Assembly (NCBI RefSeq): GCF_010548525.1
Contig: NZ_JAAGMG010001350.1
Location: 1 to 64,000 of the forward strand
Source of the DNA: Streptomyces sp. SID14478
Lineage (GTDB): Bacteria > Actinomycetota > Actinomycetes > Streptomycetales > Streptomycetaceae
Reading direction: 5' to 3'
Length of the DNA: 64,000 nucleotides
The notes below the pieces were generated by a model. It had not been told where the DNA came from and ran no database searches. It was given only the letters and a program-made list of their open reading frames with translations. The position numbers and the translations under genes were made by a program. Shown one piece after another: positions 1 through 64,000 of this stretch (within the stretch, counting starts at the first letter, position 1; the number at the start of each line of letters is the position of its first letter).

Positions 1-203
1 TCGCGGTTGGGGAAGTGCCGGTACCTGGTCCCCTGGCCTACGCCCGCTGCTTTCGCGATCGACTGGAGGGTCGTGTCGGGGTCGTCGGTGAAGGCGGTAC
101 TCGCGACCTCGATGATGCGGGCGCGGTTGTCCTCGGCGTCGGAGCGTCTCGGCCGACCGCGCAGGGGTGTCGGCTGTGCGGGAGCGGTCCGGGTATCGGG
201 CAT
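1..203 (-). CDS. TetR-family transcriptional regulator, N-terminal part (cut by window edge)
   Basis: Only the first 67 codons are in the window. They hold a complete TetR helix-turn-helix: an ARIIEVA helix, then SIAKAAGVGQGTRYRHFPNR, the usual recognition-helix pattern. Translation starts at ATG 203-201 behind an AAAGGAGG ribosome site about 10 bases upstream. The ligand-binding domain lies outside, so target and ligand cannot be inferred. The next gene upstream on the same strand begins 80 bases away. Confidence 0.9.
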   Translation of the reverse strand, partial: MPDTRTAPAQPTPLRGRPRRSDAEDNRARIIEVASTAFTDDPDTTLQSIAKAAGVGQGTRYRHFPNR

Positions 204-282
204 GGGGGCGCTGCCTCCTTTCTACGGGACCGGGGCCCGCCGGTGCGGGTTCAGCCGGCTTTCGCGGAGTGGCTCGGTGGCA

Positions 283-624
283 TCAGGGGAGGTCCTCTTG
301 ATCGGCGATGACGTCGGTCTCGTACTGGTCGAGGACTTGCTGGGGCGTCCTGCCGGTGTGGTGCGCGAGGTCGTTGATGGCGGTGGTCGCCCAGTTCGCC
401 ACCGATAGCGCAAGGGCCATCAGCTTGTCGTCGCCGTAGGTGTTCCTGGTGCCCAGTAGGTAGGCGAGGTTGAGGTACGGGACCGCGTGCGGATCATCGT
501 CGTTGGCCGTGCTGGCACGCAGCATCTCGATGGTGGTCCGGGTCGCTTCCGCGTGCTCGGACAGGAGCCGCTGCCGCTCCAGTCGGACGTGCGCGATCAT
601 CTTGCGGCGTGCGAGCGGGTCCAC
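283..624 (-). CDS. Small hypothetical protein (113 aa)
   Basis: GTG-started reading frame of 113 residues with strong G/C third-position bias, in line with the TetR gene that follows. It is soluble and mostly helical in appearance, with no signal peptide and no membrane segment. The C-terminus reads HTGRTPQQVLDQ, which resembles the end (LSPDAVLDQ) of the 97-residue protein at 8139-8432, so the two may be distant paralogues. No family is recognised and no function is proposed. Confidence 0.6.
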   Translation of the reverse strand: MDPLARRKMIAHVRLERQRLLSEHAEATRTTIEMLRASTANDDDPHAVPYLNLAYLLGTRNTYGDDKLMALALSVANWATTAINDLAHHTGRTPQQVLDQYETDVIADQEDLP

Positions 625-665
625 CGGGCGAGCCCCTTTCTGCGGTGCCGTGCGCCGTCGTCCGG

Positions 666-1442
666 TCAGGGGGTGGCGCGCAGGAGGACGAGGGATCCGT
701 TGTAGGTCGGCCGGTGGCGCAGGGGGCCGAAGGCCTCGTCCCAGGCGCCGGAGCCGAGGGCGCGGCGCAGCGAGGTGTCGAACTCCTGGCGGGCCTGATC
801 GCCGATGAAGCTCCAGGCCGAGCAGGCTTGTCGGGCAGCCGGGTCGAGCAGCATCTCGGGCCGACCGTAGTACGCCTCGTTGAAGCCGTCGGTGCAGTCC
901 AGGGGGATGGGGACGGGCTCGACGGTGACGGTGCCGCCGAGCGCCTCGGCCAATGTGTTCAGGCGTGGGTAGCGGCGGGCCTCGGTGTCCAGGACGTCGG
1001 GCGCGTAGTCGTAGAGCCAGAAGTCGCGGACCAGCGTCGGGTCGCAGGTGAGGACGGCGACCGGGCCGCGGGTCACGCGACGCATCTCACGCAGGCCGGC
1101 CTCTGCGTCGGACCACTGATGCACGCTGAAGAGGGCCATGGACGCGTCGAACTGGCCGTCCGCGAAGGGGAGGTCCTCGGCCACGGCGTCGATGGCGGTG
1201 GCGAGCTGCGCCGGACGCTGGGCGCGCATGGCGAGGGACGGTTCGACCGCGGTGATGGTGTGGCCGGGGTTCTCGTAGGAGCCCGTGCCCGCGCCGACGT
1301 TGAGGACCTCGCGGGCGTCGCCGAGCGCCAGGGCGATGGCGCGGGCGATGCGTTCGTCGGGGCGGCGGTAGGAGGAGTAGCCGGCGCCGATGCCGGCGTA
1401 GTCGACGTCGCCGGCGCTGCCGTCGTAGGTGCGCATGACCAT
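666..1442 (-). CDS. Class I SAM-dependent methyltransferase
   Basis: A 258-residue protein with the Rossmann-type SAM site VLNVGAGTGSYE (motif I) near residue 50 and the downstream motif ALFSVHQWSD typical of UbiE/Methyltransf_11 enzymes. The frame is open up to 1532, but ATG 1442 gives the normal N-terminus (MVMRTYDGSAGDVDY) and has a purine-rich stretch upstream; the extra 30 residues would be an unlikely Cys/Gly/Pro-rich leader. Substrate is unknown. A second, unrelated methyltransferase of the same class lies at 35373-36032. Confidence 0.88.
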   Translation of the reverse strand: MVMRTYDGSAGDVDYAGIGAGYSSYRRPDERIARAIALALGDAREVLNVGAGTGSYENPGHTITAVEPSLAMRAQRPAQLATAIDAVAEDLPFADGQFDASMALFSVHQWSDAEAGLREMRRVTRGPVAVLTCDPTLVRDFWLYDYAPDVLDTEARRYPRLNTLAEALGGTVTVEPVPIPLDCTDGFNEAYYGRPEMLLDPAARQACSAWSFIGDQARQEFDTSLRRALGSGAWDEAFGPLRHRPTYNGSLVLLRATP

Positions 1443-1777
1443 GGGGGGACCTCGCCTCGGGGCCTGGACCTGGCCGGGGCGCTGATATCCGCTCCCCGAA
1501 CAACACCCTTCATCTTGCATCTGCCAGGGCAAAATCCATAGATGCCTGGCGAATGATTGGCTGATCCCTCAAAGGCGGAGGCAACTGCGATAGTGCATTT
1601 GGAGGTTGTGTCAGCGCAGGTGGGGCCTTGCGGCCGGCGTGCGCGGCGGGCGGTGGCGCCCGCACCCGTCGGTGTCGAACCTCTGGCTCACGTTGTCCGC
1701 TCGTAGAGCGTTCCTACCCGGGGAGGCGCGGGGATGGGGATGTTCTCAAGGGCGCCGCATCCGCACACGGAGCCGCC
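1443..1777. other. Intergenic region with no recognised feature
   Basis: About 335 bases between a methyltransferase start and the stop of an SDR-type reductase, both on the minus strand. Only short frames without coding character are present; no hairpin terminator, tRNA or clear palindrome was found. Confidence 0.5.
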
Positions 1778-2821
1778 TCAGACGCTGGGACGCTCAGCTT
1801 CGGCGGTGACGTTGAGCGCCGGGAGGCTGTCGGCGGTCTCGGCGATGGTGTCCGCGATGGGGCGAGGATGCCAGTCGAGGAGGCGCTGGGCCTTTTCCGA
1901 GGTGGCGTCGAGATTCTTGCCGAGGAGCGCGCGGAGGGGGCGCAGTTCGGGCTTGATCAGCGACAGGCCGCGGGCCGCCCAGACCGGCATCTCCCGGGTG
2001 GGGACGTGCTGCGCCCGTACCCCGAGGCGTTGGTGGAGGATCCGCGCGACTTCGCGGACCCACAGGCTCCGCCCCGATGTGGCGATGAACCGTTGCCCGG
2101 CGGCGGCCGGTTCGGTCATGGCACGCAGGTGCAGGTCGGCAACATCGCGCACATCCACGTAGCCGGAGGCGAACTTCAGGGAGACGGGCATCGAGCCGTC
2201 CAGCATGTGCTGGATCAGCCCGAGGGACGGGGAGAAGTCGGGTCCCAGTACCGGGCCGAGGACACCGGTCGGGTTCACCGTGGCCAGCTCCAGGCCGTTG
2301 CCCTGGGTGCTGATGAAGTCCCAAGCGGCGCGCTCCGCGAGGGTCTTGGACTTCTGGTACGGCTCGATGCCGGCCTCGACGTCGGTCCAGTCGTCCTCGG
2401 TGAACGGGGTGTCACGGTCGGGGTGGCCGTAGGCGACGGCGCCGATCGCCGAGGTCAGGACCACTCGTCGGACGCCGGCGTCCTGGGACGCCCGCAGGAC
2501 ACGCAGGACGCCGTCGCGAGCCGGCGTGACCATCTCGTCGTCCGATCGCGGCGTGCTGGTCAGGGTCGGTGAGGCGACGTGCAGCACGGCGTCGCACCCC
2601 TGCACCGCCTCGGCCCAGCCCGCGTCCCGGGTCAGGTCCGCGGCCACCACGCGCAGAGGCGCGTCGGGTGCGGCTCCACCGTGTTGCAGCATCGCACGCA
2701 GCTCCGGCTCACGTGACAGGCTGCGGACCGTCGTGCGTACCGAGTGGCCCGCGTTCAGCAGGGCCAGGATGCACCAGCTGCCGATGTACCCCGTGCCGCC
2801 CGTAACCAGTACCTCGGCCAT
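1778..2821 (-). CDS. NAD(P)-dependent epimerase/dihydroflavonol reductase-like protein (extended SDR)
   Basis: A 347-residue extended short-chain dehydrogenase. The N-terminus VLVTGGTGYIG is the nucleotide-binding TGxxGxxG loop and YQKSKTLAE around residue 165 is the catalytic YxxxK. Overall it follows the dihydroflavonol-4-reductase/aldehyde-reductase type that reduces a carbonyl with NADPH. The VOC gene (2865-3236) and aldo-keto reductase (3286-4335) lie directly upstream on the same strand with gaps of about 45 bases, so the three probably form one transcript controlled by the divergent TetR gene. Natural substrate unknown. Confidence 0.9.
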   Translation of the reverse strand: MAEVLVTGGTGYIGSWCILALLNAGHSVRTTVRSLSREPELRAMLQHGGAAPDAPLRVVAADLTRDAGWAEAVQGCDAVLHVASPTLTSTPRSDDEMVTPARDGVLRVLRASQDAGVRRVVLTSAIGAVAYGHPDRDTPFTEDDWTDVEAGIEPYQKSKTLAERAAWDFISTQGNGLELATVNPTGVLGPVLGPDFSPSLGLIQHMLDGSMPVSLKFASGYVDVRDVADLHLRAMTEPAAAGQRFIATSGRSLWVREVARILHQRLGVRAQHVPTREMPVWAARGLSLIKPELRPLRALLGKNLDATSEKAQRLLDWHPRPIADTIAETADSLPALNVTAEAERPSV

Positions 2822-2864
2822 GATTCAGGTCCTCCTTGACAGTCGGAAGCGAAGGCCGGTGCTT

Positions 2865-3236
2865 CTAGGCCGGGATGAGCGTGGTGAGGCAGAACGGGTG
2901 GCCGGCCGGGTCGAGGAGTACGCGCCAGCGGTCCGGGTTGGGCTGCTCGGTGGCCTTGGTCGCACCGGCGGCTAGCGTGCGGCGTTCGGCCTCGTCGAGG
3001 TCGGTGACGGCCACATCGAGGTGGAACTGCTTCGGCAGACCGTTCGGCCACTGCGGCGGTCGGTGGTCCGGGACGCGGACGGTGACCAGGAGAAGCGAGC
3101 CCAGCTCGACCGCGCAGACGGCGTCGGACTCGACGGTGATCTCGCCGCCCAAGGTGGCCGCCCAGAAGGCCGCGAGGGTCCGTGGATCGTCGCAGTCCAG
3201 GGAGACGGATCCCAGGCGGCCTACGGGTGTGTTCAT
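2865..3236 (-). CDS. VOC-family (glyoxalase-like) protein
   Basis: 123 residues, one vicinal-oxygen-chelate unit: GSVSLDCDDPRTLAAFWAATLGG at the start, a central QFHLDVAVTDLDEAERR strand-helix and the ending DPAGHPFCL. This matches the glyoxalase-like domain of small stand-alone actinobacterial proteins that often bind or modify small hydrophobic compounds. Its position between two reductase genes suggests a shared aldehyde or xenobiotic detoxification role; that is inference from context. Confidence 0.85.
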   Translation of the reverse strand: MNTPVGRLGSVSLDCDDPRTLAAFWAATLGGEITVESDAVCAVELGSLLLVTVRVPDHRPPQWPNGLPKQFHLDVAVTDLDEAERRTLAAGATKATEQPNPDRWRVLLDPAGHPFCLTTLIPA

Positions 3237-3285
3237 GTCGATTTCTCCGGTGATGGTGGGGCGTGGCGTCGCGCGGGGCGATGGC

Positions 3286-4335
3286 TCAGGTGTTGGCGTA
3301 GCCGGGGATGGAGGCCTTGATGCGCTCGAGTTCGCGTTCGTCGGAGACGCCCTGGAAATCGTGGCGGGGGGTGTAAGGGGCCTCCAGACGGCGGGCCTCG
3401 TCGTCCGTGAGGTCGAGGTCGAGGGAGGCCACCGCGTCGTCGATCTGCTGGATGGTGCGGGCGCCGACGAGCGGAGCCGCGACGACGGGATTGCGGCGCA
3501 GCCAGGCGAGCGCGACCTGGGCGCGGGAGACGCCGTGGGCCTCCGCGACGGCGCCGACCTCGTCGATGATGAGGCGGTCGCTGTCGGCGTTGGCCTTGTA
3601 GAGCATGTCGGCGAAGCCTCCGTCGGTGGCCGCGCGGGCGCCGGAGTTCGCCTCGTCGAAGGGGCGGGCGAGGCGGCCGCGGGCGAGCGGGCTCCAGACC
3701 ATGGTGGCCACGCCTTCGTCGGCGCACAGAGGCAGCATTTCGCGCTCCTCCTCGCGGGCGAGGAGGTTGTAGTGGTCCTGCATGGTCGCGAAGCGGGCCC
3801 AGCCGTTGCGCTCCTGGAGGTGCAGGGCCTTGGCGAACTGCCAGGCGTGCATGGAGGAGGCGCCGAGGTAGCGGGCCTTGCCGGCCTTCACCACGTCGTT
3901 CAGTGCTTCGAGGGTCTCCTCCAGCGGGGTCGCGTTGTCGAGGCGGTGGATCATGTAGACGTCGACGTAGTCGGTGCCCAGGCGGCGCAGGCTGGCGTCG
4001 ATCTCGGACATGATCGCCTTGCGGGACAGGCCGCCGCCGTTCGGACGCCCCGGCCGCATGGTGTGGCGGACCTTCGTGGTGATGACGACGTCGTCGCGGT
4101 CCGCGTAGTCCTTGAGGGCGCGGCCCAGGATCTCCTCGGACGAGCCGTAGGAGTACATGTTCGCGGTGTCGAAGAAATTGATGCCCGACTCAAGGGCGTG
4201 CTTGATCAGCGGGCGGCTGGCCTCCTCGTCGAGGGACCAGACGGGGTGGCCGCGGTCGGGCTCGCCGTAGGTCATGGCGCCGACGGCCACGGGAGAGATG
4301 TCGAGGCCGGTGCGGCCGAGCTTGATGTAACGCAC
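3286..4335 (-). CDS. Aldo/keto reductase
   Basis: 349 residues, NADPH-dependent carbonyl reductase of the voltage-gated K-channel beta subunit/YghZ-like type. The catalytic tetrad is visible: [11 protein letters not shown] supplies Asp and Tyr, TTKV the Lys, and YMIHRLD the His. Translation starts at GTG 4335 with AGGAG seven bases upstream; the reading frame is open for 260 more codons, but those are antisense to the TetR gene. First gene of the minus-strand trio. Its promoter lies among two TetR-type operators at 4367-4415, so it is probably repressed by the neighbouring TetR protein. Confidence 0.92.
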
Positions 4336-4366
4336 GGAAGATCTCCTACAATGAGGATGACGGAAA

Positions 4367-4382
4367 CCGGAGAACTCTCCGG
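4367..4382. promoter_or_regulatory. TetR-type operator 1
   Basis: Perfect inverted repeat CCGGAGA-AC-TCTCCGG in the spacer between the divergent aldo/keto reductase and TetR genes. A second copy with the same core and spacing follows at 4400-4415. Size and placement fit a dimer-binding site of the adjacent TetR repressor. Confidence 0.75.
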
Positions 4383-4399
4383 CTGACTCTTCGACCGTA

Positions 4400-4415
4400 A
4401 CGGAGAGGTCTCCGT
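4400..4415. promoter_or_regulatory. TetR-type operator 2
   Basis: Perfect inverted repeat ACGGAGA-GG-TCTCCGT. Shares the core CGGAGA-NN-TCTCCG with the site at 4367-4382; the centres are 33 bases apart, about three helical turns, so both could be occupied on one face of the DNA. Confidence 0.75.
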
Positions 4416-4464
4416 ATCGCAACCGGGGCCAGATCTCCGCAGCCCGCCACCGACAGGAGGACTT

Positions 4465-5016
4465 ATGCCCGAGCTCGCGCGGCAGCGTGCCGACGCCCAG
4501 AAGAACCGGGAGATGATCCTCCAGGTCGCGCACGAGGCGCTGGCCGAGTCCCCCGACGTCTCGCTCAACGCGATCGCCAAGCGCGCGGGCGTCGGCCCGG
4601 GAACCCTCTACCGGCACTTCCCCACCCGCGAAGCACTGCTCCTCGAGGTCCACCAGCAGGGCATCGACCGGCTCACCGCCACCGTCACCGAAGTTCTCGC
4701 CGCCCACCCCCCGCTGGACGCGCTGCGCAGCTGGTTCACCACCCTGACCGGCTACGTGCGCATCAAGCACGGCCTCGGTGAGGCGCTGCACTCCGCCGCC
4801 GCCAAGGACGTCATCAGCGCCTCCTGGCCTCCCGTCACTGCTGCCGTCCAGCGTCTCCTCGACGCCTGCGTCGAGGCCGGCGAGGTGCGCCCCGACATCG
4901 ACCCCGTCGACGTCATCATGCTGCTCAGCTGCCTGTGGCGTACGCCGGACGGCCCGGAGGGTGCCGCCCAGGCCGACCGCCTCATGGACCTTGCGATCGA
5001 CGGCTTCCGCCCGTAG
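4465..5016 (+). CDS. TetR-family transcriptional regulator
   Basis: 183 residues with N-terminal HTH (SLNAIAKRAGVGPGTLYRHFPTREALL, residues about 33-60) and an alpha-helical ligand domain ending in DVIMLLSCLWRTPDGPEG, the form common among repressors of aldo/keto reductase and SDR genes in Streptomyces. Start ATG 4465 follows AGGAGG four bases upstream. Divergent from the reductase trio with 129 bases between starts, where two identical-core operators lie. Expected to repress both itself and the reductases until a small ligand binds. Confidence 0.92.
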   Translation: MPELARQRADAQKNREMILQVAHEALAESPDVSLNAIAKRAGVGPGTLYRHFPTREALLLEVHQQGIDRLTATVTEVLAAHPPLDALRSWFTTLTGYVRIKHGLGEALHSAAAKDVISASWPPVTAAVQRLLDACVEAGEVRPDIDPVDVIMLLSCLWRTPDGPEGAAQADRLMDLAIDGFRP

Positions 5017-5339
5017 TCGGGGACCGGTCCGGCGCGACCGACTCGTTTCCGTCGTGGACCACTTCAGCGCACTCGCCCGTGCCCGTGGGCAGTCAGTCGG
5101 TCCGAAACGGGTGCAGGAAGGCGCCATTGAGGGAGCCGCGTTCGGCAGTTCCGCTCACGGAGACGGCGCAGGGGCCATCTTCCGAGGATCAAGGCCGAGG
5201 TCGCTTCGGCTGAGCCACGGGTCATTCCTGGCCGAGCACCCCGTCGGCGGACCGGCCCGCATGCGAGCCATCCCTCGGCAGCGTCCGACAGCGGGTGCGT
5301 GTCGTCGCTGCCGAAGGGAATCGGGCCCAACCGATCAGG
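5017..5339. other. Intergenic region, nothing recognised
   Basis: About 320 bases between the convergent TetR gene and the secreted-protein gene. Frames across it lack coding bias, and no strong hairpin or repeat was found. Confidence 0.5.
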
Positions 5340-5678
5340 TCAGCAGGTGACGACCTTGCCGTAGGAGCCGCGGCCCCAGTTCCATTCCCACTGCTCACCG
5401 GGCTGGTAGGTGAGGCATGGCGAGTCGTTGCCCCAGTCGATGACGACCTTCACGTGCATCGCCTCGCTGCAGTTGTTGGTGACCTTCACGTACTTCCTGT
5501 GCTTGATGACGTCCCGTTTGACGCAGGCCGGGGCCGTGTTCTGTGCGGACGCCGCGGGGGCAGCCGAGACGGCCGAGACGGCGGAGGCGGCGGATGCGGC
5601 GGATGCCGTCACGAAGCCGGAGCCGAGGAGCGCCGATGCCGCGACGAGGCCGCCGGCGAGACGCATGCGGTACTTCAT
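5340..5678 (-). CDS. Secreted tendamistat-like small protein (alpha-amylase inhibitor fold candidate)
   Basis: 112 residues starting at ATG 5678 (AAAGGAAA upstream). A Sec signal peptide (KYRMRLAGGLVAASALLGSG) and an Ala-rich stretch precede a mature domain of about 65 residues with four cysteines. The mature part aligns with tendamistat: APxCV at its start, NxC in the middle, VKVV eight residues later, an 18-residue gap to the third Cys, then xPGE and a terminal Cys. The WRY triplet that tendamistat inserts into amylase is absent; this position reads HRKY. Fold assignment is reasonable; inhibitory function is not shown. Confidence 0.7.
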   Translation of the reverse strand: MKYRMRLAGGLVAASALLGSGFVTASAASAASAVSAVSAAPAASAQNTAPACVKRDVIKHRKYVKVTNNCSEAMHVKVVIDWGNDSPCLTYQPGEQWEWNWGRGSYGKVVTC

Positions 5679-6225
5679 GTCCCGTTTCCTTTCACTGGGC
5701 CAAAAGGCCATGAGAGGCGTGTGGTTGCTCGGCAGACTCTGTCGATCTTTTCGGCGTCAAGGCCCTCGATACAGCTGAAGTGCATCCTTTCGGGGACGAA
5801 ACCACTCCTACTGGTGTGATCCGGTATCGGGGCGAAGAGGCGCCGTGCCATGGAGGCGCTCGATCTGCTCCGTTGTGCGTCACCGGTCGCCGCGGTGCCG
5901 AGGAGAAGAGAGTGTTCCGCCCGTCCGACGTGGCGGCAGCCGGGTGAGCGCGCGTAGGCAGTCAGCCGACGTCGGGAGCCTGAGGGAGAGGCATTGGCGC
6001 GGATGCGTGCACCGGACCGCCGAAGGGGGAGGGGCGGCGGAGGCGGCCGTCGCATGGCGAGTCGAAGGCCCCGACCGGGCGCAGGAGTTCGAGCTGCGTG
6101 CGCCAGGCGGGCCGTCGCCGAATGCGCGGGGCCCGGTGGCCTTCAGTGGCCACCGGGCCCCGCAAGAACAACGTTCGGCCGGCCAGTGCCCGTGTCTCTT
6201 GTGGGCGACCGACCGGCCGTAGGGA
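5679..6225. other. Intergenic region with one terminator hairpin
   Basis: About 550 bases between two minus-strand genes. Apart from the perfect hairpin at 6126-6163 nothing coding or repeated is evident; the promoter of the secreted-protein gene should lie near 5690-5800 but no convincing -10/-35 pair could be assigned. Confidence 0.5.
6126..6163 (-). terminator. Hairpin terminator after the VanZ-like gene
   Basis: Perfect 16-base-pair GC-rich stem with a six-base loop (6142-6147), located 63 bases beyond the stop codon of the minus-strand VanZ gene. No T tract, as is usual for Streptomyces terminators. Confidence 0.75.
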
Positions 6226-6951
6226 TCAGGGACGCTTGGCCCGCAGCAGCGCGGGGAGTCCCTTGCGTGGGGAAGTCGACGCGGACTGCTTCTCGGCCGG
6301 TGTCCTCTTCACCGGTGCGGGGCTCTTCTTCGGAGGGGCAGTCCTCTTGGCTTCGGAGCCGGAGCGAACGCTGCCCGTGAGACGGGCCCAACTCCACGGC
6401 TCCCGGCTGCTGTCGGGGGTGTCGACCGGAGCCGGTTCGTCCGCCTCCTCGGGGCGGGGGCGCCACCAGTGGGAGCGGCGCGGATGCAAGGACCGGCCGA
6501 GCCTGCGGCCGAGCACGAGATATCCGAAGAAGGCGCCGGCGGCGTTGAGGATCACGTCATCGATGTCGAATGCACGGCCGGCGACCATCAGACCCTGGGC
6601 GACCTCGACGGTGAGCATGACGATCGCCGTCATGAGTACCACCCGGACGAAGCCCCGCGTACGCGGGAAGAGCACCGGAAGCAGGATGCCGAAGGGCACG
6701 CCGAGCACGACGTTCCCGCCGACCTGCTTGATCGTGTCCCGCCAGTCGGGTTGCTCGAAGTACAGTCGAATCGAACTTCCAGGATGCAAGTTGGTGTGCG
6801 TCAGCGACACTGACGAGGGTGACGGTACGAGAGTGACCTTCGCCAGCGCGACGGCGAACGCCACCATGCAGACGAAGCCGATCGCCACGACGAATCCACG
6901 AATCAGTCGCCAACCCCAAGAGTGCCGCCGCAGGCGCGGTTCACTGTCCAT
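6226..6951 (-). CDS. VanZ-family membrane protein
   Basis: 241 residues from ATG 6951. Residues about 15-160 hold four to five hydrophobic segments with the VanZ signatures GNVVLGVPFGILLPVLFP and the later EVAQ...GRAFDIDDVILNAAGAFFGY. The C-terminal 75 residues are a charged, Lys/Pro/Arg-rich cytoplasmic tail. VanZ proteins are membrane proteins linked with low-level teicoplanin resistance in some hosts, but most actinobacterial members have no assigned role. The open frame continues upstream to 7923 antisense to the next gene, which is not real coding. Confidence 0.88.
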   Translation of the reverse strand: MDSEPRLRRHSWGWRLIRGFVVAIGFVCMVAFAVALAKVTLVPSPSSVSLTHTNLHPGSSIRLYFEQPDWRDTIKQVGGNVVLGVPFGILLPVLFPRTRGFVRVVLMTAIVMLTVEVAQGLMVAGRAFDIDDVILNAAGAFFGYLVLGRRLGRSLHPRRSHWWRPRPEEADEPAPVDTPDSSREPWSWARLTGSVRSGSEAKRTAPPKKSPAPVKRTPAEKQSASTSPRKGLPALLRAKRP

Positions 6952-7086
6952 GCGGCGCCGGATACCCCGGAGTTGGGGCCGCACACGCCGGTGACCCGAA
7001 TGCGCGGTGCACGGATTGTGCGCGGGTGGGGACTCGGCCCGTTGGGGGATCAACGTCACCCCGGTCGGCGCAGGTAGCCTCCAGGC

Positions 7087-7980
7087 ATGGCGAACATCAA
7101 CTTCAGTTCTGCAGTCGGCGTCTGGTGGACGAGCGACCAGTGGCCCATCCGCGACGTGCTCGCCCGGGCCCGTGAGATCGAGGGTCTTGGTTACGGATCG
7201 CTGTTCTACGGCGAAGCCGGAGGCAAGGAGTCCCTCACCCAGGCCGCGGCTCTGCTGGGCGGCACCGAGCGGCTGGTGGTCGGCACCGGCATCGCCAACA
7301 TCCACGCGCGCAGTGCCCCGGCCAGTGAAGCGGGCGCGCGTACGCTCGGGGCGCTGTACCCGGGGCGGTTCGTGCTGGGTCTGGGTGTCAGTCACGCGCC
7401 GCTGGTGGAGCACAGCTACGCAGGTTCCTACACGAAACCGCTGAGCACCATGCGGGAGTACCTGCGGACGATGGACGCGGTTCCGGATGCGATCGAGCCG
7501 GGCGGGGAGCGTCCGGCCCGTCTGCTGGCCGCGCTGGGGCCGAAGATGATCGAGCTCTCCGGGCAGGCTGCCGACGGGGCCCATCCCTACTTGGTGACTC
7601 CGGAGCACACCGCCGCCACGCGGGGGCAGTTGGGGCCCGACAAGTGGATCGTCAGTGAGCAGGCCGTGGCCCTCACCACTGACCGGGAGGCCGGTCTGCG
7701 GTACGCGCATCAGCACCTGCACATGTATTCGCAGTTGCCCAACTACCGCAATTCCTGGCTGCGTCAGGGGTTCGACGAGTCGGACCTGGTCGTCGGGGGT
7801 TCGGACAAGCTGGCGGAGCGCATGGTCGCCATCGGTGACGCGGAGGCGGTCGCCGCGCACGTACGGCGTCACCTGGAGGCAGGGGCCGACCACGTACTCG
7901 TACAGGTCCTCGGCGACGACCACGCGTCGGATCCGCTGCCGACGCTGCGTGCCCTCGCCGGGGCTCTGGGCCTGAGCTGA
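7087..7980 (+). CDS. LLM-class F420-dependent oxidoreductase
   Basis: 297 residues of the luciferase-like monooxygenase fold, of the short F420 subgroup. Visible features are the N-terminal strand VGVWW, the GLGYGSLFYGEAGGKES segment, GTGIANIHARSAPASEAGARTLGALYPGRFVLGLGVSHAP split over the core barrel, and the late GSDKLAERMVAIGDAEAVAAHVRRHLEAGADHV helix-strand. Such enzymes use coenzyme F420, which fits an actinomycete. Substrate not predictable. Divergent from VanZ, followed by a bidirectional hairpin. Confidence 0.9.
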   Translation: MANINFSSAVGVWWTSDQWPIRDVLARAREIEGLGYGSLFYGEAGGKESLTQAAALLGGTERLVVGTGIANIHARSAPASEAGARTLGALYPGRFVLGLGVSHAPLVEHSYAGSYTKPLSTMREYLRTMDAVPDAIEPGGERPARLLAALGPKMIELSGQAADGAHPYLVTPEHTAATRGQLGPDKWIVSEQAVALTTDREAGLRYAHQHLHMYSQLPNYRNSWLRQGFDESDLVVGGSDKLAERMVAIGDAEAVAAHVRRHLEAGADHVLVQVLGDDHASDPLPTLRALAGALGLS

Positions 7981-8062
7981 GCCCTGAACGACCGAGCTGT
8001 CCTTCTCGCTCTCCCGGCTTCAGGCGCCACCGATGTCCGGTCAGTGCCGGAGCGGCGGTCGT

Positions 8063-8095
8063 GGGGGCCCCTGGCCTTGATGGTCCGGGGCCCCC
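8063..8095. terminator. Bidirectional hairpin terminator
   Basis: Nine perfect base pairs (GGGGGCCCC with GGGGCCCCC) plus a partial inner helix, between the convergent F420 oxidoreductase (stop 7980) and the minus-strand hypothetical gene (stop 8139). Confidence 0.6.
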
Positions 8096-8138
8096 GACGG
8101 CTGTTGCTCCACCGCTGTTCCTGGGGCGGCCGTTCCAC

Positions 8139-8432
8139 CTACTCCATGCTGTCAACACGCTTGAGGCCGACGGTGATCTGGTCCAGCACTGCGTCGGGCG
8201 ACAGGTCGTAAGCCTGCGCTGCCACACCCACGCCCAGTTCCGCAGCGTGTGTCATGGCCCAGAGCAGCGCGCCATGGGCGGACGCGTCGTCCCCCTGGGA
8301 CCTTCTCAAATGTTCCACCGCTGCGCGGAGTTGGGCATCGGATGCGGGGGTGTATCCATCACAAAGGGAGCCGCGCAGAAGTGCCAGTGCCTCCAGGGCG
8401 GCCGGTGAATGGGACTGGCTCTCAAGGTGCAT
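8139..8432 (-). CDS. Small hypothetical protein (97 aa)
   Basis: Start ATG 8432 is chosen because GAGGAGAG lies about eight bases upstream; the frame is open 27 codons further without a good site. The product is soluble and helical, with no signal peptide. The C-terminal HAAELGVGVAAQAYDLSPDAVLDQ resembles the ending of the 113-residue protein at 283-624. No known family. Confidence 0.6.
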   Translation of the reverse strand: MHLESQSHSPAALEALALLRGSLCDGYTPASDAQLRAAVEHLRRSQGDDASAHGALLWAMTHAAELGVGVAAQAYDLSPDAVLDQITVGLKRVDSME

Positions 8433-8807
8433 GCGAGTTCCTCTCCTCACTGGTGGACCACCAAGTGCCGTTCGGTGCAGCCGGATCTCGTGGCTGCGGC
8501 GGGTGCTGGGCACCCGGCTGTTCCGCTCCGATGCCCGCGCATGCCCTGGCCACGCGTCGTGTCACTCGTGAGGTGGGTGGCGTCGGGGAGCAAATCGAAT
8601 GCGGGTGCCGTGTACGTACGGAGGTCCAGCCGGCCGGTGCTGAAATACGAGTGAGGCGCGGGCGGCCGGGGATGTTGTCGCATCATTCGGCGCGCAGAAC
8701 ATCGCCACTGTCAGCGGAGGGGTTCTTGGGGGGGCGTCGTGCGCTGCGTCGGACTTCTGCGACCGGGAAGGATTGTACACGTGTACATTGAGTGCTCTAC
8801 TGACTCA
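8433..8807. other. Intergenic region with palindromic control elements near its right end
   Basis: About 375 bases between the divergent small hypothetical gene and the secreted-protein gene. Only the right end is structured: a 14-base palindrome (8774-8787) followed by an inverted repeat that reaches the start codon (8787-8809). Confidence 0.5.
8774..8787. promoter_or_regulatory. Perfect 14-base palindrome, probable operator
   Basis: TGTACACGTGTACA, uninterrupted dyad centred 27 bases before the start codon at 8808. The form fits a dimeric repressor site; none of the adjacent regulators can be tied to it from sequence. Confidence 0.6.
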
Positions 8808-8809
8808 AT
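8787..8809 (+). promoter_or_regulatory. Inverted repeat overlapping a start codon
   Basis: ATTGAGT and ACTCAAT, 7-base arms with a nine-base spacer; the right arm contains the first two bases of the ATG at 8808. No Shine-Dalgarno sequence is present between them, so the element could be a second operator or an RNA hairpin limiting translation. Confidence 0.45.
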
Positions 8810-10088
8810 GCGACTACGTACAAGCCTTGTTGGCGCGGTGGCCGCCTGTGCCCTGACGCTCTCCGCAGCCCCGGGACCGGCCGCCGCTACTGTCTCCGTC
8901 AGTGGCCCGATCGCCCCCGCGTGCAGCTGGAGCGAGCGGGGTTACCGCTACGACAACTCCGCCTATCCGGAGACCGCGGCCCGTTACTGGATCATGCGGT
9001 TCAAGAAGCAGGCCGGGCTCACCATCCGCGTCAACGGCCAATACCCCGAGGCCCGTTACAGCTCGCTCAACGTCTATGACTCCACCTCGTCGAGCTTCAC
9101 CACGGACGGCGTGAGCTCCGGGCTCGTGGACCACCGCATCGACCCCGACCCCGGCAGCACCAACCCGTGGCGGCAGAAGGCCGCACCGGGCGGTCACTTC
9201 ACCGTGCGAGTCATCGACGCCTCCGCCGCCGGCAAGCGCAACACGCTGCCCCTGGCGCCCGCAGGCACAGCGGAACTGACCGACGGGTCCCTCATCTTCC
9301 GTACCTATCTCGACTCCGCGCCCGTCCAACTGCCGGACGTCACCTTCGAGAAGGACGGCCGGAACGTCGCCGTGCCACTGTGCTCCGACGCCCAGGCCCC
9401 GCAGACGGCGGAGCGCCCGGCACCCGCGACCGACCGGGTGCGGGCGATGGAGACCGGCAGCGCACGCCCGGCGGGGACCAGCGGCGCTGCGCCCGTGGTG
9501 GAGTTCAGCCGCAAGTCCGGAGCCGGGCAGTATCCGAACGCGGACGCCGCCTACCTCTCCGCGCGGTTCACCCCGCCGCCCGCGGGCCAGGTGCTCGTGG
9601 TCCGCGGCAAGGCGCCGGTCGCTCTTCGCGGTGGTCATCCGCAGCCCTGGCCCACCCGCCGCGCCGACGTCCGCTTCTGGTCGCTGTGTGACAACGTGGT
9701 CACCCCGCCGGGTCCGGTCGTCGTCAATCCGCTCCCGGGCGGCGGCGTGGACACGGGGTGCCGCAACGACGAGCAGATCGAGGTCGCGCAGGGCGGCACG
9801 TACACCTTCGTCGTCGGCACCGAGGCGCAGCGTGCCGCCGTCGACCGCATCCCCGGCGCCACCTTCGTGCCCGTCTCCGCCGCCCACCCGAACCTCACGC
9901 ACCTGCTCGTGCTCCGGCAGCTCATCGCGGCCGAGCACTTCCGCGGCGCGATCCAGAACGTGCCGCTCGACAGCCAACCGGCCGACGCCCAGCGGCTGAT
10001 GGGGTCGTACTATCCGCAGGCCTCCTACTGCTCCCTCGACAGTCTCCTGCACAAGCGGCACGGCCGGACCTGCGCCCCGGCCCACTGA
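8808..10088 (+). CDS. Secreted protein of unknown function
   Basis: 426 residues from ATG 8808, chosen because a typical signal peptide (MRLRTSLVGAVAACALTLSA) begins there; the upstream extension to 8739 adds no sensible sequence. The mature protein has paired motifs seen in a family of uncharacterised actinobacterial exported proteins: ARYWIMRF, GQYPEARYSSLNVYD, and DPGSTNPW in the first half, then YLSARFTPPPAGQVLVVRGK and VRFWSLCDN in the second, suggesting a two-fold repeated beta-rich architecture. Several Cys may form disulfides. No catalytic motif recognised. Expression is probably controlled through the palindromes at 8774-8809. Confidence 0.8.
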   Translation: MRLRTSLVGAVAACALTLSAAPGPAAATVSVSGPIAPACSWSERGYRYDNSAYPETAARYWIMRFKKQAGLTIRVNGQYPEARYSSLNVYDSTSSSFTTDGVSSGLVDHRIDPDPGSTNPWRQKAAPGGHFTVRVIDASAAGKRNTLPLAPAGTAELTDGSLIFRTYLDSAPVQLPDVTFEKDGRNVAVPLCSDAQAPQTAERPAPATDRVRAMETGSARPAGTSGAAPVVEFSRKSGAGQYPNADAAYLSARFTPPPAGQVLVVRGKAPVALRGGHPQPWPTRRADVRFWSLCDNVVTPPGPVVVNPLPGGGVDTGCRNDEQIEVAQGGTYTFVVGTEAQRAAVDRIPGATFVPVSAAHPNLTHLLVLRQLIAAEHFRGAIQNVPLDSQPADAQRLMGSYYPQASYCSLDSLLHKRHGRTCAPAH

Positions 10089-10215
10089 GCCGCCCGTCGC
10101 CCGTCACCCGTCTCCTGCGCGAACCCCGGAGGCGGGTGAGGGCACGCGCGCACCTGCTCGTACCCTGGGCCGGTCAGCCACCACGGATCGGCCCGCACCG
10201 AGGAGACGCGTACGG

Positions 10216-11244
10216 ATGAAGGGAACGACACCCCTCGCCTCGACCCCGCCCGCGAAGCCGACGAGCGCGGACGTCGCCCGCCTGGCCGGTGTGTCGCGCG
10301 CGACCGTGTCCAGGGTGGTGAACGATCCCGGGAACAGCCTCGTCACCGAGGAGACCCGACGCCGGGTCCTCGATGCGGTGCGCAGCCTGGGCTACACACC
10401 GCACGCCTCCGCCCGCGCCCTGCGTGCCGGACGCACCCACCTGATTCTGATGCCCCTCGTACGGGCGCCGCTCGGCCGCGCCGTGGACCAGCTCATCGAG
10501 AATCTCTCCCGCGACCTGGCGGCGCGTGGGCTGCGGCTACTCATCGACGCGGACCGTTCCGTCGCGCCGGAACAGGCTGCCCACTCCTGGGCCGAGCACC
10601 GGCCCGACGCCGTCATCGGTGGCCCCGCCACCTGCCCGCCGGAAGCCGTACGCGTGCTGCGCAACGCGGGCGTCGACACCGTCGTGCTCCTCGATTCGCC
10701 TCGTCGTCGAGATGCCACCGCGCTCGGCTTCCACGATGCTGCCGTCGCCGCGACGGCGGCTCGCCACCTGCTCGACACTGGGCACAGGCGTCTGGCGTGC
10801 CTCGTTCCCGAAGGCCCCTCGCGGCAGCTGGCGCAGCGGCGTCTGGAGCGCGTGCGCGAGCTGGCTGATGCGGCGGGCGCGGTGGTCGAGGCGGTGCCGT
10901 GTTCGTTCGGGCAGGACGAGCTTCGCCTCGCCGCGGCCCGATGGCGCGGCTCTCGCGAACGCCCCACGGCTGTCTACGCTTTCGACGACGACTACGCCCT
11001 GATGCTGATCCACGTACTGCGCGAGAGCGGTCTGTCCGTGCCGGAGGACATCGCCGTGATCGGGTCGGGGAACTTCCCCCTGGGCGGCGTCTTCACACCC
11101 CGGCTGACCACCACGCACTTCGACATGTCCGCGGTCAGCGCAGCCGTCTGCGAGGCGCTCACCCGCCTGCTGCAGGGCAAATCCCTGCCGCGCGGGACAC
11201 GCGCCGCGATGGAACCGGTACTGACCGTCCGCGAATCGGCCTAG
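10216..11244 (+). CDS. LacI-family transcriptional regulator
   Basis: 342 residues. N-terminal LacI HTH (TSADVARLAGVSRATVSRVV, residues 16-35) with the hinge helix ASARALRAGRT, followed by a periplasmic-binding-protein-like effector domain ending with the usual PRLTTTHFDMSAVS segment. Likely a sugar-type ligand, but no carbohydrate operon adjoins it; the gene upstream is a secreted protein of unknown function on the same strand. Whether it controls that gene is open. Confidence 0.92.
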   Translation: MKGTTPLASTPPAKPTSADVARLAGVSRATVSRVVNDPGNSLVTEETRRRVLDAVRSLGYTPHASARALRAGRTHLILMPLVRAPLGRAVDQLIENLSRDLAARGLRLLIDADRSVAPEQAAHSWAEHRPDAVIGGPATCPPEAVRVLRNAGVDTVVLLDSPRRRDATALGFHDAAVAATAARHLLDTGHRRLACLVPEGPSRQLAQRRLERVRELADAAGAVVEAVPCSFGQDELRLAAARWRGSRERPTAVYAFDDDYALMLIHVLRESGLSVPEDIAVIGSGNFPLGGVFTPRLTTTHFDMSAVSAAVCEALTRLLQGKSLPRGTRAAMEPVLTVRESA

Positions 11245-11285
11245 GGCCGCGGACCGCCACTTCACCACAGGCCGCAACCGTGGGG

Positions 11286-11447
11286 TCAGCGGAGCGAACC
11301 GCTTCCCAGGGGTGCTCCCGTGACGCCGACGTAGTCCCGCAGCATCGGCGCCACGGTCAGGGCGTGGTCGGCCGTGGAGGGGAGCTCGTCGCGGCCGGAA
11401 CCACCCACTCCCAGAGTCCTCTTGAAAAGCTGCGCGATCGGTTTCAC
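11286..11447 (-). pseudogene. Possible short gene or remnant of a larger gene
   Basis: A 53-codon frame from GTG 11447 to TGA 11286, with GAGGAA about ten bases upstream and strong G/C bias at third positions. The peptide contains KPIAQLFKRTLG and later PMLRDYVGVTGAPLGSGSLR, which reads like the C-terminus of a real protein, while an in-frame stop precedes it. It may be the tail of a degraded gene or a true small protein. Family not recognised. The rest of 11245-11556 shows nothing. Confidence 0.35.
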
Positions 11448-11556
11448 CAGCGCGCATTTCCTCTACGCCATGCGGCTGCATGACGTGCTCCGCCCGGCGT
11501 CTTTGCCGACCGCGGCCGCTCATGCGGTGACGGAGGGGACCCGGCCTCCTGCGCCG

Positions 11557-12432
11557 TCAGGCCTCCTCCGCCAGCGCGACACCTGCAAGGTCCTCGAGGG
11601 GTACGGTCCCTTCGTCGGCCCGCGCGGGACCCCACGGCGCCGGGCCCGACCCTTCGGCCCAGGCATGGAGTGAGGCCCCGTCCACGCAACGGATACCGCA
11701 GGCGGCCGCGTACTCTTCGGCGGGCGCCGTGAATTCACTGGTCGTCACGACGGCGGCGAGTTGCGCGCCGTGCACCGTCCAGCAGGTGCCGCCGAACCGC
11801 TGAAGATCCTGCGAACCGACCTTGTGGGCTGGGCCGTACTGCTTGCACTGGATGACTACGCGTCGGCCGTCGGGTGCGGTCGCCAGGACGTCGGCGCCGA
11901 GGTCTCCGGCGCCTCCCACGACCTCGATGTCGAAGCAGCCGTCGCGTTCGCACAGTGCGGCGATGGCCGCCTCGAAGCCGTCGGGGTCGAGGGCGGCGAA
12001 GTCGAAGGCGAGTGGGGGCAGTACGGCGGTCCGGCCGTCATGGGCGGCGCTGGGCGGTAGGGGCAGCGTGGGTTCCTCGGGGCCGATCGTCGGCGACGGC
12101 TCGCGGACGTCGTCGGGCCAGGGCATGCGGGCGAACTCCTCTTGTGCTGCGGCCAGTTCGCGGTCGGCCTGAGCCATCCCGCCCTGCGCGGCCCTGCGCA
12201 GTTCACGGAACCGCGGCATCGCGCGCAGCAGCGTGTAGAGGACCGCAACGGCCGGTATCGCGAGCAGGGCGGCTGTCAGTGGGTGGTTCCCGGCCCAGTG
12301 GGCGAAGCGCACGAAGAGCAGCGCGGAGGCGCAGATCAGGGATCCGACCAGCGCGAAAGTGACCAGCAGCCCGCGCAGGAAACCTGCCCCGTCAGGGTGG
12401 CCCGGGCGGCTCTTCGTCTCCCGTATGGGCAC
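11557..12432 (-). CDS. Membrane-anchored Mrr-type restriction endonuclease-like protein
   Basis: 291 residues from GTG 12432 (GAGGAG upstream). Two membrane helices lie at about residues 20-42 and 55-72, then a charged helical linker, and a C-terminal Mrr_cat-like nuclease domain (about 140-265). The PD-(D/E)xK core is visible as DLGADVLATAPDGRRVVIQCKQYG split between an Asp and the Q-x-K pair. Members of this topology cleave or bind DNA from the membrane in some phage-defence settings; cytosolic DNA degradation is another option. No methylase partner is adjacent. Function is inferred from fold only. Confidence 0.82.
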   Translation of the reverse strand: MPIRETKSRPGHPDGAGFLRGLLVTFALVGSLICASALLFVRFAHWAGNHPLTAALLAIPAVAVLYTLLRAMPRFRELRRAAQGGMAQADRELAAAQEEFARMPWPDDVREPSPTIGPEEPTLPLPPSAAHDGRTAVLPPLAFDFAALDPDGFEAAIAALCERDGCFDIEVVGGAGDLGADVLATAPDGRRVVIQCKQYGPAHKVGSQDLQRFGGTCWTVHGAQLAAVVTTSEFTAPAEEYAAACGIRCVDGASLHAWAEGSGPAPWGPARADEGTVPLEDLAGVALAEEA

Positions 12433-12688
12433 GGTGTCTCCTCTTCGTCGTTACAACCTTGGACCGACGTGTGCCCCGCTCGGCACAAAGCATGATCAAC
12501 AAGGGGTCAACAAAGTGGGGTTGTCCGGGCACCCGTGGCCGCCGGATGAGTCGGTCCGTCTCTGGGCGCCTACCAAGTACGTTGTTGCCGGGGCTACTTG
12601 ATGCAGTCCCGGTCGCCAATGGTCGAGGTGATGCGGTGGGCGGGCCTTCGGCGAGGCCTTGGGGCCGCGGCCTTGGCTCAGTGCTCAT

Positions 12689-13273
12689 TCACCGGCGGGC
12701 GTAGTGCGCGATGATCACGCCTTTGCTCGTGGTGACACTTCCCGTGAGGTCGAACTCGGTCAGCGGGGAAGGGCCTTCGAACAGGCGAGTGCCGCTGCCC
12801 AGGGTCAGCGGATGGATGAGCAGGGTGTAGTAGTCGATGAGGCCGGCGGCGTGCAGGCTGCGTACCAGTGACGCGCTTCCGTTGATCGACAGATCCCTGC
12901 CCGGCCGGGCTTTGAGCTCGGCCACCGTCGCGGCGGCGTCTCCCCGCAGGAGGATGCTGTTCTGCCAGGCGTCGGCATCATCGAGCGTTCTCGAAGCGAC
13001 GTATTTGGTGGCCGCGTTCATGTGCCTGGTGAACGGGTTGTCGTCGGTGGGATTTCCCCATGCGGTGATGAAGTCCTGCCAGGTGCGGCGGCCGAACAGC
13101 ATGTCGCCCGGCTCGGCCATCCCTTTGGCGAGCTCGCGTCCCATCACCTCGTCGTTGTACCGGGGGCCCCAGCCGCCGTGCGTGAAACCGCCCCGGGTGT
13201 CCTCGTCCGGACGCCCGAGGCCCTGCACTACACCGTCCAACGTCACGAACATCCTGGCCGTGATGGAGCGCAT
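12689..13273 (-). CDS. Dihydrofolate reductase-family protein (RibD C-terminal domain)
   Basis: 194 residues from ATG 13273; the frame extends upstream but GAAGGGAAA precedes this ATG. Pattern of the DHFR/RibD_C fold: ITARMFVTLDGVVQG at the start, GDMLFGRRTWQDF in the middle, NGSASLVRSLHAAGLIDYYTLLIHPLTLGSGTRLF split over the NADPH-binding half. These stand-alone proteins are probable NADPH-dependent reductases with unknown substrates; a role in folate is not implied. Confidence 0.88.
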   Translation of the reverse strand: MRSITARMFVTLDGVVQGLGRPDEDTRGGFTHGGWGPRYNDEVMGRELAKGMAEPGDMLFGRRTWQDFITAWGNPTDDNPFTRHMNAATKYVASRTLDDADAWQNSILLRGDAAATVAELKARPGRDLSINGSASLVRSLHAAGLIDYYTLLIHPLTLGSGTRLFEGPSPLTEFDLTGSVTTSKGVIIAHYARR

Positions 13274-13443
13274 CTGCGTTTCCCTTCGCCGTTGGCGCCG
13301 CTCTTTCTGCGTGTGGTCAGACGCATAGATAGACGAGCCCCGGCCGCGGGAATCATCGCTGCCCCGCACGGACCAATGCACCTGCGGACGGGGCTGCTCC
13401 CGCCAGGCCGCAGACGCGGGGAATCACGCCTACGGCCCTGGGG

Positions 13444-13581
13444 TCACCCCTTCTTCCTCCTCTTGTTCCAGATTCCGTAGCCGAACATGATGATGACGCC
13501 CACCAGGATCAGGATCGCGACGACGGACCCCGCGGTTCCGTCGGGGATCCACCTCCCTCGACCGTCAGCGGTCAGCACCAT
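13444..13581 (-). CDS. Small single-pass membrane protein (45 aa)
   Basis: ATG 13581 to TGA 13444, preceded by a strong GAGGAGG site eight bases upstream, which makes this short frame convincing. The peptide has a polar head, one hydrophobic segment (AGSVVAILILVGVIIMFGYG) and a basic tail (NKRRKKG) that would remain in the cytoplasm. No family is recognised. It is followed on the same strand by the DHFR-like gene and preceded by the membrane protein at 13754-14140. Confidence 0.65.
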   Translation of the reverse strand: MVLTADGRGRWIPDGTAGSVVAILILVGVIIMFGYGIWNKRRKKG

Positions 13582-13753
13582 GTGGGGACCTCCTCATTCC
13601 TCTCGGTGCCCGCTACGTGCGGCGCTGTCCACGTCACCTGCTGCGCCCTGGCGGGGACCCAACCGCCGACCGGGCCACCGGTCACGACGTCAGGATTCGC
13701 TCCCTGCGCGAAAGGAGCGGTCGAGGCTCGGCCTCCCCGACGGAGTCTCCTGA

Positions 13754-14140
13754 TCACGCCTCCTCCCTCGGCTCCGTGCGATGGTCGAAGTACGCCCACA
13801 CGAAGATCCCCACGACTGCGACCACGCCCACCGCCACGACCTGGACCGCGGTCGGCGCTCCTCGGGTGAGGAAGCCGGTGATACCTGCCGCCAGGCCGCC
13901 CGCCAGCATGATCATGCGGCTGGCCAAGGACTGCCCGGGGTCGTTGCCCCGCTCGACGAACAGCCCCTTCGCAGCTGCCTTCGCCGGCTGTCGTGCCCCC
14001 CGGCGGCGTTTCGACCGCAACTCCAGCCCGTAGCCGATCACCAGATACAGCACGAGGATCCCGACGAACCCCGCCCATTCAGCCGGACTGTCCAGCCCGT
14101 CCCCGCGCGCCATCACCGGGGATGACATCACCATCTCCAT
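13754..14140 (-). CDS. Small multi-pass membrane protein (128 aa)
   Basis: Start ATG 14140 is placed by GGAGAGGGA upstream; the 22-codon extension lacks a site. Three hydrophobic segments are visible: WAGFVGILVLYLVIGYG near residue 25, MIMLAGGLAAGITGFL near 80 and VVAVGVVAVVGIFVWAYF near 105, with a basic loop (ELRSKRRRGARQ). Unrecognised family; the next gene downstream is another small membrane protein, so a joint membrane function is possible. Confidence 0.65.
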   Translation of the reverse strand: MEMVMSSPVMARGDGLDSPAEWAGFVGILVLYLVIGYGLELRSKRRRGARQPAKAAAKGLFVERGNDPGQSLASRMIMLAGGLAAGITGFLTRGAPTAVQVVAVGVVAVVGIFVWAYFDHRTEPREEA

Positions 14141-14348
14141 CACGGCACTCCCTCTCCAGCCTCTGCTCCCGCGCTCGCCTGCTGGTGCAGGACGTCGAAC
14201 GTTCATCTCAACTACCCCGAAACGGCCGAGTGTTGATATCGCGTTCGTCCCGCATGCGCGGACGTGGTGCCGGATCGCGTGGCCGGCGGCCGAGCGGGCA
14301 TGCGGAGAAGGACCGTCACGCCCTGCCTACCGGAGGAGCAGCCCCGCT

Positions 14349-15314
14349 GTGGGAACCGCCGTCCACGTCCCGCAGACCCGGGACATGATCGGAGAAGAAC
14401 TCTCCGGTGACGAAGCCTTCGCCGCGCTGCGCCACTACGGAGGTGTGCGACTGCTGCTGGACTCCTTCACCCGGTTCCGGTACGCGGACGGTTTCACCAA
14501 TGCCCGCGCTCTCGCCTTCCAGATGGTGCTCGGGCTGGTGCCCCTCACGATCGTGTTCGTGGGCCTGGCGACCAGCGTGCACACCGAGAGCGTGGGCCGG
14601 GTGGTGGAGATGACCCTGGCCCGGATCGTGCCGGGCGCCAGCACCGAGGTCGTGGAGAAGGCGTTCGACGGTACGCGGCGCACCGCCGACAGCGATGTGT
14701 GGAGCGCGGTGGCGCTCTGGCTCGGGCTGGCCTTCGCCGTGCTGAACCTTGCTTCGGCCATGGGGCAGGTCGAGCGCGGAGCGAACCGCATCTACGGCAT
14801 CGAGCGCGACCGGCCCGGCCCGGCGAAGTACCTGCGGGCACTCGTCCTGGCCGTCACGGCAGGACTGCCGATGGTGCTCGGTTTCATCGTCACGGTGGCC
14901 GGGTCGGCGGTGGGCGACGCCATCGCGCGCACCACGGGCGATCATCACGGCGGTATCGGCTGGTGGGGCGCGCTGGAGATACCCGCCGGACTCCTCCTGG
15001 CCTGGATCGCGTCGGCGGTGATCCTTCGACGGGCCCCGCGCCGAGTGCAGCCCGGCTATACCTGGCTCGCCTTCGGTTCCGCGGTGCATCTCGCGCTGTG
15101 GGTCGCGGCCACCTGGATGCTGGCCCTCTATGTGGGCAAGAGCGGAGCGTTCGGCGCCATCTACGGCCCGCTCACTGCCTTCATCGCCCTGCTGCTGTGG
15201 GCGAACCTCACCGCTGTGGCACTGTTTCTCGGTATCGCCTTCGCGGCCCAGCTCGAAGCCGCTCGCGCCGGGATCCGCGAGCCGGTCCGCCCCGACCCGG
15301 GACCGGGAAGGTGA
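14349..15314 (+). CDS. YihY/BrkB-family inner membrane protein
   Basis: 321 residues from GTG 14349 with GGAGGAG about ten bases upstream. Six or so membrane helices and the family features NARALAFQMVLGLVPL near the first helix, the central LWLGLAFAVLNLASAMGQVERGANRIYGIERDRP and the closing GPLTAFIALLLWANLTAVALFLG segment, each quoted in part. YihY/BrkB proteins are common multi-pass proteins of unresolved transport function (the early RNase BN label is incorrect). The adenylate kinase paralogue follows 69 bases downstream. Confidence 0.9.
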   Translation: MGTAVHVPQTRDMIGEELSGDEAFAALRHYGGVRLLLDSFTRFRYADGFTNARALAFQMVLGLVPLTIVFVGLATSVHTESVGRVVEMTLARIVPGASTEVVEKAFDGTRRTADSDVWSAVALWLGLAFAVLNLASAMGQVERGANRIYGIERDRPGPAKYLRALVLAVTAGLPMVLGFIVTVAGSAVGDAIARTTGDHHGGIGWWGALEIPAGLLLAWIASAVILRRAPRRVQPGYTWLAFGSAVHLALWVAATWMLALYVGKSGAFGAIYGPLTAFIALLLWANLTAVALFLGIAFAAQLEAARAGIREPVRPDPGPGR

Positions 15315-15383
15315 GACGATCTGCTCCGGCCGCGATTCCCGGGAGCGCCCCTGGGCCTCGCACGACGAAGGGATTCCTCATCG

Positions 15384-16058
15384 ATGCGCATCCTCCTGAT
15401 CGGGCCGCCCGGGGCAGGCAAGGGCACGCAGGCAGTACGCATTGCCGCGCATCTGTCGATCCCGCACGTTTCCGCCGGTGACCTGTTTCGTGAGCACATC
15501 GAGCAGGGCACCGAGCTCGGCCGGAACGCTCACACGCACCTCCAGTCCGGTCTCCTTGTACCGGACGAGGTCACGATCGGGGTGGTCAAAGAGCGCCTCG
15601 CCCGTCCGGACACGGCGCGCGGATTCCTGCTGGACGGCTTCCCCCGCAGTCTTGCCCAGGCCCAAGCGCTGGACGGCATCCTGGCCGACTCCGGGTCGAG
15701 GATGGACGCCGTGCTCGAACTGCAGATTCCCGAGGGCCAGGTGGTCGGACGGATCGCTGGACGGCGTCTGTGCCGTCAGGACCGCGATCACATCTTCCAC
15801 GTCGACTACAACCCGCCTGCAGCGGCAGGAGTCTGTGACCTCTGTGGCGGTGAGCTGTACCAGCGCGAGGACGACCGCGAGGAGACCGTTCGTCAGCGCC
15901 TGGAGGTCTACCGCACCAAGACGGCGTCGGTCGTCGACCATTACCAGGGCCAGGGCCTGGTGACCACGATCTCGGCCCACGGCCACGTACAGGAAGTCCT
16001 GCACCGCGCGCTGAACGCCATCGGCCAGGGTCAGGCGGACGCTGCCGAGTCGCGGTGA
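15384..16058 (+). CDS. adk: Adenylate kinase (paralogue outside the ribosomal protein operon)
   Basis: 224 residues. P-loop GPPGAGKGT at residues 7-15, NMP-binding site DGFPRS, and a long LID. Catalyses ATP + AMP to 2 ADP. The LID holds the zinc ligands of the Gram-positive type as Cys-x2-Asp and then Cys-x2-Cys (LCRQD and CDLCGGELY), a permutation of the usual Cys3-Asp. Streptomyces keeps its housekeeping adk within the secY ribosomal cluster, so this copy beside a BrkB membrane protein is likely an extra isozyme. Confidence 0.9.
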   Translation: MRILLIGPPGAGKGTQAVRIAAHLSIPHVSAGDLFREHIEQGTELGRNAHTHLQSGLLVPDEVTIGVVKERLARPDTARGFLLDGFPRSLAQAQALDGILADSGSRMDAVLELQIPEGQVVGRIAGRRLCRQDRDHIFHVDYNPPAAAGVCDLCGGELYQREDDREETVRQRLEVYRTKTASVVDHYQGQGLVTTISAHGHVQEVLHRALNAIGQGQADAAESR

Positions 16059-16225
16059 TGCCTTGCGGCTGGGCACGTGCCGGGCTGAGAACTGCCGCAG
16101 AGGGCTACAAGATCCGCCCGCCCCGACCGTCGCCTCGGACCCGTACACCGTCCGGACGGGAGCGTCTCACCTCGTGACCTTCCCGCACCGCCCACCCAGC
16201 CCCCGAGCAACTCCCCAAAAGCGTC

Positions 16226-17962
16226 CTAGCCTTGCGGCCGGCCCCGGTCCTCTCGGGCCGGGGTGCGCAGGGCGATGAGGGTGATGTCATCGCGGGTGTC
16301 GCCGAGTTCGGTGGCGAGCTGTGCGCACAGGCGCGGCAGCGGCAGGTCCTGGTGGGTGTCGAGGTGTTGGCGCAGACGGGTCATGCCGGTGTCGATGGGC
16401 TGGGAGCGGGACTCGACGAGGCCGTCCGTGTAGAGGAGCAGGGTGCTGTTGGGGGGCAGGGTCATGCGGGCCGTGGGGCGTTCCTTGGTGGGGCGCAGGC
16501 CCAGGAGCATGGAGTGGGGCCCGGCGAGGTAGCTGCTGGGTTCGCCGACGGTCAGCAGCAGGGGTGCGGGGTGGCCCGCGACGGACCACGCCAGGTCCCA
16601 TGTTCCGTCCGTGTCCTGGTGCAGGCGGGCGAGGACGACGGTGGCGGAGTCGGCGAGGGTGAGGTGGGCCTGTGCGGTGTCGAGCCGCCGGAGGATCTGG
16701 CCGGGTGTCTCTTCGGGGCGGTCGACGGCGAGGGCGCGGAGCATGTTGCGCAGTTCGCTCATGCGGGAGGCGGCCTGGATGTCGTGACCCGTGACGTCGC
16801 CGATCACCACGGCGAGGTCGCCGTCGGGCAGCGGGAAGGCGTCGTACCAGTCGCCGCCTACTTCGGCGGCCTGCTGGGCCGGCTGGTAGTAGGCGGCCAG
16901 CTCGAGGCCGGAGACGGCGGGCAGGTCGGTGAGGAGGGCTTGCTGGAGGGTGACGGCGATGTCGGCCTGGGCGGCGTGCAGGCGGGTGTTGTCCAGCCCG
17001 AGCGCAGTGCGGCGGGCGACTTCGTCGGCGAGGATGCGGTCGGCCTCATTGAACGGGGGGCTGGCCTCGGCCCGTACCAGGGTCAGGGCCCCGAGTGTCT
17101 CGGCGCGCAGGCGCAGCGGGACGATCAGGACGTCGTGTGCCTCCACCAGACTCATCAGGTCGGTGTCCGGTCCTGCCGCGGGGCTGGGCTCGGGCGCGGG
17201 AAGGTGCTGGCCGGCACCGCCCCGGCGCACGCAGTCCAGCGCGGTCAGATGTGCGGGGTGTTCGGGCGGGTCCGTCTGGGAGATGGTGGCGGGCAGTGTC
17301 CCGGGGGTGTGGTGCGCCCATGCCGTACGGGTCATGCCGCGGCCCTCGGCAAGGTGGATCAGGGCGGTGTCCGCGAGGCGGGGAACGAGCTGGCGTACCA
17401 GGCGGTCCAGGGCGCGTTCCGCGTTGAGGGTGCTGACGATGGCCAGGGTCAGCTCGCTGAGCCAGGAGATCTCGGCGAGGTCGTACTCGGCCTGTTCCCG
17501 CATGGTCTCGCTGTGCGTGTAGCGGTCGGCACGCTGGTCGGCGCGCTCGCGCTGGGCGGAGGCGTCGTGGAAGACGACGACCGCACCGGTGCCGTGCCCG
17601 GCGGAGGGCGGCAGGGGAGCGGCGGACCACCACACCGGGAGGGGAGTACCGTCGGCGCGCATCAACACGGCCCGGTCGCCGCTGATCCGCTTGCCCTGCG
17701 CCACGTCACTGAGGACCGGCCGCTGCTCGTGCAGGCCCTCAGGGTTTCCGGCCGCCGGGTTGAGGGCTTCGTGTGCGTTGATGCCCAGGAGGGCTCCGGT
17801 GTCGTAGCCGAGGAGGCGTTCGGCCCACGGGTTGCAGGCGATCACGACGCCCCGGGCGTCGACGGCGTAGACGCCTGCGCCGGCAGCGTCGAACAGCGCG
17901 GACATCAGTGCTCCGTCGGCCAACGGGACGGAAGGGGCGTCCGTTTCAGGGGAACTCTCCAC
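16226..17962 (-). CDS. PAS-GAF-PP2C (SpoIIE-type) serine phosphatase
   Basis: 578 residues: PAS domain about 17-135 (VYAVDARGVVIACNPWAERLLGY), helical linker, GAF about 170-330, then SpoIIE/RsbU-type PP2C phosphatase about 350-570. Metal-binding acidic motifs are intact: GGDWYD (369-374), GDVTGHD (388-394) and the C-terminal TRDDITL. These enzymes dephosphorylate STAS antagonists so that they can capture an RsbW-type kinase and free a sigma factor. The GTG start at 17962 has no clear ribosome site. A STAS gene (18033) lies immediately upstream on the same strand, a likely substrate. Confidence 0.92.
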   Translation of the reverse strand: MESSPETDAPSVPLADGALMSALFDAAGAGVYAVDARGVVIACNPWAERLLGYDTGALLGINAHEALNPAAGNPEGLHEQRPVLSDVAQGKRISGDRAVLMRADGTPLPVWWSAAPLPPSAGHGTGAVVVFHDASAQRERADQRADRYTHSETMREQAEYDLAEISWLSELTLAIVSTLNAERALDRLVRQLVPRLADTALIHLAEGRGMTRTAWAHHTPGTLPATISQTDPPEHPAHLTALDCVRRGGAGQHLPAPEPSPAAGPDTDLMSLVEAHDVLIVPLRLRAETLGALTLVRAEASPPFNEADRILADEVARRTALGLDNTRLHAAQADIAVTLQQALLTDLPAVSGLELAAYYQPAQQAAEVGGDWYDAFPLPDGDLAVVIGDVTGHDIQAASRMSELRNMLRALAVDRPEETPGQILRRLDTAQAHLTLADSATVVLARLHQDTDGTWDLAWSVAGHPAPLLLTVGEPSSYLAGPHSMLLGLRPTKERPTARMTLPPNSTLLLYTDGLVESRSQPIDTGMTRLRQHLDTHQDLPLPRLCAQLATELGDTRDDITLIALRTPAREDRGRPQG

Positions 17963-18032
17963 CCGTCACATTGTGCCGAACCATTGCCGTGCGGCAAATA
18001 TCGCCGGGGGACGCCGGGTTCACCAGCGCTTT

Positions 18033-18422
18033 TCACCCGTCCACCGATCCGGTGGCGGAGATGACGTCCGGGAACATTTCCACCACCGCGGCCAGGCCGG
18101 TCAACTCCAGGAGCCGCTGCACCTGTTCTCCCGCACCGGCCAGGCGCACGCCTCCGTGCCGGGCTTCCGCGGCGCGCATCGCGTGGACCAGGACCCCCAG
18201 CCCCGCGGAGTCCATGAAGGTCACCGCCTGCAGATCCCAGACCAGATGGGCGCGGTCCGCGGCGATCAGTTCGTCCACGGCTTCGCGCACCGCTGGGGAC
18301 TCGGCCAGGTCGATCTCCCCGGCCAGGGTCAGCACCGCCCATGCCCTGGGATCGGAGGGCCACGTCACGCCGGACACCGGGACCCGCACAGTGGCTCTCC
18401 TCGCCTGGAATACACCGATCAT
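18033..18422 (-). CDS. STAS-domain anti-sigma factor antagonist
   Basis: 129 residues from ATG 18422 (GAGG five bases upstream). STAS core: VLTLAGEIDLAESPAVREAVDE, then VWDLQAVTFMDSAGLGVLV, where Asp71-Ser72 begin the canonical DSxGL phosphorylation motif. It should switch between phosphorylated (inactive) and free (kinase-binding) states. The PAS-GAF-PP2C gene follows 70 bases downstream and the REC-PP2C gene lies 150 bases upstream, all on the same strand, so either phosphatase may act on it. Confidence 0.92.
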   Translation of the reverse strand: MIGVFQARRATVRVPVSGVTWPSDPRAWAVLTLAGEIDLAESPAVREAVDELIAADRAHLVWDLQAVTFMDSAGLGVLVHAMRAAEARHGGVRLAGAGEQVQRLLELTGLAAVVEMFPDVISATGSVDG

Positions 18423-18573
18423 CCCACCTCGCCATGATCGGTGCAGGCAGCGGGGCGCGCCGGCGTCGACTCGGCGCCCTGTCGCAGGAGGAGTGAGCAG
18501 GTGACGTCGATGCCGGTCGAGGACCGTGTGGCGGCGCCCCGCGCGTGCGGTCCCCGCGGTCCCGAGGACCTGC

Positions 18574-19812
18574 TCATCGGCCGGGGACCCTAGGCACGTG
18601 TCCGGCTTCGGCGACGGAGGAGCGCTGGTGGGGGATGGCGGGCAGGTCGACCCAGTCCAGGCGCAGGACGGCGAGGTCGTCGGAGTGGCGCCCGGCGTTG
18701 CGTCGGCGTACCTCGGCGATGACCTGGTCGAGGTGTGCGCCGGCGTCCGTGTCGGTGCAGGTGTCGACGATGGGCAACAGTCCTTCGACGCCCAGGCGTT
18801 GGGACGCGTCCTCGTTGTGGCCCTCCACCAGCCCGTCCGTGTAGAGGGTGAGGCTCCCGGACGGGGGGAGCGGAACGTGCGTCGGGGACCAGGTGCACAT
18901 CCCGGGAGCGAGACCCAGGGCCACGCCATGTCCCACGGCGAGTTCCACGGTGCGTCCGCCGGTGGTGAGTAACGGGGCGTGATGGCCGGCCAGGTACAGG
19001 GTGGCCGTGGCGGCCGCGTGGTCGAGGGTGACCAGGGTGCAGGTGGTGAACAGGTCCGAGGAGCTGCGCTCCGCCACGTGCATGTGCTCCAGGAGGCGCA
19101 GGAGGTCCATGCCGCGGTGCCCGCCCAGGGTCAGGGAGCGCCAGGCGATGCGCAGGCACACGCCGAGTGCGGCGGCGTCGGGACCGTGTCCGCTGACGTC
19201 CCCGATGACGGCGTGTATGAGACCGTCCGCGGTCTGGACGACGTCGAGGAAGTCGCCGCCCAGCAGGGCTTGGTCCCGTCCTGGCAGGTAGCGGCTGGTT
19301 GCCTTGATCTGCTCGGAGACCAGCATCGGCTGCGGCAGCAGGCCGCGTTCCAGGCGGGCGTTCTCCTCGGCCCGCAGCCTGTCGGCGCGGAGGTTGGCGT
19401 TGGCGAGTTCGGCCTGCTTGCGGTGGACGGCGTAGCGCACGGCACGCTGGAGCCTGTCCGGGTCCACCTTGCCCTTGACCAGGTAGTCCTGGGCGCCGGT
19501 GGTGAGTGCTTCCACGCCGGCCTGGGACTCGGCGAGGCCGGTGAGGACGATCACCGCCGCGTCGGGCGCCGCCTGGAGGATGGCGTCGACGGCGGTGAGT
19601 CCGGCCGCGTCAGGCAGGTGCAGGTCGAGCAGGACGCAGTCGGCGGTCTGCTCGGCGAGCTTGTGCCGTGCCTCGGCCAGCGTGCGGCAGTGCACCAGGG
19701 AATGGTCGAGGACGGTGTCGACCAAGAGCTCCTCGACGAGGAGGGCGTCGCCTTCGTCGTCCTCGACGAGAAGGATCCGGTACTGCGCCGTGGTCCCGGT
19801 GAGCGCTGTCAT
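18574..19812 (-). CDS. Response regulator-PP2C (RsbU-like) phosphatase
   Basis: 412 residues. Receiver domain 12-125 with acidic pocket VEDDEGD, phospho-acceptor Asp63 (LLDLHLPD), Thr91 and Lys113. A coiled helix (130-160) leads into a PP2C domain with GGDFLD (185-190), GDVSGHG (204-210) and HSDDLAV. The ATG at 19812 overlaps the stop of the sensor kinase gene (ATGA), so the two are translationally coupled and almost certainly a cognate pair: kinase input turns on phosphatase output toward STAS proteins. Confidence 0.93.
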   Translation of the reverse strand: MTALTGTTAQYRILLVEDDEGDALLVEELLVDTVLDHSLVHCRTLAEARHKLAEQTADCVLLDLHLPDAAGLTAVDAILQAAPDAAVIVLTGLAESQAGVEALTTGAQDYLVKGKVDPDRLQRAVRYAVHRKQAELANANLRADRLRAEENARLERGLLPQPMLVSEQIKATSRYLPGRDQALLGGDFLDVVQTADGLIHAVIGDVSGHGPDAAALGVCLRIAWRSLTLGGHRGMDLLRLLEHMHVAERSSSDLFTTCTLVTLDHAAATATLYLAGHHAPLLTTGGRTVELAVGHGVALGLAPGMCTWSPTHVPLPPSGSLTLYTDGLVEGHNEDASQRLGVEGLLPIVDTCTDTDAGAHLDQVIAEVRRRNAGRHSDDLAVLRLDWVDLPAIPHQRSSVAEAGHVPRVPGR

Positions 19813-21392
19813 CTCGGTTCGGATGCTCCGTTGTCGCCCGCTCCCGCGGGAGGCTGAAGGGGAAGGGTGAAGCAGATCGCGGTGCCGTCGCCGTCGACGG
19901 GCTCGATGTCGATCGTGCCGCCGTGGTACTCGACTGTCTTCTTGCACATGGCCAATCCGATTCCTGTTCCCGGATAGGCGTCGCGGGTGTGCAGCCGCTG
20001 GAAGATGACGAAGACCTTCTCGCGGAATTCGGGGGCGATCCCGATGCCGTTGTCGCGGACCGTGAAGTGCCAGTGGTCTTCCTGCTTGCGCACACTGATC
20101 CGGATGTGCGCGGGGCGGTCGGGAGCGCGGAACTTGAGTGCGTTGGAGAGCAGGTTCTGCCACAGGAGTCCGAGCTGTTGCGGCTCGCCGACGACGACCG
20201 GCAGGGGGTCGTGCTCGACGGTCGCGCCCGTCTCGTCGACGAGCACGCTCAGGGAGTCGAGCGCTTGCGCAAGGCTCTGTTCCAGGTCCACCTGTGACGG
20301 TTCGCTCTGCATCCGGCCGACCCGGGAGAAGGCCAGCAGGTCGTTGATGAGGATCTGCATGCGGTTGGCGCCGTCCACCGCGAAGGCGATGTACTGGTCG
20401 GCGCGCTCGTCGAGCTGGTCGCCGTAGCGCCGTTGCAGCAGCTGAGTGAAGCTCGAGATCTTCCGCAGGGGCTCTTGCAGGTCGTGGGACGCGACGTAGG
20501 CGAACTGCTCCAGTTCGGCGTTGGAGCGGCGCAGTTCTTCGGTCTGCTGGTCGAGGAGATCCCGCGCCTGTTCGCTCTGTTCCAGTTCGTGTACGAGCCG
20601 TTGGCGCATCGCCTCGACGTCGGTGGCCAGCTGGCGGAGGTCGGCGGGGCCGGTCGCGGGTACGGCGTGGCCGAACCGGCCGCGTCCGATCTCGCGGACG
20701 GCCGACCCGATGCGGTCCAGGGGCGCGCTCACCCCTCTGCGCAGGGCGTCGAAGATGATGACGGTCACCACGACGAGGAGCAGGGCGATGGCGGTGAAGA
20801 CGATCGTGCGCCATCGCTGCGCCCGGTCGAGGTCCTCGCCGGCCTGTGTGCGAGCCGCACGGAGGTGGTCCTGCTGCACGGCGAGCGCCGCTCGCACGTC
20901 GTCGAAGAGCTGTTTGCCGTCGTCCGTGCGCCGGGCCGCGAGCGCGATGGCGTCCTTGGCGGACGACTCGGCCACGGGGCGGGCCACCCGGCTCTGCCAG
21001 GCGGCCACCTTCGCCCGCACGTCGCGCAGGTCCTCGCGGCCGCTCTTGTCGCCCTGCAGCAGGCCGGTCAGTGAGTCGGTCGCGGTCTTCTCCGCCGACA
21101 GCCCTTGTGTGTAGGGCTGGAGGAACTCGCGACGGCCGGACAGGCCGTATCCGCGTACGCCTGTCTCCTGGTTGACCAGGGCGGTCTCCAGGCGCACCGC
21201 GCTGATCAGGGCGGGGGAGCGGTTCTGCACCACTTGATCGGTGAGTTGGGACGTCCTGACCAGGGCCCACACGCCCAGCGAGCCCAGTGTGACGAGGACG
21301 ACGGCCACGACGGCGGTGCCGCTCATCAGCCAACGCCGGGTCGTCCAGCGGGATATGACCGGCCGCTCACGCGCGGCAGTGCCTTCTCTCAT
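19809..21392 (-). CDS. CHASE3-HAMP sensor histidine kinase
   Basis: 527 residues. Two membrane helices (about 24-45 and 196-216) flank a CHASE3 sensor domain of about 150 residues; then HAMP, a coiled linker, HisKA with His303 in ASHDLQEPLR, and HATPase (LLWQNLLSNALKF, VRDNGIGIAP, GTGIGLAMCKK). The SHDLQEPLR box is that of phytochrome-like kinases that pair with stand-alone receivers. Start ATG 21392 with AGGGA upstream. It is coupled to the REC-PP2C gene and divergent from the small HTH-like gene and response regulator; both receivers may be partners. Confidence 0.93.
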   Translation of the reverse strand: MREGTAARERPVISRWTTRRWLMSGTAVVAVVLVTLGSLGVWALVRTSQLTDQVVQNRSPALISAVRLETALVNQETGVRGYGLSGRREFLQPYTQGLSAEKTATDSLTGLLQGDKSGREDLRDVRAKVAAWQSRVARPVAESSAKDAIALAARRTDDGKQLFDDVRAALAVQQDHLRAARTQAGEDLDRAQRWRTIVFTAIALLLVVVTVIIFDALRRGVSAPLDRIGSAVREIGRGRFGHAVPATGPADLRQLATDVEAMRQRLVHELEQSEQARDLLDQQTEELRRSNAELEQFAYVASHDLQEPLRKISSFTQLLQRRYGDQLDERADQYIAFAVDGANRMQILINDLLAFSRVGRMQSEPSQVDLEQSLAQALDSLSVLVDETGATVEHDPLPVVVGEPQQLGLLWQNLLSNALKFRAPDRPAHIRISVRKQEDHWHFTVRDNGIGIAPEFREKVFVIFQRLHTRDAYPGTGIGLAMCKKTVEYHGGTIDIEPVDGDGTAICFTLPLQPPAGAGDNGASEPR

Positions 21393-21462
21393 GCGTCCCT
21401 AGCCCTTTCATGCGCCTTCGGCCGCATAAAGAGCCGTCGCGGCGACGATACTGTACGCCCTA

Positions 21463-21480
21463 GGACAACAGTTGTTGTCC
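21463..21480. promoter_or_regulatory. 18-base inverted repeat overlapping a -35 region
   Basis: GGACAACAGTTGTTGTCC, perfect 8-base arms around GT. It covers the proposed -35 box (21472-21477) of the plus-strand promoter and lies 70 bases before the divergent kinase gene, so it is well placed to control both directions. Confidence 0.65.
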
Positions 21481-21501
21481 ACATGGATCTCCCCTTATAC
21501 G
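21472..21501 (+). promoter_or_regulatory. Promoter of the HTH-like protein/response regulator pair
   Basis: TTGTTG (21472-21477), 18 bases, TATACG (21496-21501). The first G or A seven to nine bases on coincides with the ATG at 21510, so the transcript may be leaderless or nearly so, in agreement with the weak ribosome site. Confidence 0.5.
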
Positions 21502-21509
21502 GTGGGAGC

Positions 21510-21878
21510 ATGCCTGAAGTCGACGTCACCCCGCCGCGGGGTGAGGATCATGTCGCGGTGCTCGCCGTTCGCGCTCTCGACGAACTCGTGGGCGGCCTCG
21601 AGCCGCATCTCGCATATCCACCGGAACCGGGCACTCGACAGGGCGGTGAGAGTCGGCCCGCGCTGCGGCGCCTGCGCGTCCTGGCTCATCTCGAGAACGC
21701 GGTCAAGGAGTTGGAGTGCGCGGCCGCTCGGGAGGCCGCCGAAGCCGGTGCGGGCTACCCGCAGATCGGAGCCGCATCGCGGCTGAGCCGACAGGGCGCA
21801 CGCCGCCGCTGGCCGGGCCTGATGAATGACAGCGCCAGTCCGTACGCCACCCTCGTTCCCCGGAGCACACAGACATGA
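21510..21878 (+). CDS. Small HTH-like protein coupled to a response regulator
   Basis: 122 residues. The N-terminal 60 residues are acidic; the stretch EDHVAVLAVRALDELVGGLE begins a helical region, and residues around 80-105 (GYPQIGAASRLSRQGARRRWPGL, quoted in part as IGAASRLSRQGARRRW) look like an HTH of the type found in Streptomyces small DNA-binding proteins. Its stop overlaps the ATG of the response regulator as ATGA, so both are made together. It could be the DNA-binding output for that receiver. No named family; call rests on pattern and coupling. Confidence 0.7.
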   Translation: MPEVDVTPPRGEDHVAVLAVRALDELVGGLEPHLAYPPEPGTRQGGESRPALRRLRVLAHLENAVKELECAAAREAAEAGAGYPQIGAASRLSRQGARRRWPGLMNDSASPYATLVPRSTQT

Positions 21879-22306
21879 TCACCACTGCTCGCCCGTACGA
21901 CGTCCTCCTGGTCGAGGACGACCTGGCGGACGCCATGCTCATCCAGGACGCCTTGGCCGAGCGTGGTGGTGCCCGCAACTTCACCCAGGTCGAGGACGGC
22001 CTCGCGGCCCTGGAGTACCTTCGCGACCCCACCCACGCGCAGCCGGACCTCATCGTCCTGGATCTGAACATGCCGCGGATGAACGGCCGGGAGCTGCTGG
22101 CCATCCTCAAGGACGACGTCGACCTCAGGGCGATCCCCGTCGTGGTGCTGACCACGTCGGCGGCTCCGGACGACGTCACCGAGGCCTACCGCCGGCATGC
22201 GAACGCCTATGTCACCAAGCCCGTGAACCTCGAGGACTTCGAGGAGGCGGTCCGCAGCATCGACGCCTTCTACCTGGACACGGCCGCCAAGCTGCCGAAG
22301 GAGTAA
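21875..22306 (+). CDS. Single-domain response regulator (Rcp1-like)
   Basis: 143 residues, receiver domain only. VLLVEDDLADA carries the acidic pair, LIVLDLNMPRMNG the phospho-acceptor Asp near residue 65, LTTSAAPDD the Thr, and VTKPVN the Lys. Stand-alone receivers of this type accept phosphate from kinases with an SHDLQEPLR box such as the divergent CHASE3 kinase at 19809. Made by translational coupling with the upstream HTH-like gene, and followed by the PP2C-B12-STAS operon after a 186-base gap. Confidence 0.92.
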   Translation: MITTARPYDVLLVEDDLADAMLIQDALAERGGARNFTQVEDGLAALEYLRDPTHAQPDLIVLDLNMPRMNGRELLAILKDDVDLRAIPVVVLTTSAAPDDVTEAYRRHANAYVTKPVNLEDFEEAVRSIDAFYLDTAAKLPKE

Positions 22307-22436
22307 GAGCCTCCATCGGGTCCCGCCCCGGGCACAGCGAGTGGATCATCTTTGACCAAAAAGGTACGAGACGGACCGCGGTGCTTACGTTTCGTGACGA
22401 GGTGATGAAGCTTGTGAACGAGGTCCGGTGCCGACG

Positions 22437-22461
22437 GCATGTCCTGTGACCACATGGGTAC
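22437..22461 (+). promoter_or_regulatory. SigB-type promoter of the PP2C-B12-STAS operon
   Basis: GCAT (22437-22440), 15 bases, GGGTAC (22456-22461). This fits the published Streptomyces SigB consensus GNNT-N14-16-GGGTAC/T and is identical in both boxes and spacing to the element before the sigma gene (31338-31362). The GTG start lies 32 bases downstream. Confidence 0.7.
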
Positions 22462-22492
22462 CGTGGGAAGTTGCCTGACCGCTTCCTGAAGG

Positions 22493-24196
22493 GTGGTGGG
22501 GGTCCGCGCCTGCGGGTCCCATGTGATGTTCTCCTCCACGGCACGCCAGAGCCCCGCCGGGGTACGGGTACCCGGCCTGGCCCGTGATCCGTACCCGATG
22601 ATGACGGTGGACCGGGCCGGCAGAGTGCTGTCCTGCAACGACAGGGCCGGCGCCCTGTTCCCGGGCGCGCACCGCGGCGTGCCTTTGGCGGACGTGGCTC
22701 CCGCCTGGCTCACCGAGGCACATGCGCGGGCCGTCGACGCCGGCCCCGCCGACGTACTCGCCCCGGTCGGCGGGCTCGTCGGGGAACACAGCGTGGAGGC
22801 ATTCGCCGGCCGGGCCGCGGACGGCGCGGTGTCGTGGTGGCTGGTCGACGACAGCGATCTGCGTTTCGCGCAGGCCGAGTTGAACAGCGAGCGGACTCGC
22901 TCCCGGGTCCTCCAAGAGGTCTCCAGCGAGCTCCTCGCCTCACTGAACGTGGAACGTTGCATGGAGGTGACCGCCCGCATGGCCGCAGAGCATCTCGCGG
23001 ACGCCGCGGTCATCGTGGGCGTCCCCGCCGGCCGGATGTATCCGATCACCCGCTGCAGCACCGGTGGACCGGTGGTGCAGGAGAAACTGGCGCTGAACCC
23101 CGAGGCGATGCCGGGCCTCGCGGAGGCACTGCAGGGGTTTCCTCCGGTGCCGTCCCGCTGGATCGACCCGACGCAGATCCCGGGCTGGGCGGTACCCGCC
23201 CGGTTCCGCGCCGAGGGCGAACAGATCGGGTCGGTGGTGGTCGTGCCGCTGCCCGGACACGGGCTGCCGGCCGGGGCGATCGTGATGATGCGGCACAGCA
23301 GCGAGGCCGCTTTCACCGAGGCCGAGGAGGCGTTCGCGCGACTGTTCGCCGCCCGGGCGGGTGCCGCGCTGTCGGCCGCCCGGATATACGCGGAACAAGC
23401 GCACATCACCGAGGTGCTGATGCGCGACCTGCTCCCGCCGACGCTGGACAGCGTGCGCGGTGTCGACTTCTCCGGCCGCTACCGGGCCTCCGCGGCCAGC
23501 GAGCGGGTCGGCGGCGACTTCTACGACGTCTACCCCGCCGACCGCGACGACGGCGAGACCTTCGCCGTCCTCGGTGACGTGTGCGGCAAGGGTCTGGAAG
23601 CGGCGGTGCTCACCGGCAAGATCCGCAACACCGTCGAGGCGCTCCTGCCGTTCGCAGGCGATCACCTGCGCATGCTCCAACTGCTCAACAACGCGCTGCT
23701 GTCCTCGCACCACACGCGATTCGCGACGCTGGCCCTGGCCTCCGTCCGGCGGGACGGCGACCGCGGCGGCGTGCGGCTCAGGGTGACCAGCGCGGGTCAC
23801 CCGACCCCGCTCGTCGTGCGCGCCGACGGCACGGTCGAGGAAGCGGACACGCGCGGCATGCTGATCGGTGCCCTGCCGACGGACACGCTCAAGGTCACCA
23901 CGGCGCACGTGGACCTCCAGCCGGGGGAGACGTGCCTGTTGTACTCCGACGGCATCACCGAGGCGCACGGCGGACCACTCGGCGACGTCATGTTCGGTGA
24001 GCCGCGCCTGCGCACCGTACTGGCCGGGTGCGCGGGGCTGCCCGCCGAGGCGGTGACGGAACGCGTACAGATGCTCGCCACCCAATGGGTCGACGGCGGT
24101 TCCCACGACGACATGGCACTGCTGGCCATTACCGCACCACGCAACAACCACCTCACAGCGGTGGACGGACATACTCGGGGCAGGTTCACTGCATGA
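22493..24196 (+). CDS. PAS/GAF-PP2C (SpoIIE-type) serine phosphatase, first gene of the B12-sensor operon
   Basis: Up to 567 residues. A degenerate PAS-like segment (about 33-130: PYPMMTVDRAGRVLSCNDRAG), a GAF domain (about 145-300), then PP2C with GGDFYD near residue 340, GDVCGKG, and a final HDDMALLAI, so the metal site is complete. The start is uncertain: GTG 22493 has GAAGGGTG directly before it, and ATG 22526 is another candidate without a site. The last codons overlap the B12-protein gene (ATGA at 24193). Expected substrate: a STAS antagonist, probably that at 25299. Confidence 0.9.
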   Translation: MVGVRACGSHVMFSSTARQSPAGVRVPGLARDPYPMMTVDRAGRVLSCNDRAGALFPGAHRGVPLADVAPAWLTEAHARAVDAGPADVLAPVGGLVGEHSVEAFAGRAADGAVSWWLVDDSDLRFAQAELNSERTRSRVLQEVSSELLASLNVERCMEVTARMAAEHLADAAVIVGVPAGRMYPITRCSTGGPVVQEKLALNPEAMPGLAEALQGFPPVPSRWIDPTQIPGWAVPARFRAEGEQIGSVVVVPLPGHGLPAGAIVMMRHSSEAAFTEAEEAFARLFAARAGAALSAARIYAEQAHITEVLMRDLLPPTLDSVRGVDFSGRYRASAASERVGGDFYDVYPADRDDGETFAVLGDVCGKGLEAAVLTGKIRNTVEALLPFAGDHLRMLQLLNNALLSSHHTRFATLALASVRRDGDRGGVRLRVTSAGHPTPLVVRADGTVEEADTRGMLIGALPTDTLKVTTAHVDLQPGETCLLYSDGITEAHGGPLGDVMFGEPRLRTVLAGCAGLPAEAVTERVQMLATQWVDGGSHDDMALLAITAPRNNHLTAVDGHTRGRFTA

Positions 24197-25302
24197 GCAA
24201 CAACACATTGGTGGACGAAGGGAAGCCGACTCTCGACGAGCTGCGCGAGAGACTCTGGCAGCCCGTGATCGACGGTGACGCGGTCCGTGCCCTCTCCTTG
24301 GTGCGCGCCGCCTGCGCCCCGGACACCCGGGAGCCCGGCCGGTTGCGGGACATCGCGGAGCGCGTCCTGCTGGACGTCATCGCGCCCACGCAGGAGCGCG
24401 TCGGCGTCGAGTGGGCGGCCAACACCATCACCGTCGCGCAGGAGCACGCGGCGACCGCGGTCAACGAACGCTGCGTATCCGCGCTCGCGGACACCTGCGC
24501 GGACGCCTTGCCGGCCACTTCCCGAGGCCGGGTGCTGGTGGCCTGTGTCGACGGCGAGTGGCATGCGCTTCCCGCCAGGCTGGTCGCCGAGGTGCTGCGC
24601 CTGCGGGGCTGGCACGTGGACTACCTCGGAGCGCAGGTCCCCACCGAGCATCTGGTCTCTCACCTGCACCACACCGGCGCCGAGGCGGTGCTGCTGTCCT
24701 CGTCGATCCCCACCCATCTGCCGATCGCGCACGCGGCGATCAGTGCCTGTCAGGCCGCAGGGGTGCCGGTCCTGGCCGGCGGCGCGGCCTTCGGTGAGGG
24801 GGGACGCTACGCGCGGGCGATGAAGGCGAAGTGGGCCCCCGACGCACCGGGAGCGGCCGAGGCGCTCGACGAAGGACTGGGCCGCCCGAGCGTCACGGCG
24901 GCCCGGCTGCCGGACCTGGACCTGCCGCACCTGAACGACCAGGAATACACGATGGTGCGCCGCACCCGGCGGCAGCTGGTCAAGCAGGCGCTCGCCGACG
25001 TCGAAGAGGGCTTTCCCGCCATGCGGGACTACAGCGACTACCAGCGTGAGCGCACCGTCGAGGACATCCATCACATCGTCGCCTACCTGGCCACGGCGCT
25101 GTACGTGAACGATGTCGCCCTGTTCACGACCTTCATGGTGTGGACCGCGGGCATCCTCGAAGCCCGCGGAGTGCCCCGGCACAGTCTCTTTCCGGCGCTC
25201 GACTCCCTGCTGAACCAGCTCAGCGACTTCCCCCGGGCGACAGCCGTCCTCTCCGGCGCCCGCTCCGCCCTCACCATCCCCGGCCCAGGACGCCCCGCAT
25301 GA
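24193..25302 (+). CDS. Cobalamin-binding sensor protein of a partner-switching operon (CarH-like B12 module)
   Basis: 369 residues. Residues about 12-105 form a B12-binding-2 helical bundle with Trp74-x9-Glu84-His85 (WAANTITVAQEH), the motif that caps adenosylcobalamin in CarH/LitR photoreceptors. Residues 112-235 are a Rossmann B12-binding domain with the base-off ligand His124 in GEWHALP (a variant of DxHxxG, the final Gly being Pro127), LSSSIPTHL and GG196-197. Residues 250-369 are an all-helical domain of unknown type (DIHHIVAYLATALYVNDVAL), in place of the DNA-binding domain of CarH. ATGA overlaps link it to PP2C before and STAS after. Light or cobalamin sensing is inferred. Confidence 0.88.
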   Translation: MSNNTLVDEGKPTLDELRERLWQPVIDGDAVRALSLVRAACAPDTREPGRLRDIAERVLLDVIAPTQERVGVEWAANTITVAQEHAATAVNERCVSALADTCADALPATSRGRVLVACVDGEWHALPARLVAEVLRLRGWHVDYLGAQVPTEHLVSHLHHTGAEAVLLSSSIPTHLPIAHAAISACQAAGVPVLAGGAAFGEGGRYARAMKAKWAPDAPGAAEALDEGLGRPSVTAARLPDLDLPHLNDQEYTMVRRTRRQLVKQALADVEEGFPAMRDYSDYQRERTVEDIHHIVAYLATALYVNDVALFTTFMVWTAGILEARGVPRHSLFPALDSLLNQLSDFPRATAVLSGARSALTIPGPGRPA

Positions 25303-25694
25303 CCACTCACCAGGCTCTCCACCTCACCAGCCACCACGCGGACGGCATCGTCACCGTCATGGTCGCGGGGGCCCTGGAGTACGACACCAGCGAAGAATTC
25401 TCGCGGCACACCGCGGCCGCGCTCGCCGCACACCCGGACGCCCGCGTCCTGTCCTTGGACTGTGCCGCTCTGACGCACGTCGACTCCATGGGCCTGGCCG
25501 CCCTGCTGTCCCTGCGTCGCCGTCTGAGCGCCTCGGGTGCCCGACTGCGCATGGAACAACGCCCCGACAGGCTGGACCGGCTCCTCGACCTGACCGGCAC
25601 CCGGGACTACCTGCTGGCTGTCCAGGTACGCACGCGCGCGGAGCGCGAGGGGGCCAGGTCGGCGTACTCGGACGACGCCTCCTCCGACGGCTAG
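25299..25694 (+). CDS. STAS-domain anti-sigma factor antagonist, third gene of the B12-sensor operon
   Basis: 131 residues from ATG 25299, overlapping the preceding stop as ATGA. STAS core VTVMVAGALEYDTSEEF, then LSLDCAALTHVDSMGLAALL: Asp62-Ser63 open a canonical DSxGL site. The C-terminus is an arginine/acidic tail. As the substrate of the PP2C protein encoded two genes upstream it would transmit the B12-protein signal to an RsbW-type kinase (26681 or 30822). Confidence 0.92.
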   Translation: MTTHQALHLTSHHADGIVTVMVAGALEYDTSEEFSRHTAAALAAHPDARVLSLDCAALTHVDSMGLAALLSLRRRLSASGARLRMEQRPDRLDRLLDLTGTRDYLLAVQVRTRAEREGARSAYSDDASSDG

Positions 25695-25832
25695 GAGTCG
25701 GCTCTTTGTTCCGCAATGTCAGAGATGTTCCCGTTTTGGTGATCTCTCACGTGATCCTCCCCCGCGTTGAGCAAATGTCGCTCTACGCCCGTTTGCCGGA
25801 CGCCACGGCAGGCGGGGGTGGAGGATGCGCCT

Positions 25833-26195
25833 ATGAACCGTGCGGGGGGCCGAGCGTCTCCCATTGCCCTTGTGACCGAATGGTCCTCAATCTTCGTCGT
25901 CGTGCTGCAGGGCGCACCCGAGGATGCGGAAGAACTGGAACTGGTCGACCTGGCACTGGAACTCGGCCACTTCACCCGCAAGCCCGTCGTGGTCGACCTG
26001 TACGACGTGGGCTTCTTCACCGCGGAGCTGCTCTGCGCACTGCTGCGACCTGCGCGGCAAGGGTGGGATCTGCCATGGCTGGTCGGCCCGCTGAGCGCGA
26101 CCACCCGCCATCGCCTCGAGATCACCGGCACCGTGGGTGCGTTCTCGGTCTTCGACTCGCTGCCCGAGGCCGAGATCTATGCCCGTAATCTGTAG
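25833..26195 (+). CDS. Degenerate STAS-like protein lacking the phospho-serine
   Basis: 120 residues from ATG 25833, preceded by GGAGG nine bases upstream; the frame opens 22 codons earlier without a site. Secondary-structure pattern and length are those of STAS (IFVVVLQGAPEDAEELELVD, PVVVDLYDVGFFTAELLCALL, then WLVGPLSATTRHRLEITGT, quoted in pieces). At the place of Asp-Ser-x the protein has Thr63-Ala64-Glu65, so it cannot be phosphorylated there. It may act as a constitutive antagonist or as a decoy. Confidence 0.75.
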   Translation: MNRAGGRASPIALVTEWSSIFVVVLQGAPEDAEELELVDLALELGHFTRKPVVVDLYDVGFFTAELLCALLRPARQGWDLPWLVGPLSATTRHRLEITGTVGAFSVFDSLPEAEIYARNL

Positions 26196-26260
26196 AGCCA
26201 CGTGCGTGCTGTGCCTCGTACGTGAACGTCGAGTCGTCCCGGGGATGTGAGATTGCTGGT

Positions 26261-26665
26261 ATGCGTGCGTCGTTGCAGGTTTCCACTCAGGTCGGTCCTG
26301 GACAGGCCGTGCTAAGACTGGCCGGAGATTGTGACGAGGACACCGAGCAGAGTCTCGGCGAGTCGTTGACGAAGGTGCTGGCTCAGGCACCGCCGGTCCT
26401 GGAGATCGATCTCTCGGGTCTGAACTTCGGTGACTCCTCACTCCTGCACGCGCTCCTGCGCGCCTTGCGCGCCCAGGAGTCCCGTCAAGGGCGCCTGGTG
26501 CTGCGCGGCCCGTTGAGTTCAAGGGTGCGGCAGCTGTTCCGCCAGAGCGGCACGATGGGAGTGTTCGAGGACTGCCTCGAAGAGGGTGGGAACGACGGCT
26601 CGCGACGGTCTGGGACCACACGAAGTGCAGGTGGATCGGATGTCGGCGAAGTGGCCGAGTCGTGA
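26261..26665 (+). CDS. STAS-domain anti-sigma factor antagonist (DSxLL subtype)
   Basis: 134 residues from ATG 26261; an alternative GTG at 26222 would add 13 residues. AVLRLAGDCDEDTEQSLGES and the central LEIDLSGLNFGDSSLLHALL carry Asp58-Ser59-Ser60, the phosphorylation site, with Leu in place of the usual Gly. The tail is rich in Ser/Gly/Arg. Sixteen bases before the RsbW-like gene (26681), so the antagonist and kinase are probably made from one transcript, as in classic partner-switch operons. Confidence 0.85.
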   Translation: MRASLQVSTQVGPGQAVLRLAGDCDEDTEQSLGESLTKVLAQAPPVLEIDLSGLNFGDSSLLHALLRALRAQESRQGRLVLRGPLSSRVRQLFRQSGTMGVFEDCLEEGGNDGSRRSGTTRSAGGSDVGEVAES

Positions 26666-26680
26666 GGAAGGGAGGGCGTC

Positions 26681-27115
26681 ATGACCGACACGCGTGAGGG
26701 CGACGACGTTACGCGCACGTCCTCCGGCCCGGGAGAAGGCCTGTTGCTGCTGTCCGCGGCGCAGGCGCGCGCGCAGGTGCGCGAGGTGATGCGACGCTGC
26801 GCCCTGGGCCTCGGTCATGCGACGGTCGCGGAGGAGCGTGTCGCGGACGCGGAGTTGGCCTGCTCGGAACTGCTGGCCAACGCACGTCGGCACGGAGGCG
26901 GCCTCACGCACTTCGCGGTCCGGTGCGAGGGCGCGCATGTGGTGGTGGAGGTCGGTGACCTGAGCAGTGACGTGCCGCTGTCCCCACCGCCGGACCGCCT
27001 GTCGCCAGGAGGCTTCGGCTGGGCGCTGCTGCAGCGCGTGGCGGCGAAGACGTCCGTACGAGTCCGTCCCGACGGCGGCGGCAAGACCATCACGGCTCAT
27101 CTGCCCGTGGAGTGA
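26681..27115 (+). CDS. RsbW-like anti-sigma factor / serine kinase (HATPase_c)
   Basis: 144 residues from ATG 26681 with GGGAGG upstream. GHKL ATPase motifs: N box ELACSELLANARRHGGG, a G1-like VEVGDLS and G2 box GGFGWALLQRVA. Such proteins either bind a sigma factor or phosphorylate a STAS partner. Located downstream of a STAS gene and one of two kinases in the island; the second (30822) has the same HGGG and GxGW features. Confidence 0.9.
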   Translation: MTDTREGDDVTRTSSGPGEGLLLLSAAQARAQVREVMRRCALGLGHATVAEERVADAELACSELLANARRHGGGLTHFAVRCEGAHVVVEVGDLSSDVPLSPPPDRLSPGGFGWALLQRVAAKTSVRVRPDGGGKTITAHLPVE

Positions 27116-27208
27116 CACGGGCAAGGGCCGGACGATTGCGTTGCGTTGATTCCCTCGCCCGGACTTCCCGGTCCTGATTCCTTCGCGTCGATTCCTTCGT
27201 ACGAGGGA

Positions 27209-27233
27209 CCATGCCTGCGGAAACCAGGGGTAC
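27209..27233 (+). promoter_or_regulatory. Near-consensus SigB-type promoter
   Basis: CCAT, 15 bases, GGGTAC, followed by TT as at the sigma gene. The first base of the upstream box departs from GNNT. It lies 94 bases before the small frame at 27303 and 219 before the STAS gene. Confidence 0.45.
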
Positions 27234-27302
27234 TTCCGCACGGGACGCTGCCGCAGAACCTTTATCATCAAGGTCTGCTGGCATGGATTCAGCGGAGGAT
27301 CA

Positions 27303-27431
27303 GTGGAGTTGGAGCAACATTCGGATGCGTTGGTCGTGAAGCGGCGGCAGCACAGGACGGTCCGGCACCGGACGTGCCGCAGAACCGCTCCGCGCCCGGG
27401 GCGTCGCAACGATGCGGGGCCGCAGCCGTGA
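27303..27431 (+). CDS. Possible leader peptide gene overlapping a STAS start
   Basis: 42-codon frame from GTG 27303, with GGAGG five bases upstream, ending in TGA 27429-27431 that overlaps the GTG of the STAS gene (GTGA). The peptide is strongly basic (KRRQHRTVRHRTCRR) and has no relatives I recognise. The coupling geometry is the best argument for it; it could also be non-coding leader. Confidence 0.35.
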   Translation: MELEQHSDALVVKRRQHRTVRHRTCRRTAPRPGRRNDAGPQP

Positions 27432-27781
27432 CCTATGCACCGCGAGACGACCGGCGCGGCACACGGACTGCGACGATCACCGATTCATGGACCGGGTCGA
27501 CTCTCGTCGTCACCGTTGCCGGGTCCTTGGAATGGGACACGACGAGTGAGCTCACCACGCGCCTCAAAGGTGCGGAGGACGCCGACTCCTTGATCGTGGA
27601 TCTGAGCGGCATACTGTGGGCGGACTCGGCGCTGCTGCAGGCACTCATCGACCTGCAGCGTCATCTGCGCCGCCATGACACGGCGCTGATCCTGCGCGGC
27701 CCCCTCCATCCCGTTCCACGGCGCCTCTTCGAACTGACCGGGACCGCGGACTACTTCACCTTCGACGGTGGCTGGACCTGA
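27428..27781 (+). CDS. STAS-domain anti-sigma factor antagonist (DSxLL subtype)
   Basis: 117 residues if started at GTG 27428; longer starts are possible. STAS core STLVVTVAGSLEWDTTSEL and LIVDLSGILWADSALLQALID with Asp66-Ser67 and Leu in place of Gly. The C-terminal helix reads RGPLHPVPRRLFELTGTADYF, closely similar to those of the STAS proteins at 26261 and 30309, so these three form one subfamily. Probably transcribed from the SigB-like promoter at 27209. Confidence 0.85.
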   Translation: MTYAPRDDRRGTRTATITDSWTGSTLVVTVAGSLEWDTTSELTTRLKGAEDADSLIVDLSGILWADSALLQALIDLQRHLRRHDTALILRGPLHPVPRRLFELTGTADYFTFDGGWT

Positions 27782-27950
27782 CGGGCTCAGAGCCGCCGGT
27801 GCGGCCTCGTGCGCGTACGGAACCCGCGCGCAGAGGCGCGTAATGAGGTCGGGGCTGCGTACGGAGGTCCTGTGCCCGCCGTTGAGCGGGAGTCGCGGCA
27901 CCAGTACGGTCGGAGGCCTCAGATCATCTTTTCGCTCACGGGGAGGGGCC

Positions 27951-28688
27951 GTGCTCGAAGGCAGGACGGCGGTTGTCACCGGCGGATCCCGAGGGATCGG
28001 GCGGGCGGTTGTGGAACGCCTGTGCCGTGACGGGGCGGACGTGGTCTTCAATTACGCCACCAGCGAGGAAGCCGCGGTCGATGTCGTCCGCGGAGTGGAG
28101 GCGGCGGGTGGCAAGGTCCGGGCGATACGCCTCGATCTCAAGCAGCCGGACGCACCGGACCAGTTGATGCAGGCCGCCGATGCGCATCTCGGCGGTCTGG
28201 ACATTTTGGTCAACAACGCGGCCATGGTGCACAGTCCGGTCCCTCTCGCCGAGACCGAGGCGGACGTGTTCGACAGCGTGATGGCCGTCAACACCAGGTC
28301 GGTCTTCTTGACGATGCGCTACGCCGCCAGGCACATGCGCGACGGCGGCCGGATCGTGAACATCTCCACCATGAACACCGTGCGTCCGGTGCCCGGCATC
28401 GGCCCGTACGCCGCCAGCAAGGGGGCGATCGAACAGCTGAGCGCGGTCGTCGCCCGAGAGCTCGGACCGCGTGGCATCACGGTCAATACCGTCTCTCCCG
28501 GAGCGACCGACACCGACATGCTCCGCGGCGCCAACCCGTCACAGGCCCTCGAGACGGTCGCCGGCATGACGCCTCTGCGCCGCCTCGGCGAGCCCTCCGA
28601 CGTGGCCGACGTCATCGCGTTCCTCGCGGGTCCGGACGGCAGATGGATCAACGGACAGAACCTGCGGGCGACGGGCGGACTCGCCTGA
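27951..28688 (+). CDS. Short-chain dehydrogenase/reductase (3-oxoacyl-ACP reductase-like)
   Basis: 245 residues from GTG 27951, GGGAGG four bases upstream. Classical SDR: TGGSRGIG at the N-terminus, NNAA, catalytic Ser in NISTMN, YAASK, and the late VSPGATDTDM. NADP(H) preference suggested by the basic residue after the glycine loop. It lies inside the signalling island but shows no link to partner switching; it may be a stress-induced passenger. Confidence 0.9.
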   Translation: MLEGRTAVVTGGSRGIGRAVVERLCRDGADVVFNYATSEEAAVDVVRGVEAAGGKVRAIRLDLKQPDAPDQLMQAADAHLGGLDILVNNAAMVHSPVPLAETEADVFDSVMAVNTRSVFLTMRYAARHMRDGGRIVNISTMNTVRPVPGIGPYAASKGAIEQLSAVVARELGPRGITVNTVSPGATDTDMLRGANPSQALETVAGMTPLRRLGEPSDVADVIAFLAGPDGRWINGQNLRATGGLA

Positions 28689-28780
28689 GTCCAGCCCGCA
28701 GACCCGGTGCCGGCCGCACGGTCGGGACCGCCGGGTAAATGCCTCGACATCAGGTGTGGTGATCGGGGATATTGCGCGCG

Positions 28781-29287
28781 ATGACAACAATCGACGACAC
28801 GCCGCCCGCGTGGGACGAGCGCACGCAGCTCACCACGTTTTTGGACTACGCACGCAACACCGCCCTCGCCAAGTGCGAGGGCCTCTCGGCGGAGAACGCC
28901 CGCAAGGCGCTTCTGCCGGGCTCACCGCTGATGACGATGAGCGGACTGATCAATCATCTGCGCTGGGTCGAGTACTACTGGTTCCAGGTGATCTTCCTCG
29001 GTGAGGAGGACATCGCTCCCATGACGGACGAGGACCCCGACCGGGAGATGCGGATCGCCGTCGACTTCCCGCTCACGCAGTTGCTCGACGAGTACGCCGA
29101 ACACAGCGCCCGCTACCGCAAGCTGGTCGCCGGGAGCGACCTGGACCAGAAGGCCGTGGGGACCATCCGCGGTGGGATCCACGTCGACCTGCGCTGGATC
29201 CTGCTCCACCTCACTGAGGAAACGGCGCGCCACAACGGCCACCTGGACATCCTGCGCGAACTGCTCGACGGCACCACCGGCAGCTGA
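28781..29287 (+). CDS. DinB-family protein (DUF664 type)
   Basis: 168 residues from ATG 28781 (an in-frame TTG lies nine bases earlier). Four-helix bundle with the metal-binding histidines placed as usual: INHLRWVEYYWFQ near residue 50 and HLTEETARHNGHLDILRE near 145. The family includes thiol-dependent transferases and damage-induced proteins. Followed by a hairpin terminator 50 bases after its stop. Confidence 0.88.
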   Translation: MTTIDDTPPAWDERTQLTTFLDYARNTALAKCEGLSAENARKALLPGSPLMTMSGLINHLRWVEYYWFQVIFLGEEDIAPMTDEDPDREMRIAVDFPLTQLLDEYAEHSARYRKLVAGSDLDQKAVGTIRGGIHVDLRWILLHLTEETARHNGHLDILRELLDGTTGS

Positions 29288-29336
29288 AATGGGGTTGCCG
29301 TAACGCGGACCGCTACGCCGGATGATCTGTTCTCCG

Positions 29337-29382
29337 CATGCCGCCGGCAGGATCCTCCTGTGGAGATCCTGCCGACGGCATG
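29337..29382 (+). terminator. Hairpin terminator after the DinB-like gene
   Basis: 18-base arms with one mismatch and a ten-base loop (29355-29364), 50 bases beyond the DinB stop and 66 bases before the NUDIX start. Confidence 0.7.
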
Positions 29383-29447
29383 ACGATGGTCGTTCCATAG
29401 GGGCTCAGCGCCGATCCTCAGTACGCGCCCGTCCTACGCTGTCGGTC

Positions 29448-29945
29448 ATGTCACCTGAGAACCCGTCGTTCACTGTCGACGACGGCGTCGAGATGCCGGA
29501 TCCCGCCGCGGGCGAGATCTGGACCGTCGGCGCGGTCATCCTCAACCGGGACGGTCAGGCGTTCGCCCAAAGGCGCAGCCCTGACCGTCGCCTCTTTCCC
29601 GATACCTGGGACGTCGTGGGTGGCCACGTCGAGCCGGGGGAGACGGTTCTGGGGGCCCTCGGGCGCGAGGTCGCGGAGGAGACCGGCTGGCGCATGACCC
29701 ACGTGCGGCGGTTCCTCGGCACCACGACCTGGACGGGCGACGACGGCGGTGGACTCCGGCACGAGGCCGACTATCTGATCGAGGTCGACGGCGACCTGTC
29801 CCACCCCATGCTGGAATGGTCCAAACACTCCGAGTGCGACTGGTTCGACGCTGACAACCTCGCGCGTCTCAAAGAGAATCGCAGACCCGGGGAGTTCTTG
29901 ATCCACGACCTCATCGCCCGGGCCCTCGAAGATCGCGAGGCGTGA
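29448..29945 (+). CDS. NUDIX hydrolase
   Basis: 165 residues from ATG 29448. Complete Nudix box GHVEPGETVLGALGREVAEETGW split as G-x5-E-x7-REVAEETG, which binds the catalytic Mg2+. The preceding AQRRSPDRRLFPDTWDVVGGH is typical of 8-oxo-dGTP or nucleotide-sugar pyrophosphohydrolases of the MutT group. Exact substrate unknown. Confidence 0.92.
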   Translation: MSPENPSFTVDDGVEMPDPAAGEIWTVGAVILNRDGQAFAQRRSPDRRLFPDTWDVVGGHVEPGETVLGALGREVAEETGWRMTHVRRFLGTTTWTGDDGGGLRHEADYLIEVDGDLSHPMLEWSKHSECDWFDADNLARLKENRRPGEFLIHDLIARALEDREA

Positions 29946-30007
29946 CGGCCGCCCGACATTGCAGGGTCAGTTCGCCGGCAGGCCGTGGCTCGGCCGTCGC
30001 ATTCGGC

Positions 30008-30232
30008 TCAGGTGCGCACCAGCGGCACGGTTCCTGCGCACAGGGCGCAGCGTGTTCCGCGTTGCAGCGGCAAGTTCCAGTCCACGTCGGGCTTGGTCGC
30101 GTACGGGGACGACACATCATGCGGAAACCGCTGGGTGTCGATGTCATAGGCATGGACGACGGCGTCGGGTTCGGCCACCTTGGCCAAGCCTCCCTGGTTG
30201 TCCGTTTCTATTGCAATCCTCCACTGAGTCAT
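30008..30232 (-). CDS. Small hypothetical protein with a CxxC motif
   Basis: 74 residues from ATG 30232 to TGA 30008. MTQWRIAIETDNQGG opens a coherent soluble sequence with HAYDIDTQRFPHDVSSPYAT and an ending RCALCAGTVPLV whose CxxC could bind zinc or be redox-active. Codon bias is good, though no clear ribosome site is visible. It is divergent from the STAS gene at 30309. Family unknown. Confidence 0.55.
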   Translation of the reverse strand: MTQWRIAIETDNQGGLAKVAEPDAVVHAYDIDTQRFPHDVSSPYATKPDVDWNLPLQRGTRCALCAGTVPLVRT

Positions 30233-30308
30233 ATGCACCGAGTGCTCGCATCCGGCTCTGTCACACCCGGCAGCAGCGACGAGCGCCGATGTGCCAAGGT
30301 ACGGAGTC

Positions 30309-30665
30309 ATGACATCCCACCGAGTCGACACACACGTGAAGCGGAACGAGCGCACAGCGATAGTCGTGCTGGGCGGCGAGGCCGATCTGCATGCCACGGG
30401 GCAGGTCGTCGGAGCGCTGCAGGAGGCACTGCAGGATGAGGACACGGACGCGACGCTGATCGATCTGTCCGGGCTCACCTTCGCCGACAGCGTGCTGCTC
30501 AACCAGCTGCTGACCGCACACGCCGACCATGAGGCGAAAGGCAGACCCGTGCTCCTGGCCGGCCCCCTGAACCCTGCTGTCGGGCGCCTCTTTGAAATCA
30601 CCGGCACGGATGCCGTGCTGCCCTTGGTCGACGACGTGGAGACAGGGCTGCGCCGGCTTCATTGA
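30309..30665 (+). CDS. STAS-domain anti-sigma factor antagonist (DSxLL subtype)
   Basis: 118 residues from ATG 30309. AIVVLGGEADLHATGQVV and LIDLSGLTFADSVLLNQLL with Asp60-Ser61; C-terminal GPLNPAVGRLFEITGTDAV. Like 26261 and 27428 it has Leu where canonical antagonists have Gly after the site. The second RsbW-like gene (30822) follows 156 bases downstream and the sigma gene after that, so this is the antagonist nearest to the sigma factor. Confidence 0.88.
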   Translation: MTSHRVDTHVKRNERTAIVVLGGEADLHATGQVVGALQEALQDEDTDATLIDLSGLTFADSVLLNQLLTAHADHEAKGRPVLLAGPLNPAVGRLFEITGTDAVLPLVDDVETGLRRLH

Positions 30666-30821
30666 CCGACGACGTCCTTGATCGCCGGCAGCACGCGCCT
30701 CACGACGATGCTCCGATCGTGAGGTTCGTGCCGCTCGGGTGTGTGTGGGCCGTGCCGTCGGGCAAGCGAACTGAACGCGCCGTGAAAGCCACGGTGTGCG
30801 CAAGGGGAAGGTCGGCCCACC

Positions 30822-31220
30822 ATGAACGCTCCTGTGATGGAAGCGGATCGCGTGACCTGTCCCGAGGCCCGGAATCGGGTCAGGACCGCGCTCGAACCGC
30901 TGTGCGCGAAGCTGCCGCCTGCGCAGGCGGAGCGGCTGCGCCAGGACGCCTGCCTGGTGACCAGTGAACTCGTCACGAACGCGATGCTGCACGGGGGCGG
31001 CATCGAAGACTTCCATGCGTACCTCGACGGGAAGGTGCTGACCGTGCGCGTGCGTGATCACAGCACCAAGCCGCCGACGCCGCTGCCCCGGGCCCCGGGC
31101 AGCGGCGGTGGGTACGGATGGCTCATCATCCGCCGACTCAGCACCCACCTCGACATCCAGCTGGAAGCGCACGGCAAGACCGTCACCGCTGATTTCGATC
31201 CGGAGCTGATGCCCGTCTGA
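30822..31220 (+). CDS. RsbW-like anti-sigma factor / serine kinase (HATPase_c)
   Basis: 132 residues from ATG 30822. N box LVTSELVTNAMLHGGG, G1-like VRVRDHS and G2 box GGGYGWLIIRRLS. As the gene directly before the sigma factor (202-base gap), it is the most likely anti-sigma factor for it, with the STAS protein at 30309 as its antagonist. The gap carries a SigB-type promoter, so sigma has its own start while the switch genes precede it. Confidence 0.9.
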   Translation: MNAPVMEADRVTCPEARNRVRTALEPLCAKLPPAQAERLRQDACLVTSELVTNAMLHGGGIEDFHAYLDGKVLTVRVRDHSTKPPTPLPRAPGSGGGYGWLIIRRLSTHLDIQLEAHGKTVTADFDPELMPV

Positions 31221-31337
31221 CACGCCCGCCGCCGGTTTGCCAGGCCCCGGGGTGATCGGCGTAGCCTCCTGGACGGACGGGAAACGGACGGGAAACCGGC
31301 CGGTCAGGTCCCGGTGAAAACCGAATTGGATCTTGTG

Positions 31338-31362
31338 GCATACCCGCCCGAGCAGGGGGTAC
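31338..31362 (+). promoter_or_regulatory. SigB-type promoter of the sigma gene (autoregulation)
   Basis: GCAT (31338-31341), 15 bases, GGGTAC (31357-31362), 61 bases before the sigma start codon. Fits the SigB consensus and indicates positive autoregulation; identical boxes and spacing occur at 22437-22461. Confidence 0.75.
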
Positions 31363-31422
31363 TTGCGGCTCAGCACGACGCACGGCCTTGAGAACTCAGC
31401 AACTCAGTAAGGGGACTTTCCC

Positions 31423-32292
31423 ATGACTACCGTGATGGCACCCGGGCACACGGAGCAGACGGCCTCACGGACAGCGGAGAGCCTGATCGAGCGCGCCTAC
31501 GCCGATCCGGCATCGATCGCCCCCAAGGACGCCCGCGAGGTGGGCAGGCACTTCTTCGACCGGCTCACGCAGCTCGAAGAGGGCACGCACGAGTACCAGT
31601 ACGTACGCAACGTCTTGATCGAGATGAACCTCTCCCTCGTGCAGTACGCGGCCTCCCGCTTCAGGCACCGCGGGCCGCAGGAGATGGAGGACATCGTCCA
31701 GGTCGGCACGATCGGGCTGATCAAGGCGATCGACCGGTTCGAGCTGACGCGCGAGGTCGAGTTCACCTCCTTCGCCGTGCCCTACATCACCGGTGAGATC
31801 AAGCGGTTCTTCCGTGACACCACCTGGGCCGTGCACGTGCCGCGCCGTCTGCAGGAGGCCCGGGTCGAGCTGTCCAAGGCCACCGAAGAACTGCGCAGTC
31901 GCCTGGGGCGCACGCCCACGACCCAGGAACTGGCTGACGTGATGCAGCTGCAGCCTGCCGAGGTCGCCGAGGCGCAGAAGGCCGTGAACGGCTACAACGC
32001 CGTGTCCCTGGACGCTGCCGTCATGAGCAAGGACGACGAGTCCGACACCGCGCTGGCCGACTTCATCGGCTTCGACGAGGAGCGCTTCGAACTCGTCGAG
32101 AACTTCCACGCGTTGGCCCCGCTGATCGCCGATCTCGACGACCGCGACCGCATGATCATCCACCAGCGGTTCGTCGAGGAGCGCACGCAGCAGGAGATCG
32201 CCGACACGCTGAACTGCTCCCAGATGCACGTGTCGCGTCTGATCTCCCGCATCCTCAAGAAGCTCCGCACTGCTCTCGTGGACACCGAGTAA
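31423..32292 (+). CDS. SigB/SigF/SigG-family RNA polymerase sigma factor
   Basis: 289 residues. Region 2 about 60-135 (NLSLVQYAASRF, EDIVQVGTIGLIKAIDRFE, FTSFAVPYITGEIKRFFRD), region 3 about 140-215 (VPRRLQEARVELSKATEEL, TPTTQELADVM) and region 4 (LDDRDRMIIHQRF, TQQEIADTLNCSQMHVSRL). It belongs to the Streptomyces group of stress and development sigma factors controlled by RsbW/RsbV partner switching. Preceded by GGGG and a SigB-type promoter; followed by a 19-base-pair terminator. Which of the several Streptomyces paralogues it is cannot be decided here. Confidence 0.95.
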   Translation: MTTVMAPGHTEQTASRTAESLIERAYADPASIAPKDAREVGRHFFDRLTQLEEGTHEYQYVRNVLIEMNLSLVQYAASRFRHRGPQEMEDIVQVGTIGLIKAIDRFELTREVEFTSFAVPYITGEIKRFFRDTTWAVHVPRRLQEARVELSKATEELRSRLGRTPTTQELADVMQLQPAEVAEAQKAVNGYNAVSLDAAVMSKDDESDTALADFIGFDEERFELVENFHALAPLIADLDDRDRMIIHQRFVEERTQQEIADTLNCSQMHVSRLISRILKKLRTALVDTE

Positions 32293-32334
32293 TCGTCCGA
32301 GTAGTCGCCGGGTAGGTCGTCCCCACCCTTACGT

Positions 32335-32376
32335 TGTGGGGGTCCCCAGCACCACCAGGTGCTGGGGACCCCCACA
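32335..32376. terminator. Strong bidirectional hairpin terminator
   Basis: Perfect 19-base-pair stem with a four-base loop, between the convergent sigma gene (stop 32292) and SDR gene (stop 32389). It closes the signalling island. Confidence 0.85.
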
Positions 32377-32388
32377 GTCTTGCGAGCT

Positions 32389-33318
32389 TCAGCGGGCCTG
32401 GGCGATCAACTCGTGGGAGAGATACCAGAGTCGGCGTGCGCCCGCAGGGTCGACGGCGTAGCGGGCGACTCCGTGCAGGGTGCCGGTGCGGTGGTCGACG
32501 ACCTCGGTCTCGTTGCAGTCGACGAAGTAGCGGCCTCCGACACCTTCGAGCAGGGGTGAGGCGGCGAGGAGCACCGAGGTCGCTGCGCCCTGTTCGACGG
32601 ACTTGATGAGGTCAGCGGCGACGCGGCCACTGCCACGGCCTTCGGTGTGGCGTTGCAGGTTCGTGTAGATGGCGCCGGGCATCAACGCGTTGGCGGTGAT
32701 GTTGTCGTCGGCCCAGCGACGTGTGGCCTCCACGGCGAAGAGCACGTTGGCGGTCTTGGACTGGCCGTAGGCGAGCCACGGGTCGTATGGGCGGAAGGCG
32801 AAGTCGATGTCGTCCCACACGACCGGCGACCGCTGGTGCCCCGACGAACTCACCGACACCACGCGTGCGTTGCCGTCGGCGGCGAGCGCAGGGTGCAAGC
32901 CGGTGGCAAGGGCGAAGTGGCCCAGATGGTTGGTGGCGAACTGCCACTCCCGCCCCTGATCGGTGTGTCGCTCGGGGCAGGCCATGACACCGGCGTTGTT
33001 CACCAGGACGTGCAGCGGTCCCTCCCAGGCCGCTGCGAACGCGGCGACCGACGCGAGATCGGTGAGGTCGAGCGGCGCTACGCGCACCGTGTGGTTCCCG
33101 GTGGAGGCAGCGATCTCCTTGGCTACGCCTTCGCCGGCTGCCATGTCCCGTACGGCGAGGGTGACCTCCGCACCGGTGGAAGCGAGGGCACGGGCCGTTT
33201 CCGCGCCGAGTCCGGAGGAAGCGCCGGTGACGACGGCACGGCGGCCGCTGAGGTCGATGCCTGCGGCCACGTCGGCTGCGGTGCTGCTGAACCCGAACGG
33301 GGTGGTGAGGGTGTTCAC
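32389..33318 (-). CDS. Short-chain dehydrogenase (retinol dehydrogenase-like SDR)
   Basis: 309 residues from GTG 33318 with AAGGAG upstream. TGASSGLGAE nucleotide loop, NNAGVM, SVSSSGHQ catalytic Ser, and YGQSKTAN with the Tyr/Lys pair. The FAFRPYDPWLAYGQSK segment is typical of WWOX/retinol-dehydrogenase-like SDRs of actinomycetes. Fifty-three bases after the start of the next gene upstream (33372-34259), so both SDRs are likely in one operon under the divergent LysR regulator. Confidence 0.9.
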   Translation of the reverse strand: MNTLTTPFGFSSTAADVAAGIDLSGRRAVVTGASSGLGAETARALASTGAEVTLAVRDMAAGEGVAKEIAASTGNHTVRVAPLDLTDLASVAAFAAAWEGPLHVLVNNAGVMACPERHTDQGREWQFATNHLGHFALATGLHPALAADGNARVVSVSSSGHQRSPVVWDDIDFAFRPYDPWLAYGQSKTANVLFAVEATRRWADDNITANALMPGAIYTNLQRHTEGRGSGRVAADLIKSVEQGAATSVLLAASPLLEGVGGRYFVDCNETEVVDHRTGTLHGVARYAVDPAGARRLWYLSHELIAQAR

Positions 33319-33371
33319 GGGAAAGCTCCTTGTGCTGTGCTGGAGGGCGCGACTGCGGTGAGGTCGGGGAG

Positions 33372-34259
33372 TCATGGGGTGAGCAGGCGGTCCTGCTCCG
33401 TCGGCGGCGTGCCGGAGTGCCAGTCCAACGCCTCGCCGAAGCGCACCAGTTCGCCGTACAGGGCGGGATCGACGCGCTCGGCGAGAATCAGGTCGAGCAC
33501 GGCTGCGGCGGCCTGCTCGGGTGACTGGGCGTGGCTGTAGTCCTCGAACCACGGGCGTGAGGTCGCGGTGTCGACCATTCCCGGGCACACGGCGGCCAGC
33601 AGAGTGCCGGAGGCCAGATCGCGCTCGCGGCGGTCTGCGGCGACCGCGCGCACGGCGGCGACCTGCGCCACCTTCGACGGCACGTTCAGCCACAGCGGCC
33701 ATCCCTGTTCCGTGGCCCTCCCGTGGTGGATGGCGCTGCGCCACGACTCGACGGCGTACTCGACCTGGTCGAGGCTCGCCTCGTCGAACAGGCCGTGCAG
33801 GCGGGCGTCGAGATGGCCGAGGGTGCCCAGGCTGCTGGCCACGACGAGCAGCCGGCCGCCGGGGCGCAGGAGGGGGCCGAAGGAGCGCAGGACCGCATGC
33901 GTGGCGCTGTTCGAGACGTCGATGAACTCGTCGGCACGCGCGGACTGTGAGTCACCGGGCAGCACACGGGCGACCGCGTTGGACACGACGACGTCGACCC
34001 CGCCGTGGCGGGCTCGCAGGTCGTCGGCGAGGCGGGCGACGGCGTCGGTGTCCGTGACGTCCAGGACCGCGGCCTCGACGCGGGCCCGGGTGGAGGGCGC
34101 ATGGGCGACTTCGTGCGCCGCGTCCGTGACCCGTTGGCGGTTGCGGCCGGTGAGCAGGACCAGGTCGTCAGGTCCCATACGGGCGGCGAGCCCTTCGACG
34201 AGAGCGCGGCCGAGCCCCTGGTTGGCGCCCGTGACCAGGGCGATGCGGGAAGTGGTCAT
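33372..34259 (-). CDS. SDR-family protein lacking the catalytic tyrosine
   Basis: 295 residues from ATG 34259. The cofactor loop TGANQGLGRALVEG and the VVASSLGTLG strand are present, but the YxxxK motif is replaced: WLNVPSKVAQV has Asn at the Tyr position although Ser-Lys is kept. Either an enzyme with altered chemistry or a non-catalytic NAD(P) binder. First gene of the minus-strand pair, divergent from a LysR gene (70 bases between starts), which probably regulates it. Confidence 0.85.
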   Translation of the reverse strand: MTTSRIALVTGANQGLGRALVEGLAARMGPDDLVLLTGRNRQRVTDAAHEVAHAPSTRARVEAAVLDVTDTDAVARLADDLRARHGGVDVVVSNAVARVLPGDSQSARADEFIDVSNSATHAVLRSFGPLLRPGGRLLVVASSLGTLGHLDARLHGLFDEASLDQVEYAVESWRSAIHHGRATEQGWPLWLNVPSKVAQVAAVRAVAADRRERDLASGTLLAAVCPGMVDTATSRPWFEDYSHAQSPEQAAAAVLDLILAERVDPALYGELVRFGEALDWHSGTPPTEQDRLLTP

Positions 34260-34329
34260 GCCTCCACGCTAAGAACGACATGTCCATGAGTCCAACGAGA
34301 TCTCAGCACATGTGGTATGCGTAAACGTC

Positions 34330-35274
34330 ATGGACTTCACCGATGTGTCGCTGACCGCGCTGCGTGTTCTGCACGCCGTGGCCGAGCAGGGGACCTTCAC
34401 CGCCGCGGCCTCGTCGCTCGGCTATACGCAGTCGGCGGTGTCCCGCCAGATCGCCGCCATCGAGCGTGCGGCGGGCGCGGAACTCCTCGAGCGGCGGCGC
34501 GACGGCGTACGGCTCACCGATGCCGGCCGCATCGTCATGCGCCGCGCGGCGACCGTGCTCGACGAGATCGAGGCCACCGCGCGTGAACTGTCGGGTCTGC
34601 CGGCGCAGGGTGGGACGGTGCGCCTGGGATGGGTGCCCACGGCGGGCGCCGTCCTGGTGCCAGGGACCCTCGCCGAACTGCGCCGCACGGACCCCGACCT
34701 GCGAGTCGTCGGCCGCGAGGGCGGCACCGTCGCGCTCGCCCGCGCGCTGCGCTCCGGCAGCATCGACATGGCCCTGATCGCCTCAGCGCCGCCGTTCCGC
34801 GCCCCGGACACCGAGTCACCCCCGCTCGTCCTGCAGACCTTGACCGAACGCGCCCTGCGCCTCGCGATCCCGGCCACCCACCCGCTGGCCCGCGGTGACT
34901 ACGTGGACGTGGCCGACCTGCGCGGGCAGCGCTGGATCGCCGGGTCCACCTCGGAGGACGACCGGCTCATGGGCGTGTGGCCGGGCCTGGACGAGCGCCC
35001 CGACATCGTCCTCACGGCCCGCGACTGGCTGGCCAAGCTCCGCCTCGTCGCCGCCGGCTGCGGGCTGACCACGGTCTCCAGCACACTCGCCCCCGTCGCA
35101 CCGCCCGGCGTACGCATCCTGCCGGTCCGCGGCGGCCCGCAGGAACGCCGCCGCCTGCTACTGGCCCGCCTTCCCCACCCGCCGGACCCGGCCGTGCGCC
35201 GAGTGGCGGAAGTGCTGCGGGCCCATGCACTCGGCCAGCTGTCCGAGTCGGCGGCGTCGGGGGAAGAGGGCTGA
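34330..35274 (+). CDS. LysR-family transcriptional regulator
   Basis: 314 residues from ATG 34330 (an in-frame start at 34312 adds six). N-terminal winged HTH (LRVLHAVAEQGTFTAAASSLGYTQSAVSRQIAAIE split over residues 8-45), then the effector domain with PTAGAVLVPGTLAELRRTDPDLRV and substrate loop GLTTVSSTLAP. Divergent from two SDR genes, the normal arrangement for LysR control. Two ACATGT copies (near 34278 and 34307) sit in the shared intergenic space. Confidence 0.92.
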   Translation: MDFTDVSLTALRVLHAVAEQGTFTAAASSLGYTQSAVSRQIAAIERAAGAELLERRRDGVRLTDAGRIVMRRAATVLDEIEATARELSGLPAQGGTVRLGWVPTAGAVLVPGTLAELRRTDPDLRVVGREGGTVALARALRSGSIDMALIASAPPFRAPDTESPPLVLQTLTERALRLAIPATHPLARGDYVDVADLRGQRWIAGSTSEDDRLMGVWPGLDERPDIVLTARDWLAKLRLVAAGCGLTTVSSTLAPVAPPGVRILPVRGGPQERRRLLLARLPHPPDPAVRRVAEVLRAHALGQLSESAASGEEG

Positions 35275-35372
35275 TCCGCATGAAGAGATTGACGGACGTC
35301 CCGGCACGGCCCTCGGGGGACCCGAACTCTGGCGCAGGTTGCGGCGATCGGCTCCTGGGCTAGCCTGCGGGG

Positions 35373-36032
35373 GTGAGCACGGGACAAGAAGGCCCAGCGG
35401 CCGAGAAGTGGTTGGCCGACACCCGGGCGTCCTACGATGCCGACGCCGCCGAATACGCGGACGAGACCCGTAACCTGCTGGCCGAGCTGCCGGCCGAGCG
35501 GGACGTCATGGACCACTTCGCCGAACAGGTGCGTGCGCACGGCGGAGGACCCGTCGCGGACGTGGGGTGCGGGCCGGGGAGAATCACCGCCTACCTGAAG
35601 AGCCTCGGCGTGGACGCCTTCGGGATCGATCTGTCGCCCCGCATGGTCGAGGTGGCACGGCGTGAGCACCCCGGCCTGCACTTCGAGGTGGGGTCGATGA
35701 CCCAACTCCAGCTCGCGGACGGCGGGTTGGCAGGCCTGGTCGCCTGGTACTCGATCATCCACGTCCCCGATGACGCGATCGGCGCGGTCCTTGCCGGCTT
35801 TCGTCGGGCACTTCGACCCGGTGGCCTGCTGTTGGTGGGGTTCCACGTCGGCGACGCCGCACCGCCCGAGGCGCAGGAGAGCGGCGACAGGTGGCCGGAG
35901 TCCTACGTCCGTCGCCGCCGCCCGGATCAGGTGGCTGCCTGGCTCGACGAGGCCGGCTTCACCGCCGAGACCCACCCCACACTCACCTCGGCCGCGCGCA
36001 CACTCGGCGGAGTACTTTTGGTCCGCCGCTAG
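35373..36032 (+). CDS. Class I SAM-dependent methyltransferase
   Basis: 219 residues from GTG 35373. Motif I VADVGCGPGRITAYLK, an acidic end of strand 2 (GIDLSPRMVEVARREHP), and post-motif LAWYSIIHVPDD. This is the Methyltransf_25/11 type common in Streptomyces, with unknown substrate. Stands alone between the LysR gene and a small membrane protein gene. Confidence 0.88.
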   Translation: MSTGQEGPAAEKWLADTRASYDADAAEYADETRNLLAELPAERDVMDHFAEQVRAHGGGPVADVGCGPGRITAYLKSLGVDAFGIDLSPRMVEVARREHPGLHFEVGSMTQLQLADGGLAGLVAWYSIIHVPDDAIGAVLAGFRRALRPGGLLLVGFHVGDAAPPEAQESGDRWPESYVRRRRPDQVAAWLDEAGFTAETHPTLTSAARTLGGVLLVRR

Positions 36033-36201
36033 CACCTGAGGGCGAGGGTTCACCGGGTCGGTGGTGGGCCTTCACTTCGAGCCGCGTGTAGGCAGAGGCT
36101 GCGGCGCAATGCGGTCAGTCCGGGACTGGTGTGCCCTGCCCAGCGGGAGTCGAGCCGGCGTGGGGTGTCGTCGGGCTTTTGTCTGCGGGTACCGGGGATC
36201 C

Positions 36202-36420
36202 ATGAAGCAGATAGAGCTGGCGGGCAAGTCGCTGAAGCAGCGCCTTGGTTGGGCAGTGTGCATAGCGGTCGTGTACGCGGTGATCGGGCTGCCGTTCAAC
36301 GGGTATCCGTTGTGGCCGGATGCCGTGGGCCGCTTCGTCGTCTTCGGCGGCACGTTGGTGGTGGTCCTGCTTGCACTGGAGTTCTTCGCCCGGAGGCAGA
36401 GGCGCCGGAAGAGGCTCTGA
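36202..36420 (+). CDS. Small two-pass membrane protein (72 aa)
   Basis: ATG 36202 with GGGGA upstream. A basic N-terminus, two hydrophobic segments (LGWAVCIAVVYAVIGLPF and FVVFGGTLVVVLLALEFF) joined by a short loop, and a basic end (RRQRRRKRL). Unrecognised family. The stretch to 36676 is otherwise without a visible gene. Confidence 0.6.
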   Translation: MKQIELAGKSLKQRLGWAVCIAVVYAVIGLPFNGYPLWPDAVGRFVVFGGTLVVVLLALEFFARRQRRRKRL

Positions 36421-36676
36421 GGGGAGTGCCCTCCGAGGGAATGACGCGTCGGAGGTCACCGAGGCCTCGCGCCGGATCGAGTGGTACAACCCTGTCGCAT
36501 CGGCTTCATACACAGCCGCGCATCTAACTTGCTGCCTTCTGCGTACGGGCGCAGGAACCTGAATGCTCCTGGTGCGGACATCCGGCGGGAATGGAAAGGA
36601 GGGGAGTATCAGTCGCTGACCTGGGGTTGTTAGCCTGGCGGGCGTTCATGATGGCGCAAAGCAAGGTATCAACGGT

Positions 36677-37039
36677 ATGACTCTCCAAGCTCCCCACGCC
36701 CTGTTCACGTACGGGACGCTGCAGATGCGAGAGGTGCAGCTCGCGCGCTTCGGGCGGGTCCTCAAGGGGCGCCGCGACGCGCTGCCCGGATACCGCACCA
36801 CGGAGCTCCGCATCACTGATCCCGATGTCATCGCAGTCAGTGGCACCGACCGGCATCTGCTGGTCATCCCGTCGAACGACCCGTCTGACGCGGTCGAGGG
36901 AGCAGTGCTGGAGTTGACCGACGAGGAACTCGCCGCAGCAGACGACTACGAGGTCGACGACTACGCGCGCGTCGCGGTGACTCTCGTGTCGGGCACGAAG
37001 GCGTGGGCGTACCTTGAAGCCGCCCGAGAGGCCGTCTGA
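36677..37039 (+). CDS. Gamma-glutamylcyclotransferase-like (AIG2) protein
   Basis: 120 residues. Opens with LFTYGTLQ, the characteristic turn of the GGCT fold, followed by GRRDALPGYRT and the later VEGAVLELTDEELAAADDYEVDDY, whose Glu is the usual catalytic acid. These enzymes release pyroglutamate from gamma-glutamyl amines. Context offers no clue to the substrate. Confidence 0.85.
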   Translation: MTLQAPHALFTYGTLQMREVQLARFGRVLKGRRDALPGYRTTELRITDPDVIAVSGTDRHLLVIPSNDPSDAVEGAVLELTDEELAAADDYEVDDYARVAVTLVSGTKAWAYLEAAREAV

Positions 37040-37230
37040 GGACTTTCCGCGGGGGCCCAGCCGAGCAGGAGCGTGCGCCGAGGCGCGGAGTCCGTCGAGG
37101 AAAAGCGTGGCTGTCTTCTTGTAGGGGGGTGGCGGAGCGGCGGCGTGCCTGAGGCGACGCAAGGGTGGCCGATGATTTCGCGGCGTACGGACGGTCGTTA
37201 TGAGGAAGACGAAAAGGACGGAGATGCACC

Positions 37231-37788
37231 ATGCCCACCGGTGAATCCGCACGACAGCCCACGACCGAACTCGATGCCCGCTACAGCTCGGCGCTCAACC
37301 CCCGACCGCAGGCGGAGGAAGTGGCGCCGACCGCGTGGCACGAGGCTGAGCGGCAATTGAATGCTGCTGAAATCTTCTGGTTGTCCACTGTCCGGCCCGA
37401 TGGCCGACTACATGTCACACCCGTGATCGCCGCGTGGCACGACGGGGTGCTCTACTTCTCCAGCGGTCCGTCTGAGCAGAAGTCGAAAAATCTCGCCCGC
37501 GACGGGCACTGCGCCTTGACCACTGGTGCGAACTCGCTCACTGAAGGTCTCGACCTCGTGGTCGAGGGAGAGGCACGGCCGGTCACTGATCCGGCGATGC
37601 TGGAGAAGGTGATTGCGGCGTATGAGGCGAAGTACGGCGCGCACATCACGTCCCCCGAAGGCACTTTCCACGGGATCGGGGACGGCTTCCGCAAGGGCGA
37701 TGTGGCGGTGTTCGGAGTGGCACCGGGCACGGCGTACGGTTTCGGTCGGGACAACGGGGTCTATACGCATACCGGTTGGGCTTTCTGA
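37231..37788 (+). CDS. Pyridoxamine 5'-phosphate oxidase-family flavin/F420-binding protein
   Basis: 185 residues from ATG 37231 (GGAG eight bases upstream). Split-barrel flavin fold: IFWLSTVRPDGRLHVTPVIAAWHDGVLYFSSGP, quoted in two parts, then KSKNLARDGHCALTTG and GVAPGTAYGFG. Actinobacterial members bind FMN or F420 and reduce or oxidise diverse small molecules; the exact role is open. Confidence 0.88.
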   Translation: MPTGESARQPTTELDARYSSALNPRPQAEEVAPTAWHEAERQLNAAEIFWLSTVRPDGRLHVTPVIAAWHDGVLYFSSGPSEQKSKNLARDGHCALTTGANSLTEGLDLVVEGEARPVTDPAMLEKVIAAYEAKYGAHITSPEGTFHGIGDGFRKGDVAVFGVAPGTAYGFGRDNGVYTHTGWAF

Positions 37789-37941
37789 GCAGCCGATCCA
37801 CCTACAGAGCGCCCCCGCCCCCCCTCCCGGGGGCGACGGGGAGCCCCCGGGGACGCCCACGTGTCGCCGCCGCGACAGCTGATCAACAGCCTTGCCCAGG
37901 GCTCGAATTGTGGCTGAGCGTCAATCGTGGCAACACCGTTC

Positions 37942-38523
37942 TCAGGGTGCGGAGATCTCTCCGGCCGTCGGCTGCCACTCCCGTCTGAGCAGTCCGAACA
38001 CCCACGAGTCGGATACCTCACCGTTCACGATGCAGTCTTCCCTCAACGTCCCTTCCCGCACGAATCCGATCTTCTGGAGGACTCGGGCCGATGCCACGTT
38101 GCGCGTATCGGTCTCGGCCTGGATGCGATTCACGTCCAGGACGTCGAATGTCCACTGCAGCAAGGCGTGCGCGGCCTCCGTCGCGTATCCATGACCCCAC
38201 ATCGCTTCGTCGAGGACGTAGCCCAGTGACGCGCTGCGGTAGTCCCGGTTCCAGCCGGTCAGACCACACCAGCCGACGAACGCCCCGTCAGAAACACGAT
38301 CGATGACCACCCGGGCACCGGAGCCCTCGTCCGCCATCTCGCGGCACCTCGCGATGAAGCGTGCGGCGCGGGTCCGCTCGGTCCACGGCGGGGAGTCCCA
38401 ATAGCGCATCACATACGTATTGCTGTGCAGCGCGAAGAGGAGATCCGCGTCGGCGTCGGTGAAGGGGCGCAGTCGCAGGCGAGGGGTGTGCAGTACCGGG
38501 GTGTCCAACGTCATGCGCACCAT
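37942..38523 (-). CDS. GNAT-family N-acetyltransferase (RimJ/RimL-like)
   Basis: 193 residues from ATG 38523; ATG 38514 is equally possible and the 38574 start is unlikely. TPRLRLRPFTDADADLLF is the usual RimJ beginning, GYVLDEAMWGHGYATEAAHALL holds the acetyl-CoA loop, and NVASARVLQKIGFVREGTLRE the closing motif. Probable N-terminal or small-molecule acetylation; substrate unknown. Confidence 0.88.
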   Translation of the reverse strand: MVRMTLDTPVLHTPRLRLRPFTDADADLLFALHSNTYVMRYWDSPPWTERTRAARFIARCREMADEGSGARVVIDRVSDGAFVGWCGLTGWNRDYRSASLGYVLDEAMWGHGYATEAAHALLQWTFDVLDVNRIQAETDTRNVASARVLQKIGFVREGTLREDCIVNGEVSDSWVFGLLRREWQPTAGEISAP

Positions 38524-38696
38524 CTTGTGACCTACTGGGGTGGGCAGGACACCGAATATCCGATCGACGTCCACGCCGCTTCGGCTTGCTCACCGGTTGC
38601 TCGGAGGCGGCCGTGTCCCACAACTGCATCGCCTGCCGGGCGGCCCCCGTGAGGCTGAACCGATGAGCACCGGCCTTGCCTTTCGGTGGAGCGGGG

Positions 38697-39758
38697 TCAC
38701 TGATCGCGGCTACCGAAGGCCGCGGCGCCCTCCTGCCCCTTCACTTGGTTTTCTGTCACATACGGGCGTAGTTCCGCCTCGTAGGCGGTGAAGGCGGTGG
38801 CGTGATCACCGTCGGCCGCGGACAGTGCCCGAGCCAGGGTGCGGGCGCCGATCAGGGCTTGTGACGTACCCATGCCCGCGGTCGGTGCGGCGCAGTATCC
38901 GGCGTCGCCGACGAGGACAACCCGTCCGGTCGACCATGTGTCCAGGTGGACCTGGCTGGAGGAGGAGAAGTAGAAGTCGTCGGCGGCCGACATCGCCTTC
39001 AACAGTTCGGGAGCGATCCAGCCGGCCCCGGCGAACGCCTCCTTCAAGGCCTGCTCCTGCTCGGCCCGTGGGCGACGGTCCAGGGTGGGCGCATCAGTTG
39101 CGAATGACAGACTCACTGACATCTTGTCGGCGTCGGCGGCGCTGAACGCGTAGATGGCGGTGCCGTCGCCGGTCTGCAGTACTCCCCTGTGGTCGAGACC
39201 GAGGACGTTGTCAGCGGTGAAGCCCGCACCCGACATGCCCAGGTGGCGGAGCGCTTCCTCGTGGGGACCGAAGGCCAGTCGACGGGTCTTGGAGAAGAGC
39301 CCGTCCGCGCCGACCACCAGATCGAAGGTCCGAGGGGTCCCTTGCTCGAACTCGACGGCGACACCGCCGTCCTGCTGGGTGAGCGTGGTGATGGAGTCGT
39401 CGAAGATGTAGGTGAGTTCGGGTTCGGTGAGACGGTGCAGGATCTGGGTCAGCTGGGGTTTGGGGACCTCCAGTTCGCCGGCGAACGTCTCGGCGGGCAG
39501 TTGGCCTATCTCGGCCCCGTCAGCGTCCACCACCGTGGTGCCGCGCATCGCGGTGTCGTGGCCGCGGATCTCGTCCAGGATGCCGAGTTCGTCGAGGACG
39601 TCGAAGGCGGCGCCGCGGAAATCCACGGCGTAACCGCTGCCGCGCAAGCCGGGGGCGCGTTCGACGACGGTGACGTCGTAGCCGTCGCGGTGCAGGTAGT
39701 GCCCGAGGGCGGCGCCCGCCACACCGGCGCCCGAGATGAGGACCGTGGTGTTCGTCAT
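38697..39758 (-). CDS. FAD-dependent monooxygenase (aromatic hydroxylase type)
   Basis: 353 residues. Three group-A flavoprotein motifs: GAGVAGAALG at the N-terminus, VVGADGLFSKTR (DG motif) near 150, and LVGDAGYCAAPTAGMG (GD motif) near 285. Similar to Streptomyces monooxygenases of the TetX/PHBH fold that hydroxylate aromatic or polyketide compounds with NAD(P)H. No biosynthetic cluster adjoins it. Confidence 0.9.
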   Translation of the reverse strand: MTNTTVLISGAGVAGAALGHYLHRDGYDVTVVERAPGLRGSGYAVDFRGAAFDVLDELGILDEIRGHDTAMRGTTVVDADGAEIGQLPAETFAGELEVPKPQLTQILHRLTEPELTYIFDDSITTLTQQDGGVAVEFEQGTPRTFDLVVGADGLFSKTRRLAFGPHEEALRHLGMSGAGFTADNVLGLDHRGVLQTGDGTAIYAFSAADADKMSVSLSFATDAPTLDRRPRAEQEQALKEAFAGAGWIAPELLKAMSAADDFYFSSSSQVHLDTWSTGRVVLVGDAGYCAAPTAGMGTSQALIGARTLARALSAADGDHATAFTAYEAELRPYVTENQVKGQEGAAAFGSRDQ

Positions 39759-39860
39759 AGGGTCGGACGGTAGCCCCTGTTCGGCCCCTGGGTCTGCTCA
39801 TTTGGATCAATCAAGAGCCAAATAAGCCTCAGATCAGAGCCGTTGGAGATCGGGAAGGCC

Positions 39861-40103
39861 CTACTCGCAGGCACTGGGAGATACCTGAACAAGCTCGGAT
39901 GGGACCATCCTGTCGTCCACGACCTCCCGGGGTGTGTACATCACGCAGCCACTGGCGACCACGTCCACTTCCGCAAAGGGCCGCCGGCGCCAGATCTGAG
40001 TGTCGGACGGCGTCACCGGGGTCAGAACCGCGTAGTTGGTCAAGGATCCGTCAGCGGTGTCTGAGAGGGAACGACGGAAGGGCCCCACCTGCTGCCCGCG
40101 CAA
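39861..40103 (-). CDS. Weak small-protein candidate (80 aa)
   Basis: Frame with a coherent sequence (TNYAVLTPVTPSDTQIWRRR and a hydrophobic VDVVASGCVMYTPREVV) and fair codon bias, but no ribosome site and no recognised family. The surrounding 39759-40181 region has no other feature; the frame may be a true small gene, a remnant or chance. Confidence 0.3.
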   Translation of the reverse strand: MRGQQVGPFRRSLSDTADGSLTNYAVLTPVTPSDTQIWRRRPFAEVDVVASGCVMYTPREVVDDRMVPSELVQVSPSACE

Positions 40104-40181
40104 GGAGTGGACGCGGGAAACAGGAGGGGCCCTGACAGACCCGGCCGCGACGAAGGGAAGGAGCCGCGGACCAGGCCGGTA

Positions 40182-40574
40182 TTAGAGGATGCGCTCGGGA
40201 GCGTCGAACTGGTCGACGGGCTCGTTGGTGCACGCGGCCACGGGGCCACCGAGCACGTTGCCGCCGACACCCTGGGCCGCCGGGACGGCGCAGCGCAGGT
40301 CGACGTGAGCGAACGGAGCGCCGTAGGAGTTGGCGACGCCACCGGGGTCGCCAGCGATGGCGACGTCACCGTTGTCGGTGGCGAACTCCGTGGCGCCGGT
40401 GCCGTAAGCGGTCTCGCCGGCGGCCGCGCGGGCGGCCTGGTTGGCCTCGTGCGCGTTGGTCATGGTCTCGGCCGTCGGCCCACCGGTGTGGGCGGAGGCG
40501 ATACCCGCGGCACCAACGGTGGCGGCGGTGGCGGCGGTCGCGAGCGCGGCGCCGGCCAGAACCTTACGGATCAT
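40182..40574 (-). CDS. Secreted hypothetical protein
   Basis: 130 residues from ATG 40574, GGAG six bases upstream. Signal peptide MIRKVLAGAALATAATAATV with an Ala-x-Ala cleavage site near residue 28, then a polar mature chain with two cysteines in its last third (DLRCAVPA and AACTNEP), likely one disulfide. The Cys spacing vaguely recalls rodlins, but no confident family can be named. Confidence 0.65.
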   Translation of the reverse strand: MIRKVLAGAALATAATAATVGAAGIASAHTGGPTAETMTNAHEANQAARAAAGETAYGTGATEFATDNGDVAIAGDPGGVANSYGAPFAHVDLRCAVPAAQGVGGNVLGGPVAACTNEPVDQFDAPERIL

Positions 40575-41034
40575 CTGGAGCTCCAAGGGTGTGGGGGCGG
40601 GCGGCTTTGTGCAGCCCGTTGATCACCTGAAACGGGGCATGAGGCGAAACGTCACGGCTCAACTCCCCGTACGGACCAACAGCCACGGCGCAGTGCACTC
40701 CGACGGCGCACCCGGTCATTTCGTCGCCTCGTGCTCGCAGTCGTCCACCTGGCCTTCGCCCGGCTGACATCGGCTACCACCGCCGGAGCCTGATGCAGCG
40801 TCAGGGAGGGGTGGTTCCGGCTCTGTCCCGAAGGGGTGCGCCGCATTCGTCGTGAGGTCGACCGGCGCGGCGGTGTGGGGTGGTCACCTGAACGGCCGCG
40901 AGGTGGCGAAGCCTGCGTGCGGTGTGTCAACCGGGTGGTGATGTGATCGCACCGTCGCGCGGCACCCCCTACGTCGCTGGAGCGGTGACGAGCATGAGGC
41001 AAAACCATGTGTTTCACCGACCGAAGGAGTTCCC
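40575..41034. other. Intergenic region between divergent secreted-protein genes
   Basis: 460 bases. The right end has the ribosome site of the 41035 gene. No palindrome, terminator or coding frame stands out. Confidence 0.5.
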
Positions 41035-42075
41035 GTGAGTCTTTGCAGATCCTCGTCCTCGCGTTGGGTTGCCGCTGCTGCGACGGTCGCCGCAGTCGGG
41101 TTCGGCGCCGTGCCGGCGCACGCCGAGGGAATGGAGTACAGCACCTACAGCCTGGAGGCGGCACCGCCCGCATCGACCGGCGCGGTGGCTTCCTCGGCGA
41201 CGGGCGGTCCGCAGGGAACGTTCACCACCAACAGCACCCGCCCGCGGATCTCCGCAGGAAGCTCGGCATTCCTCAATTCCGCCACGCCCTTCGGGGAAGC
41301 GTTCGGCTCCTCCCAGGGCAAGCCCTACCTCAACCTGGCGACTGCCTCGGGCCGTACGCCGTCCACCACGAGCTTCACTTTCGACCAGGTGCCGACGCCC
41401 GGTGCCTGGGGCATCGCGCTCGGCGACATCGACGCGGACGACGTGAAGATCTCCGCCACCGGTCCGGACGGACAGTCCCTGAGCGCGGAGCAGCTGGGGT
41501 TCCAGAACACCTTCAACTACTGCTTGGGGACGCCTCGTCCTTCGGGGTGCACGGGTGGGGGACCGTTCACCGATCAGCCCGCATGGGACGCCGCTTCCGC
41601 CACGCTGCACGGCAACGGCCGCGACACCTCCGGCGCGTCCGCATGGCTGCGGCCGACGGCCGAGGTCCGCACCCTCACCCTGACCTTCTCGGTTCGCACC
41701 GGTATCCCTTCCTACCAGGTGTGGTTCGCGGCCCAGACCGACAGCATCAGCGGGACCGTCCACGACCAGGACGAATCGCCGCTCCCGGAGGGCACGGTCG
41801 TGGAACTCGAGCACCCCGACGGCCAGCCCGTACTCGACGACGACAACGAGCCCGTCACCGCTGTTCCGGACGCACAGGGCCACTACACGTTCCCTGACGT
41901 GGCCGCCGGCGACTACGAGGTCCACGTCGTTCCGCCCCACGGCTACGAGGCACAAGGGCCCAGCACGGTGGACGCAGAGGCCGAGAAGGGAGATGTGACG
42001 GGCGTCGACTTCACCCTCGCCCCGGCGCAGGACTGCACCTGCGACCACCACGAGTCCCCTGGCTACGGAAACTGA
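41035..42075 (+). CDS. Secreted protein with SdrD B-like/carboxypeptidase-regulatory domain
   Basis: 346 residues from GTG 41035 (AAGGAG six bases upstream). Signal peptide ending near residue 30 (VPAHA). The first 230 residues are beta-rich with GAWGIALGDIDADDVKIS, and residues about 240-335 form one Cna-B/SdrD-like prealbumin domain (SISGTVHDQDESPLPEGTVV, GHYTFPDVAAGDYEVHV). No LPxTG or membrane anchor at the C-terminus, which ends in two Cys and HHESPGYGN. Probable extracellular structural protein. Confidence 0.8.
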   Translation: MSLCRSSSSRWVAAAATVAAVGFGAVPAHAEGMEYSTYSLEAAPPASTGAVASSATGGPQGTFTTNSTRPRISAGSSAFLNSATPFGEAFGSSQGKPYLNLATASGRTPSTTSFTFDQVPTPGAWGIALGDIDADDVKISATGPDGQSLSAEQLGFQNTFNYCLGTPRPSGCTGGGPFTDQPAWDAASATLHGNGRDTSGASAWLRPTAEVRTLTLTFSVRTGIPSYQVWFAAQTDSISGTVHDQDESPLPEGTVVELEHPDGQPVLDDDNEPVTAVPDAQGHYTFPDVAAGDYEVHVVPPHGYEAQGPSTVDAEAEKGDVTGVDFTLAPAQDCTCDHHESPGYGN

Positions 42076-42430
42076 CGGGCCATCGCTTGCCCTGCTCCGG
42101 GACGAACACCTGAACAGAGCACGCAGCCCCGGCTCGGCGTACCTGCAGATCGACGCGGGCGCCGGGCCGCGGCCGTCATACGGAGAGGCGGCGACGTAAG
42201 TCTCGACGACAGGCATCAGCTCTGGGCGCCGGAGTCGCGCCCGTCTCGCGGGGCACGGGCCGGCTCTTCGCATCTGCTGGTGCGCGGGTTGCTCCATCTT
42301 GTCCTGCGTGGGTGTGGCCCGGCCCTCGGCGGGGTGTGAGCCACTGCGGTTGCTGGCACGGATGTCGTCGACCTGCGGCCGGCTCAGCGATGAACTCTCC
42401 GGCCGATTTCTCTACACGAGGAGTTCGTTG
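42076..42430. other. Intergenic region, nothing recognised
   Basis: 355 bases between two plus-strand secreted-protein genes, without hairpin or repeat. The right edge carries GAGGAG nine bases before ATG 42431. Confidence 0.5.
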
Positions 42431-42928
42431 ATGATGTCTCGTCTGGGCTCGCGCGCGAGCCTGATCGCCGTGACGACGATGGCTCTGGCTCTGCCCGCGG
42501 CGTCCGCGTACGCGGACGCCGCCCCCAAGAACTGCAACGCCCAGCAGAAGACGGTCAACCGCCACCAGGCGACCGTGGACTCCCTGACGGCCCGGTTCCA
42601 GGCGGAGCAGGCCAAGGAAGCGGAACTGTACGACGACCTCCAGGACGCTACAGGTCAGGTCGATCACCTCGCCGACCGGCTCGGGGACCTCAACGACCAG
42701 ATCAACGATGCCGACCCCACGAGCGCCGCGTACGGCGATCTGACCGCGCAGCGGGACGCGACCAAGCAGGACCTGACCAAGGCTCAGAAGCAGGAGCGGG
42801 CGGCCTACGAGGCGTGGTCGGCGTTCAAGCCGGACGCGGAGCTGGCCGGACAGCGCAAGAAGGCCAACACCCTTCTCAAGGGAGCCACCACCCGACTGGC
42901 CACGTGCCAGAACAGCCTGCCGGCCTGA
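42431..42928 (+). CDS. Secreted coiled-coil protein
   Basis: 165 residues from ATG 42431; the frame opens earlier but this ATG starts a signal peptide (ASLIAVTTMALALPAASAYA). The mature region is almost entirely helical with heptad character (QKTVNRHQATVDSLTARFQ, DLQDATGQVDHLADRLGDL) and has one Cys at each end (NCNAQQ and ATCQNS), suggesting a hairpin or dimer closed by a disulfide. No family recognised. Confidence 0.75.
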   Translation: MMSRLGSRASLIAVTTMALALPAASAYADAAPKNCNAQQKTVNRHQATVDSLTARFQAEQAKEAELYDDLQDATGQVDHLADRLGDLNDQINDADPTSAAYGDLTAQRDATKQDLTKAQKQERAAYEAWSAFKPDAELAGQRKKANTLLKGATTRLATCQNSLPA

Positions 42929-43327
42929 CCCTCGGCCTGATGCGGCCGCCCTGGACACGGGCACGGAACGCATAGTCGCTTTCCGTGCGGAGCGGCTGCT
43001 TCTTGTTCTTGCAGGTAAGTGCCATGCGTGGCTGGACCCGTCGTGGCCCAGCCACGCATTCGGCAGGTGAGGACCCGCCTGATGAGCTCGTGAGTCAGGT
43101 TCCGAAGCTCGCGCACCTGGGTCTCGGTGGCTCGGCGGTGTGCGGGGGGAGCGCGGTGCGTCTCCAATGAACGGTCAACGTAGGGTTCTGCGGAGTGAGG
43201 TGGAAGAGCGCATAAAGGGGGCATAAAATGCGAGTGTCGGACGGCGCCTGTCCCCTTCGATTGCATAGGTGGCGCCGGGTCGGCCGACGATTCCAGGGGG
43301 ATGTAAGCAGCCTGGTAAGGCGCGATC
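42929..43327. other. Intergenic region with one hairpin
   Basis: About 400 bases. A hairpin occurs at 43024-43059. A minus-strand frame across 43080-43170 reads like protein (TETQVRELRNLTHELI) but has no start site and no continuation, so it is not called. Confidence 0.45.
43024..43059. terminator. Hairpin, probable terminator
   Basis: 15-base arms with one G-U-type mismatch and a six-base loop, 96 bases after the secreted coiled-coil gene. Confidence 0.55.
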
Positions 43328-43714
43328 ATGAAACCCCATGCGGAGTCCCGTCAGCGTTGGAATAGTCCTCAGTGGCCGCAAGACCGTTACCGATCAGAGG
43401 CTCCGTCCCTGCAGGCCGAGCCCGCTCAGCGTGCCGCCCTCCCGAATGTCCGTGCGTCCCATGCGCGGCGCGCCCGGTGGTTCCTCTGGTTCTTCCTCGC
43501 TGTGCAGGTGTTGTTCATTGTCTGGATCGTCGCCGGAGTGCGATCGGGATCCGGCTCTCCCGCAGACTGCGGTTCGTTAGATGCGCAGACGTGTAACGAC
43601 GCCGAGAACGCTGGAACGGCGGTCGGTGTCGGGTTGGTGATCCTGCTCTGGGCTGCCGTCGACATCATTCTTGGCATCACTTACGCAGTGGTCCGGCTTG
43701 CGCGACGCCCCTGA
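43328..43714 (+). CDS. Two-pass membrane protein of a widespread Streptomyces type
   Basis: 128 residues from ATG 43328. The polar N-terminal 45 residues (Gln/Pro/Arg-rich) precede ARRARWFLWFFLAVQVLFIVWIV, a loop with two Cys (PADCGSLDAQTCNDA), and a second helix VGVGLVILLWAAVDIILGIT. The arrangement recurs in small uncharacterised membrane proteins of streptomycetes. Convergent with the cupin gene. Confidence 0.8.
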   Translation: MKPHAESRQRWNSPQWPQDRYRSEAPSLQAEPAQRAALPNVRASHARRARWFLWFFLAVQVLFIVWIVAGVRSGSGSPADCGSLDAQTCNDAENAGTAVGVGLVILLWAAVDIILGITYAVVRLARRP

Positions 43715-43784
43715 CCGGCCGACGAAGGACTCCGGGGCCGTGGTTCTCGCGGCGCCCGTGGAGCTCAAGGGCGTCGGCGCGTGC

Positions 43785-44120
43785 TCAGCGGAGTTGGCGG
43801 GCGACGGTGAGCAGGATGACCGAGTCCTCGACTGCCTCCAGGCCGTGGTTGGCATTGGGGACGTGGAGGAGGTCGTGGGGGACGCCGTCCAGGGACTTGC
43901 CTTCCATGGTGAGCCGGACGTGGCCGCGGATGACGAGAACGGTGGCGTCGCCGGGGTTCTGGTGGTCGGAGAGGGTGGCTCCTGCCGCCAGAGCGATCAT
44001 GGTCTGGCCTAGCGCGATGCCGTGGCCGCCGTAGACGGTTTTGGCGCTGCGATCGGAAGGCGTGCCAGGTGCCTCGGCGAGCAGTTCATCAGCCATCGGG
44101 CTCAAGGGGACGATGTCCAT
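43785..44120 (-). CDS. Cupin-domain protein
   Basis: 111 residues. A single small beta-barrel: GQTMIALAAGATLSDHQNPGDATVLVIRGHVRL, quoted in parts, with His in SDHQNPG and HVRLTMEG, then DLLHVPNANHGLEAVED. Metal-binding His/Glu positions are partly preserved. Members of this group often act as small regulatory or detoxifying enzymes. Confidence 0.85.
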   Translation of the reverse strand: MDIVPLSPMADELLAEAPGTPSDRSAKTVYGGHGIALGQTMIALAAGATLSDHQNPGDATVLVIRGHVRLTMEGKSLDGVPHDLLHVPNANHGLEAVEDSVILLTVARQLR

Positions 44121-44200
44121 GCCGTCAGCCTAGAGGTCAGGTCGGTAAGGCACCTGCTGATGGACGCCGCAGGATCCGCTCCCTCGCCAAGAACTTCTTT

Positions 44201-44220
44201 AGGCGCCACCAAGGGCGCCT
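44201..44220 (+). terminator. Short hairpin followed by a T-rich run
   Basis: AGGCGCC and GGCGCCT arms with a six-base loop, then TTCTTATT. It lies 48 bases before the -35 box of the next promoter and so may shield it from read-through. Confidence 0.5.
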
Positions 44221-44267
44221 TTCTTATTGAGGGTTTCTTTGCTCGCATCCTTGCTTCTGCAGGACAG

Positions 44268-44297
44268 TTGTTACCTTTCGTTGCCTTTTCCTATGTT
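44268..44297 (+). promoter_or_regulatory. Promoter of the duplicated-domain secreted protein
   Basis: TTGTTA (44268-44273), 18 bases, TATGTT (44292-44297), inside a stretch of unusually low G+C for this window (about 44220-44340), 60 bases before the start codon. Confidence 0.5.
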
Positions 44298-44356
44298 TTC
44301 GAAGCCTACGTTTCTTACGTACCTACTCGAAGCAGTTGGCAGAAAGGTCGAATGAC

Positions 44357-45121
44357 ATGTCGAACTCGCGAGTCATCCGTACCACTCTGGTGTCGGCGGT
44401 TCTTGGTATAGGAGCTGTCACCGCTCTGGCCTCCACCGCCGGCGCCGCAACCCCCCAGGGCGTGAGCCCGCAGCCCGCCAGTGCGGTTGTGGCCGACGCG
44501 TCCAACGGTGGCGGAGGCAGCCAGGACCTCCACCTCAGCGACGGCAGCGTTGCGCACGTGACCGACCTGGGCGGTGGAAAGTGGAAGGCCGAGGTCACCC
44601 GCAACGGCCGCCACATCGCAAACCTGGACTCCACGCACTCCACCAGCCGCGTCCACGGCTCCATCTACGCACTCAACCAGGCGAACGGGTTCGTCGGCGT
44701 CCAGGAGCCCTCCGGCTGGCACAGTGAGTCCGACGTCGCCCGCCCCGACGTCCACCACCACAGCAGCCCCATCCACCACGACCACGGCACGCCCGTTCAC
44801 CACGACCGCAGCACGCCCGTCCACCGCGACCAGCAGCGCGGAGTGCAGCCGGAGCACCGGCAGGGTCCGCTTGGCCAAGGGCACAAGAGCACCGGCGCCC
44901 AGCACTCCGCCAAGCAGGCCGGAGCCGCGACCCGGCAGGTGACGCTGTCCAACGGCGCCATCGCGCACATCACCCACCTGCGCAACGGCCAGTGGCAGGC
45001 GAAGATCACCATGCACGGCAAGCAGATCGCCGAACTCACCAACGCCCACCGCACCGCCAGCGCGGACGGCTACACCTACGCGCTCAACATCCACACGGGA
45101 GACATCGCTGTACGCAAGTGA
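44357..45121 (+). CDS. Secreted protein with two copies of a domain and a histidine-rich linker
   Basis: 254 residues from ATG 44357 with GAAAGG nine bases upstream. After the signal peptide, two homologous units of about 55 residues occur: LHLSDGSVAHVTDL...GKWKAEVTRNGRHIANL...IYALN and VTLSNGAIAHITHL...GQWQAKITMHGKQIAEL...TYALN. Between them is a His-rich linker with repeats of HHDHGTPVHH and HHDRSTPVH. The linker could bind metal ions. Ends with a 25-base-pair terminator. No known family. Confidence 0.8.
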   Translation: MSNSRVIRTTLVSAVLGIGAVTALASTAGAATPQGVSPQPASAVVADASNGGGGSQDLHLSDGSVAHVTDLGGGKWKAEVTRNGRHIANLDSTHSTSRVHGSIYALNQANGFVGVQEPSGWHSESDVARPDVHHHSSPIHHDHGTPVHHDRSTPVHRDQQRGVQPEHRQGPLGQGHKSTGAQHSAKQAGAATRQVTLSNGAIAHITHLRNGQWQAKITMHGKQIAELTNAHRTASADGYTYALNIHTGDIAVRK

Positions 45122-45134
45122 TCCTTCGTCAAGA

Positions 45135-45190
45135 CCCCCGATGAGCAGGCCGGTGCGACCACGCAGTCGCACCGGCCTGCTCATCGGGGG
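45135..45190 (+). terminator. Very long hairpin terminator
   Basis: Perfect 25-base-pair stem with a six-base loop, starting 14 bases after the stop of the 44357 gene. Confidence 0.85.
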
Positions 45191-45464
45191 GCCCGGTCCG
45201 GCCGGCGCCCCGCGCCGAACAGCGGCTCGCCACTGTTCGCGAGGCACTGGTGATGTTGTGCTGGACGACTTCAGGCACCGGCCGTTGGCGACGACCTGAT
45301 AGTCGCTTCGGATGTGAACCTCCCCTTCCCCCTGGCCAGGGCCGTTCGGGGCAGGGACCTCGTGTGAGACCGCGTGTTGTCAGTGGCGGGTGGCAGCATG
45401 AGCAACTTGATCCGCCCGCTCCGGTACGGAGCGGGCTGCCCCACCTGCGATTCGGAGTACCGAC

Positions 45465-45746
45465 ATGACCCGCACTGAATTGGTGGCTGCCCTGGCCGAG
45501 CGCGCCGAGGTGAGCCAGAAGGACGCGGACGCGGTGCTGACCGCGTTCGCCGCGACGGTCGGCGACGTCGTGGCCAAGGGGGACGAGAAGGTCACCATCC
45601 CCGGCTTCCTGTCCTTTGAGCGCACCCACCGTGCCGCGCGGGAAGGCCGCAACCCGTCCTCGGGAGAGGCGATGACCATTCCGGCCGGTTACAGCGTGAA
45701 GGTCTCCGCGGGCTCCAAGCTCAAGGACGCCGCCAAGGGCAAGTAA
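45465..45746 (+). CDS. hupA: HU-family DNA-binding protein
   Basis: 93 residues, a short HU without the lysine-rich tail of the Streptomyces HupS type. LVAALAERAEVSQKDADAVL forms the helical body; VTIPGFLSFERTHRAAREGRNPSSGE is the DNA-binding arm with the Asn-Pro intercalating tip; AGYSVKVSAGSKLKDAAKGK closes it. Length and sequence agree with HupA of S. coelicolor. CGGAG seven bases before the ATG. Flanked by perfect hairpins, so it is a single-gene unit. Binds and bends DNA as a nucleoid protein. Confidence 0.93.
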   Translation: MTRTELVAALAERAEVSQKDADAVLTAFAATVGDVVAKGDEKVTIPGFLSFERTHRAAREGRNPSSGEAMTIPAGYSVKVSAGSKLKDAAKGK

Positions 45747-45762
45747 GCCGCACCGGCACAAG

Positions 45763-45800
45763 TGAGGGGCGGGCACCCGGGGTTGGGTGCCCGCCCCTCA
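45763..45800 (+). terminator. Hairpin terminator after the HU gene
   Basis: Perfect 16-base-pair stem, six-base loop (45779-45784), 17 bases after the HU stop. Confidence 0.85.
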
Positions 45801-45993
45801 TGCGTGAAATCTTCGACGGTCGCCTGGAACGTGATGCGCCGGCCCACGGTTGCCCCGCTTCCGCGGGCGGGTTGCTGCCCGATACGGGGCCGCGGTGCCG
45901 GGGAGTCGTGGCGTCATTGCAGCCGCATAGGTGGTGCGGATGTGGGTAGTTGGGCGTCTGTTCGCATTGGTGTGTGCATGAGGGGTGGGGGAC

Positions 45994-46947
45994 GTGAGAG
46001 TCCTGTGGTTCAAGTGGCGTCGTGCGTTGGGCAGAGCAACCGCATTGACCGCGGTGACGGGGGCGGCAGCCGCCTGCGTGGTGTGGTCCGGACCGGTCGC
46101 GGAGGCCGCGGCCGGGCAGCCGACGCCGGTCACGGCCTACACCCAGCGCAGTGAGGCAGGGGATTGGGTCGGCGCAGGCAAGACCTCGACGTACCGGTCG
46201 CCGGCCGCGGACATCCGGGTTGACGGCGACGCCACCTACGCGACGATGAGAGTCGAGTCCGATGACGTGACGTGGACGATCGAGATGCAGGCGCCCGCGG
46301 GCGACCAGCTGACTCCCGGGGTGTTCCGCAATGCCGAGCGTGCACCCGGGCCCACCGGCCGGGCGCCCGGCCTTGCGGTGAGCGGGGACGGCCGCGCCTG
46401 CAACATCGTGTACGGGCAGTACACGATCAACCAGATCAGCACCGACAGCACGGGCGCCATCACGCTGCTCGACGCCTCGTACGTCCAGCGGTGCGAGGCC
46501 CCCGATGCTCCCGCGCTGCGGGGCACGGTCAAGTACAAGGCGCTGCCCCTGTCGTTCTCGTACGTCAGCGAGCCGGGCGACTACGCAGGAGGAGGCCGCA
46601 GCCGCACCTTCACCGGCGGTACCGGCACGTTCTCCCTCGACGGAGCCGTGGACGAGCGCCTCGACTACCGGGTCACCGGACTGCGTGAGACCTGGGGCGC
46701 GCTCGTCGCGGCCCCCTCGGGGCAGTCGCTTGAGGCGGGCCGCACCTATGAGGCGAACCGGATGGGCGATGACGGGCTGGCCACACTGGACGTCGGCGGG
46801 GGATGCAACCACAGCAACGGCGAGTTCACGGTGAACAAGCTGGCCACGGACGCGGCGGGACAGGTCACCGGTCTCGCCCTCACCTTCGAACAGCACTGCG
46901 AAGGCGCGGAACCGGCGCTGCGCGGGACCATCCACTACTTCGCCTGA
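45994..46947 (+). CDS. Secreted protein with two homologous beta-rich halves
   Basis: 317 residues from GTG 45994 (GTG 45985 is an alternative). Signal peptide to about residue 38. Two related halves follow: YTQRSEAGDWVGAG...YGQYTINQISTD...QRCEAPDAPALRGTVKY and YVSEPGDYAGGGRSRTF...NGEFTVNKLATD...QHCEGAEPALRGTIHY, each with a disulfide-capable Cys pair. It is an internal duplication of an unrecognised extracellular domain. The stop codon lies in the first unit of an 8-bp tandem repeat. Confidence 0.75.
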   Translation: MRVLWFKWRRALGRATALTAVTGAAAACVVWSGPVAEAAAGQPTPVTAYTQRSEAGDWVGAGKTSTYRSPAADIRVDGDATYATMRVESDDVTWTIEMQAPAGDQLTPGVFRNAERAPGPTGRAPGLAVSGDGRACNIVYGQYTINQISTDSTGAITLLDASYVQRCEAPDAPALRGTVKYKALPLSFSYVSEPGDYAGGGRSRTFTGGTGTFSLDGAVDERLDYRVTGLRETWGALVAAPSGQSLEAGRTYEANRMGDDGLATLDVGGGCNHSNGEFTVNKLATDAAGQVTGLALTFEQHCEGAEPALRGTIHYFA

Positions 46948-47026
46948 CTGCCTGACTGCCTGACTGCCTGACTGCCTGACTGCCTGACTGCCTGACTGCC
47001 TGACTGCCTGACTGCCTGACTGCCTG
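46942..47026. repeat. 8-bp tandem repeat, about 10.6 copies of GCCTGACT
   Basis: Ten full copies (46942-47021) and a partial one (47022-47026), all identical. The first copy contains the TGA stop of the preceding gene. The unit is not a multiple of three, so all three frames are read in turn; on the minus strand this gives meaningless Gln/Ser/Arg-repeat frames. Confidence 0.95.
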
Positions 47027-47183
47027 CGCCGGACGCTTTCGGTTGGGGGCGAGGGGCAGTTTCCTGGGGCCGAGATGCACCGACTCGGCCCCTTTGGCGT
47101 GCCTGGGTGCTGAGCCTCGCGGACAGGCTGGGCACCCTCTCCGAACACGGCGCGAAGCCATGCCATCCATTGCGCTCAGCGGC

Positions 47184-47495
47184 TCACCCCTCGGGACGGC
47201 TCCGCACGTGGGCGATCCGGGTGTGCATCAGGGTGATGAGGCCGCCGGCGGCGAAGGGCAGAATGCCTTCGCCGCCGGGGGTGTGCGTCCAGGCCTGGTC
47301 GTACCAGTAATCGAAGCGGGAGCTCTGGAGGACGAAACCGTGCAGCAGGTAGCCGTACAGGGTGCCCGCGCCCAGCGTGGTGCACCACAGAGTGCGTCCG
47401 GGAACCCGGGCGAAGGGGCAGGCAGTGAGCAGCAGTGAGCAGTCGACGGGGGCGGAAACGTACAGGCCCGGGCGACGACAGACGGCTGCCCTCAC
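47184..47495 (-). pseudogene. Remnant of an acyltransferase-3 family membrane protein
   Basis: The end of this frame (TLGAGTLYGYLLHGFVLQ and the later GGLITLMHTRIAHV) is typical of the last two helices of actinobacterial acyltransferase-3/fucose-acetylase proteins of about 370-400 residues. Only about 75 related residues remain, with unrelated sequence before them and no start site. Decayed gene rather than a functional one. Confidence 0.55.
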
Positions 47496-47547
47496 CCAAC
47501 GAGTGGGTGAGGGCAGCCGGTTGTGCCGTGAGTAGGGGTGTCAGGTG

Positions 47548-47811
47548 TCAGCGTCGGCCTTTGAGGCGTTCGAGGCCGGCGACGCCGACGGCGGCGAGGG
47601 CGACCTGGATGATGATTTCTATCCAGTCGATGCCCTTGGTGTCCGCGACGTCCGCCGCGCCCGCGATGGCGGTTCCGATGAGTGCGGCGACGATGCCGAC
47701 GGCGATGGTCCACAGGATGCCGATGTGCTGGCGGCCCGGGAGCACGAGGCGGCCCAGAATGCCGATCACGATGCCGATCACGATGGCGGTGATGATCCCC
47801 GAGATCTCCAT
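47548..47811 (-). CDS. GlsB/YeaQ/YmgE-family stress membrane protein
   Basis: 87 residues from ATG 47811. The start MEISGIITAIVIGIVIGILG, the Pro-Gly turn LGRLVLPGRQHIG and a second helix WTIAVGIVAALIGTAIAG mark the transglycosylase-associated protein family; a third amphipathic segment and LERLKGRR end it. Members are induced by general stress in many bacteria. Role not known in molecular terms. Confidence 0.88.
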   Translation of the reverse strand: MEISGIITAIVIGIVIGILGRLVLPGRQHIGILWTIAVGIVAALIGTAIAGAADVADTKGIDWIEIIIQVALAAVGVAGLERLKGRR

Positions 47812-47989
47812 GTGCCTGCCTTCTGTGAGTGAGTCGAGGTGAACTACCAAGACTCCGAATGCCCCTATACGACCGATGCAAGCCCTCCCCTCGCCGACGT
47901 CCTGCCGCGTCGACGTAACCGGCGGCAGCGGAGCGGCTGCACGGGTTCGCGCGAGGGGCCGATCGCGGTCCGTTTGTATGCTCCCGGCC

Positions 47990-48814
47990 ATGAGATTCTT
48001 CCGTTCGCGCGGCCAGGGCGAAGCTGGACAGGGGACGAGAACCCCGGTGCATCAAGCCAAAGAGCTTTACGAGGCCAGGCGTTACGCCGAGGCGGAGGCC
48101 GAGGCCCGTGCCGTGGCCCGGTCGCGTCCCCGCGATGACGAGTACGCGGCGCTGGCGCTGAACATCGCCGCGATCGCGACGGGTGCCCAGGGCCGTCACG
48201 CCGAGGCCCTCGCCACGTACGAGGACGCGTTGGCGGCCTTCACCAGGATATTCGGGGTCGCTCACTGGTTGACCCTGAAGGTGCGCTCGGACCGCGCCCA
48301 GCAGCTGGCCGCGCTCGGTCGCTACGCCGAGTGCGAGGCGGAGTGTGCGGCCGTCGCGCTGGCCGCGGCCGGCGGTACCGGCTCGGAGATGGCGCTGCTG
48401 ACCGCGGCCTCCCGCAACGGACTGGTCTACGCCCTGAATGCGCAGGGACGCCAGGCGGAGGCGGAGGCGCTCGCCCGCGAGGCGCTGGCAGCCCATCGCG
48501 CAGCCGACCGGATGTCGCTGGTGCTGCGGCTCGGGCTGGTGCGCAGCCTCAATGGCCAAGCCCGCTACGAAGAGGCCCTCGTGGAGGCGCAGGGCGCCGG
48601 CGAGCTGTTCCGTGGTCTGTCCGAAGAGCAGCGCCATCCGGATGCGGGCGCCGTCGAACTCGCCCTTGCCACCGCCCTGTCGGGGCTGGGCCGCGAGGAC
48701 GAGGCCCGGGGCCAGGCAGCAGCCGCTCATGACGTCTGCCTGGCCTCCTTCGGCCCGAACCACCACCGCACCGTCGAGGCCCGGGCGCTGCTCGGCCGCA
48801 TCAACGGCGGTTGA
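47990..48814 (+). CDS. Tetratricopeptide-repeat protein
   Basis: 274 residues from ATG 47990, about nine bases after TATGCT, so possibly leaderless. About six helical TPR-like hairpins, for example AKELYEARRYAEAEAEARAV, GRHAEALATYEDALAAF, GQARYEEALVEAQGAGELF and LSGLGREDEARGQAAAAHDV. Similar proteins act as protein-interaction scaffolds in Streptomyces; none of the neighbours shows the partner. Confidence 0.85.
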   Translation: MRFFRSRGQGEAGQGTRTPVHQAKELYEARRYAEAEAEARAVARSRPRDDEYAALALNIAAIATGAQGRHAEALATYEDALAAFTRIFGVAHWLTLKVRSDRAQQLAALGRYAECEAECAAVALAAAGGTGSEMALLTAASRNGLVYALNAQGRQAEAEALAREALAAHRAADRMSLVLRLGLVRSLNGQARYEEALVEAQGAGELFRGLSEEQRHPDAGAVELALATALSGLGREDEARGQAAAAHDVCLASFGPNHHRTVEARALLGRINGG

Positions 48815-48849
48815 CCGTCAGCGCAACGGCACACTCTGATCCGGCTGTT

Positions 48850-49110
48850 GGCGCGCCTTGGGCAGCAAGTCCGGCAGGGGCAACGGGTTCGGGCCCAGGT
48901 TTCCTCGTCGTAGGAGTAGCGCTGGCCTGCCCAAGGGTCCGCGATGTTGTGGTAGCCGCGTTCTTCCCAGAAGCTTCGGCGGTCGTGCGTCATGTACTCG
49001 ATGCCGCGCAACCACTTGGGGCCCTTGTAGCCGAAAGTGAGTCTGTGCGGGGCTGCAGGTGTCGTATGGAGACGGGTGTCGGGGCTGCGATCTGAGGCGT
49101 GTGCGGGCCG
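48850..49110 (-). pseudogene. Remnant of a molybdopterin-dependent oxidoreductase (sulfite oxidase-type C-terminus)
   Basis: A minus-strand frame reads FGYKGPKWLRGIEYMT and HDRRSFWEERGYHN then IADPWAGQRYSY, the closing segment of bacterial molybdopterin-binding oxidoreductases. No N-terminal domain, start or in-frame stop near the usual end is present; the frame runs into the antisense of the TPR gene. It is therefore the tail of a lost molybdoenzyme, located just beyond the molybdate transporter genes. Limits are approximate. Confidence 0.6.
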
Positions 49111-49297
49111 CAGCCCCGACTACTCCACGTTGCCGGCGGGGTCGCGAGAGCCGGTGCGGCCTGCCGGTGTGTGCTGGTGCCACTTCATCAGCGTGGCGCC
49201 CCGGTATCTACTGGGTCACACCTTAGAACGTGGCCGGCTCGGGCGTGCTCTTCCTGGTGGATCATCCAGTCGGGGTGGGTGCCGACGTCGGTGGCCG

Positions 49298-51241
49298 TCA
49301 GAGGGGGACGAGCGTGAGTTCGGTGGCTTTGATGCTGCACCACACGTCGGTGCCGTCGGCGAGTTGCAGGTCCGCGGCAGCTTGCGGGGTGATTTCCACG
49401 ACGGTGTCGGGAGCGGTGTCGGAGGTGATGGTCAGGCGCAGTCGGCTGCCCGCCGCGGTGATCTCGGTAATGGTGCCCGGCCAGGTGTTGCGGGGGCTGC
49501 CGTGGGGCCGTTCGCGGTAGAGCGAGACGGCTTCCGGTGCGGCCACCACGAGCGTTCTGGTGCCGGCGTCGAGTTGCTCGGCCGCGGTGAGCTCCAGTCC
49601 TGTGGTGAGCAGGGCGCCGCGGGGGGTGGCGGTGGCGGGCCAGGCGTTGTTGCCGAGCATCCGGGCGACCCATGGTGAGCGGGGGTGGCGGGTGACCTCG
49701 TCCGGGGGAGCGTCCTGCAGGGTGCGGCCGTCCGCCAGCACCAGGACGCGGTCCGCGAGGGACACCGCTTCGACGGGGTCGTGGGTGACGAGCAGGCAGA
49801 CGCCGTGGAAGCCGGCGAGGTGGGTGCGCAGGGTGTGCCGGACGTAAGCGCGTGTGGTCTGGTCGAGTGCGGCGAGCGGCTCGTCGAGGAGCAGGAGCCG
49901 GGGGCGGGCCGCCAGGGCGCGGGCGAGGGCGACGCGTTGGGCCTGTCCGCCGGAGAGCTGGGCGGGTTTGCGCTGGGCGAGGTGCCCCACGCCCAGACGG
50001 TCGAGCCACTGCTGCGCCTCGCGTCGGGCTTCGCCGCGGCGGACTCCTTGGGCGCGCAGTCCGTACGCCGTGTTGGTGAGCGCGGTCAGATGAGGGAAGA
50101 GCGCGCCTGCCTGCGGGACCCAGGCGACGCCGCGTTTGTGCGGGGGCAGGGCGGTGACGTCGGCATCGGCGAGGCGGAGGTCGGCGTGCGCGCGGGGGGT
50201 GAGGCCGAGCAGGGCGCGCAGCAAGGTGGTCTTGCCGGCTCCGTTCTCGCCGACGACGGCGATCGTGGTGCCGGATTCGGCGGTGAGCATGAGCTGGTTG
50301 AAGCCGGTGACCTCGGCGTGCAGAGACGCGGGAGGCGTGGCGGGTGCCGTGGGGGCTTCGAGGCCGGGGACCTCTACCGGCCCGGTGTCCGGGGTGGCCG
50401 GGGTGACGGTGCGGTTCCGCCGGCGCGGTCGGGTGCTGTTTCCGGTCCACCGTCCGCGCAGTCCGACGAGGACGGCCATGGCGATGGCGAGCAGGAGGAG
50501 GGAGACGGAGGTGGCGGCTTCCGGGGAGTCCTGCAACAGCAGGTAGACCTGCAGCGGCAGGGTCTGGGTGGTGCCGGGGAGGTTTCCCGCGAAGGTGATC
50601 GTCGCGCCGAACTCACCGAGTGCCCGGGCCCAGGCGAGTGCGGCACCGGCGGCGAGGCCGGGGGCGACCATCGGCAGGGTCACGGTGGCGAACACGCGTA
50701 GCGGTGAGGCGCCGAGAGATGCGGCTGTCTCCTCGTACGCGGGGCGGAGTCCGGCAAGGGTGCCTTCGAGGCTGATGACCAGGAACGGCATCGCGACGAA
50801 GGTGGCGGCGACGACCGCGCCGGAGGTGTGGAAGGGCAGCACGATGCCGAAGGTGTTCTCCAGCCAGGGGCCGAGCAGCCCGCGTCGCCCGAAGCCGAGG
50901 AGCAGGGCGACGCCGCCGACCGTGGGAGGCAGCACCATCGGCAGCAGGACCAGGGAACGTACGAGGGTCTTGCCGGGGAATTCGACGCGGGCCAGCAGCC
51001 AGGCGAGCGGGACGCCGAGGAGGAGGGAGAGGCCGAGCGCGGCGAAGGAGACGAGCAGCGAGAGCCTGAGTGCCTGCACGACCCCCGGCGAGGTGAGGTG
51101 GTCGCCCAGTTCGCCCCACGAGGTGCGGGCCAGAATGCCGGCCAGCGGCAGGAGAAGGAACAGGACCGCCAGCAGGGCGGGCAGCGCAAGCGCGAGTGAA
51201 GGGCGCTGGCCGGTGATCCGGCGGTGGCTGACGCGACGCAT
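49298..51241 (-). CDS. modBC: Molybdate ABC transporter, fused permease and ATPase (ModB-ModC)
   Basis: 647 residues. Residues about 15-265 are a five- or six-helix permease with the EAA loop (EETAASLGASPLRVFATVTLPM). After a Pro/Thr-rich linker, residues about 305-510 are the ATPase: Walker A GENGAGKTT, Q-loop, signature LSGGQAQR, Walker B LLLLDEP, switch His in VTHDP. A C-terminal TOBE-like domain (residues 560-647) probably binds molybdate for feedback. ModA precedes it on the same strand. Fusion of ModB and ModC in one chain is known in actinomycetes but is not the textbook form. Confidence 0.93.
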   Translation of the reverse strand: MRRVSHRRITGQRPSLALALPALLAVLFLLLPLAGILARTSWGELGDHLTSPGVVQALRLSLLVSFAALGLSLLLGVPLAWLLARVEFPGKTLVRSLVLLPMVLPPTVGGVALLLGFGRRGLLGPWLENTFGIVLPFHTSGAVVAATFVAMPFLVISLEGTLAGLRPAYEETAASLGASPLRVFATVTLPMVAPGLAAGAALAWARALGEFGATITFAGNLPGTTQTLPLQVYLLLQDSPEAATSVSLLLLAIAMAVLVGLRGRWTGNSTRPRRRNRTVTPATPDTGPVEVPGLEAPTAPATPPASLHAEVTGFNQLMLTAESGTTIAVVGENGAGKTTLLRALLGLTPRAHADLRLADADVTALPPHKRGVAWVPQAGALFPHLTALTNTAYGLRAQGVRRGEARREAQQWLDRLGVGHLAQRKPAQLSGGQAQRVALARALAARPRLLLLDEPLAALDQTTRAYVRHTLRTHLAGFHGVCLLVTHDPVEAVSLADRVLVLADGRTLQDAPPDEVTRHPRSPWVARMLGNNAWPATATPRGALLTTGLELTAAEQLDAGTRTLVVAAPEAVSLYRERPHGSPRNTWPGTITEITAAGSRLRLTITSDTAPDTVVEITPQAAADLQLADGTDVWCSIKATELTLVPL

Positions 51242-51335
51242 GACGACGGATCCTGTCGTGGGGGTACGTACGGCGGCGGACGGGGGATTGCGGCCCTGCG
51301 GCGGCGGGTGCCGCAGGGCTCGGGCGGCGGCGGTG

Positions 51336-52133
51336 TTACGGCTTCTGGAAGCCGGCGTCTGCGAGGATCTTCTGCGCCTCGGCGCCGTTCAGCCACTTCA
51401 CGAAGGTGTCGGCGGCCTTGGCGTTCTTGGAGTCCTTGAGGGCGGCCGCCGGGTAGGAGGCGATGGCGTTCTGGTCGTCGGGGATGTCGACGGCCTGCGC
51501 CTTGCCCTGGGCAGCGGTGACGTCGGTCTTGTAGACGATGCCGCTGTCGGCCTCGCCGAGCTCGACCTTGGACAGCACGGCGCGGACGTTGGCCTCCTGC
51601 GAGACCGGTTTCACGGTGAGCTTCTGGGCGTCGAGGACCTGCTGGCTGTAGCGGCCGACCGGGACCTCGGGGGCGGCGAGCACGACCTTCAGGTCGGACT
51701 TGGTGAGGTCCTTGAGCGTCTTGACGCCCTTCGGGTTGCCCTTGCCGACCGCGATGACCAGACGGTTCTTCGCGATCACCGACGGGGCGTCGGTGTCGGC
51801 CTTGAGGCCGTCCATCGTCTTGGTGTCGGCGGTCACCAGTGCGTCGGCAGGGGCGCCCTGCTTGACCTGGGACGCGAGTTCCTGGGAGCCGGCGAAGGAG
51901 AACTTCACGGTGGTGCCCGGGTGCGTCTTCTCGTACGCGGCGCCCGCGGTCTTGAAGACGTCGGTCAGCGAGGCGGCCGCGAGGACGGTCAGCTGTGTCT
52001 TCTTGTCGGCGGCCGGGGAGGCGGCGGCGCTGTCCTTCTTGCTGTCGTTGCTGCCGCAGGCGGCGAGCGGGACCAGCACGGCCGTGGTGACGAGGGCGGC
52101 GGTCACGCGGCACCGGGTGAACATCTGCGACAT
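51336..52133 (-). CDS. modA: Molybdate-binding lipoprotein ModA
   Basis: 265 residues with a lipobox LAACGS (Cys near residue 26). Periplasmic-binding fold of the ModA type: LTVLAAASLTDVFK, SFAGSQELASQVKQGAPADA, and VNGYNA-like oxyanion positions (Ser in AASLT and GSQ, Tyr in VGRYSQQ). Delivers molybdate or tungstate to the fused ModBC protein encoded 94 bases downstream. Confidence 0.95.
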   Translation of the reverse strand: MSQMFTRCRVTAALVTTAVLVPLAACGSNDSKKDSAAASPAADKKTQLTVLAAASLTDVFKTAGAAYEKTHPGTTVKFSFAGSQELASQVKQGAPADALVTADTKTMDGLKADTDAPSVIAKNRLVIAVGKGNPKGVKTLKDLTKSDLKVVLAAPEVPVGRYSQQVLDAQKLTVKPVSQEANVRAVLSKVELGEADSGIVYKTDVTAAQGKAQAVDIPDDQNAIASYPAAALKDSKNAKAADTFVKWLNGAEAQKILADAGFQKP

Positions 52134-52210
52134 GGAGGGAGGCTCCTTGGGACATGGCGACAGCCGTCTCCGTTTGTGGGAGGCGGTGCGACGGGTTGAG
52201 GTGAGGGCGG

Positions 52211-52606
52211 TCAGGGGCGGTCGACGTGCACGTTGGTGGACTTCACGCGGGCGGTGGCCTGCATGCCGACCTCCAGGCCGAGTTCCTCGACGGCTTCGCG
52301 GGTCAGCAGTGACACCAGCCGGTGCGGTCCTGCCTGGATCTCGACCTGGGCAGCGACGTCACCGAGATTGATCGCGGTCACGATGCCCGGAAAGGAGTTC
52401 CGCACCGAGGTCTCGGTGGTGTCGTCGCTGACCAGAGCGCCGCGGGCCAGCTCCACGGCGACGGCCGCGAGATCGCGACCGTCGATGACCCGGTGGCCGC
52501 CGCCCTCGCGCTTGGTGGGGATCCGTCCGGCGTCCGCCCAACGGCGGGCGGTGTCCGGACTGACGCCCAGCAGGCGCGCGGCCTGACCAATTGAATAAAC
52601 TTGCAC
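52211..52606 (-). CDS. HTH-TOBE molybdenum-responsive regulator
   Basis: 131 residues from GTG 52606. N-terminal MerR/excisionase-type winged helix (YSIGQAARLLGVSPDTARRW, GRIPTKREGGGHRV), then a single TOBE/Mop domain (residues about 70-130: NSFPGIVTAINLGDVAAQVEIQ and the last strands KSTNVHVDRP). It binds molybdate and probably represses the mod operon or mop, as ModE does in other bacteria, but with a different DNA-binding head. A TAATCT -10 box sits seven bases before the GTG, so the transcript appears leaderless. Confidence 0.88.
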   Translation of the reverse strand: MQVYSIGQAARLLGVSPDTARRWADAGRIPTKREGGGHRVIDGRDLAAVAVELARGALVSDDTTETSVRNSFPGIVTAINLGDVAAQVEIQAGPHRLVSLLTREAVEELGLEVGMQATARVKSTNVHVDRP

Positions 52607-52634
52607 ATGCGGGAGATTACGGACATGCGGCGCG

Positions 52635-52651
52635 CATCTGCAATGCAGATG
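52635..52651. promoter_or_regulatory. Palindromic operator at the HTH-TOBE gene
   Basis: CATCTGCA-A-TGCAGATG, perfect 8-base arms with a single central base. On the minus strand it contains TTGCAG as a -35 box, 18 bases from TAATCT. An extra half site TGCAGATG lies at 52669-52676. Probable autoregulation by the HTH-TOBE protein, perhaps also control of mop. Confidence 0.65.
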
Positions 52652-52894
52652 TCGGCGCACATATCAGGTGCAGATGCGCAAGGAGTGCCCGAACGACGCT
52701 TCTGAGCCCTCTCGTAGGGCCCCGGAAAGACGGGACATTGGACCCCGTCCGATCTGCGAGCCGCCGGGCGACAGCGCCCTCGCGGTTGAGAGGGGGTCCG
52801 GGCAAAAGGAGCGCGGGCCCCGTACGTTCAAGGACGTCGGCAGCCCGCCACCTGCGGGTTCGCCCCGTCCAACGACTTTGTGAGGCAGTAACCC

Positions 52895-53314
52895 ATGAGC
52901 CTGAGCATCCGCAACCAGATCGCCGGCACCGTCACCTCCGTCACCACGGGCGAGGCCATGGCGACCGTCAAGGTGCGCCTGGTCGGCGGCCAGGACGTGA
53001 CGGCCGCGATCACCACCGAGTCCGTCAAGGACCTCGGCATCGCCGAGGGCTCCGAAGTGAAGATCCTCGTGAAGTCCACCGAGGTCTCCCTCGCCACCGG
53101 TCCGGTTCCGGGCGTCTCCATCCGCAACCAGATCGCGGGCACGATCACCGACGTCGCGGCCGGCGGCGCCATGGCCTCCGTCAAGATCGACGTCGAGGGC
53201 GGCGCGCTCACCGCCGCCATCACCAGGGACGCCGTGGCCGACCTGGACCTCACGGCCGGCGCCTCCGTCGTCGCGCTGATCAAGTCGACCGAGGTCTCCC
53301 TCGCGGTCGCCTGA
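52895..53314 (+). CDS. mop: Molbindin (tandem Mop/TOBE molybdate-binding protein)
   Basis: 139 residues, two Mop repeats: SIRNQIAGTVTSVTTGEAMA through KSTEVSLATG, and SIRNQIAGTITDVAAGGAMA through KSTEVSLAVA. The tandem form assembles into rings that store molybdate oxyanions in the cytoplasm. Divergent from the HTH-TOBE gene; a 19-base-pair terminator follows. Confidence 0.93.
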   Translation: MSLSIRNQIAGTVTSVTTGEAMATVKVRLVGGQDVTAAITTESVKDLGIAEGSEVKILVKSTEVSLATGPVPGVSIRNQIAGTITDVAAGGAMASVKIDVEGGALTAAITRDAVADLDLTAGASVVALIKSTEVSLAVA

Positions 53315-53330
53315 TCGCACCTCCTCTTCG

Positions 53331-53372
53331 CGCCGTGGGGCCCGTACGCACAGGCGTACGGGCCCCACGGCG
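53331..53372 (+). terminator. Hairpin terminator after mop
   Basis: Perfect 19-base-pair stem with a four-base loop (53350-53353), 17 bases after the stop and followed by TTTCC. Confidence 0.85.
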
Positions 53373-54089
53373 TTTCCGTCCCGCCCGGGCGGCGGGCTGA
53401 CGAGCCGTGCACAGGCAGATCTTCCGGTCCGGGTCTGGCGGGGGAGCGCATCCGTCGCGGCCTGCGGACGGCGCATGTGAGGGGCTTCGCGCGAGTCGGG
53501 GGCGATTGCAGCTCTCGGCTCGTACGAGATCCCTGTAGCCGGTGATCGCTCGGGACGCCGCCCGGCACGGAGTCGGCGCGAGGGAACGGCGGGCGGCGCG
53601 GCCGGCAGGGTCTGGGGCTCAGGCCGCGCCGCAACCGTGCGGCTGCCGCCACCCCCGTGTGCGGCAGGCGCCGCCGCAGAGTAGGCATAGACCAATCCGT
53701 GCGCCTAGCGCTGGGCTCAGGTGGTCACACGGTCTGTGCAAGCGGAAAGGGCCGTTCAGCCCCACGGGGGAGAGAGGCTGAACGGCCCTGTGTGTCCACG
53801 GTAGAGGTTCGATGCGCGTGCCGTTGGCCCTCCGGCAGAGGCATGGCTGGATCGGGTGCCTGACGGAACCTGGTCACCGGGTGGGGCGATGGGGGACTCA
53901 CGGACCGGTCGTACGGCGTCGGTGAGGCGTCTCATGCCGGTCAGCGCGGGTGCGTCGGGGGCTGACCGGGAGTGGCTGACCGGCGGGTCTGCACTGCTTG
54001 TGGGGCTTGGACGTGGCCGTCGCGGTAGCTCGGAGATGCCGTCAACACGGCTTGTTTCGCGGCGTGTTCGGAGCGGCGTCCGTGGTCGC
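53373..54089. other. Long intergenic region with an orphan hairpin
   Basis: About 715 bases with no convincing coding frame on either strand. One hairpin (53748-53789) stands alone, 300 bases from any stop codon. Repeated CTGACC/GGTCAGC words near 53935-53990 form no clear palindrome. Confidence 0.5.
53748..53789. terminator. Orphan hairpin, possible terminator of an unannotated RNA
   Basis: Perfect 14-base-pair stem with a 14-base loop. It belongs to no neighbouring gene, so it could end a small RNA or a transcript running past the TetR gene. Confidence 0.4.
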
Positions 54090-54683
54090 TCAGCCGTTGT
54101 CGGCGAGCGCGGCCGTGGGGCCGCCGAGGATGTCGAGAGCCTGGCTGAGCAGCGTGACGACGGCGGAGTTCGCGTCCTGCAGTGCCGCGTTGCGCAGTAC
54201 GTTGCGCTGCATCTGCACGCCGGTGCATACGGCGATCAGGAGCGCCGCGCGGGCGGTTGCGTCCCCGCCGGGAAGAGCTCCCGCGAGGTCGCTTTGGTAG
54301 TGGGCCTCGAGGTGGCCGCGCATGATGTCCACGGCCCGTTCGTTGCCGGCGGAGCGGATGGTGAGCAGTAGTCCTTTGGCCTGATCCAGCGGTGCGTCGC
54401 TGAGCAGTGCTTGGGCCACCGCCTGGTTGTTCCCGGGAACCATCATCAGCGGGTGGCGGTAGGTCTCCTGGACCGCCCGGGAGAAGAGTGCTTCCTTCGA
54501 GCCGAAGTAGCGGGTGATGAGCCGGGGGTCGACGCCCGCGGCGCGGCCGATGTCACGGGTGCTGGCGCCGTCGTAGCCGCTCAGCGCGAAGACGTCGATC
54601 GCGGCTTTCAGGATGGCGCGTTGCGTTGCTTCGGCGTCGCGTGCCCGCGGCTGTGGTCGCGTACCGGCTTCTGCCCTGCTCAT
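54090..54683 (-). CDS. TetR-family transcriptional regulator
   Basis: 197 residues from ATG 54683. HTH STRDIGRAAGVDPRLITRYF with a preceding AILKAAIDVFALSGYDG helix, the subtype with R-x-F-G-S-K (SKEALF) after it, and a TetR_C domain including TGVQMQRNVLR. Divergent from an aldo/keto reductase; two related operators (54711-54754) fill the space between them. The continuing open frame to 55853 is antisense and not real. Confidence 0.92.
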   Translation of the reverse strand: MSRAEAGTRPQPRARDAEATQRAILKAAIDVFALSGYDGASTRDIGRAAGVDPRLITRYFGSKEALFSRAVQETYRHPLMMVPGNNQAVAQALLSDAPLDQAKGLLLTIRSAGNERAVDIMRGHLEAHYQSDLAGALPGGDATARAALLIAVCTGVQMQRNVLRNAALQDANSAVVTLLSQALDILGGPTAALADNG

Positions 54684-54710
54684 GCGGCGCAGTCTAGCGT
54701 CGCGAGCAGT

Positions 54711-54728
54711 TGTCCTCACTTGGGGACC
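54711..54728. promoter_or_regulatory. Imperfect TetR-type operator
   Basis: TGTCCTCA-CT-TGGGGACC, the same plan as the perfect site at 54737-54754 with two changes in the right arm. Centres are 26 bases apart. Confidence 0.55.
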
Positions 54729-54736
54729 ATAGTGGT

Positions 54737-54754
54737 TGTCCTCAGGTGAGGACA
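54737..54754. promoter_or_regulatory. Perfect TetR-type operator
   Basis: TGTCCTCA-GG-TGAGGACA, 8-base arms, between the divergent TetR and aldo/keto reductase genes, 43 bases before the reductase start. Confidence 0.75.
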
Positions 54755-54797
54755 TGTTGTTCTCTGCCTGACCGACCTGTGGAAGGAACGTGATCGC

Positions 54798-55811
54798 ATG
54801 CGGATTCCGACGCGGTATCTGGGCCTCGACCGCCTGGCCGTCGGTGCGGTCGGCTACGGGGCGATGAGCTTTGCCAACCCCTACGGGCAGGGCGGCGAAT
54901 ACAGCCCCGACGACGTGGCGCGGGAGATCCTGGAACGGGCCGGAAAGCTCGGTGTCACCATGATCGACACCGCGGACGGCTACGGCGACAGCGAGGAGAT
55001 CATCGGCCGGGCGCTCAAGGGGCGCCGGGACGACTTCGTCGTGGCGACGAAATTCGGCATCGTCTCGGCGCCGTTCGGCGGAGCGGAGGCACGCATCGAC
55101 GGCAGTCCCGCCTACGCGCGGGAGCGTCTGGAACGGTCGCTGCGGCGGCTGGGTACCGATCACATCGATCTGTACTACCAGCACCGGGTGGACCCCACCG
55201 TCCCCATCGAGGAGACCGTCGGCGCCATGGCGGAGTTCGTCGCCGAGGGAAAGGTGCGCCATCTCGGTCTTTCCGAGGCGGCCCCGGACACGATCCGGCG
55301 TGCCGCAGCCGTGCATCCGATCGCCGCACTGCAGACCGAGTGGTCGCTGTGGGAGCGGGGCATCGAAGCCGAGATCCTGCCTCTCACCCGGGAGCTCGGC
55401 ATTGCGATCGTGCCCTACAGCCCGCTGGGACGCGGCGCGCTGACGGGCGCCATCGCCTCGCGCGAGGACCTGAAGAACGAGGACCATCGGCGCGGGCTGC
55501 CCTGGTACTCCGAGGAGAACATCGACCGCAACCTCTCCACCCTCGACGTCGTGCGCGCCATCGCGGCCGAGGCCGAGGCGACTCCCGGGCAGGTGGCCCT
55601 GGCCTGGCTGTTGGGCAAGGCGCCCGACGTCGTCCCCATCCCCGGCACCCGCCGGCCGGCCTTCTTCGAAGAGAACACCCTGGCCGCCACGGTGTCTCTC
55701 ACCGAGGAACACTTCGCGGCCCTGGAGCGCATCACGGTGGCGGGCGAGCGGGAGCAGGGAACCGCGGTAGCCGCACAGAACTGGTTCAGCGGGGTCACCC
55801 CGCCGCGCTGA
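54798..55811 (+). CDS. Aldo/keto reductase
   Basis: 337 residues from ATG 54798, GAAGGAA ahead of it. Catalytic tetrad: [11 protein letters not shown] (Asp, Tyr), VATKFG (Lys), YYQHRVD (His); cofactor end [16 protein letters not shown]. Similar to plant-type AKR13 enzymes that reduce aldehydes, methylglyoxal and quinones. Under the divergent TetR repressor. Different subfamily from the reductase at 3286-4335. Confidence 0.92.
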
Positions 55812-55821
55812 CCGCGTGGGG

Positions 55822-55854
55822 GAGCGGTGGCGGGCGCACAGGGGCCACGCCACC
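55822..55854. terminator. Hairpin between convergent genes
   Basis: GCGGTGGCG and CGCCACCGC, 9-base arms with a 15-base loop, between the reductase stop (55811) and the SDR stop (55896). Confidence 0.45.
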
Positions 55855-55895
55855 GCGCCTGCGGGCAGCGGTTCGCCCCGCGCGCTGGACGGACG

Positions 55896-56654
55896 TCACA
55901 GGTTCTGGCCGCCGGCCACTTCGACGTTCTGAGCAGTGATCCAGCGGCTCTCCTCCGACAACAGCATGGCGACCACCATGCCGACGTCGTCGGGTTCGCC
56001 GATGCGGCCCAACGCGTGGTGGCTGCCCAGCTGCGTCACCAGTTCGGGGAACTTCTCGAACGCGTCGTCACCGATGCGGGTGCGCGTGGTGCCGGGCGCC
56101 ACGGAATTGACGCGGATGCCCCGCGCGCTGAACTCCTTGGCCATGTAGCGGGTCAGCACGGTCAGGCCGCCCTTCATGGTCGCGTAGGCCGAGTAGCCGG
56201 CCTCCACGCCGGAGACCAGAGCGGAGTTGCTGGTGGTGTTGACGACGGATCCGCCGTCCGCGATCAAGGGCAGGAGCGTCTGCGTGAGGAAGTAGGGGCC
56301 TTTGAGCAGGACGCGCGTGAAGGTGTCGAAGAGTTCCTCTGTCGTGTCCTCGAACATGGCCATCTGCCCGAACCCGGCGTTGTTCACCAGGTGGTCGAAC
56401 GTGTCGCGCTGCCAGGTGTCGCGCAGCGCATCCACCACTGCGTCACGAAAGGCCGGGAAGGCGGCGGTGTCGCCGACATCCAGACGCAGCGCGACCGCCG
56501 AACCTCCGCTCTTCTCGATCTCGGCTACGGCTTCCTCGGCCCCCGGCCGGTTGCTGCTGTAGGTGAGGATCACGCCGGCCCCTCGTCGCGCGATCTGCAC
56601 CGCGGCGCTCCGCCCGATACCCGAACTGGCACCGGTGATGACAGCGACCTTCAT
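55896..56654 (-). CDS. Short-chain dehydrogenase/reductase
   Basis: 252 residues from ATG 56654, with AAAGGTGG upstream; ATG 56663 is less likely. TGASSGIGRS loop, NNAGFG, catalytic NTTSNSAL Ser, and YSAYATMKGGL with Tyr-x3-Lys; NSVAPGTTRT follows. Divergence from no regulator, but the AraC gene lies directly upstream on the same strand (181 bases), and AraC/SDR pairs of this kind are usually linked. Confidence 0.9.
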   Translation of the reverse strand: MKVAVITGASSGIGRSAAVQIARRGAGVILTYSSNRPGAEEAVAEIEKSGGSAVALRLDVGDTAAFPAFRDAVVDALRDTWQRDTFDHLVNNAGFGQMAMFEDTTEELFDTFTRVLLKGPYFLTQTLLPLIADGGSVVNTTSNSALVSGVEAGYSAYATMKGGLTVLTRYMAKEFSARGIRVNSVAPGTTRTRIGDDAFEKFPELVTQLGSHHALGRIGEPDDVGMVVAMLLSEESRWITAQNVEVAGGQNL

Positions 56655-56834
56655 GACAACCACCTTTACGTGAGCGGGGCCGCGAGCCCCGCACGGAATG
56701 TCCTCCCCTCCAGGAAACGGTCATGACGTGTCCGCGGGAAGAAAGATCCTCTTCCGCACTTGCACAATCCTCCTGACCGGAGGAAGAGGGAGGACCGGCG
56801 AGCGGTGACGCATGTCCGTGGCGGTGGCCTGCCG

Positions 56835-57728
56835 CTACGGCAAGGCGGGTGCGGAGGTGTGCAGGCGGGCGATGTCCCTGCTGGGAGACGTGCCGAACTG
56901 GCGGCGGTATTCCCTGCTGAACTGGGAGGCGCTGTCGTAGCCGACCTGATGGCCGACCCTCGTGATGTCGTGCGGATGGGCGGCCAGAAGAAGCCGGGCC
57001 TGCTGCAGCCGGATCTGTTTCTGGAACTGGATGGGGCTCATCGCGGTCACCGCCTGGAAGTTGCGGTAGAACGCGGACTCGCTCATGTCCGCCAGCCGTG
57101 CCAGGTCCTCCACCCGGAACGGCTGAGCGTAGTGCTCGCGGATCCACTGCACGGACCGGGCGACGTGCCGGAGACTGCTGTCGGCCAGGCCCAACTGGCG
57201 CACCATGCGGCCCTGTTCACCGGTGAGGAGGCGCCAGAGGATCTCGCGCTTTGCCAACGGGGCGAGGACCGCGCGGTCACGGGGATGATCGAGCAGACGC
57301 AGGAGCCGGATGACGGCATCCAGCAGTTCCGGCGACGCGTCACTGACGGCGATGCCTGCGGGTGCCTCGCTTTCGGCGCCCGGCGCATCATCCGGTCCCG
57401 CCTGCAGGAGGAGTTCGGCGACCGCAGCCGGTTCCAGGACGAGCCCGAACCCCAGCGCGGGCTGCTCCGGAGTCGCCTCGAAGAAGTGCCCGGTGACGGG
57501 CAGGTCCACGGACGCGACGAGGTACTGACCCGCCCGGTACTCGTGCACCCGCTCGCCCACGGCGAGCCGCTTGGCACCCTGGGCGATCACCGCGAGGATC
57601 AGGCCGGACATCGACGGCGCCGGCGCTGCCGGACGCTCGACCTTCGAGATGAGCACGCCATCCACGGCCGTCGTCCAGTCGTGCCGCGCGTGGCGGTGCA
57701 ACAAGGTACGTAGTTCGTCGAGTGGCAC
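56835..57728 (-). CDS. AraC-family transcriptional regulator
   Basis: 297 residues from GTG 57728. N-terminal AraC_N type domain (residues about 15-155) and a C-terminal pair of HTHs: FRVEDLARLADMSESAFYRNFQAVT and HDITRVGHQVGYDSASQFSREYRRQFG, quoted over the two repeats, joined by PIQFQKQIRLQQARLLL. The upstream reading frame to 58115 is not coding. Likely activator of the SDR gene downstream. Confidence 0.9.
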   Translation of the reverse strand: MPLDELRTLLHRHARHDWTTAVDGVLISKVERPAAPAPSMSGLILAVIAQGAKRLAVGERVHEYRAGQYLVASVDLPVTGHFFEATPEQPALGFGLVLEPAAVAELLLQAGPDDAPGAESEAPAGIAVSDASPELLDAVIRLLRLLDHPRDRAVLAPLAKREILWRLLTGEQGRMVRQLGLADSSLRHVARSVQWIREHYAQPFRVEDLARLADMSESAFYRNFQAVTAMSPIQFQKQIRLQQARLLLAAHPHDITRVGHQVGYDSASQFSREYRRQFGTSPSRDIARLHTSAPALP

Positions 57729-58031
57729 ACCTTCATTCCACCATGCGCTGGGGGAGCGGTGTCCGGGCTGCCCTCCGCGTCTGCTGGGCCCCGCCTGCTG
57801 ACCGCACTTCCGCGGTGTCGGACTCTTTTGCTCTACGGCGGACCTGTCGCGTTCATCGTGGGGTTCGTCGCCCTTGCCGTACGTGACGCCTGTCTGCGGC
57901 ATGCGGAGCGCAACGCGCCTATGTGAGCGCCGCGTTGGACGGCGGAGCCCGGAACTGTGCTCGACCTCATGCGGCGGCGGTGAGGTGGACTCGCGGTCAT
58001 ACCGTCGGCGAGTCGGGGAACACGCAGTGGC
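57729..58031. other. Intergenic region, nothing recognised
   Basis: About 300 bases between the AraC gene and a small membrane protein gene, divergent; no palindrome or hairpin evident. Confidence 0.5.
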
Positions 58032-58304
58032 ATGAACACTCATGAGAGTGCAACGACCGGTGGGGACCTGGGGCCGATGGAACGCGGGACGCCGCAGCGG
58101 CTTGCGGCGCGTCAACGTATGTGGGTGCAGTCGTGGACGGCGCTGTGTGTACTGGCAGTCCTGTGGTCCTTGGCCTGGATCGTCGGATGGATGAGCGGGG
58201 TGGGGGACAGCTGGGCCTTCGCGGCGGCCGGTGTGGTGCTCCTTGGCTGTGGGTTGTGGGCTCGCCGTTCAGCCGTCCGCAACGCTCCGCCGCGCCACCT
58301 GTGA
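58032..58304 (+). CDS. Small two-pass membrane protein (90 aa)
   Basis: ATG 58032 to TGA 58302. Polar N-terminus (Thr/Gly/Glu/Arg-rich), helix SWTALCVLAVLWSLAWIVGW, short loop and helix AFAAAGVVLLGCGLWARR. No recognised family. Codon bias supports it, but the ribosome site is weak. Confidence 0.55.
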   Translation: MNTHESATTGGDLGPMERGTPQRLAARQRMWVQSWTALCVLAVLWSLAWIVGWMSGVGDSWAFAAAGVVLLGCGLWARRSAVRNAPPRHL

Positions 58305-58382
58305 CCTGGTGACGTGCCGAGTGCCCGGGTAGGGCAGCGGGATGACGGACGGTGTGCGTGCGGGACATGGCGCGCTGGTGTG

Positions 58383-58964
58383 TCATGCCGGGCGGGCGGC
58401 AGGCCGGAGACCGTCCATCAGGAGGTCGAGCAGTCGTCCGGCCTTGGCCTCGTGCTCGGGGCGGGGGGCCACCGTGAAGATGCCGATGAGGGCGGCGGCG
58501 ATGTCGTCGGCCGTGATGTCGGCGCGGAGGTCGCCCGCTGCTCGGCCGGCGTCGAGAATCGTCGTGATGGCCGCCAGCAGTTCATCGCGGGTCTGCACGT
58601 GGGCGATCTCGCCCGATTCGATCATCGCGAGCAGCGTGTCGAGCATGCCGTTCTTGGTGGCGATCCAGCTGCCGAACAAGTCCATCCAGCGGCGCATCGC
58701 CGCAGCCGGCGGCAGTTCGCCGAGCAGTTCGTGGGCGCCGGTCGTCAGCCGCACGACCTGGTCCCGGTAGACCGCGTCGACCAGTGACTCGCGGGTCGGG
58801 AAATGCCGGTAGAGCGTGGCGATGCCGACTCCGGCCTCGCGCGCGATCGCGCGCATCGACGGCTCCGTGTCGGCCGTCACGAACACGCGGGTCGCCACCG
58901 CGAGCAATTGGTCGCGGTTGCGGGTGGCGTCCGCCCGTGGTGTGCGTATCCCCGGCTCAGCCAA
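58383..58964 (-). CDS. TetR-family transcriptional regulator
   Basis: 193 residues from TTG 58964. HTH MRAIAREAGVGIATLYRHFP with the next RESLVDAVYRDQ, and TetR_C_33-like domain. The TTG start codon is itself inside the left operator (58964-58983), so the repressor could block its own start directly. Divergent from a quinone oxidoreductase. Confidence 0.92.
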   Translation of the reverse strand: MAEPGIRTPRADATRNRDQLLAVATRVFVTADTEPSMRAIAREAGVGIATLYRHFPTRESLVDAVYRDQVVRLTTGAHELLGELPPAAAMRRWMDLFGSWIATKNGMLDTLLAMIESGEIAHVQTRDELLAAITTILDAGRAAGDLRADITADDIAAALIGIFTVAPRPEHEAKAGRLLDLLMDGLRPAARPA

Positions 58965-58983
58965 AACGGATCACGCTCCGGTT
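58964..58983. promoter_or_regulatory. Imperfect TetR-type operator at a start codon
   Basis: AAACGGA-6-TCCGGTT; same pattern as the perfect site 40 bases to the right, one change in the right arm. It includes the TTG start of the TetR gene. Confidence 0.6.
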
Positions 58984-59003
58984 CGTGTTACGGTCGTTCA
59001 TGT

Positions 59004-59023
59004 AAACGGATCGTAGTCCGTTT
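59004..59023. promoter_or_regulatory. Perfect TetR-type operator
   Basis: AAACGGA-TCGTAG-TCCGTTT, 7-base arms with a six-base spacer, 20 bases before the start of the oxidoreductase gene. Confidence 0.75.
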
Positions 59024-59042
59024 CGGTCGAGGAGGATGCGAC

Positions 59043-59996
59043 ATGCACGAACACAGCAGTCCGCTGGCCGCGGAGGGCAGGGCGGTCCGGCTCGATTCTT
59101 TCGGCGGCCCCGAAGTACTGGACGTCCGTGAGACTCTCGCCCTGCAAGCCGGTCCGGGGCAGGTACGTGTGCGGGTCACCGCGGCAGGTCTGAACCCGAT
59201 GGACTGGTTCATGACCGCCGACGCGGACACCGCCGCCCGGTTCGGCCTGAGCCTGCCGTGCGGCTTCGGGACCGACTACGCGGGAGTCGTCGACCAGGTG
59301 GGCAAGGGAGTGACCGCATTCGCACTCGGCGACCGGGTGTTCGGGGGCGCCCTGTCCCGCGCGGTCGCCGACATCGTGGTGATCGACTCGGCCGGGGAGA
59401 CCGCGGCGAACGAGGTTCATCACACCCCCGACGGTGTCGACGACCGTACGGCCGCCACCCTCACGATCGCCGGCCGCACAGCAGCCGCCGCCCTCGCCGT
59501 GGTCCGCCCGGGCCCCGGCGACACGGTGCTGATCGGCGGCGCGGCGGGCGGGGTCGGGGTGTTCGCCGTCCAACTGGCCCGGATCGCCGGGGCGCGCGTG
59601 ATCGGCACCGGGTCGGCGGACTCAGCGGATTTCCTGAGTGCGCTCGGCGCCGAGCCGGTGACCTACGGAGACGGCCTGGCCGACCGGGTCCGAGCCCTCG
59701 CCCCCGGCGGTGTCACCGCCGCCATCGACCTGCACGGCACGGACACGGTGCACACCGCGAGAGACCTTGGCGTACCGGACAGCCGCATCTGCACCATCGC
59801 CGGGCAGGTCGACGGCGTGCAGGCGGCCAACGGCGCGAACGCCGACCCCGGCACCCTGGAAGAGATCGCCCGCCTGGTCGCGGCAGGCGAACTCCGGGTG
59901 CCCATCGCGGCAACCTTCCCGATCGAGCAGATCCGCCACGCGGTCGAGCTCCAGGCCGGTCGACACGTGAAGGGCAAGCTCGTCATCGACCTGTAG
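59043..59996 (+). CDS. Zinc-independent quinone oxidoreductase (MDR family)
   Basis: 317 residues from ATG 59043, with GAGGAGG about nine bases upstream. Medium-chain reductase: N-terminal VRLDSFGGPEVLDVRE, AGLNPMDWFM, the NADPH loop GGAAGGVGVFAVQLA (residues near 160-175) and no zinc-ligand cysteines. The typical function is NADPH-dependent reduction of quinones or enones. Controlled by the divergent TetR gene. Confidence 0.92.
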   Translation: MHEHSSPLAAEGRAVRLDSFGGPEVLDVRETLALQAGPGQVRVRVTAAGLNPMDWFMTADADTAARFGLSLPCGFGTDYAGVVDQVGKGVTAFALGDRVFGGALSRAVADIVVIDSAGETAANEVHHTPDGVDDRTAATLTIAGRTAAAALAVVRPGPGDTVLIGGAAGGVGVFAVQLARIAGARVIGTGSADSADFLSALGAEPVTYGDGLADRVRALAPGGVTAAIDLHGTDTVHTARDLGVPDSRICTIAGQVDGVQAANGANADPGTLEEIARLVAAGELRVPIAATFPIEQIRHAVELQAGRHVKGKLVIDL

Positions 59997-60067
59997 ACCA
60001 AGGCCTGCAGACCATGGCCGTCGTGACGAGGAAGCGCAGTCCTCCTCATGCGAGGGCCCCGGCCCAC

Positions 60068-60084
60068 GGGCCGGCTGCCGGCCC
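60068..60084. terminator. Short hairpin between convergent genes
   Basis: GGGCCGG and CCGGCCC around a three-base loop, between the oxidoreductase stop (59996) and the acylase stop (60173). Confidence 0.4.
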
Positions 60085-60172
60085 GGCCATCACCGGCCTC
60101 CGATTGATCGGTGCCGAACACCCACTGGCGCAGTCGGAGCCGGTCGCTCCGCTCCGACACCTTCTCGTCGAG

Positions 60173-62794
60173 TCAGCCGGACAGGAAGGAGAGCCGCTGC
60201 GTGGACCTCAAGTTGTCGTCCACTTCGCGCTTGGTGAAGTACGTCGGTTTGTGCTGCCAGTTGACGTACAGATCGAGCTGGTCGGAGTAGTGCGGCGAAC
60301 GCGTGCCGTCGGGCGCGGTGAAGCCGCTCTGCCCAGGTGGCATCACGTCGTAGCCGGTGATGCGGTCGGACGTCGCGACCATCAGGTCGTTCTCGGTACC
60401 GCGGTTCATGTAGACAGGGCCGGAGAGCTCCGCGCCGTCGTCCGTCATGGGCACACCCAGGTAGCTGCTCGTCCCGAAAGTGTGCGGGGCCGTGGGCGCC
60501 AGCCAGTCCGCAGAGTTGCTGGTCTTGTACGTGTCGGTGAGCGAACTCGCCGTCGAGCGCAGGGCCTTGCGGATCACGTCCGTGGCATTACGGCCGTCGA
60601 GCAGATTGACGCGCTGGGGTACGGAGGCCGTCCTGCCCAGCAGGGCGTTGTAGAGGACCTGCCCTCCGGCGGTCACGTGCTGGCTGCCCGGCGTCGGCTT
60701 GCCGGGCTCGGGGTACTCCGTGGTGGTGTAGTTCGCGGCGATCTTCTCCGGCAGGCTCTTGCCCAGAGTGTCGGCCAGGGCTGAGGTCAGCCAGGTCCGC
60801 ATGACGGCGGTGCCGGGGCTGTCGTAGTGCCCGTCACGGTCGTCGTCGGTGTTCCGGCCGTTCCACCGGGCCAGGGCGTCGGACACGCGTCGTTCGGGGC
60901 TGTCGGCCGGAAGGCCCGTGGTGGCCTTGCGGATGAGGGGGCGGAACCAGTCCGCGTTGACGTCCGTGAGGGCGGCGTTCTTCATCATCTGCCACAGCTC
61001 GTCGGCGCTGATGCTCTTCTTCGCCGCGAGCTGCTTCTGCAGCAGGACGACGCGGTCGGCCCGGGCCCACGGAGTGAAGTCGGAGTTCGGGTATCCGGGC
61101 GCGGGGGAGTTGTTCCAGTTGGCCAGCCAGCCTTCCTGCGGGTTCAGGACATGGGGATTGGCGGTGGCCGTGGGCTGCATGCCCCGCCACTCCATGGTGC
61201 CGGTGCCGTCGGCGGGCAGCCGCCGGTCCTGTCCTGCGGGGCGGTCGGGGAAGTGCCCGGCGAAGAAGTAGCCGATGTTGCCGTGCCGGTCGCTGTAGTA
61301 CCAGTTGATGCTGATGGCCAGCCGGCGGGCCTGCTTTTCCCACGCGGCATGGTTGCGGGCCTGCGTGGAGTCGACCCAGGCGAACAGCGACTCCAGTTCC
61401 TTCCCCGCCCAGCTGCGCTTCTTGGTGTAGGCGACGTTGCGGTCGGCGTCGACGGCGACGACCGGACCGTGCACGGTCGACTGCACGTCCACCGTGCGGT
61501 CGGCCCCGCCCTTGACCCGCACGGTCTCGGTGCGCGTGGTCATCCTGCGGTACGCGCCCTTGTACCGGTAGCGCAGGCGGTCCGCGGGATCGAGGTGCTC
61601 CTGATAGATGTCGACGGTGTCACCGTTGCCGGCTGTCGCACCCCAGGAGATGTCGGCGTTGTGCCCGAAGAGGACCACGGGATACGCGAAGGGTGTGTTG
61701 CCCACAACGTCGAACCCGGCGCCGTGCAGCCCGACTTCGTACACGTAGGAAGGGTTGAACGAGCCGAACTGCGGCCCGTTCAGCATCAGGCTCTCGGCGC
61801 CGCGCGCGCGTTCCTCGCCGACCAGCATCATGTTCGAGAAGCGCGGCTGGCGGGCCGGGGCCCACAGCGCCGTCAGCTGCTCCGTGACGGCGGCCCGGGC
61901 ATCGTCATTTCCGGCGGTCCCCTTGTCTTTGGCGGGGTGAGGCAGCTGCTGTTCGGGTGACAAAGTGGCCGTCGGTGCTCCCGGGTGCAGGCCGTTGACG
62001 GAACCCGAACCGGGCAGTGCCGCGGGGGACTTGGCCCTGGCCGACGCGCCGCTCCGGTCTGCGGCGGACAGGGTCGAGGGGGCCTTGGGATCCACCGCCC
62101 AGTGCAGCTGGTCGAAGGCTTCTCGCCCGCGCCGCTTTCCGAACTTGGCTTCCAGCTGGTGGAGTTGGGTGAGGTTGTCGAGTTCTGCGGTGTAGTCGGA
62201 GAACCGGATCGCCATCGTGCCGACGGTGACCATCGCGACGTCCAGGCCCGTCCAGTGCTTCGGCTCGAAACCGAAGTCGCCGTACTCCTTCGGCAGCAGC
62301 TTGCCCCGGTCGGCGAGCGCTGTGTCGATCCAGGTGTTGAGCCCTCTCGCATAGCCGTCGAGGATGTCCCGGTCGCGGGAGGAGAGGTCCGCGTACTGTG
62401 CGCGGACCGAGGCGATGTCGACGTTGCCCCGCACGGCGGAGTCGAAGTCCGCGTAGTCGGCTCCCAGCACTTCCGAGACGGTGCCTTCGGCGCCGCGGCG
62501 GGTCATGTCGAGCTGGAACAGACGGTCCTGGGCGGCCGCGTAGCCGTATCCGTAGAACAGCCCGAACGTGCTGGCGGAGTAGATGTTGGGCCCGCCCCAC
62601 TTGTCCCGCTTGATGGTGACCGACCCGTGCCGCAGCGACGTGAGCGAGACACCGGCCCGCCCGTCGGCGGATGCCCCCGCGTCGGCGTTCGCCTGGGGCA
62701 TGGCGACGGCTGCCAGGAGCAGGCCGGCGCCCAGCGCACCGGCGAGGCGCCGCCTCCGGTGCCGGGGATGGATGGTCATGGGCTCCGCACTCAC
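60173..62794 (-). CDS. Secreted penicillin acylase-family Ntn hydrolase
   Basis: 873 residues if started at GTG 62794; ATG 62779 with GGAG three bases ahead is an alternative. Signal peptide to about residue 38. Alpha-chain residues to about 319 with WGGPNIYSASTFGLFYGYGYAAAQDRLFQLDMTRR, quoted partially; Ser320 (PRFSNMMLVGEERA) should be the N-terminal nucleophile exposed by autocleavage; beta-chain features include NPSYVYEVGLHGAGFDVVG, NADISWG and HGPVVAVD. Substrates of this family are acylated amides: penicillins, acyl-homoserine lactones or echinocandin-like lipopeptides; which one is not predictable. Confidence 0.92.
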   Translation of the reverse strand: MSAEPMTIHPRHRRRRLAGALGAGLLLAAVAMPQANADAGASADGRAGVSLTSLRHGSVTIKRDKWGGPNIYSASTFGLFYGYGYAAAQDRLFQLDMTRRGAEGTVSEVLGADYADFDSAVRGNVDIASVRAQYADLSSRDRDILDGYARGLNTWIDTALADRGKLLPKEYGDFGFEPKHWTGLDVAMVTVGTMAIRFSDYTAELDNLTQLHQLEAKFGKRRGREAFDQLHWAVDPKAPSTLSAADRSGASARAKSPAALPGSGSVNGLHPGAPTATLSPEQQLPHPAKDKGTAGNDDARAAVTEQLTALWAPARQPRFSNMMLVGEERARGAESLMLNGPQFGSFNPSYVYEVGLHGAGFDVVGNTPFAYPVVLFGHNADISWGATAGNGDTVDIYQEHLDPADRLRYRYKGAYRRMTTRTETVRVKGGADRTVDVQSTVHGPVVAVDADRNVAYTKKRSWAGKELESLFAWVDSTQARNHAAWEKQARRLAISINWYYSDRHGNIGYFFAGHFPDRPAGQDRRLPADGTGTMEWRGMQPTATANPHVLNPQEGWLANWNNSPAPGYPNSDFTPWARADRVVLLQKQLAAKKSISADELWQMMKNAALTDVNADWFRPLIRKATTGLPADSPERRVSDALARWNGRNTDDDRDGHYDSPGTAVMRTWLTSALADTLGKSLPEKIAANYTTTEYPEPGKPTPGSQHVTAGGQVLYNALLGRTASVPQRVNLLDGRNATDVIRKALRSTASSLTDTYKTSNSADWLAPTAPHTFGTSSYLGVPMTDDGAELSGPVYMNRGTENDLMVATSDRITGYDVMPPGQSGFTAPDGTRSPHYSDQLDLYVNWQHKPTYFTKREVDDNLRSTQRLSFLSG

Positions 62795-63398
62795 AGGGTG
62801 GTTCCACCTTCCGTCGAGTCACCACAGAGTCACTGCAAAGGGGAATGAACGCTGTCCTGGGGTGCCACGGAGGTTGCGTGGACCGTGCTCCGGGGGCGTG
62901 CCGGTTTGCGGGGTCACCGCGTCACCGCGACTGCGTGCAGCCGGAGCCGGACATTCGACCTACCGGCCGAACGATCGGTTGGTTCAGGTTCTCGGAGTTT
63001 TGCAGCATGAACAGACCACGTCAATGGTGGTCTTGAGGAATGGTGGTCCTCAGGCCGGCCTGCGGCTGGTTGCCGCGGCAGGCGCCCGGGCGACCGCGCG
63101 GGCACCTGCCAATGCCTCAGCGACGGCACTTCGCGCCCGCAGATTCCGGCCCCGACCTCAGGCCGCATGCGTCAGACGCACGGCTCCAGTCACGGACCCC
63201 GGGAGAGGGTGCCCCGTGGGCTATCTGCGCGTCTGACGCGCCGCCGTACGCGTAGCTCCAGCAGACTCCGATACATGGGCGTCGCCCCGCTGGTTCTTAC
63301 GCGGGTGAGGACGGCGGCCGACCCGAGTCGGCCGCTGTCACCATGCGGGCGCGACCCCAGCCGCAACACCGTGACAGGGGGCCTTTGGAGGAGATGAC
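62795..63398. other. Divergent intergenic region with two inverted repeats
   Basis: About 600 bases between the acylase and amidohydrolase starts. GACCAC-N7-GTGGTC (63014-63032) and TGAGGA-N7-TCCTCA (63034-63052) follow one another. No other feature. Confidence 0.45.
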
Positions 63399-64000
63399 AT
63401 GACGGACGGCCAAGACCTTCTGCTGATTGCCGACCGGTCCTGGGACGGAGTCTCGGATCAGGTGTCCGGGCACACCGAGCTGCTGGTGCGTGACGGCCGC
63501 ATCGAACGCATCGGGCCCACGGTCCCGCGCTCCGCGGCGCCGGGCGCACAGGTGGTGGAGCTGGGCGACCACACGCTCCTGCCCGGCTTCATCGACTGCC
63601 ACGTCCACACCACGATGAACCCCGCCGACGTCCTGGGCCCGGCCGTCTCCACCTCACCCGCGATGGTCGCACTCAACAGCCTGCCGGTGCTGCGCACCGT
63701 GCTCGACCACGGCTTCACCACGGTGCGGGACATGGCGTGCTTCACCGCCGACCCGATCACCGTGCACCTGGCCCGGGCCATCGCCCGGGGTCTCGTCACA
63801 GGGCCGCGCATGATCGTGGCGCCCCACCTGATCTCGGCCCGCGGCGCCCACGGTGACTTCTCCACCCTGCTCTCGCCCGCGCTGGGCGTCGAACTCGTCG
63901 CGGTGGCCGACGGCCCGGACGAGATCCGCACCGCGGTGCGCCGGGACATCCGCTCGGGCGCCGACTGGATCAAGTTCGGCGCGACCGGAGGCTTCGGTTC
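63399..64000 (+). CDS. Amidohydrolase, N-terminal part (runs past window end)
   Basis: First 200 codons only, starting at ATG 63399 with GGAGGAG seven bases upstream. N-terminal beta-sandwich (LLVRDGRIERIGPTV), LPGFIDCHVHTT with the His-x-His metal ligands, TVRDMACFTA, IARGLVTGPRM and the Lys in DWIKFGATGG, a carbamylated or metal-bridging lysine in this group. Imidazolonepropionase/prolidase-type amidohydrolase; substrate unknown. Confidence 0.92.
   Translation, partial: MTDGQDLLLIADRSWDGVSDQVSGHTELLVRDGRIERIGPTVPRSAAPGAQVVELGDHTLLPGFIDCHVHTTMNPADVLGPAVSTSPAMVALNSLPVLRTVLDHGFTTVRDMACFTADPITVHLARAIARGLVTGPRMIVAPHLISARGAHGDFSTLLSPALGVELVAVADGPDEIRTAVRRDIRSGADWIKFGATGGFG

Follow-up and report, generated by a model that had tools for sequence, protein, structure and literature searches.

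Gene organization of the locus

The window (the whole stretch of 64,000 nucleotides analysed here, from Streptomyces sp. SID14478) contains an operon of three forward-strand genes, encoding a PP2C phosphatase, a B12-binding protein of 369 residues (hereafter Pcob) and a STAS protein resembling anti-sigma-factor antagonists (Table 1). Our reading of the open reading frames confirmed the 4-nt ATGA overlaps that a preliminary description of this DNA had reported at both junctions. The region named in that description opens at 22437, which is not the start of the PP2C gene but the beginning of a SigB-type promoter match; the gene's earliest start codon is GTG 22493, and the alignment of homologues favours ATG 22526 over it.

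Table 1. Coordinates of the operon, the domains of Pcob and the neighbouring partner-switch genes in the window
Feature	Position	Strand	Remarks
SigB-type promoter match GCAT-N15-GGGTAC	22437..22461	+	upstream of PP2C-Pcob-STAS operon
GAF-PP2C phosphatase frame	GTG 22493..24196 (TGA)	+	SpoIIE-type; N-terminal domain possibly PAS-like; probable start ATG 22526
Predicted photocobilin (Pcob; P0002), 369 aa	ATG 24193..25302	+	middle gene of operon
Pcob residues 17-98: four-helix cap, B12-binding_2	24241..24486	+	W74, E84, H85; Pfam
Pcob residues 112-200: Rossmann B12-binding domain	24526..24792	+	H124 (lower ligand position), H153; Pfam
Pcob residues 240-361: predicted photoglobin (biliverdin-binding) domain	24910..25275	+	D291, W317; 8j2w match and fold model
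STAS anti-sigma-factor-antagonist-like protein (P0003), 131 aa	ATG 25299..25694	+	D62-S63-x-G
Second STAS protein, perhaps part of a wider partner-switch set	26261..26665	+	Pfam (scanned from 26264)
HATPase_c_2, RsbW-like kinase/anti-sigma candidate	26681..27115	+	Pfam
STAS of rsbV-rsbW-sigB-like set	30291..30665	+	family match
HATPase_c_2, RsbW-like kinase/anti-sigma candidate of rsbV-rsbW-sigB-like set	30822..31220	+	Pfam
SigB-type promoter match GCAT-N15-GGGTAC	31338..31362	+	upstream of sigma gene 31423..32292
SigB/F/G-type sigma factor, candidate output	31423..32292	+	family match

The phosphatase had been described as PAS/GAF-PP2C. Pfam supports the PP2C part (SpoIIE, 133.8 bits) and the GAF part (25.5 bits, cut-off 22.4), while the PAS_4 match (E 0.075) falls far under the cut-off. 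An N-terminal PAS domain is nonetheless plausible, since the AlphaFold2 model places a small alpha/beta domain (residues ~34-119) before the GAF domain and Foldseek matched the model to PAS-GAF phytochrome modules with query TM values of 0.22-0.26, hits that ranked below PP2C structures. D342, D362, D486, D539 and D540, which we take to be the metal-site residues, are invariant across 25 aligned sequences.

The third gene encodes a protein resembling STAS antagonists, in line with the preliminary description, with a STAS family match and D62-S63 within the D[ST]xG pattern, whose Ser/Thr is the phospho-site of STAS proteins. The pattern is found in 58 of the 61 STAS proteins encoded next to Pcob homologues, one of these matches (L084) being, on visual inspection, out of register.

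The middle gene encodes a predicted photocobilin

Both B12-binding domains of Pcob were borne out by Pfam. A sequence search matched residues 55-360 to PDB 8j2w (E 1.7e-73), the stand-alone photocobilin of Saccharothrix syringae (SasPcob; PDB 8j2w, 8j2x), with 145 of 297 aligned residues identical. Photocobilins are a recently described family with solved structures, according to the available part of PMC10979010. The model of Pcob matches the photocobilin fold along the chain (Foldseek target TM 0.91), and in the alignment Pcob keeps all seven chromophore residues named for photocobilins in that part of PMC10979010, the SasPcob bilin contacts D270, W296 and H137 corresponding to D291, W317 and H153. 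Based on these three lines of evidence, sequence and model identify the product as a photocobilin and not as a CarH derivative bearing a tail of unknown nature. The C-terminal helical domain of 120 residues noted previously is present, and its nature can now be specified: although residues 240-361 have no Pfam match, structure and sequence comparison recognise the fold of a predicted biliverdin-binding globin (photoglobin).

We found W74-x9-E84-H85 and H124 within GEWHALP exactly as claimed. The motif, written W-(10)x-EH in the accessible text of PMC10979010, which also names an E/DxH motif for photocobilins, is identical in 94 of 95 compared homologues, that is, in all that reach those columns, the remaining one being a fragment. 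Pcob shares the B12 cap and Rossmann domains and the W-x9-EH and ExH motifs with CarH/LitR, and differs from them by its photoglobin domain, by the lack of a MerR head and by Ala75 after the Trp. In TtCarH the residue following the Trp is H132, the second His of the bis-His light state, and Ala75 is its counterpart. In agreement with the preliminary description, Pfam gave no MerR or other DNA-binding/HTH match at E <= 1, and only ~16 residues precede the cap. The label "CarH-like" thus holds for a CarH-type B12 module without DNA-binding head, but overlooks the second chromophore domain. We set aside a plain CarH relative in view of the missing head and the photocobilin match over residues 55-360.

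Pcob might also be an ordinary corrinoid carrier or a methyltransferase-linked B12 protein of the MtbC/MtaC kind, given that it has NCBIfam corrinoid-protein matches. These matches are below cut-off, the strongest NCBIfam match is CarH (E 2.6e-14; 53.2 bits, likewise below its cut-off of 400), the photocobilin match covers most of the chain, and the conserved neighbour is PP2C among genes sorted into PP2C, STAS, HATPase, response regulator and sigma only. We therefore set this reading aside as highly improbable.

Chromophores and their supply

The photocobilin reading would require AdoCbl and biliverdin, and the genome itself carries heme oxygenase and cobalamin adenosyltransferase genes. In a cross-count over a draw of 199 genomes, we observed heme oxygenase in 71 of 75 with Pcob and 110 of 124 without it, negatives being judged among the matches listed; heme oxygenase and Pcob thus do not clearly co-occur. 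One genome (G451), whose locus L122 carries the most complete gene set, gave no heme oxygenase match. Nor does loss of D291 go with loss of heme oxygenase: all seven genomes of the Streptomyces subgroup lacking this residue have a match (G349, G452, G344, G394, G437, G385 and, weak and partial, G471).

Alternatively, Pcob would respond not to light but to cobalamin supply, through the presence or absence of bound AdoCbl, and its globin domain would be structural. The subgroup without D291 and W317 still has the PP2C. Moreover, the available part of PMC10979010 states that in the photocobilin AbDPcob AdoCbl binding by itself lowers enzyme activity, and that bilin occupancy is low (~20%). Against this, the adenosyl pocket that serves the light response (W74, E84 and H85) does not vary among the 94 homologues covering it, and the bilin contacts named in PMC10979010, as far as available, are kept in Pcob. 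We consider cobalamin sensing improbable.

Conservation of the PP2C-Pcob pair in Streptomyces

At 82 of 84 Streptomyces places the gene directly upstream of Pcob encodes a PP2C, and at 75 the two share the exact 4-nt overlap; for comparison, the entire 9.07-Mb genome holds 31 SpoIIE-type matches. STAS directly follows in 61. The search for conserved PP2C-B12-STAS triplets that had been suggested therefore upholds the pair, with STAS as a frequent third gene. Among closer homologues 10 of 70 have no adjacent STAS, and among more distant ones from Streptomyces 13 of 14; three loci within the closest group of Pcob (L164-L166) have neither STAS nor sigma adjacent. A homologue carried on a plasmid (SGAir0924, 59.7% identical) lacks an annotated PP2C neighbour, and of 12 loci read from outside Streptomyces, 8 showed no PP2C. 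In smaller homologue sets, PP2C and Pcob never fell within one ORF among the matches listed.

The preliminary description had stated that failure of W-x9-EH to be conserved in homologues with this gene context would speak against it. Since the motif is identical in the homologues and the gene pair conserved, the proposal withstood this genomic challenge.

Sigma factor genes near the operon

A STAS-kinase-sigma set lies ~5 kb downstream of the operon, within the window, and none of the candidate kinase and sigma genes (at 26681, 30822 and 31423) overlaps the operon itself. The STAS at 30291 is 51% identical over 104 residues to a STAS near the sigma gene of C58. The window sigma shares 79% identity, in a BLAST match spanning 268 residues, with the sigma of a photocobilin operon elsewhere in the same genome (C1181), or 74% over 289 aligned columns; in the tree, it pairs with another C1181 sigma (support 85/83) and not with the operon-encoded one.

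In a quick tree, the closest group of P0002 (SH-aLRT 100) includes the C1181 operon and L139, both of which run PP2C-Pcob-STAS-sigma with a SigB-type sigma, the C1181 STAS being degenerate. Two further orders were observed, PP2C-Pcob-STAS-HATPase-sigma (L146) and sigma-HATPase-PP2C-Pcob-STAS (L122).

The promoter pattern GCAT-N15-GGGTAC has 4 matches in the window against a mean of 1.57 in shuffles, with at least 4 in 10 of 100 shuffles; the joint chance of one match preceding the operon and another preceding the sigma gene is ~6e-5 under a first-order Markov model. The match is not conserved upstream of PP2C elsewhere (7 of 80 places, against 10 of 80 antisense), and was absent before all 11 other sigma ORFs checked in homologous loci, in the stretch examined.

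We also considered that the photocobilin is real while STAS and PP2C act on a non-sigma target, such as another STAS/HATPase network or an enzyme, the nearby sigma genes being coincidental. No sigma gene was found within 9 kb of available DNA in 75 of 84 places, and the more distant Streptomyces homologues mostly lack adjacent STAS. The genome holds 13 SigB/F/G-type genes over cut-off and 70 HATPase_c_2 matches, so that chance sigma and HATPase neighbours do occur. On the other hand, a sigma gene stands within 9 kb of Pcob at 9 of 84 places, against ~2.2 expected from own-genome density, and lies in or beside the set at four, two with HATPase between and two in the closest group of P0002. We judge a non-sigma target unlikely, and the neighbouring genes lend indirect support to control of a sigma factor by the putative photocobilin switch.

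Discussion

Our analysis suggests that the operon couples a predicted B12 and bilin light sensor to two proteins of the stress-sigma-switch kind (a phosphatase and a STAS protein), through which light could tune a stress response. The closest known relative, SasPcob, has the same domain order, the seven named chromophore residues and the predicted fold; Pcob differs in coming from Streptomyces, in its operon with ATGA overlaps and nearby sigma set, and in that its chromophore binding is predicted. AbDPcob (Acidimicrobiaceae, 8j2y) shares the B12 and globin module (E 4.5e-34) but, as described in the accessible part of its report, carries a fused diguanylate cyclase and a His at the place of Asp270, where Pcob has Asp and no fused enzyme. 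RsbP/RsbU-type switches join a PP2C and a STAS antagonist to an RsbW-like kinase and a SigB-type sigma, for both of which the window has candidates, and S. coelicolor rsbB-rsbA-sigB (PMC8346170, available part) has the gene order of 30291-32292. Unlike both, the window has a photocobilin as its putative input.

According to the available text of PMC10979010, green light (B12) or red light (biliverdin) breaks the Co-C bond and alters the dimer in SasPcob, and stand-alone photocobilins, whose role is called less clear, modulate the in vitro activity of a separate enzyme. STAS, SpoIIE and PP2C partners had already been proposed there for the Saccharothrix photocobilin from a STRING network. Therefore, the earlier claim of "no established description" is partly wrong, as the family and its proposed partners precede it. 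Besides this source, as far as available, no B12-PP2C-STAS system was found in the open-access literature among the matches listed; such neighbourhoods may be described in the photoglobin paper of Schneider et al. (2022), outside that scope. Searchable literature yielded no light, cobalamin or partner-binding tests on Pcob or a Streptomyces relative. Added here are the direct operon reading and the conservation counts for the PP2C coupling in Streptomyces, together with the sigma genes and promoter matches near the operon.

We regard it as rather probable that this stand-alone photocobilin signals via PP2C, STAS and an RsbW-like kinase to a SigB-type sigma. In the dark, Pcob would bind AdoCbl via H124, with the adenosyl group held by W74, E84 and H85 at the dimer interface, and biliverdin would sit in the C-terminal globin pocket (D291, W317). 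By analogy with SasPcob, as reported in the accessible part of PMC10979010, green or red light would break the Co-C bond and alter the Pcob dimer. This change would most likely reach the translationally coupled PP2C by protein contact, PP2C being the partner that persists at places lacking an adjacent STAS gene. PP2C would then dephosphorylate the operon STAS and/or other nearby STAS proteins, and the dephosphorylated STAS would bind the RsbW-like kinase, freeing the SigB-type sigma, most likely 31423-32292. Light may either activate or inhibit PP2C.

A more far-reaching version is possible, if somewhat doubtful: a two-chromophore (B12 and biliverdin) photoreceptor would be the light input of the PP2C partner switch, with PP2C as direct target, and the freed SigB-type sigma would transcribe itself and the photoreceptor operon, so that in Streptomyces visible light would gate a stress response that amplifies itself.

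The conserved PP2C coupling and the operons continuing into a sigma gene point to a concrete target and output for stand-alone photocobilins. If the proposal is true, Streptomyces stress sigma factors would gain B12/bilin light sensing as an input, and a phosphatase switch addressable by red light would be on offer.

Results

Pfam places a B12 cap and a B12 Rossmann domain over the cut-off in the 369-residue product of the middle operon gene, leaves residues 201-369 without any match, and gives no other match over the cut-off elsewhere. The PDB sequence search was headed by 8j2w (E 1.7e-73) and 8j2x (E 2e-73), both covering query residues 55-360, with 8j2y third (E 4.5e-34) and CarH entries next (E 4e-10 to 6e-9, query 56-225). 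According to the structure titles and the consulted sections of PMC10979010, the first three are the photocobilins (Pcob) SasPcob and AbPcob. The AlphaFold2 model of the protein (mean pLDDT 91.3, pTM 0.88) matches 8j2w/8j2x with a target TM of 0.91-0.92 across 348 columns, and aligns with CarH over 200-230. SasPcob shares 145 of 297 aligned residues, including all seven that these sections of PMC10979010 name (W61, E71, H72, H108, H137, D270 and W296, here W74, E84, H85, H124, H153, D291 and W317). From these matches of sequence, fold and residues, the C-terminal "helical domain" of the preliminary description is present but is, by homology, the biliverdin-binding photocobilin globin, as the 8j2w match running to residue 360 and the model alignment indicate.

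Reading of the frames and of the sequence bore out the three plus-strand genes of that description, with ATGA at both junctions, the 369-residue length and the quoted motif residues. GTG 22493 is the earliest start codon of the PP2C frame, with ATG 22526 preferred as the start by homologue alignment.

Features of the window
Feature	Position	Strand	Remark
Second cluster: PAS-GAF-PP2C, STAS, response regulator-PP2C, CHASE3 histidine kinase	16226-22306	-	signalling cluster just upstream of operon
Second cluster: single-domain response regulator	within 16226-22306	+	
SigB-type motif match	22437		upstream of operon
PP2C phosphatase	22493-24196	+	operon
B12 protein (photocobilin)	24193-25302	+	operon
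STAS protein	25299-25694	+	operon
STAS, HATPase, sigma set	30291, 30822, 31423		gene order
SigB-type motif match	31338		upstream of sigma gene
Penicillin-amidase family protein, 873 aa	60173-62794	-	

A profile built from 29 homologues matched 35 of 296 genomes of the phylum at E <= 1e-20, many in the B12 part only, and 75 of 199 Streptomyces genomes at E <= 1e-40. Gene order was read at 84 places in Streptomyces. These are the window, two additional Pcob copies in its own genome, four phylum-draw genomes (which the genus draw shares) and 77 further genus-draw places, and they take in every place of the 199-genome search except three fragments. A same-strand PP2C gene lies directly upstream of Pcob at 82 of them, overlapping it by exactly 4 nt at 75; the other seven junctions are gaps of 19, 19, 28 and 45 nt and overlaps of 8, 8 and 172 nt, the longest at a frame-split locus (L179). 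Because the own genome holds 31 SpoIIE-type PP2C matches in 9.07 Mb, this adjacency is far beyond chance. The two exceptions are a disrupted fragment (L167) and a Pcob frame fused onto another protein (L180), where a PP2C ends 128 nt upstream, yet outside the adjacency rule. The L180 frame (reoriented position 6998-9583) opens with photocobilin sequence, namely the cap and a portion of the Rossmann domain, then runs on into a long protein of unrelated sequence, and looks as if it were a rearrangement product. Among 36 named loci, partly the same as the 84, the 4-nt overlap was found in 31, the L029 and L044 junctions being unreadable. At L044:6992-8084 (Streptomyces sp. GKU 895) the photocobilin frame is broken, giving one ORF of 153 aa and another of 200 aa.

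The PP2C-B12-STAS triplet, whose conservation the preliminary description had proposed to check, holds for its PP2C member and more narrowly for STAS, which comes next after Pcob at 61/84 places (50 with a 4-nt overlap): at 60 of the 70 where Pcob reaches 50% identity with the window protein, and at 1 of the 14 where it falls short of that. Outside Streptomyces, 4 of the 12 loci read (L087, L090, L093-L102) have an adjacent PP2C (L087, L090, L093 and L101, all of one class), and none was seen in the other 8. Six plasmid records carry a Pcob match; of the two viewed, one has PP2C-Pcob-STAS and the other no annotated PP2C. On the Streptomyces sp. SGAir0924 plasmid, the homologue without annotated PP2C (L196:4983-8952) is followed by gas vesicle genes, and a SapB/AmfS-type lanthipeptide locus lies nearby.

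We aligned 95 other sequences (83 Streptomyces, 12 others). W74, E84 and H85, the W-x9-EH residues on which the CarH-like reading had relied, and H124 are identical in all 94 that reach those columns, L167 falling short. D291 is retained in 75/83 Streptomyces and 10/12 other sequences, W317 in 69/83 and 12/12, and H153 in 71/83 and 4/12. In a Streptomyces subgroup (L173-L178 and L181), D291 is replaced by Phe or Val and W317 by Phe, while the B12 residues and the PP2C gene are kept and STAS is not adjacent. Given the replaced bilin-contact Asp and Trp, these photocobilins may be a B12-only version; from this subgroup we infer that PP2C, not STAS, looks like the constant partner.

A quick tree clusters the window protein with L084, L139, L164, L165 and L166 (SH-aLRT 100). 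L084, the second Pcob copy of the own genome (contig C1181), is an overlapping run of PP2C, Pcob, what is left of a STAS gene, and a SigB-type sigma gene; the remnant, set between Pcob and the sigma gene with 4-nt overlaps, is degenerate and shortened and, judged by eye, has its phospho-site Ser replaced. At L139 a sigma gene follows PP2C-Pcob-STAS 70 nt past the STAS stop, and L146 and L122 have sigma and HATPase genes beside the three; neither an adjacent STAS nor a sigma gene was seen at L164-L166. Overall, 9/84 places have a sigma gene no more than 9 kb from Pcob, versus 2.2 expected from own-genome density (Poisson 4e-4, treating related loci as independent). The STAS, HATPase and sigma genes of the window have the gene order of S. 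coelicolor rsbB-rsbA-sigB, as given in the consulted part of PMC8346170. The window sigma shares 79-80% identity in BLAST matches, and 74-77% over the full alignment, with the sigmas of the C1181 operon and of C58, the third Pcob-bearing contig; its tree partner is another C1181 sigma (support 85/83). The own genome also has a tandem pair of SigB/F/G-type sigma genes (C1482:5166-7001).

The SigB-type motif GNNT-N14-16-GGGTAY occurs five times in the window, counting both strands; two of the five are the matches at 22437 and 31338, and the joint chance of its presence in these stretches upstream of the operon and of the sigma gene is about 6e-5. Elsewhere the motif is not a conserved feature of the region before PP2C (7/80 places; antisense 10/80; shifted windows 0-1), and none of the 11 further sigma ORFs checked is preceded by it in the stretch examined. 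Elements of such a motif appear in the same part of PMC8346170.

Discussion

For chromophore supply, the own genome encodes a heme oxygenase and a cobalamin adenosyltransferase. Since almost all genomes of the genus (181/199) have a heme oxygenase, its presence is permissive, not supportive; four of the 75 Pcob genomes (G339, G404, G435 and G451) gave no heme oxygenase match.

As described in the consulted sections of PMC10979010, AdoCbl in SasPcob is converted by green light (through B12) or red light (via biliverdin), the light state is monomeric, and added photocobilins alter the activity of a separate enzyme. The preliminary description knew of no established account of this combination; the same sections already describe the family and its fold, propose for SasPcob a link to STAS/SpoIIE/PP2C, and include a genome-neighbourhood analysis. 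Direct conservation of the gene pair, operons that include a sigma gene and the subgroup lacking STAS did not turn up in this text, the photoglobin paper lying outside the comparison. The window operon thus presents a photocobilin of an already described family, with a testable output.
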